Under the pieces are notes generated by a model. That model had not been told where the DNA came from and did no database searches. It saw only the letters and a list, made by a program, of their open reading frames with translations. The position numbers and the translations under genes are program-made. DNA of 21,102 bases from a virus: IMG/VR virus record IMGVR_UViG_3300009440_000047, positions 1-21,102 of that record. One strand, given 5' to 3'. Shown piece by piece: positions 1-21,102 of the stretch; the first letter of the stretch is position 1; every line of letters begins with the position of its first letter.

Positions 1-1
1 C

Positions 2-118
2 ACTAACACTGAAACTGTCCGCATGGAAAGCACTTTCGGCGATCAAGTACGCGGTCTGAAAGTTTACGGCTCTAAGGTCGTTACTCCAGATGCACTTGTA
101 GTTGGTAAGTGGAACTAA
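2..118 (+). CDS. Major capsid protein, C-terminal end (5' truncated by window)
   Basis: An open frame enters from the left edge and stops with TAA at 116-118, giving 38 residues that end in GLKVYGSKVVTPDALVVGKW-N. A short 'VYG-K-V-P-ALVV' tail is typical of the C-terminal strand of HK97-fold coat proteins of the P22/N4-like type. The gene is followed at once by a strong terminator and then by connector genes, the usual position of the major capsid gene. Only the last tenth or so of the protein can be present, so the family call rests on this short tail and on context. It could also be another abundant head protein. Confidence 0.6.
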   Translation, partial: TNTETVRMESTFGDQVRGLKVYGSKVVTPDALVVGKWN

Positions 119-129
119 GTTAGAAAACT

Positions 130-178
130 AAATAGAGGGCAGTACTTGTTATTCAAAGTATTGTTCCTCTATTTTTTA
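130..178 (+). terminator. Rho-independent terminator after the capsid gene
   Basis: The nine bases AAATAGAGG (130-138) pair perfectly with CCTCTATTT (166-174). An inner stem (GTACTT with AAGTAT, one G-U pair) continues towards a loop of about 7 bases, with a small internal mismatch between the two stems. A run of six T covers 172-177. Placed 12 bases after the capsid stop, it probably uncouples high capsid expression from the downstream tail genes. Confidence 0.85.
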
Positions 179-189
179 TCGAGACACTC

Positions 190-468
190 ATGCCTAAAAA
201 AACTAACACGAAGAAAGACGATGTATTCATTCAAGCCAAAGAAGACTTTGGTGTAAGGCTGGATAGACGGCTAACGCTTGCTCAGCTCGAAGAGCAGATG
301 CAGCAGCTAGCTAAGAACAAAGCAAACCCTCAGCCAGCGCAGAAAGAACTTGTCCCAAAACGGGTTAAAAACGTGATTACCGGCAATGAGTTCGAGTACA
401 ACCCGATATTTAAAAACAACCCCGATTTACAAATAATCGAGTGGGAGACTGACAATGGCGACAACTAA
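190..468 (+). CDS. Small charged hypothetical protein
   Basis: This 92-residue protein is rich in Lys, Asn and Gln. It has a basic N-terminus (MPKKTNTKKDD), a predicted amphipathic helix around residues 28-50 (LAQLEEQMQQLAKNKA) and a C-terminal part containing NVITGNEFEYNPIF. I do not recognise the family. It is the first gene after the capsid terminator and overlaps the adaptor gene by 14 bases, so a virion or head-completion role is possible but unproven. The ribosome binding site is weak (GAG six bases before the ATG). A promoter between the terminator and this gene is not obvious, so read-through from the capsid transcript is likely. Confidence 0.75.
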   Translation: MPKKTNTKKDDVFIQAKEDFGVRLDRRLTLAQLEEQMQQLAKNKANPQPAQKELVPKRVKNVITGNEFEYNPIFKNNPDLQIIEWETDNGDN

Positions 469-1129
469 AGTAAGGGACATATTAGACAGGGCTGGAATTA
501 TCCTTCAGGATAATACGAACGTCCGGTTTCCAAACGACGAGCTTTTAAAGTTTTTTAACGATGCACAAAAAGAAGTTGTACTGCATAGACCTGACGCAAA
601 GATGGTTAACACCTCGTTTGATTGCGTAAGCGGCAGTAAGCAGACTCTTCCAAGTGCTGCGTTACGATTGATTGAGGTAGTGCGAAACGTAGGAGGTCGA
701 GCTGTTACCCAAGTACAGAAGCGCATTCTAGATGAGACGCTTCCTAATTGGCATGAATCGGTAGCAGGCTCGAATAAGATTGAACATTTTATTTACGATC
801 CAGCTGATCCTAAAAATTTTTACGTGTACCCCAAAGGTGCTGTCGGCACACATTCTTTAGAGATTGTTTACAGCTCATCTCCGCCAGAGATTTCAATATC
901 CAATTTTGAAACGGACGTGCAGGTAATTAGCATTGATGATGTCTATTCAAACTGCCTATTGGACTACGTGCTTTACCGTTCGTACCAAAAGGACTCCGAG
1001 TTTGCTGGCAATGCATCGAGGGCAATGATGCACTATCAGAGCTTTGCTAATGCACTAGGTGTTAAGACTCAGGCTGATGTCGCAACTACTCCGATCCCTG
1101 CTTCTGCTGGCTCGGTTGGTGCAGTGTAA
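455..1129 (+). CDS. Phage adaptor / head-to-tail connector protein (DUF6682-like)
   Basis: This 224-residue protein begins with a helical segment and the pattern FPNDELLKFFNDAQKEVVLHRPDA (residues about 26-49), which matches the start of DUF6682-type phage adaptor proteins ('W-D-ELL-YLNDAQ-EI---RPD'). A beta-rich middle follows (FDCVSGSKQTLPSAALRLIEV), then an 'FYVYPK' strand and a C-terminal helical region (CLLDYVLYRSYQKDSEFAGNASRA) that fits the helical pack on the portal. Its place just after the capsid gene is the normal one for an adaptor. A clear GGGAG lies 7 bases before the ATG, inside the preceding gene. The stop codon overlaps the next start (TAATG). The family call is from memory of the pattern, not a search. 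Confidence 0.75.
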   Translation: MATTKVRDILDRAGIILQDNTNVRFPNDELLKFFNDAQKEVVLHRPDAKMVNTSFDCVSGSKQTLPSAALRLIEVVRNVGGRAVTQVQKRILDETLPNWHESVAGSNKIEHFIYDPADPKNFYVYPKGAVGTHSLEIVYSSSPPEISISNFETDVQVISIDDVYSNCLLDYVLYRSYQKDSEFAGNASRAMMHYQSFANALGVKTQADVATTPIPASAGSVGAV

Positions 1130-1752
1130 TGAAATATTCTGACCTAAATGTGTATGTTCGACCCGAAGCACAGGGCGCTCCCGACTTTATAATTGAACGG
1201 GCGATACGCGATTCTGCGATAGATTTTTGCAGTAGGTCAGATATATATATGCCTGAGCCTGAATTTATGACGGTTATTGCGGGTGTTAACGAGTACGCGG
1301 TATCTTTACCGTCTGGCACTGAGTTAAACCACATCATCGATATATTTAGTAACACTACCTCGCTTAAGCCTACTAGTTACAGCGAGTTGTTACAGAGGCT
1401 AGGAGACGAGAGCACCAGAGGTTCTCCTCAGTACTATTCCCAGCGTGACAACACCGACTTTTATTTGGCGCCGATTCCTTCGGCAGCGTCTAGAATCCGC
1501 GTTGTGTATTCGGTTAAACCCACCTCTACCAGTTCAAGCATCCCCGACACAGTTGGCAAAGAGCATAGAGAGTTAATCTCTCACGGTGCTTTGTATCGGC
1601 TCCAGATGATGGGTTCGCAGCCGTGGTCAAACCCAAGTGCTGCCGGAGTTAATAAGCAGTTGTTTGAGCGAAGCGTAGGTCGAGTAATTCGCCAAGTGAA
1701 ATATGGCTTTAGCGGTGGCTCCTTAACCGCCAAATCGAGGGAGTTTATTTAA
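1129..1752 (+). CDS. Phage connector/neck-like structural protein
   Basis: This 207-residue protein starts on the TAATG overlap with the adaptor gene. It resembles its neighbour in layout: an N-terminal helical region (APDFIIERAIRDSAIDFCSRSDI, residues about 16-38), a strand pair around VIAGVNEYAVSLPSGTEL, a 'YLAPIPS--SRIRVVYSVKP' strand pair (residues about 111-131), and a C-terminal helical segment (HRELISHGALYRLQMM). The same order, 'helix, EY-V-LP, FYL-P, helix', in both proteins suggests that the pair are diverged copies of one adaptor-type fold, probably two neck components. No enzymatic motif is visible. The exact role (second adaptor, tail-completion or spike-anchor protein) cannot be decided from sequence. 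Confidence 0.65.
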   Translation: MKYSDLNVYVRPEAQGAPDFIIERAIRDSAIDFCSRSDIYMPEPEFMTVIAGVNEYAVSLPSGTELNHIIDIFSNTTSLKPTSYSELLQRLGDESTRGSPQYYSQRDNTDFYLAPIPSAASRIRVVYSVKPTSTSSSIPDTVGKEHRELISHGALYRLQMMGSQPWSNPSAAGVNKQLFERSVGRVIRQVKYGFSGGSLTAKSREFI

Positions 1753-2126
1753 TGGCATATTTAACGACCATTGATCTTGTTCAGGGAGATCAGCTTCCTG
1801 AGATAGAGATCACGCTGAAAGACAGCAACTCAGCTCAGACAGGATTCATACTGGACCCTGACGACCCGACTACGTTTGCCGCATTAAACCTAACGGGAGG
1901 CTCTGTTAGAATGCGAGTCAGAACGGTCGGTCAGGTAGGTTTAATAGACACGCTTCTCGCGACAATTACCTCGCCGACTGACGGGAAGGTAACATTTGTT
2001 TTTGACTCGGATACTTTAGCTACAACAGGGGTTCTAGAAGGCGAGATCGAGTTTACCGATTCAGCAGGTCGCTCACAGACCGTCGTTGATTTAATAAAAT
2101 TTAAAGTTCGATCACAGTTCGGATAA
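1752..2126 (+). CDS. BppU_N-like immunoglobulin-fold tail protein
   Basis: The protein has 124 residues. The opening 'LVQGDQLPEIEITLKD', then 'LNLTGGSVRMRVRTVG', 'ATITSPTDGKVTFVFDSDTL' and 'GVLEGEIEFTDSAGRSQTV' follow the order of strands in BppU N-terminal-type domains (Pfam BppU_N), small beta sandwiches that attach receptor-binding parts to phage baseplates or tails. Here the domain makes up the whole protein, with no fibre attached. A strong GAGGGAG lies eight bases before the ATG, and the start overlaps the previous stop (TAATG). It probably decorates or links the neck and fibres. This location in a short-tailed phage is an inference from the neighbouring genes. Confidence 0.7.
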   Translation: MAYLTTIDLVQGDQLPEIEITLKDSNSAQTGFILDPDDPTTFAALNLTGGSVRMRVRTVGQVGLIDTLLATITSPTDGKVTFVFDSDTLATTGVLEGEIEFTDSAGRSQTVVDLIKFKVRSQFG

Positions 2127-2130
2127 GCCA

Positions 2131-3132
2131 ATGGCTATCCATGCTTCGGTAAAGTATCGATCACTTAAAGCTGGCGTCACACATCAAAGGCTTCAGTTAA
2201 CCGCGTCGATAAGAAAGGCTGCTGTTGCAGTCAGCCAGAAGAATGTTGTTGCTTCAATATTAAGCCGCCAGATATCCCCGTCATTTAGCTTCGCAAGGCT
2301 AACAGCTATATCTAGCTGGCAAAATCTTTATCTGCATGACGTTCACGTTAATGCCGAAAGCACCATATACGCATTTGGCGACTCGTATGCGTTTTTGGAT
2401 GCAGCCGTATTTGTCGTTGATAAATCTCTAAGCGATAGCTTTGGGTTCCTGTCTGAGTCTTTTTTCACTGTAGGCAAGCAGCTAGAAGATACAGTTTTTT
2501 TCTCAGACGTGGCGTCCTCACACTCCCACAAAGGTGCGGCTGACGTATTTGTATTTTCACACCGCCTTGCCTTTGATGCAAATACTTTAAAGCAGTCAGA
2601 ATTTGCAGCGATTGACCAGATTTCGGTAACAAGACAGCCTTACAACTTTGTGTTTTCTCAAAGCGGGGGTGCTGTCAATGTAACAGGCGAGCCACACGAT
2701 TCTTTTGGCTTTGCTGATAGCATTAGTTCCTTCTCGGCGGCGAAGTCTCTTCAAGATTTCTTTTCACTTGATGACTTTTTGCTGGCTGAAAAAGATTCAG
2801 AGGGTGCGAAATCAAACGTATTTGGCTTAACTGAATACTTAGAGTCTAGCTTCGAGAAATTTATTGAGAGCGAGCTGTTTGGTCTTGCCGATCAAGCGTC
2901 AGTGGCTTTGTCAAAAGCCCTCCTAAACCCTATAATAGTAGAAGATTTGTTGACTTTTCATGCGTCGAAGTCAGCGGTAGATACATCCTCAATAAGTGAC
3001 GCAGCTACACTGTCCCCATGGATCGGAAAGTCTGACAGTACATCTATTGTCGATTCTCTTGATTTCGAGCATGTCGTACCTAGTGCGCTTCTGAATCAAT
3101 CAATGATCGGTAATATTATTTTAAATGCTTGA
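2131..3132 (+). CDS. Repeat-containing fibrous structural protein
   Basis: This 333-residue protein has an N-terminal part (1-80) with no recognised domain. From about residue 88 to 310 come imperfect repeats of roughly 18-20 residues built on K-x-L-x-D-x-F-x-F-x-(D/E): examples are KSLSDSFGFLSESF, KQLEDTVFFSDVAS, EPHDSFGFADSISS, KSLQDFFSLDDFLL and ESELFGLADQAS. The short C-terminus is LLNQSMIGNIILNA. Alternating Asp/Ser and Phe/Leu with a fixed period suggests a fibrous or solenoid shape. Phage structural proteins with 'DS---DS--K' repeats are known, but I cannot name a family. It lies between the connector genes and the tail fibre, so a tail-attached rod is likely. Confidence 0.65.
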   Translation: MAIHASVKYRSLKAGVTHQRLQLTASIRKAAVAVSQKNVVASILSRQISPSFSFARLTAISSWQNLYLHDVHVNAESTIYAFGDSYAFLDAAVFVVDKSLSDSFGFLSESFFTVGKQLEDTVFFSDVASSHSHKGAADVFVFSHRLAFDANTLKQSEFAAIDQISVTRQPYNFVFSQSGGAVNVTGEPHDSFGFADSISSFSAAKSLQDFFSLDDFLLAEKDSEGAKSNVFGLTEYLESSFEKFIESELFGLADQASVALSKALLNPIIVEDLLTFHASKSAVDTSSISDAATLSPWIGKSDSTSIVDSLDFEHVVPSALLNQSMIGNIILNA

Positions 3133-3149
3133 TAGTCTGGAGACATAAC

Positions 3150-3596
3150 ATGATCGTTGATGATCTAAAACTTAAGGGGCATCTGACTGTTAATTTAATT
3201 GCATCAGACGGCGCAATCAAAGAAACGCAATCAATCCCGAATTTGGTAGTTGCTACCGGCAAGGCTTTTGTAGCTTCGCGTATGGCTGGAACCTCAGCTA
3301 GTGTGATGAGTCACATGGCAATTGGAACATCTAATTCCGCAGCAGCGGTTAGCGATGCAACTCTTGGCGCGGAGGTTGCTCGGGTAGTCTTGGCTAGCAC
3401 ATCAGCCGATGGTAACAATGTAACTTATGTAGCAACATTCCCATCTAACACTCCGACGTCCTCGGCTGGTGTTGTTGAGGCTGCAATACTAAATGCTAAC
3501 TCTGCGGGAACAATGCTGTGCAGAACTGTTTTTAGTGTAATCAATAAAGCCCCCACAGATAGCCTTTCTATCACTTGGGTAGTATCAGCTAGCTAG
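3150..3596 (+). CDS. Small phage tail protein
   Basis: The protein has 148 residues from the ATG at 3150. An upstream TTG (3129) is in frame, but TGGAG at 3137-3141 is spaced 8 bases from the ATG, and the TTG would overlap the previous stop without its own site, so the ATG is preferred. The N-terminal strand (KGHLTVNLIASDGAIKETQ) is followed by 'NLVVATGKAFVASRM', 'MSHMAIGTSNSAAAVSDATLGAEVARV' and a final strand 'DSLSITWVVS'. The pattern 'G-LTV-----G-----IPNLVV--GK-FIA-R', then 'MAIG---------TTLG-E--R', occurs in small structural proteins encoded next to tail fibres in many environmental phages. The function is probably tail or fibre attachment. No enzymatic motif is seen. Confidence 0.65.
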   Translation: MIVDDLKLKGHLTVNLIASDGAIKETQSIPNLVVATGKAFVASRMAGTSASVMSHMAIGTSNSAAAVSDATLGAEVARVVLASTSADGNNVTYVATFPSNTPTSSAGVVEAAILNANSAGTMLCRTVFSVINKAPTDSLSITWVVSAS

Positions 3597-3605
3597 GAGC
3601 CATAA

Positions 3606-6600
3606 ATGGCGATTCAGTTCTCGAACCAAGCTAGCACTACGCTGGCTAGCGGCGCCTCCTCTTCGGCAACGTCGCTTAGTGTCACAGGCGCATCTTCATT
3701 CCCTATCCTAGGGGGCGGGGATTATTGTTATGCAACCCTAGGGGCTGGGACGTCTTCAGAGATTGTGAAAGTTACCGGAATATCTGGCACTACATTTACT
3801 GTGATCAGGGGTCAAGATAACACAACCGCTACTAGCCACTTGGCTGGCGCTGATGTTTCATTAAGGGTTACAGCTGGAGCCTTGGAGGATTTAAGGGATG
3901 GCGGTCAGGTTTATACTGCGGGCGCTGGACTTAATTTGTCAGCGAATCAGTTTAGCCTTGCTAACAACTTTGCCACAGACGTAACCTTTTCAGCGGATAT
4001 AATCACAGCGACAGCCGGAACAAGCAACTTCCGTGCAGGCTTTGATGCTGGCACTAATCTCGCAAGCGGTAGTACTGGCAATACCTTCGTTGGTGACAAT
4101 GCGGGTAAAGATACCACGACGGGTGATAACAACGTGGCGGTCGGTAAAGGTGCTTTAGAAAACAACACCACAGCTGTTGCAAATGTGGCTGTAGGCATGG
4201 AGGCTTTACTCCGCAACACTACCGGACAGAGTAACTCTGCAATTGGTTTTCGGACGCTGTCTTCAAACACGACTGGCAGTAATAATATGGGCATTGGTCA
4301 AGCCACTTTACGCTACAGCACAACCGGAAATAACAATTTAGCAATAGGTGTACAATCTCTATTTCGAAATACTACCGGAACTAGCAACGTCGGTCTCGGC
4401 TTGCATGCTCTATACAATAACGTCACTAGCAACTACAACACTGCATCTGGCACCCAAGCCCTGAAATTTACCACCGCCGCTGACAACACGGCTATGGGTG
4501 GTCAAGCGGGAATGGGTGTGACCTCGGGAACTTTGAATTCTTTTTTCGGCAGATCCTCTGGCTCTCTAGTAACTACCGGCAGCAGAAATACAATCTTAGG
4601 TGCCTTTGATGGAAATGAAAACGGCTTAGATATAAGAACGTCTAGCAACAACATTGTCCTTTCGGACGGTGCAGGCAATCCTAGATTAAGCATAAATAGC
4701 AGTGGCGCTGCGACTTTCGCTAGTACCGTCAATGGAAGAGATGTTGCTGCGGACGGTGCAAAGTTAGATGACATAGCTGCTGGCGCAAACAACTACACAC
4801 TACCTTCTGGCTACGCGACTGAAGGATTTGTCAGCAACCAAATCACAGCGCTTGTCGATTCATCTCCCGCAACGCTTAACACACTGAATGAGCTGGCTGC
4901 TGCGCTCGGCGATGACCCTAACTTTGCCACCACAGTAACTAACAATATTGGCACTAAACTCTCTTTAGCTGGCGGTACTGTAACAGGGAATCTCTCTGTA
5001 ACCGGCACAACAACTTCAGGCAAATTAATACTAGGCTCAAACACTGTCGGTACAACTTCGGATATTGCCTTGACGGCGAATGCAGCAATTAATGCCGTAA
5101 ACAGCCTGTCTTTTGGCATGACGGATAATACAGGCAGCTATTTCCGGTGGATGTTTGGCAACACATCAAACACTGGTGGCACCGCTGGCGGTGTTGAAAA
5201 GATGAAGCTCGACCCGTCAGGGAATCTAACATTATCAGGCACAGTAGACGGAGTAGACATTGCCGCTCGTGACGCAGTATTAACTAGCACAAAGACTACT
5301 GCGGATGCCGCACTGGCTAACGACGGAACTAGTACAGGCAATTATTCTACGTCAGGACAGGTCCAATCGGGTAGGGGTTCTGGTGGTGTTGCACTTACTA
5401 TTAACGATGGATACGGTAATGCAAATGTAACATTTAACCACCTAGGCGGAGTCCCTGAGCAAACTGGTAACGCTGCACGAATTGAGTTTAATGCAGATAG
5501 CGCCTCTAATCCTACAATGACTTTTGAGCTAGGCACTGGTACAGCAGGGGCTGCTTTCCAAACTCCTACTATTTTGACTTTAAACTCGACGGGTGCAACT
5601 GTTACTGGAACTTTATCTGCCACAGGCGGCAACTCCACAAATTGGAACACTGCTTACGGATGGGGTGATCACGCCGACTACGGGCTAGGTATTTCTGGTT
5701 TTCTTGAGTACCCAAAGAGCAGCATTGATGACGCTAGTTGTCCGGCTGGGTCTTACAGAGCAATAAACACTAATCCCTCGAGCGGCACAAGACCTGCGGG
5801 TTTAAGCTTGTACGGATATATACAAGTGTACTCGTATGCCTCCACCGAGAAGATGCAGGTGTTTACTGATGTCAACGGCGACTCTGCCACAAGGCTATTA
5901 AAGTCAGGGGGCAATACGGCTTGGAAGTATCGCTATAACTCGCAAGGTCGAAGCGCTCCGAGTAATGATGCAGATGATGCTATTGAAGGCGGGATGTATA
6001 GAGTAACGAGTACTACTTCTAATACACCGTTATCAGCAACAGGTACTATTACGGTCTCACGTTCTTACGGCGTAGTTTCACAGGTCTGGACTAACGGCAC
6101 TACTTTCCAGTTTCGACGTTCTACTGACACAGGTGCTACTTACAATGCTTGGAAAGAGTTTCTTCACGATGGGAACTTTGATCCGGCGGATTACCTACCC
6201 TTAACTGGTGGGTCTCTGACTGGAGCCTTGAAGCTTGGCGGTCAGATAATGAACTCTGCCGCAACTCTACAGGTAAATGGCTTCCAGCGCACAGGTAGTA
6301 TCTTTCTACACGAAGGCGGAACTAGTCCAACAACAGTAAATAAAGAACTCCAGAATGGTAGCGGTTATCTTAAGTGGGACAATTATCAGGTGTGGACTTC
6401 GGAGCATATGGACTCCCCTAGTTCTTACGGACTAAACACTACCTCCGCACCTTACATTACAGACCTTACAGTATCTCTAGTTAGTGGGTTTTACAGAGGT
6501 AGAGGTGACTTAATTACAGGGTCACCAGATGCCTGGGCGTATAACGCCACGATTCAAGTGATGGGGAGTTCGGCTCTTCACGCTTACGGGATGGTCTTCA

Positions 6601-9062
6601 TATACACAAGATCCTCTCCCAGCCAACCTAAAATCTGGTTCGGTATTCGTGCAGGGGCAACAGGGACAATTACGTGGAAAGAAATAGCTCAGGCTGCTAA
6701 ATACCTGCCTTTAACTGGCGGTACGATGACGGGTCAGCTGAACGTACAACATTCAGGTACGGATAGTATAAATCTAAGGAAGACCGCAGATACAAGCTAC
6801 AACGGCTTAACATGGTCGGATGCAGCGGGGGCAAGTCGTTGGTTACTCTACCAGACAAATAACGCGCAAGGGGATTTATCCCTCCAAGGGCGGAGAGCGA
6901 ACGGTGCTTACCAGCATACAACGTTTGTCATAAACAATAACACTGGTGTAGTGGATTTCAGAATTCAACCTACGCTTAACGGAAGTGCGCTACTCTCAGC
7001 CGCAACTGTGCCGTCCTTACGGAATCAGACAGATGTACCCTCTACTACTTGGAACAATCATCCTGAAGTCATTAATGTCTACGACAATGCCCTTCTAGGT
7101 TCTGAAGGTGGTTTTAAGACAAGCTGGGTTTGGAATGGCTACCGTAATAACGCTGGTGGGTTTACCTACAGAGGCGTGAACAGCAACACGACTACTGCTT
7201 CTAACCTTGAGCATGATTCTAGTGGGCTATATTGGAGAGCAGGGGTTGCTTCAGGGACTACTCTGCCTCTTAAGTTTTCCGTCGCTAGTGACGGAGATAT
7301 GACACTTACTGGCGGTATCACTGCTGGTGGAGACTCAACAATCACAGGTGACCTAACTGTACAGAATACAGATGGTCTGCTAACGATAAGAGACAACACC
7401 AACGGAGGCGCCAATGCTGCTTACAAACTAGCTTTTGATGATGCCTCTAATGTAGAGCGTGGCTCAATCAGTTCTGTTCTAGGGAGTGACACACTTTTAG
7501 TAGACTCGCTTGGGTCAGTTGCTCTAAGGTACGCTGGAGTCGATAAGATTACTACTAATGCTAGTGGGGCTTCCATTCTCGGTAATGTTGACGCTGATAT
7601 CTATACAGGAGATGCGTACAAGACGGCTAACTCCATCCTTGGTAACAACTATATAAACAATGGGGCGGGTACAGCAAACCACATTACTTGGGATAATGGT
7701 GCTGCTGTTAATCTGTACTACAACGGGGTTAACAAACTACAAACCACGAGTATAGGGACAACCGCTTACGGTAGTAGCAGAGCCACGGATGGCGCTACGG
7801 CTTCCTACATAGACTTCGCTGGTCTGTACACTAACAGATCACTGTCGTATATCAGGAACACCCATGCTACTGGTAGCTTCTACGTTAATGCTAACAACTC
7901 AATCCGGTTTAGAACTATTGCGGGTCTTGATACTCTGGTGCTCACCATGGCGACTCAGAAGGCTACCTTCTACGGCGACGTGGATGTTGCTGGTGATATC
8001 AAAGAAGACGGAACGCTCCTAAGTGCTAAGTATGCCCGATTGGGTTCAGCTAATAACTATAGCAACACCAGCGGTCTTCAACGTTTTAACACTCAGGCTT
8101 CGTCACTAATCGAAGGTACTAGCTCCGTGAGTCATGGGTTGGAGGTTCTTGCTCAAGCAGGATCAGATGCTTTCATGCAGTTCCACATATCAGGGGACTA
8201 CGCTGTAAAGTTTGGTCTTGACGGCTCTACTAATAAGCTGGCTGTTGGCGGTTGGTCAATGGGTGCTAATGCTTACGCTATTTACCACGAAGGTAACAAG
8301 CCAGCACTGGATGACCTTACGGGAACTGCTGCGGACTCTGCCTTGCTTGGCGGTGTAAGCCCATCAGTAAGTGACGTTGTAAGCACTATAGTGAAGCGTG
8401 GAACTACTGGTGATGTACATACTCGGCTGTTCAGGAGCACCCATGGAAATGCCAGCTCTGTTACTGCTGGCGCAGCCATAATGATGCGTGTGAACAATTC
8501 AACCGACAACTATCTCAGACCCATCACACAAGCAGGGTTTCGTGCAGAAGTGACAGACGGTGTTTATGAGCCTGTCAACACCATCCCAACTTCAGGTGAT
8601 TGGTGGAGTGGTGGCTATTCTAAAGTGAATACAGACGGTACTCACGAAATCGGTAAGTACATTGATTTCCACTCCACTTCCTCAACTACTGCTGATAACA
8701 CTTATCGGATGACGAATACTGCTAGCGGGCAGATGTCCTTCAGCGGCAGTCTAACCGCCGCAGGTAACATTACAGCTTACTCTGATGAACGCCTTAAGAA
8801 AGGCATCGAGACCATTCCTAATGCTCTCGATAAAGTATCTCAACTGAAAGGTGTCACGTTCACGGATATAGCAACTGAAGAGAAGCGTACTGGTCTGATA
8901 GCTCAAGATGTGCAGAGGGTATTACCTGAAGCCGTTATGCAGCCTGAAGGACAGGAGCATCTCGCAATAGCCTACGGGAACACTGTGGGTCTCTTAGTAG
9001 AAGCTATCAAAGAACTTAAAGCTGAAGTAGATGAACTCAAATCGCAATTGGAGAATAAATAA
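3606..9062 (+). CDS. Giant tail fibre with S74 intramolecular chaperone
   Basis: This 1818-residue protein is the main adhesin candidate. Domains in order: an N-terminal tail-binding region (1-155); seven head-like repeats 'IG--AL--NTTG--N-A' (179-296), part of a trimeric beta-roll region; 'LAGGTVTGNLSV' (about 452); three knob-like domains resembling pyocin-knob units (about 705-785, 785-858 and 932-1033), the last two followed by fibre hinge motifs YLPLTGGSLTG (863) and YLPLTGGTMTG (1033); then beta-rich shaft and tip (1040-1720). The C-terminus is a Peptidase_S74 domain starting at YSDERLKKGIE, with Ser1726 and Lys1731 as the expected catalytic dyad, an 'IAQDVQRVLPEAV' segment and a final coiled coil (KELKAEVDELKSQL). 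In this family the chaperone trimerises the fibre and cleaves itself off just before the Ser, here releasing about 93 residues. AGGAG lies 6 bases before the ATG. Confidence 0.9.
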   Translation: MAIQFSNQASTTLASGASSSATSLSVTGASSFPILGGGDYCYATLGAGTSSEIVKVTGISGTTFTVIRGQDNTTATSHLAGADVSLRVTAGALEDLRDGGQVYTAGAGLNLSANQFSLANNFATDVTFSADIITATAGTSNFRAGFDAGTNLASGSTGNTFVGDNAGKDTTTGDNNVAVGKGALENNTTAVANVAVGMEALLRNTTGQSNSAIGFRTLSSNTTGSNNMGIGQATLRYSTTGNNNLAIGVQSLFRNTTGTSNVGLGLHALYNNVTSNYNTASGTQALKFTTAADNTAMGGQAGMGVTSGTLNSFFGRSSGSLVTTGSRNTILGAFDGNENGLDIRTSSNNIVLSDGAGNPRLSINSSGAATFASTVNGRDVAADGAKLDDIAAGANNYTLPSGYATEGFVSNQITALVDSSPATLNTLNELAAALGDDPNFATTVTNNIGTKLSLAGGTVTGNLSVTGTTTSGKLILGSNTVGTTSDIALTANAAINAVNSLSFGMTDNTGSYFRWMFGNTSNTGGTAGGVEKMKLDPSGNLTLSGTVDGVDIAARDAVLTSTKTTADAALANDGTSTGNYSTSGQVQSGRGSGGVALTINDGYGNANVTFNHLGGVPEQTGNAARIEFNADSASNPTMTFELGTGTAGAAFQTPTILTLNSTGATVTGTLSATGGNSTNWNTAYGWGDHADYGLGISGFLEYPKSSIDDASCPAGSYRAINTNPSSGTRPAGLSLYGYIQVYSYASTEKMQVFTDVNGDSATRLLKSGGNTAWKYRYNSQGRSAPSNDADDAIEGGMYRVTSTTSNTPLSATGTITVSRSYGVVSQVWTNGTTFQFRRSTDTGATYNAWKEFLHDGNFDPADYLPLTGGSLTGALKLGGQIMNSAATLQVNGFQRTGSIFLHEGGTSPTTVNKELQNGSGYLKWDNYQVWTSEHMDSPSSYGLNTTSAPYITDLTVSLVSGFYRGRGDLITGSPDAWAYNATIQVMGSSALHAYGMVFIYTRSSPSQPKIWFGIRAGATGTITWKEIAQAAKYLPLTGGTMTGQLNVQHSGTDSINLRKTADTSYNGLTWSDAAGASRWLLYQTNNAQGDLSLQGRRANGAYQHTTFVINNNTGVVDFRIQPTLNGSALLSAATVPSLRNQTDVPSTTWNNHPEVINVYDNALLGSEGGFKTSWVWNGYRNNAGGFTYRGVNSNTTTASNLEHDSSGLYWRAGVASGTTLPLKFSVASDGDMTLTGGITAGGDSTITGDLTVQNTDGLLTIRDNTNGGANAAYKLAFDDASNVERGSISSVLGSDTLLVDSLGSVALRYAGVDKITTNASGASILGNVDADIYTGDAYKTANSILGNNYINNGAGTANHITWDNGAAVNLYYNGVNKLQTTSIGTTAYGSSRATDGATASYIDFAGLYTNRSLSYIRNTHATGSFYVNANNSIRFRTIAGLDTLVLTMATQKATFYGDVDVAGDIKEDGTLLSAKYARLGSANNYSNTSGLQRFNTQASSLIEGTSSVSHGLEVLAQAGSDAFMQFHISGDYAVKFGLDGSTNKLAVGGWSMGANAYAIYHEGNKPALDDLTGTAADSALLGGVSPSVSDVVSTIVKRGTTGDVHTRLFRSTHGNASSVTAGAAIMMRVNNSTDNYLRPITQAGFRAEVTDGVYEPVNTIPTSGDWWSGGYSKVNTDGTHEIGKYIDFHSTSSTTADNTYRMTNTASGQMSFSGSLTAAGNITAYSDERLKKGIETIPNALDKVSQLKGVTFTDIATEEKRTGLIAQDVQRVLPEAVMQPEGQEHLAIAYGNTVGLLVEAIKELKAEVDELKSQLENK
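4140..4493 (+). repeat. 17-residue head-type repeats in the tail fibre
   Basis: Six consecutive 17-residue units and a seventh of 16 (fibre residues 179-296) share the pattern (V/I/L)G--(A/T/S)L--N(T/V)T(G/S)--N-(A/G). The first starts VGKGALENNTT and the sixth LGLHALYNNVT. They are repeated at protein level and well diverged at DNA level. The pattern resembles the head repeats of trimeric adhesins, and a beta-roll trimer is the likely fold. Confidence 0.8.
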
Positions 9063-9388
9063 TGGCAGTAATATGGGCGGTATCATCAACAGAAAGAGAG
9101 ACTACTAATAACGGTATAACTACGGCGCATTGGATAGTAACAGACTCAGAGGACGTAGGCACTGATCCCATAGTAACACACTTAGGTAGTAATTCTGGCG
9201 TTTGTAGCTTCACACCAAATCACGACTCAGATGACTTCATAAGCTACGCAGATATTACAGAAGCTGATGTAGTTGGTTGGATAAAAGCAAGTTTTGGTGC
9301 AGATTGGGTTCTCGAAGTAGAGACTTCTGTAGCTACTCAAATTGCAGATTCAAAAGCCCCTCCAATTGCTTACGGAGTGCCTTGGTAG
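9062..9388 (+). CDS. DUF7936-like phage protein
   Basis: This 108-residue protein starts on the TAATG overlap with the fibre stop. The pattern 'W-V---ER---NGITTAHWIVTDSE', then 'DFISYADITEADVVGWIKASFGADWV', 'ATQIADSKAPPIAYGVPW' matches the DUF7936 family as I recall it ('G-V---HW-V-----', 'Y-DLTE--V-GWVK---G', 'A-Q---KAP----G-PW'). Such proteins are encoded next to tail fibre genes in many phages. Their function is not established; a chaperone or structural role for the fibre is the usual guess. The C-terminal half looks helical and the N-terminal half beta-rich. The stop is followed one base later by the next ATG. Confidence 0.7.
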   Translation: MAVIWAVSSTERETTNNGITTAHWIVTDSEDVGTDPIVTHLGSNSGVCSFTPNHDSDDFISYADITEADVVGWIKASFGADWVLEVETSVATQIADSKAPPIAYGVPW

Positions 9389-9389
9389 C

Positions 9390-9830
9390 ATGGCATTACA
9401 AACATCGGGGGCTATTAGTTTTTCACAGATTCAGGCTGAGTTTGGAGGGTCCAATCCCATCAGCTTGTCGGAGTATTACCGAGGCGGCACCCATGTACCT
9501 ACTACTGTTGGCGGTGCTGCTGGTGCTTGGTCAGCATACTATGGTAACACCTCTTCTTATTACTGGGAGGTTGAGCTTAATCAGGTCATCAGGTGGGGCA
9601 ACGTAAACGTATACACCGGAGTCGGAACCTCAGACATATTTACAGTAGGCGGGTACGACTATCAAAAGGGTACGCTTTATGCGTCAGTTGCCGGAGGGAA
9701 GTATGATCCTACTACTTACTACTACAGGCTTCGGCGGCGAACTACATCGACTAGTGTAACGGTTAATACTGGTATTCCGTCTAGTGGTACAGTTGATATG
9801 GCTGACTTCTATGGAGGAAGAAACACATGA
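9390..9830 (+). CDS. Small tail protein with 'ALQTSGAIS' N-terminus
   Basis: The protein has 146 residues using the ATG at 9390. The frame extends upstream to 9342, but that part lies inside the preceding gene, and MALQTSGAISFSQIQ is the usual start of this protein group. The N-terminal motif 'SGAISFSQIQAEFGGSNPISLSEYYRGG' (residues about 6-33) recurs in shortened form at the C-terminus as 'SSGTVDMADFYGG'. Between them lies a Tyr-, Gly- and Thr-rich beta segment. Proteins with this start are found next to fibre genes in many environmental phages and are taken to be tail or fibre-tip components, but no function is established. GGAGG near the end of the gene serves the next ORF. Confidence 0.65.
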   Translation: MALQTSGAISFSQIQAEFGGSNPISLSEYYRGGTHVPTTVGGAAGAWSAYYGNTSSYYWEVELNQVIRWGNVNVYTGVGTSDIFTVGGYDYQKGTLYASVAGGKYDPTTYYYRLRRRTTSTSVTVNTGIPSSGTVDMADFYGGRNT

Positions 9831-10369
9831 TTACGGTGACTGAGTGCAATGAACTACCTGAAAGTTTTGACTCCCTCTTCGATCAATCCCTTGAGTATCT
9901 GGATCGCGAAACCACACTTGACTGGAGGTACATGGGCAACCCTAGGGATGCCGCAGCCAAGAAGGAGAAGGTTCGCGAGATTTACCAAGATCATATCGAT
10001 GCTAGTGAATCCCTTGTTGTGTGCTGGGAAAAGGATGGAGTAACAATTCACATTGGCGCCGGATCAATAAAACCTAAAGATGACAAGTACATTCAATGGA
10101 ACTATGGGCTTTTTGGTAAGGATGCTACAGGTAGCAAGAGCTTTCTTCATGAACCCGAGTACGTCAGAAAAACTGCTGAATTCGTTCGCAACACTTTAGG
10201 GATGGATGGTTACTCAGTCAGCTGCCAGAAAGGAGGCAGCATTTATGACTACCACTTTTCAAGGGCAAATGATTTTGAAGGTTTCGAGAGGTCTGGAGTA
10301 ACTTACACCAATCCAGACATCGCGCCCGAGGTCACCCTAGCTATCATAAGATATAGGTATCTGGATTAG
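9827..10369 (+). CDS. Hypothetical protein, possible acetyltransferase-like fold
   Basis: This 180-residue protein starts on an ATGA overlap, with GGAGG nine bases before the ATG. I do not recognise it with confidence. It is acidic and beta/alpha in character. A helix with acidic residues (EVREIYQDHIDAS-like, about 48-63) is followed by strands (SLVVCWEKDGVTIHIGAGSI and KYIQWNYGLFG), a helix (YVRKTAEFVRNTLG), a strand (GYSVSCQ) and 'GSIYDYHFSRANDFEGFERSG'. The order of strands, then a helix, then a loop of the type '---Y-----FEGFERSGV', recalls the second half of a GNAT fold, but the acetyl-CoA loop (Q/R-x-x-G-x-G/A) is not present. It may be a fibre-associated protein with a decayed or unrelated fold. 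Confidence 0.6.
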   Translation: MITVTECNELPESFDSLFDQSLEYLDRETTLDWRYMGNPRDAAAKKEKVREIYQDHIDASESLVVCWEKDGVTIHIGAGSIKPKDDKYIQWNYGLFGKDATGSKSFLHEPEYVRKTAEFVRNTLGMDGYSVSCQKGGSIYDYHFSRANDFEGFERSGVTYTNPDIAPEVTLAIIRYRYLD

Positions 10370-10392
10370 CTATACAAGGTTAAGGAAAAATT

Positions 10393-10638
10393 ATGAATGT
10401 ACGCACAGCAGAAGAACGCGAGCAAGATTTTACAGCGATGGGTCACAGCGTTGAGCTTATATTCAATGTTATCTCCGGCGACGCAATGGCGGGCGAGGTC
10501 GGATTAGAGCGACAGTCGTGCGTAGATCGAAACACTGAGCATCTTAAGCTAATGGTTGCGCTTACGGACTGGGACAACGAAGACATGACAGCTTGTAATT
10601 TGGCAATAACTGCGGGCAACGGCTACACCGCGTCTTAA
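10393..10638 (+). CDS. Small hypothetical protein
   Basis: This 81-residue soluble acidic protein has a good ribosome binding site (AAGGAAA, 6-7 bases before the ATG). It is largely helical: 'FTAMGHSVELIFNVISGDA', then 'CVDRNTEHLKLMVALTDWDNEDMTACNLAITAGNGY'. The ending 'DRN--HL-LM-----W--EDM------AI-AG--Y' is a recurring pattern in short phage proteins of unknown function, often in tail or lysis regions. No membrane segment or catalytic motif is seen. It stands 24 bases after the previous gene and 19 before the holin-like gene, so it could belong to a small lysis-linked cluster, but nothing proves this. Confidence 0.65.
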   Translation: MNVRTAEEREQDFTAMGHSVELIFNVISGDAMAGEVGLERQSCVDRNTEHLKLMVALTDWDNEDMTACNLAITAGNGYTAS

Positions 10639-10657
10639 TTTATAACTAGAGGTATAC

Positions 10658-11020
10658 ATGGGAATTCTAGCGACACTACTAGGCAGCGGAGATGTCCTGA
10701 GCAAAGGTCTTGATCTTATAGATGGCATGCACACTTCCGACGTAGAGGCGATTGAGGCAAAAACAAAAGCCAAGACTGACCTGCTTAGCAGTTACGCTCC
10801 ATTTAAAGTAGCGCAGCGGTACTTGGCTTTGATTTTTGGCTTTACCTTTGTCTTGTCGTACCTAATGGTGCTTTCCTTGTTCTTCATGGGCAAGGAGATC
10901 AGCGCTGTTCAGGAGCTTATAACAGCGTTCAAGATTGATTGGATAATGCTGACCATCATCGCTTTTTATTTTGGCGGAGGCGCTTTCGAGGGCGTCATGA
11001 ATAAGAAGGAAAAGAAGTAA
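10658..11020 (+). CDS. Holin-like membrane protein (GTA_holin_3TM-like)
   Basis: This 120-residue protein has an amphipathic N-terminal region (MGILATLLGSGDVLSKGLDLID), a charged stretch (AIEAKTKAKTDLLSSY), then two clear membrane segments at about residues 54-78 (LALIFGFTFVLSYLMVLSLFF) and 93-113 (WIMLTIIAFYFGGGAFEG), and a short Lys-rich tail (MNKKEKK). This layout fits the GTA_holin_3TM group, which opens the inner membrane at lysis. The N-terminal helix may be the third, weaker segment. AGAGGT lies about 6 bases before the ATG. No endolysin is next to it. It could instead be a small virion membrane protein. The stop overlaps the next start (TAATG). Confidence 0.65.
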   Translation: MGILATLLGSGDVLSKGLDLIDGMHTSDVEAIEAKTKAKTDLLSSYAPFKVAQRYLALIFGFTFVLSYLMVLSLFFMGKEISAVQELITAFKIDWIMLTIIAFYFGGGAFEGVMNKKEKK

Positions 11021-12669
11021 TGACAGGCTTTAAGTTACAAACATTTAGCGGGCAAGCCCCTAAAGTGTATGCCAGACTACTGCCCGACGATATGGCGCAG
11101 GTTGCCACTAATTGCAGGCTTGACTCCGGTCGCTTGGAACCTTGGAAAAGTAACTCGCCTAGCTCGATAAACTTTGCTACTGGGGCTATCTCATCTGCAA
11201 CTAAGAGCATATACAAGCACAGCTCATCTGTATGGATCGCGAGTAACTCAGAGCTTGATATCGTTAGGTCGCCCATCGCTGAAGACCCTCACGAAAGAAT
11301 TTATCTGACAGGGTTTAGCGGCTCAGCTGGGTTTCCGCAAATGACTACTGCTCAAATAGTAGGCAATAGCACGTACTACCGACTGGGCATACCTAAGCCT
11401 GAAGATCTAACATCAGTAACCTTATCCCCATCGACCTCTGCAAACATTGATACCGAGGTTCCGCAGGCAAGATCATACATTTTTACATACGTGTCTTACT
11501 ACGGAGAAGAAGGAGTTAACTGCGACGCGGAAGCCGCTCAGGTTGTGACTGTTCATACGGATCAATCGGTCACTTTAGACTTTCCTCCCAACCCGTCTGG
11601 CAACTATAACCTTCTAAAGAAGCGCGTATATAGGACAGATGCAGGAGGGACATACAGATTTGTTGGTGATGTCGCAATTGCAACAGATACCTTTACCGAC
11701 AATGTTTTGGATGTAGCTCTTGGCGAAGAGATTCCAACATCTACGTTTGATGCGCCAGCCGACGATACAGCCGCCGATCATCCCGAGGGACCAATGCTGG
11801 GCTTAGTCTCTATGCCCAACGGAATCCTTGCTGGGTTCGCTGGTCAGACAGTCTTTTTCAGCGAGGCATTTCAACCTCACGCCTACCCTGACGAATACAA
11901 GCTAACAGTTAAGTCTGACATCGTTGCTCTCGCCCCGCTTAACACTGGTCTCTTAGTACTAACTAAAGAAAAGCCAGCAATCATTCAAGGTCTCGATCCA
12001 TCGTCAATGAGCATGATGGAAGTGGACAGTTCTTTATCTTGCGTGTCTAAGCGATCCGTCGTTGATATGGGTGAGTTTGTTATTTACTCATCCCCTGACG
12101 GTTTGGTTATGGCGAATGAAAGTGGCTTGAATTTGATTACAGACCAGACCTTTACCAGAGATCAGTGGCAAGAATACACACCGTCATCGGTGGTTGGGTT
12201 TCATTGGGAGGGGCACTACGTTGCTTTCTACAACAACGGAACTGAAAGCAAAGGTTTTATCTTTGATCCTAGGGGTGGAAAAAACTCATTCGTCAAACTG
12301 GACTTTCATGCAACGGCAGGCTTTAACGATCTAGAGTCAGACAGTCTTTACTTAGTTGTAAGTGGATCTCTGGTAGTTTTCGCGGAGGGCACGTCTAACG
12401 AAAGTTTTACTTGGCGGGGAAAGAAATTCTACAACCCCAGACCAATCAACCCTGCTGTTGCTAAAGTAGAGTGTGACAGCTACAGCCCCAACCCGACATT
12501 TAAGCTATATGCGGATGGGCAGCTTAAGCACACGCAGACTGTCACCAGCAGTAACGCCTTTAGATTACCGAGCGGGTACAAGGCTAATGAGTTCGAGATA
12601 GAGTTAAGCGGAGCTGTGCCCGTTAATGAAGTGTGTGTTTATGAAAGCGCGGAGGAGATAGGTGTTTAA
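11020..12669 (+). CDS. Tail nozzle-like structural protein
   Basis: This 549-residue protein opens with 'FSGQAPKVYARLLPDDMAQVATNCRLDSGRLEPWKS', the 'A--A-N----SG-L-P' type of start seen in tail tube B/nozzle proteins and related tail proteins of short-tailed phages. It then has many beta strands with the spacing of a propeller (for example 'LLVLTKEKPAIIQG', 'CVSKRSVVDMGEFVIYSSPDGLVMA', 'WEGHYVAFYNNG', 'GFIFDPRGG') and ends in a small beta domain (KVECDSYSPNPTFKLYADGQLK). T7 gp12 and P22 gp10 have comparable propeller cores, but this protein is shorter than gp12. It starts on TAATG after the holin-like gene, with AAGGAAAAG upstream. The nozzle role is an inference from layout and position before the tip fibre. 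Confidence 0.55.
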   Translation: MTGFKLQTFSGQAPKVYARLLPDDMAQVATNCRLDSGRLEPWKSNSPSSINFATGAISSATKSIYKHSSSVWIASNSELDIVRSPIAEDPHERIYLTGFSGSAGFPQMTTAQIVGNSTYYRLGIPKPEDLTSVTLSPSTSANIDTEVPQARSYIFTYVSYYGEEGVNCDAEAAQVVTVHTDQSVTLDFPPNPSGNYNLLKKRVYRTDAGGTYRFVGDVAIATDTFTDNVLDVALGEEIPTSTFDAPADDTAADHPEGPMLGLVSMPNGILAGFAGQTVFFSEAFQPHAYPDEYKLTVKSDIVALAPLNTGLLVLTKEKPAIIQGLDPSSMSMMEVDSSLSCVSKRSVVDMGEFVIYSSPDGLVMANESGLNLITDQTFTRDQWQEYTPSSVVGFHWEGHYVAFYNNGTESKGFIFDPRGGKNSFVKLDFHATAGFNDLESDSLYLVVSGSLVVFAEGTSNESFTWRGKKFYNPRPINPAVAKVECDSYSPNPTFKLYADGQLKHTQTVTSSNAFRLPSGYKANEFEIELSGAVPVNEVCVYESAEEIGV

Positions 12670-15600
12670 ATCAACGAAAAAAGGAAACATGCCTGTCCCA
12701 CAGAAGTGGTCAGGACAAGATCGCAGATTTGGTGAGACGCTTAAGAATAGCGTTGATGTTCTGGCTGGATTTAATGGCAATCCTTTAGATAGGGCTATCA
12801 CTGCTAGGGACTTACTTGACAGCGGTATTGCAAGACTCGCAGTTGGTTCGATTACCTTCTCTGGCGGATCTAACGGTCTGGCTCCAACAGGCAATATCCC
12901 AACGTATGATGTCCCGCCTGCTCCTACCAACTTATCGGCTCGCGGCGCATTTCAAAACATTATTCTTACATGGAACTTAGAGTCATACATAGGTCACTCT
13001 TATGTGGAAGTGTACAGGCATACGTCAGACGTGATTGCTGACGCCAGCTTGACCGCGCAAGTAAGTGGGGCGATTGTAGGTATATACAGCGACTCCACCG
13101 GACCAAGCGCTGACTTTTACTATTGGGTCAGAGCCGTTAATGAAAACGGTGTAGCTGGACCGTTCAACTCCTCAACAGGGACTAGGGGTCAAACAGCTGC
13201 CGATGTAGACCTCCTACTTGGTGTGTTAACAGATGCAATAACTGAAAGTGAGTTAGCGACTGATCTCCAAACAGAAATCGATAAGATCTCTGGAGACATC
13301 TATGTTGCTGGATCTGTTGCCTCTCAAGTTGCTGCTGAAGCCATTTTGCGAGCCGCAGCGGTCAGTGGTGAAGCCACTGCTAGAGCTGCAGCACTTAGCG
13401 CTGAGGCTTCGGCTAGAGCTACAGCCATCTCGAGTTCTGCCGACGCGCTTCAAGCGCAGCTTAATGACTTTACAGGTATAGCTGCGTGGGACAGCGCTGA
13501 GTCTTACAGTATCGACGATAAGGTACGGCACGATGACAAACTGTGGTCAGCAGATGCAGCGAGCAGTGACTCTGAACCTACCTATAGTAATGGTGCTAGT
13601 ACCAATAGCGACTGGGAACTTACTGGTGACTATACAAGTCTAGCCTCTGTCACTGCTAATAACAGCGCGGCGATTACAGCAATTAATAACGTGTCAACCG
13701 ATAGCTCTTCTGCTGCTGCCGTTGCCTTTAAAGCCCTCAGCGGTGAAGTCTTTGCGGCTGATGGCACATCACTGTTAGCTACAGGGTCCGCCCTGACAGG
13801 CTTAACGACAGATGTTCGTGACATATACACTGCTGCTGATGGTGACGATCCAGCATCAGGTTTGCTAGCTTCCGCTCAAGCCTCGATTACAGGTCTCAAT
13901 GGAGAAGTGTTTGCAGCTGACGGCTCGTCACTCTTGGCAACAGGATCTGCCCTGACAGGCTTAACGACTGACGTTAGAAGCATTTACACGGTAGGAGATG
14001 ACACGGTAGATCCGGTTGTACCTGCATCAGGTATTTTGGCTTCGGTACAGTCAGACGTTACAACTCTCAACGGTGAAGTATTTAATGAAGACGGTTCGTC
14101 TTTACTGGCTACTGGCTCAGCAGTTACTGGTCTTACGACTGATGTTCGTTACATATACACTGCTGCGGACGGGGATACAGCTGCCTCCGGTATATTGGCT
14201 TCAGTGCAATCTGACGTTACGACCCTCAACGGTCAAGTGTTTGCGGCTGACGGTTCGTCGTTGCTCGCGACGGGTTCAGCTGTATCCGGCTTAACTACAG
14301 ATGTTCGTGACATATACACCGCAGCAGATGGTAATACGCCAGCTTCAGGAATATTGTCTTCAGTTCAATCAGACGTTACGGATCTTAATGGCGAAGTGTT
14401 TGATGAAGATGGAGCGTCTTTGCTAGCAACCGGATCAGCTGTCAGCGGATTGACTACAGATGTTCGTGATATCTATACAGAAGCTGACGGTGATAACCCT
14501 GCATCTGGAATATTGGCGTCAGTTCAGTCAGATGTAACCGACCTAAATGCCGAAGTCTTTGCAGCTAATGGGGCGTCCTTGCTAGCAACCGGACAATCCG
14601 TCACCAGCCTTACAAACAATGTCAATACAATTTACGATGCTGACGGTGGCGTAGACGATGATGGAAACGCAATTCCTTCTGGGCTAGTTGCTTCTTCTCA
14701 AGAGGAAATAACAGCGTTGAAAGGCGCAGTATTTAATGGCGATGGCGATGTAAAGCTAGCGTCAGGATCATCTGTTTCCACTCTGACTAACAACGTGAAT
14801 GCAATTTATGATGCCGACGGTGGTCTAGATGGCGATGGAAACGCAATCCCATCAGGTCTTTTAACTTCCGCGCAATCCTCGATTACCGCCCTACAGGGTG
14901 CAGTATTTGATGAAGATAATGGAGTCAAACTGGCTGAGGCGGCGGCTGTAGAGACTCTAGAGACTGAGGTCTACGGTGACGGATCTGCTGGAGCGTCAAG
15001 AATCGATGGTTTGTACACGGCTTTGTTCGATGATGAAGGGGACTTGTTTGCCTCCGCATCAGCGCTGGAGGCTCTAGACACCGCTGTTACGGGTGAAGGA
15101 GGTATTGCATCGAAGGTCACTAACATTGCTGCGGCTATGTATACAGATAGTGACACGACAGGCTCTTCGCTATTTGCTACGTCAGCCAATTTAGACACTG
15201 TCACGGCGCAAGTATTTCCTGACGGGTTAACTGAAACCTCTCGAATATCTCAGCTGTCATCGGCGCTATACACAAACGGCAATCCAGATGACGGCGTTAA
15301 GCTAGCCTCTGCTGATTTTGTATCCAATATAAACACAGCAGTATTTGGTGACGGCACTACGCAAACAGCATCAGCAAACAAGGTAGATACGCTTCAGGTC
15401 GTCGTCGAGGGCGCTGATGGTAATGGCGGAATAAAAAACGCTATAGAGACTACTCAAGAAATTGTTGGCGATTCTACATCTGGTCTGCAAGCTCAGTACA
15501 CCGTCAAAATCGACACCAACGGAGCAGTTGCAGGCTTCGGGTTAGCAAGCACCTCAAATGCTGCGGGGAATATTACTTCTGAGTTTATCGTAAATGCAGA

Positions 15601-15976
15601 CCGCTTTGCCATTATGAGAGGTGGCAGTAACGCCGCAGCAGCAACAATACCTTTCGCTGTAGTCCCTGCGGGAACGGTTGATGGAGTAAATATTCCTGCC
15701 GGTGTCTTTATGACGGATGCGTTTATTAGAAACGGGACAATCGTTAACGCCAAGATTAAGAACCTCGCCATCGATGACGCGAAAATTGCGAGCCTTAACG
15801 CAGACAAAATAACCGCTGGGACTATAGACGCAAGCAAGGTGACGCTGTCCGGTGTGTCGCCTTCGTTTCAGATCAAGAGCGCAACTACCGGACAGCGCAT
15901 GGAAATGGACGCCGATGTTATTAGGGTCTTCGACTCAGGCAATGTACTTAGAGTTAAGCTAGGGAATCTATCGTAA
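12662..15976 (+). CDS. gpJ-type tail tip fibre (FN3, CBM-like, repeats, DUF1983-like)
   Basis: The protein has 1104 residues from a GTG at 12662 with GGAGG six bases upstream (8-base overlap with the previous gene). An ATG at 12689 behind AAAGGAAA is the alternative. Domains: N-terminal anchor (1-83); fibronectin type III (about 84-178: 'PPAPTNLSARGAFQNIILTW' to 'YYWVRAVNENGVAGPF'); Ala-rich helix (about 215-265); a CBM5/12-like module (273-323, with Trp276, Trp294 and Trp318 in the 'AW----SY--DDKV---DKLW-A---------W-L' pattern); about eight tandem repeats (from about 360 to 760); diverged repeats to 930; and a DUF1983-like domain (about 940-1000, 'AQYTVKID-NG-VAGFGLAST'). The end ('DAFIRNGTIVNAKIKNLAIDDAKIASLNADKITAGTID') is typical of lambda gpJ-type host-specificity proteins. 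The large N-terminal hub of gpJ is absent. Confidence 0.85.
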   Translation: MFKSTKKGNMPVPQKWSGQDRRFGETLKNSVDVLAGFNGNPLDRAITARDLLDSGIARLAVGSITFSGGSNGLAPTGNIPTYDVPPAPTNLSARGAFQNIILTWNLESYIGHSYVEVYRHTSDVIADASLTAQVSGAIVGIYSDSTGPSADFYYWVRAVNENGVAGPFNSSTGTRGQTAADVDLLLGVLTDAITESELATDLQTEIDKISGDIYVAGSVASQVAAEAILRAAAVSGEATARAAALSAEASARATAISSSADALQAQLNDFTGIAAWDSAESYSIDDKVRHDDKLWSADAASSDSEPTYSNGASTNSDWELTGDYTSLASVTANNSAAITAINNVSTDSSSAAAVAFKALSGEVFAADGTSLLATGSALTGLTTDVRDIYTAADGDDPASGLLASAQASITGLNGEVFAADGSSLLATGSALTGLTTDVRSIYTVGDDTVDPVVPASGILASVQSDVTTLNGEVFNEDGSSLLATGSAVTGLTTDVRYIYTAADGDTAASGILASVQSDVTTLNGQVFAADGSSLLATGSAVSGLTTDVRDIYTAADGNTPASGILSSVQSDVTDLNGEVFDEDGASLLATGSAVSGLTTDVRDIYTEADGDNPASGILASVQSDVTDLNAEVFAANGASLLATGQSVTSLTNNVNTIYDADGGVDDDGNAIPSGLVASSQEEITALKGAVFNGDGDVKLASGSSVSTLTNNVNAIYDADGGLDGDGNAIPSGLLTSAQSSITALQGAVFDEDNGVKLAEAAAVETLETEVYGDGSAGASRIDGLYTALFDDEGDLFASASALEALDTAVTGEGGIASKVTNIAAAMYTDSDTTGSSLFATSANLDTVTAQVFPDGLTETSRISQLSSALYTNGNPDDGVKLASADFVSNINTAVFGDGTTQTASANKVDTLQVVVEGADGNGGIKNAIETTQEIVGDSTSGLQAQYTVKIDTNGAVAGFGLASTSNAAGNITSEFIVNADRFAIMRGGSNAAAATIPFAVVPAGTVDGVNIPAGVFMTDAFIRNGTIVNAKIKNLAIDDAKIASLNADKITAGTIDASKVTLSGVSPSFQIKSATTGQRMEMDADVIRVFDSGNVLRVKLGNLS
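13742..14955 (+). repeat. Tandem 53-58-residue repeats in the gpJ-type fibre
   Basis: GEVF-like motifs start at 13742, 13901, 14072, 14231, 14390, 14549, 14723 and 14897. The spacings are 159, 171, 159, 159, 159, 174 and 174 bases, or 53, 57, 53, 53, 53, 58 and 58 residues. The consensus unit runs 'GEVF--DGSSLLATGSAVSG', then 'LTTDVRDIYTAADGD-PASG', then 'ILASVQSDVT-LN'. The units differ at many synonymous sites, so they are old or under selection at protein level. They form a probable trimeric coiled-coil or beta shaft. Confidence 0.9.
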
Positions 15977-16257
15977 TGGCATACGGCTTAAAAGTCTGGG
16001 ATGCAAATGGGAATGTCAGGCTGGACATTGGCGATAGGGAGTGTAGGTTTGTAGCCTTTTACACCGGCACTGTCGCCGCTGGAGCTACTATTACTATTCC
16101 TGTTGCGGGACTGTCAACAGACGGGACGTGGGGCTTAAATGAGCTACAGTTTGCAAATTATTACATTTCTTTTTCTGTACTTTCCGGCGCGTTCCGCCTG
16201 ACAAATTCGAGTAGTTATCAAAGCCATCAATACAAGGTTCAGGTGTTTAGAATATGA
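15976..16257 (+). CDS. Small tail tip protein
   Basis: This 93-residue protein starts on the TAATG overlap with the fibre gene. It opens with 'MAYGLKVWDANGNVRLDIGDRECRF', a beta hairpin motif found at the start of small proteins encoded after gpJ-type genes. A compact beta domain follows (FYTGTVAAGATITIPVAGLS, FANYYISFSVLSGAFRLT, YKVQVFRI). There is no signal peptide or membrane segment. The motif also resembles the last residues of the gpJ-type fibre (IRVFDSGNVLRVKLGNL). It is probably a cap or tip protein that binds the end of that fibre; its biochemical role is unknown. The stop overlaps the next ATG (ATGA). Confidence 0.65.
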   Translation: MAYGLKVWDANGNVRLDIGDRECRFVAFYTGTVAAGATITIPVAGLSTDGTWGLNELQFANYYISFSVLSGAFRLTNSSSYQSHQYKVQVFRI

Positions 16258-16955
16258 GCTACGGAATCAGCGTCTCAAGTTCTGGTGGATTTATGCAAAT
16301 AGACGGTACATACGAAAACCTCGCCGTCTTTGCAAGCGGGACAGCTACAGCAAATGTAGGGAATGTTTATTCACCTGTTGCATTCCCCGCTAACACTCCG
16401 GCGGACTACCTTATTTTTGCAAAGCCATCGATTGAATCAGGAGATAGTTCGGTTTGGTTTTCGGAGTGGACCGAGAACTCGTCATATCCCTCTTTCATTT
16501 TCGGCTTGTCCCGTGAGTCGTTAAGCAGTATAGCTGTTGACTGGATAATAGCTATTAGGACATCGGCGGCGCCCGCTGCCAATAGTTCAGGCTATGGCTT
16601 AGAAGTAAATAAGGCTAACGGAGATCAGGCTTTTAATTCTGAAAATGGAAATTTCAGATGCCAGCAAGTGTCGTTTGAAGATCTTAATAGTCTTCAAGAA
16701 ACTTCCAATAGTATTTTTTCAGTATCCAGTATGTCTGGAGTTTACGCCCTTATGAGCGGCAAAGGCTTTTTGGGAAGATTGCAATTTGCTGCGGCACCTG
16801 CTGTTTTAGCAACGGTTATCGCCTGTTCAAGGTGGAATTATGCGGATAACACTATTCGTACACGGGTAGCATCACAAGTGATTATTGCAAATCAAGGTGG
16901 CTTTACCTCTATTGGGGGCGGATTTAGAACGAATTTAATAGGAACTTTCGGATGA
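16254..16955 (+). CDS. Tail tip protein with two YG-V motif domains
   Basis: This 233-residue beta-rich protein begins with the same kind of motif as its neighbour (MSYGISVSSSGGFMQIDGTYENLAVFASG). It carries a second copy at residue 114 (YGLEVNKANGDQAFNSENGNFRC), so it seems to hold two related domains. The first domain contains 'NTPADYLIFAKPS' and Trp-rich strands (VWFSEWTENSSYPSF). The second contains 'SSMSGVYALMSGKGFLG' and a C-terminal strand region ending in a Gly-rich segment (GGFTSIGGGFRTN). No known enzyme motif is present. It lies between the small tip protein and the chaperone-like gene, with 4-base overlaps on both sides, so its translation is probably coupled to theirs and it likely sits at the tail tip. 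Confidence 0.65.
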   Translation: MSYGISVSSSGGFMQIDGTYENLAVFASGTATANVGNVYSPVAFPANTPADYLIFAKPSIESGDSSVWFSEWTENSSYPSFIFGLSRESLSSIAVDWIIAIRTSAAPAANSSGYGLEVNKANGDQAFNSENGNFRCQQVSFEDLNSLQETSNSIFSVSSMSGVYALMSGKGFLGRLQFAAAPAVLATVIACSRWNYADNTIRTRVASQVIIANQGGFTSIGGGFRTNLIGTFG

Positions 16956-17413
16956 TAAAAGTAGCAATGGTAAATACTAACGGTGAAGTTGCTTATACGA
17001 TAAGCCCTGCTGTTGATGACATGTACGTCGATGGGCAGACTTATCATGGCTGTGTGGCTAGGCATATAGGCTACGAATCTGATGATCAGGATGTTCTTGC
17101 GACTTGGGTTTGGAGTGATGGTTGGCAGACACGGGATTCGCAGCCCTCTGCATATCATCAGTGGCTGGAATCCGCATGGATATTTAGTGCTTCTTTGTTC
17201 TGGGAAGGTGTAAGAGTTAGTAGAGATATCAAACTATCAACTTGCGATTGTACGCAAATGCCTGACAGCGCCTTATCAGACTCTAAGAGGGCGGAGTGGA
17301 CAGTGTATAGGCAGGCTTTGCGAGATATCCCTCAACAGTTCTCCGGCGTTTCGGATGAAGACTTAGTTAGCTCTTACGAGAATGAAAGCTTGTTCCCCGC
17401 AGAGCCAGAATAG
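16952..17413 (+). CDS. Tail assembly chaperone-like protein (Phage_tail_APC type)
   Basis: The protein has 153 residues. The C-terminal third carries the typical motif 'LSTCDCTQMPDSALSDSKRAEWTVYRQALRDIP' (about 97-129). It corresponds to the '---DWTQLPDSPLS--KR--WA-YRQALRDIP' pattern of Phage_tail_APC proteins, which assist tail or fibre assembly. The usual first residue pair DW is CDCT here, so the Trp is replaced by Cys. The N-terminal part is beta-rich and has two Trp-containing segments (TWVWSDGWQTRDSQPSAYHQWLESAW). Starting on an ATGA overlap, it closes the tip cluster that begins with the gpJ-type fibre; it is probably the assembly helper for that fibre. Confidence 0.8.
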   Translation: MIKVAMVNTNGEVAYTISPAVDDMYVDGQTYHGCVARHIGYESDDQDVLATWVWSDGWQTRDSQPSAYHQWLESAWIFSASLFWEGVRVSRDIKLSTCDCTQMPDSALSDSKRAEWTVYRQALRDIPQQFSGVSDEDLVSSYENESLFPAEPE

Positions 17414-17558
17414 GCGCAGTTTCTTAGTAATTCACTTGATTTTAAAGTATCATAAGGGTATGCGGGACTCCGACCCTTCGGAACATCTCTCCCCGAATCA
17501 GCTCCTCGTTAACCAACGAATATAGCTTAAAAAACCAAACTACTTAAAGGCAGTGTCT
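17414..17558 (+). other. Non-coding gap with two small hairpins
   Basis: This is the longest gap between genes after the capsid terminator (145 bases). It contains two short perfect hairpins: TCCGA/TCGGA with loop CCCT (17469-17482) and TCGTT/AACGA with loop AACC (17506-17519). Neither has a following T run, so they are not simple terminators. A weak promoter-like pair can be drawn (TTGATT at about 17443, TATGCG about 17 bases on), but it is poor. AAAGG at 17546-17550 is the ribosome binding site of the next gene. A start or processing site for the ejection-protein transcript is possible. Confidence 0.35.
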
Positions 17559-18023
17559 ATGGCAATTGTCGTGCGTCATCCGTCGCTAGAAGACTATGCG
17601 GTTATTAATACTCTTGGCAAATGGTTCCAAGAAAACAGCAACTTCAAGAACTGCGGATGGTCCGACGGAAAGGTTTACGGCTTAGTTAAATCAGCTGTAG
17701 ATCCTGTGTCAAACACTCTGATATTGATTGCAGAAGATGAAGGTGAGGTCATTGGGTTTTTTATTGGGCGGGTCGTTGAGTACTTCTTCTCAGACGAAAA
17801 GATCGCAGAAGACTTAGTGATGGTATTTAAGCCCGACCGCAGAGACGGTATAGGCAGCACGGTCAGCGCGATGATTCTTGGCTTTAAACTCTGGGCGATC
17901 AGAAAAGGAGCCAACGAAGTCAGTGTAGGGATCACCTCGGGCATAGCTGGTGATGGCTATAAAAAGTTACTGGAACGCCACGGCTTTAATGAAGCTGGGG
18001 TTTTATTAAAAAGCGAGGTTTAG
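17559..18023 (+). CDS. GNAT-family acetyltransferase-like protein, gp13-like position
   Basis: The protein has 154 residues from the ATG at 17559, which has AAAGG 8 bases upstream; the in-frame GTG at 17553 is too close to that site. The layout fits a GNAT fold: an N-terminal strand and helix (VVRHPSLEDYAVINTLGKWF), strands 'TLILIAEDEGEVIGFFIGRVVE', 'EDLVMVFKPDRRDGIGSTVSAMI' with the acetyl-CoA loop R-R-D-G-I-G-S, a helix, and 'GYKKLLERHGFNEAGVLLK'. In T7, gene 13, a short GNAT-like protein needed for virion assembly, sits just before gene 14. The same order here suggests a morphogenesis role, though real acetyltransferase activity remains possible since the cofactor loop looks intact. Confidence 0.75.
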   Translation: MAIVVRHPSLEDYAVINTLGKWFQENSNFKNCGWSDGKVYGLVKSAVDPVSNTLILIAEDEGEVIGFFIGRVVEYFFSDEKIAEDLVMVFKPDRRDGIGSTVSAMILGFKLWAIRKGANEVSVGITSGIAGDGYKKLLERHGFNEAGVLLKSEV

Positions 18024-18026
18024 CGT

Positions 18027-18596
18027 ATGTGTGGTGGTGGCGGCGGAAGCGATCCAAAAGAAATGGAAAGTAAGAATGCGTTAGCGCAACAAGCTGCGAA
18101 TGCATTGAGTCGTTACGGCGATGTGTTTGTCCCGTTAGAAAATATGTACATCAATGACACTAGAGAAATGTTTGCTGACGGCGCATCTAATCAAGCCATG
18201 GCGGCAGGTCAAAACCAGACCTCGGCAATATATGAGCAGGGCTTTGGCGATATGCGCGGCGCTCAGTTCCAGATGGGTTTAGACCCTAACTCCGGCAGAG
18301 CCGTAGGCGAGTCAAACGCCCTTCGTGAAGCTCAGGCTAGAGGCATGGGACTTGCCGGATCAGATGCTGGTCTTTCCTACACGGATGCCGCTTACCAAAA
18401 CTTAGGTAACGTCATTCAGATGGGTCAGGGCTTACAGACACAGGCTGTGTCAGGAAACATTGACCGTATGCAAAGCAGCTTAGACAGAGCGGGTTCTGCG
18501 GCTAAGAGAGACTTTGCCAAATCGCAGAGCATTGCCTCAATCGCAGGCACAGGAGCGGGCATGGCGGCAGGTTATGGACTGGGAGGATCGGTCTAA
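18027..18596 (+). CDS. Internal virion (ejection) protein, gp14-like
   Basis: This 189-residue protein starts MCGGGGGSD, a Cys- and Gly-rich opening common in gp14-like proteins of short-tailed phages. It then carries an Ala/Gln-rich helical region (NALAQQAANALSRYG), the motif FVPLENMY at residue 34, MGLDPNSGRAVG at residue 83, and a Gly/Ala-rich C-terminal segment (IASIAGTGAGMAAGYGLGG) that could enter a membrane. T7 gp14 is ejected on infection and forms a channel in the outer membrane. Placement after a GNAT-like gene and before a long helical protein supports the call. GAGG is 8 bases before the ATG. The last base of the stop is shared with the next ATG. Confidence 0.65.
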   Translation: MCGGGGGSDPKEMESKNALAQQAANALSRYGDVFVPLENMYINDTREMFADGASNQAMAAGQNQTSAIYEQGFGDMRGAQFQMGLDPNSGRAVGESNALREAQARGMGLAGSDAGLSYTDAAYQNLGNVIQMGQGLQTQAVSGNIDRMQSSLDRAGSAAKRDFAKSQSIASIAGTGAGMAAGYGLGGSV

Positions 18597-19117
18597 TGGA
18601 AATCATTGACAACATTTTTGATTCGTATCTAAGTCGGCTTAGTAAAGACTCTGCTTCTGAGGTGGCAGATTTTTACAGACCCCAAGATTACAACGCTTAT
18701 TCAAACATAAATCCAAACAGATATGCCGGTGTCAAGGCTAAACGTAACCCCGGAGACAGGCTTTACGCGGACCTTATTCGGGCGCAGACGCAAGATTACA
18801 ATCAGCGTTTTGCACCTGTAGAAAACTTTATGGCAAATCAAATCACCTCAACAGGTACGAGGTCGTTAGCAGGAGATCTGACTAACACCCGTTCAAATAT
18901 GGGCGCTGCCGTGACCAATGTTCAGGGTCAGCAGGACCGCGACATGGGTCGTATGGGTTTGCAAGGCAATAGCAATGTAGCCAACTCGACTACTGCTGTA
19001 GGCGGTTTGGTCGGTGGTCTTAACGACACAAGATTGCGTGACGGTGATCGTCGGCAGAGTCTACTGTCAGGTTCTCTATCAAGCATTTCGACAAAGGCAA
19101 GGAGCGCAGGCAAATGA
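18596..19117 (+). CDS. Second gp14-related internal virion protein
   Basis: The protein has 173 residues; I do not recognise a family name. Its central part resembles the preceding protein: FAPVENFM at residue 72 and MGLQGNSNVANS at residue 120, 48 residues apart, against 49 in the neighbour (FVPLENMY and MGLDPNSGRAVG). The N-terminal 50 residues are different and charged (NIFDSYLSRLSKDSASEVADFYRPQDY). The C-terminus is Ser/Arg-rich (SLLSGSLSSISTKARSAGK) and lacks the Gly-rich membrane-like tail of the first protein. It starts on TAATG after GGGAGG and overlaps the next gene by four bases (ATGA), so these genes are probably translated together. A role as another ejected protein is inferred from position and similarity. 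Confidence 0.65.
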   Translation: MEIIDNIFDSYLSRLSKDSASEVADFYRPQDYNAYSNINPNRYAGVKAKRNPGDRLYADLIRAQTQDYNQRFAPVENFMANQITSTGTRSLAGDLTNTRSNMGAAVTNVQGQQDRDMGRMGLQGNSNVANSTTAVGGLVGGLNDTRLRDGDRRQSLLSGSLSSISTKARSAGK

Positions 19118-19677
19118 CAATGATTGCGGTAGGGCAAGGCTTACGAGGTATTGCCAATAAAGGTATGGGCGCGGTCGCCAGAGCTGAGTCTGTTGAAAAT
19201 CAGCAGAGAATGGGCATTGAGGCGCAGAAGACTGCCGCTGAATCCCAGACTTATGGCACCGCTGCGGGTATTGGTGGAATGGTTGGTGTTGGCAATATGG
19301 CGGCGAATACCAAGGCGGCAACAGATGCTGTTGGCGTACTCAATACTGGCATAAAAGGCATAGGATCTGCGAGCTTAGAGGGTGGAAGCCTTTCGTTCAC
19401 CCCCGCTGGAGGTGAGGTTCTGAAGGGCGCTGAGGCAGCCAAGGGCTTGAGTGATGCTGCATCGACGGCAGATGGTACTCTAAAAACCCTAGAAACAGTA
19501 AAGGCTGGCAGCGAAGTAGTCACGGCAGGAGCCGAAGTGGCGACCGCCGGAGAGTCTTTGGCTGCAGCAAACGCAGCAGCAGGTAGCACCGGCACCATGG
19601 CAACTTTATCCACATTAGCAGCTCCGATAGCTATCGGCTTAGGTGTCGCTTTTCTTATAAACAAATTATTCGATTAG
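19114..19677 (+). CDS. Gly/Ala-rich internal virion protein with C-terminal membrane segment
   Basis: This 187-residue protein has a composition dominated by Ala, Gly, Ser and Thr. It has a Gly-rich stretch (YGTAAGIGGMVGVGNMAAN, residues about 47-65), a long Ala-rich helical middle with repeated 'A-E-A-GE' character (KGAEAAKGLSDAAST; EVVTAGAEVATAGES), and a strongly hydrophobic end (LAAPIAIGLGVAFLINKLF, about 168-186) that reads as one membrane segment. No catalytic motif is seen. The long reading frame on the opposite strand here is only a shadow of this composition. Lying between the gp14-like pair and the large ejection protein, it is most likely a virion protein that enters the host envelope with the DNA. 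A possible second start is the ATG six bases downstream. Confidence 0.6.
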   Translation: MTMIAVGQGLRGIANKGMGAVARAESVENQQRMGIEAQKTAAESQTYGTAAGIGGMVGVGNMAANTKAATDAVGVLNTGIKGIGSASLEGGSLSFTPAGGEVLKGAEAAKGLSDAASTADGTLKTLETVKAGSEVVTAGAEVATAGESLAAANAAAGSTGTMATLSTLAAPIAIGLGVAFLINKLFD

Positions 19678-19686
19678 GTATACATC

Positions 19687-21102
19687 ATGAGTTTTGCTGA
19701 CGGATTTAAGAGCGGCTTTGGCTTAATAAGTAACGTGAAAGACAGAGAGGTTGCCGAAAGAAGACTGGATCAGCAGGCTCGGCAAGGCGATCTTGATCGA
19801 GACGCGACGGCTTTATACAGGAAAGCTCAGACCGACAATCAGTCTGAGCTAAACCGTATAAGAGACATCGATGCCGAAGCACGTCTTCTTGCAGCAAAAA
19901 ACAGAGGCGCCGATTCCGAAGCACGTCTTCTTGCAGCAAAAAACAACGAGACGCAGCTTGGTCTGGATAAGATCAAGAATGAATCTCAGGCGAACTTGTA
20001 TAACGCTCAAGCTGACGCTCTTAATCAAAAGACCGGCGCAGAAGATAAGCGCCAGTCCAATATAGAAAAGGAAGAGGGGTTTGCCATAAACGCGCAAGCG
20101 TTAGTAGACCACCTAAAAAATGGAGGAGACGCTTCGGCTAGAACCCCTGAATGGAATGCTCGTACAGATGAGCTTTTTCAGGCAGCAAATGGTGGGCTAA
20201 CGAATCCGTTTGCCGCAGTGAACCCAGATGTTGAATCTAACGGCGTTGCTTTCAAGAAAGTGTTGACGGCAATGCAGAAAGGTGAAGACGCGGGCAGAGA
20301 AAACGTGACCCCGATAATTAATACACTGATCCGGTCGAGCAATGAGCGGCAAATTGGCACTGAGCTGACAAAGGAAAACACTCCAAACGCGGGTCACCTA
20401 AACGGGAAGGGCTGGAAGATAATAGGAAAAGAAGTCGCCCCTGACTGGCAGATAGTAGACGGAATGTTAACGGGCACTGTTGATGTGACGGTACGGAATG
20501 CGGCAGGCGATGTCACCGTGTATAACGCGATGTTGAGCCGCAGTCGAAGCGGGCAGAAGATAGATGATGCGGGGAATCCAGTTAACAATCCCGATGGATC
20601 ACCGGCTCCACCAGTACCTGTAGGTATTCCAACAGAAGATCTAATGAGCGCAGCTTCGGGTTATTTTAAATATGCTCAATATATCGGGCAGTTTAAAGAT
20701 GAGATTTATCAAAGCGCAGCCAGACTTTATGACGAACGAAACGGTGCGGGCAGCTTAGAAGCTAAAGCCAACGAATATGTCACAAATTTTCAGCGTAAAT
20801 ATGCTGTCGGCACTCTGGCGGGAGAACAAAGCCCGATCAACGGTCTGACAAACGCTGAGCTGGCATCTCCTCAGCATTTTAACAAGCTCGAAAGGTATGC
20901 TCAGTACTCCGTTCTCGATCCATCTAAGAATGCAATTAAGCCAACAGGCGCTGCCGAATCACTTCTTAGTCAAGTAGCCATGATTCCTGACGTTAAGGAT
21001 CTTGAGAAAGACATGAACGACCAGTTCGGCAGAGGGTTAACCCGAGCAGAGCTTTTGCGCGCGCAACAGTATTTTTCACTAGATCAAAAAACAAACAAGT
21101 TA
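19687..21102 (+). CDS. Large internal virion (ejection) protein, N-terminal 472 residues (runs off window)
   Basis: The frame is open from the ATG at 19687 to the right edge with no stop, so the protein is longer than 472 residues. Residues about 18-145 are strongly helical and charged, with coiled-coil character (ERRLDQQARQGDLDRDA; SEARLLAAKNNETQ; LYNAQADALNQKTG). After that comes a mixed region (150-330) with a beta-type piece (WKIIGKEVAPDWQIVDGMLTG, DVTVRNAAGDVTVYNA), a Pro-rich linker (PDGSPAPPVPVGIP), and further helices. Position and helical nature fit the gp15/gp16-like ejection proteins that build the DNA conduit across the periplasm. No lytic transglycosylase motif is visible in the part present; it could lie beyond the edge. 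Residues 63-87 hold a 14-residue duplication. Confidence 0.7.
   Translation, partial: MSFADGFKSGFGLISNVKDREVAERRLDQQARQGDLDRDATALYRKAQTDNQSELNRIRDIDAEARLLAAKNRGADSEARLLAAKNNETQLGLDKIKNESQANLYNAQADALNQKTGAEDKRQSNIEKEEGFAINAQALVDHLKNGGDASARTPEWNARTDELFQAANGGLTNPFAAVNPDVESNGVAFKKVLTAMQKGEDAGRENVTPIINTLIRSSNERQIGTELTKENTPNAGHLNGKGWKIIGKEVAPDWQIVDGMLTGTVDVTVRNAAGDVTVYNAMLSRSRSGQKIDDAGNPVNNPDGSPAPPVPVGIPTEDLMSAASGYFKYAQYIGQFKDEIYQSAARLYDERNGAGSLEAKANEYVTNFQRKYAVGTLAGEQSPINGLTNAELASPQHFNKLERYAQYSVLDPSKNAIKPTGAAESLLSQVAMIPDVKDLEKDMNDQFGRGLTRAELLRAQQYFSLDQKTNKL
19874..19945 (+). repeat. Perfect 30-base direct repeat, period 42, in the ejection protein
   Basis: Bases 19874-19903 and 19916-19945 are identical. 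The period of 42 bases gives a 14-residue protein repeat (SEARLLAAKN, A in the first copy at the first position: D-A-E-A-R then D-S-E-A-R). The units of the fibre repeats elsewhere in the window differ at many bases, so this identity marks a recent duplication. Confidence 0.95.

Follow-up and report, generated by a model that had tools for sequence, protein, structure and literature searches.

How does a phage that otherwise looks short-tailed come to carry a gpJ-type fibre lacking the gpJ hub, and what might hold such a fibre at one end and tip it at the other? The question is raised by a gene in a 21.1 kb IMG/VR sequence (the window, by which we mean the whole stretch analysed), an incomplete fragment of a phage genome. 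A preliminary description had suggested that the distal half of a long-tailed phage tip was moved onto a short-tail nozzle, with an 83-residue N-terminus as the new anchor. Our analysis supports this reading, tracing both a stand-alone form of the anchor and a siphovirus-like tip; a contact between anchor and nozzle is what we infer from it.

Phage type and layout of the window

Gene order in the window runs from two SU10-type adaptors through a side-fibre block, the nozzle, the fibre, three small genes and a GNAT acetyltransferase to probable virion or ejection genes. A head-to-tail adaptor of the SU10-adaptor family (455..1129, + strand; PF24175, E 1.3e-32) and a second protein of that family (1129..1752, +; PF24175, E 1.4e-16; phrog_437, virion structural protein) precede a long side fibre of 1818 aa (3606..9062, +), which matches several tail-fibre PHROGs, ends in an S74 intramolecular chaperone (PF13884, E 1.8e-14) and is the probable first-contact adhesin. 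The 549-aa tail nozzle protein (11020..12669, +) matches phrog_511 (E 2e-146) and PDB 8jov_A (6 chains; E 8e-76), which we take to be a tail component of Ralstonia podophage GP4. Nozzle homologues occur in Lessievirus JC1, LASTA, Itty13 and others, with about 170 phage records below 60% identity. The GNAT acetyltransferase at the end of the fibre locus (17553..18023, +; phrog_1249) likewise comes after the nozzle, or after the stub gene described below, in JC1, LASTA, Itty13, DC1, CSP3, Pavtok, Skulduggery and many related phages.

The source is a short-tailed marine phage with a nozzle. Nozzle and adaptor genes are present, and family searches of the window found neither a tape measure nor a tail tube, as the preliminary description had stated. 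The same was seen in G001, a complete 53 kb relative (ends overlapping inside one gene; nozzle 87% identical to that of the window), where no tape-measure or tail-tube family appeared among the 10 structural-region proteins searched or in a PF10145 scan, the small ORFs at 26-41 kb lying mostly outside the PHROG search. The family matches lend no support to an earlier label of T7-like ejection genes, being only to unknown-function or general virion families, but the position of these genes is that of the ejection genes of Bcep22-like podophages. Given that the window is an incomplete fragment, one might picture a long-tailed phage whose hub, tube and tape measure lie beyond its 21 kb, but the nozzle and SU10-type adaptors, the G001 searches and the nozzle homologues in podoviruses confirmed by TEM, among them JC1, reported as a C1 podovirus whose tail measures 20 nm (PMC9144972), leave this with very little probability. 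A long-tailed phage with a hidden hub was rejected on the G001 searches, within the coverage given above, and on residues 1-83 of the fibre, which match none of the gpJ proteins compared.

Elsewhere in the nozzle lineage, Aeromonas phage phiARM81mr (L002:16170-17803) carries, shortly before the nozzle, a 23S rRNA intervening-sequence-type gene beside a retron-type reverse transcriptase, a pair that looks like a diversity-generating retroelement. The side-fibre region of G001 (L020:10597-13008, - strand) encodes an 803-aa protein made up almost entirely of Thr/Ser-rich repeats (TSRGTSHATTTSY...), for which a PHROG search gave no match. In the window itself, positions 9342-9830 encode a protein with the pattern GAISFSQIQAEFGG...SSGTVDMADFYGG, presumably one seen in marine phage fibres, and with a weak phrog_30374 match.

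A gpJ-type fibre and its probable N-terminal anchor

The fibre gene (12662-15976, +; 1104 aa) begins at a GTG that overlaps the nozzle stop by 8 bases. Its C-terminus, previously described as DUF1983-like and of gpJ type, indeed carries a Phage_Tail_Tip domain at residues 928-1061 (15443..15844, +; PF09327, E 6.8e-12), a bacteriophage tail tip fibre family that we take to be the former DUF1983. Further upstream lies a shaft at residues about 363-800 (13748..15060, +), built of 8 units of 53-58 aa (VFxxDGxSLLATGS...) at spacings of 53, 57, 53, 53, 53, 58 and 58. The last 80 residues (15737..15976, +), with the final strand IRVFDSGNVLRVKLGN, are 44% identical to the siphovirus gpJ end in L030.

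The distal FN3 block and Phage_Tail_Tip domain of the gpJ / central tail fibre family are present, and its N-terminal hub domains are absent. The proposal that the hub is missing and that a fibronectin domain starts near residue 84 is borne out by two comparisons. In the alignment to the family profile phrog_31 ('central tail fiber J'), the first fibre residue included is 83, which falls at position 966 of the 1565 in the profile. Residues 84-215, an FN3-like domain with a helix (12911..13306, +), match as a profile gpJ of SSU5, BcepGomr, AMA2, JWX, IME347 and G010 (E 6e-7 to 1e-23), in each case after 580-900 residues that make up the hub and adjoining domains (positions 582-1005), and also match gp56 of Pseudomonas phage DEV at 42-153; the profile of residues 1-83 found no match, hub included, in the same gpJ proteins (best i-E 0.54). 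Because residues 84-215 match gpJ while residues 1-83 match none, we place the graft point near residue 84, the block beyond it being gpJ-derived by its profile matches. A Pfam search of the fibre gave no FN3 match, and the FN3 call is made on homology to a gene annotated FN3 and to J proteins. The family match to lambda gpJ accordingly runs from the FN3 block on, whereas the hub is absent and the receptor-binding domain, fused in lambda, is probably separately encoded in the window phage.

The first 83 residues (12662..12910, +) form a putative nozzle-type anchor with a conserved helix and the motif VDVLxGxxG...AxTxRDL. In close relatives the anchor is retained (68-90% identical, with nozzles 81-90% identical) and the tips differ. 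Moreover, in ten other phages with the same nozzle, the slot that follows it holds, instead of a fibre gene, a small gene of 59-303 aa (LASTA gp06, JC1 gp62, DC1 gp62, CSP3, POI1126 gp22, PBC5 gp18, Atu_ph08, Itty13 gp08, Pavtok gp22 and Skulduggery gp23). In an hhalign comparison, the motif common to these stubs, ExLxVLxGxRG...AVRxxDL, falls on the core of the fibre anchor with P 7.6e-7, whereas none of 80 column-shuffled controls went below 0.14. Since the anchor core exists as a separate post-nozzle protein in ten phages, an existing nozzle-linked protein appears to have become the fibre anchor, and we infer that the fibre arose by fusion of gpJ-derived sequence to this small protein. By mass spectrometry, a stub homologue is reported in BcepIL02 virions and, in the same account, not in those of Bcep22 or JC1 (PMC9144972). 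A PDB sequence search with the stand-alone stub found no relative, and an AF2 monomer of the anchor with the FN3 block was poor (pLDDT 51).

Tip genes downstream of the fibre and their exchange

Downstream of the fibre lie a 93-aa small tip adaptor resembling DEV gp55 (15976..16257, +; 55% identical to L030), a 233-aa protein resembling DEV gp54 (16254..16955, +; 47-49% identical to L030) and a Tfa-like tail fibre assembly chaperone (16952..17413, +; phrog_4912, E 1.4e-12; 54-57% identical to L030), with ATG overlaps joining the fibre to the 93-aa gene at 15976 and the 93-aa to the 233-aa gene at 16254. The first 29 residues of the 93-aa protein match proteins encoded beside Drexlerviridae gpJ. 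We compared the ends of these proteins by hhalign profile-profile alignment with column-shuffled controls, using profiles built on 9-16 sequences. The terminal 17 residues of the fibre (IRVFDSGNVLRVKLGNL) align in register with the start of the 93-aa protein (LKVWDANGNVRLDIGDR) at P 9.8e-5, against 0.019 for the best shuffled control, giving the small protein one N-terminal YG box. Residues 1-34 of the 93-aa family in turn match both the first half (P 1.6e-5, lowest shuffled 0.07) and the second half (P 3.9e-5, lowest shuffled 0.22) of the 233-aa family, which thus has two YG-box domains; matched against each other, its two boxes give a weak signal (P 0.0079, lowest shuffled 0.19), and a full-length direct comparison of the two halves found no homology. 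An AF2 model of the 233-aa protein (pTM 0.72) has two beta modules; in front of each lies a stretch of low confidence (residues 1-21 and 108-131), and these stretches are the boxes.

The same count was seen among held-out neighbours of gpJ, where 7/7 pairs carry a single box in the small protein and two in the large one, the second near residue 100; internal boxes reached p <= 0.003 in 6/7, JWX being weak. As 3/7 of these pairs are relatives of the training phage IME347, 4 are independent. The recurrence of the last fibre strand once in the small and twice in the large tip protein suggests, at the level of sequence, a pseudo-threefold cap, and the count of 1 + 2 agrees with the 3:1:1 stoichiometry of DEV's AF3 model. 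At L015:6604-7281, L018:5099-5767 and L042:5645-6607, proteins of the 93-aa type are extended at the N-terminus by about 125-220 residues, so the plain 1 + 2 count may not hold everywhere.

The receptor-binding parts are probably these two small genes, the 233-aa protein being the probable receptor-binding protein. Its model has viral fold matches in gpJ-bearing phages; a Foldseek search against the PDB returned no significant match, and a PDB sequence search found no relative of either protein. A competing interpretation, in which the two genes encode host-membrane or superinfection-exclusion proteins and the fibre's own C-terminus binds the receptor, draws on homologues that databases label, for instance, 'outer membrane protein' (phrog_557) and on the exclusion proteins expected, according to the BASEL study, beside Drexlerviridae gpJ (PMC8594841). 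We consider it improbable: the sequences of both proteins, read by eye, have no evident signal peptide or transmembrane segment; both share the terminal strand of the fibre; relatives without the gene pair carry a fused C-terminal domain in its place; and the DEV counterparts are reported to be essential, with gp54 found in particles and setting the receptor (PMC12892993).

That replacement divides close relatives (nozzles 81-90% identical) into two tip classes. The first comprises the window, L015, L018 and L039; here the final strand of the fibre is the one that ends siphoviral gpJ, and gp55-like, gp54-like and Tfa-like genes come next. In the second (L006-L010 and L012-L014) the fibre runs on into its own C-terminal domain and the gene pair is missing. 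A comparable alternative has been described for Drexlerviridae, with either a separate RBP locus or, in TolC phages, a C-terminal gpJ extension (PMC8594841).

For the 93-aa, 233-aa and Tfa-like proteins of the window, the closest relatives lie in L030-L032. The contig of L032, 32 kb long, encodes a tape measure (phrog_9483, 4e-53), a major tail protein, a distal tail protein and a gpJ matching phrog_31 over nearly the whole protein, and a search of it with the window nozzle gave no match. Global identities of the three proteins to this siphovirus are 55, 49 and 57%, respectively, against 30-35, 28-29 and 42-44% to the nozzle relatives L015, L038 and L039, despite the nozzles of L015 and L039 being 82% identical to that of the window. 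The tip cassette being closer to a siphovirus than to nozzle relatives, we conclude that the tip was exchanged across tail types; the same comparison supports a long-tail (lambda-type) origin of the outer part of the fibre. Side-fibre genes are also common to the siphovirus (window 3129-3596, encoding a 155-aa protein, and 3606-9062, versus L030:7079-7528 and 7545-10670), with 47% identity for the 155-aa protein and about 39% for parts of the 1818-aa fibre, so that exchange went beyond the central tip. Near the side fibre, a small protein of 81/82 aa (RTAEExxQDxxAMGxSxELI...) is found both in the podovirus window (10393-10638) and on a siphovirus contig (L068:8577-8825, - strand).

Proposed tip assembly and known counterparts

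A hubless gpJ-type fibre on a short-tailed phage is of a kind already known from DEV, Traversvirus and Littlefixvirus. DEV, of the Schitoviridae, is reported to have a receptor-binding fibre of gp56, gp55 and gp54, modelled by AF3 as 3:1:1, in which gp54 binds LptD; an LptD mutant is reported to become infectable again through mutations in gp54, and loss of gp56 to cause DNA leakage (PMC12892993). Like DEV, the window combines a hubless gpJ-like fibre on a podovirus, whose FN3-like block follows a short N-terminal part, with the same terminal strand and gene order, the next two genes (about 99 and 223 aa in DEV) having overlapping starts and being related to gp55 and gp54. Unlike the window fibre, that of DEV has 429 aa, an unrelated short N-terminus and no array of 53-58-aa repeats, and DEV is described as having a tail tube (gp75) and a separate plug (gp74).

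The computational analysis shows where the domains begin and end, that the anchor also occurs as a gene of its own, that a siphovirus has the cassette too, that fused tips occur as an alternative, and how many boxes each tip protein has. We propose a chimeric receptor-binding fibre of a short-tailed phage, composed of a nozzle-type anchor, a hubless distal part of gpJ and a pseudo-threefold cap, and we hold this model as a whole to be quite probable. A small nozzle-linked protein, still separate in sister phages, would supply the N-terminal anchor, and from residue 84 the chain continues as the distal portion of a central fibre of gpJ type. Three fibre chains would form the shaft and a presumably trimeric C-terminal rung, which the 93-aa and 233-aa proteins would cap; since the former has one box and the latter two, one copy of each would place three boxes on three chains. 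The beta modules would then be displayed as a receptor-binding head, and a cap made of 1 + 2 rung copies would let the trimer accept one asymmetric adhesin, coupling a threefold fibre to a single adhesin. Contact with the receptor, presumably an outer-membrane protein, may loosen the tail closure and release the ejection proteins and DNA, as proposed for DEV.

The fibre could instead sit in the axis of the nozzle as its needle or plug, the arrangement described for SU10, and not be held at the side for receptor binding in the manner of DEV. Fibre residues 894-1102, the last 80 included, match a protein of the SU10 virion, 7z4b_EA ('putative tail tip fiber protein', 3 chains; E 3.4e-8), which is probably the tail needle gp18, reported as a trimer on a podophage nozzle with a beta-prism C-terminus (PMC9509320); the fibre gene also directly follows the nozzle, and a separate plug gene was not identified. 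However, this match covers the C-terminus of the window fibre only, and fibres of relatives, at 588-2028 aa, far exceed the SU10 protein, described as 322 aa long with a P22-like coiled-coil shaft. DEV gp56, in the same operon order, is moreover reported to lie beside the tail tube and contact the separate plug gp74 (PMC12892993). We regard a needle as possible but the less favoured arrangement, and retain the laterally held receptor-binding fibre.

Traversvirus tv24B and Littlefixvirus 98PfluR60PP are likewise short-tailed, with a gpJ-like spike followed by Ig-like and 'hand-like' proteins (PMC12309495). They are distant in sequence, the comparison with Traversvirus drawing on the paper and on match-table rows, in which short-tailed Stx-phage records of the tv24B type have nozzle and anchor in common with the window at about 30-34% identity. 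Three Ig-like and one hand-like protein are modelled there (PMC12309495), whereas the box count of the window points to single copies of both. Drexlerviridae and other small siphoviruses are long-tailed and have a gpJ with hub, but share the small and large gene pair with 1 + 2 boxes (IME347, NBD2, KL3), in an RBP locus downstream of gpJ or with a C-terminal gpJ extension instead (PMC8594841). We lean, by a small degree, towards a wider reading, in which separate tips downstream of gpJ-type fibres, in long- and short-tailed phages alike, would be pseudo-trimeric caps derived from the last beta-rung of the fibre in 1 + 2 copies, and the cassette would be able to travel between the hubs of gpJ and the nozzles of short tails; on the latter, a small protein once separate and linked to the nozzle would have become the fibre anchor.

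In the portions of the literature on such fibres that were available, we found no mention of an anchor that occurs on its own, of a match between the cassette and a siphovirus, or of a rule of 1 + 2 boxes. The chimeric fibre is here traced to both its parents across the divide between long and short tails. The 1 + 2 YG boxes offer a sequence rule for spotting separate receptor-binding genes left hypothetical in databases, and would explain through stoichiometry the need for both downstream genes. Together, the relatives show how the parts of the fibre were joined and suggest how its three-part tip may be built.
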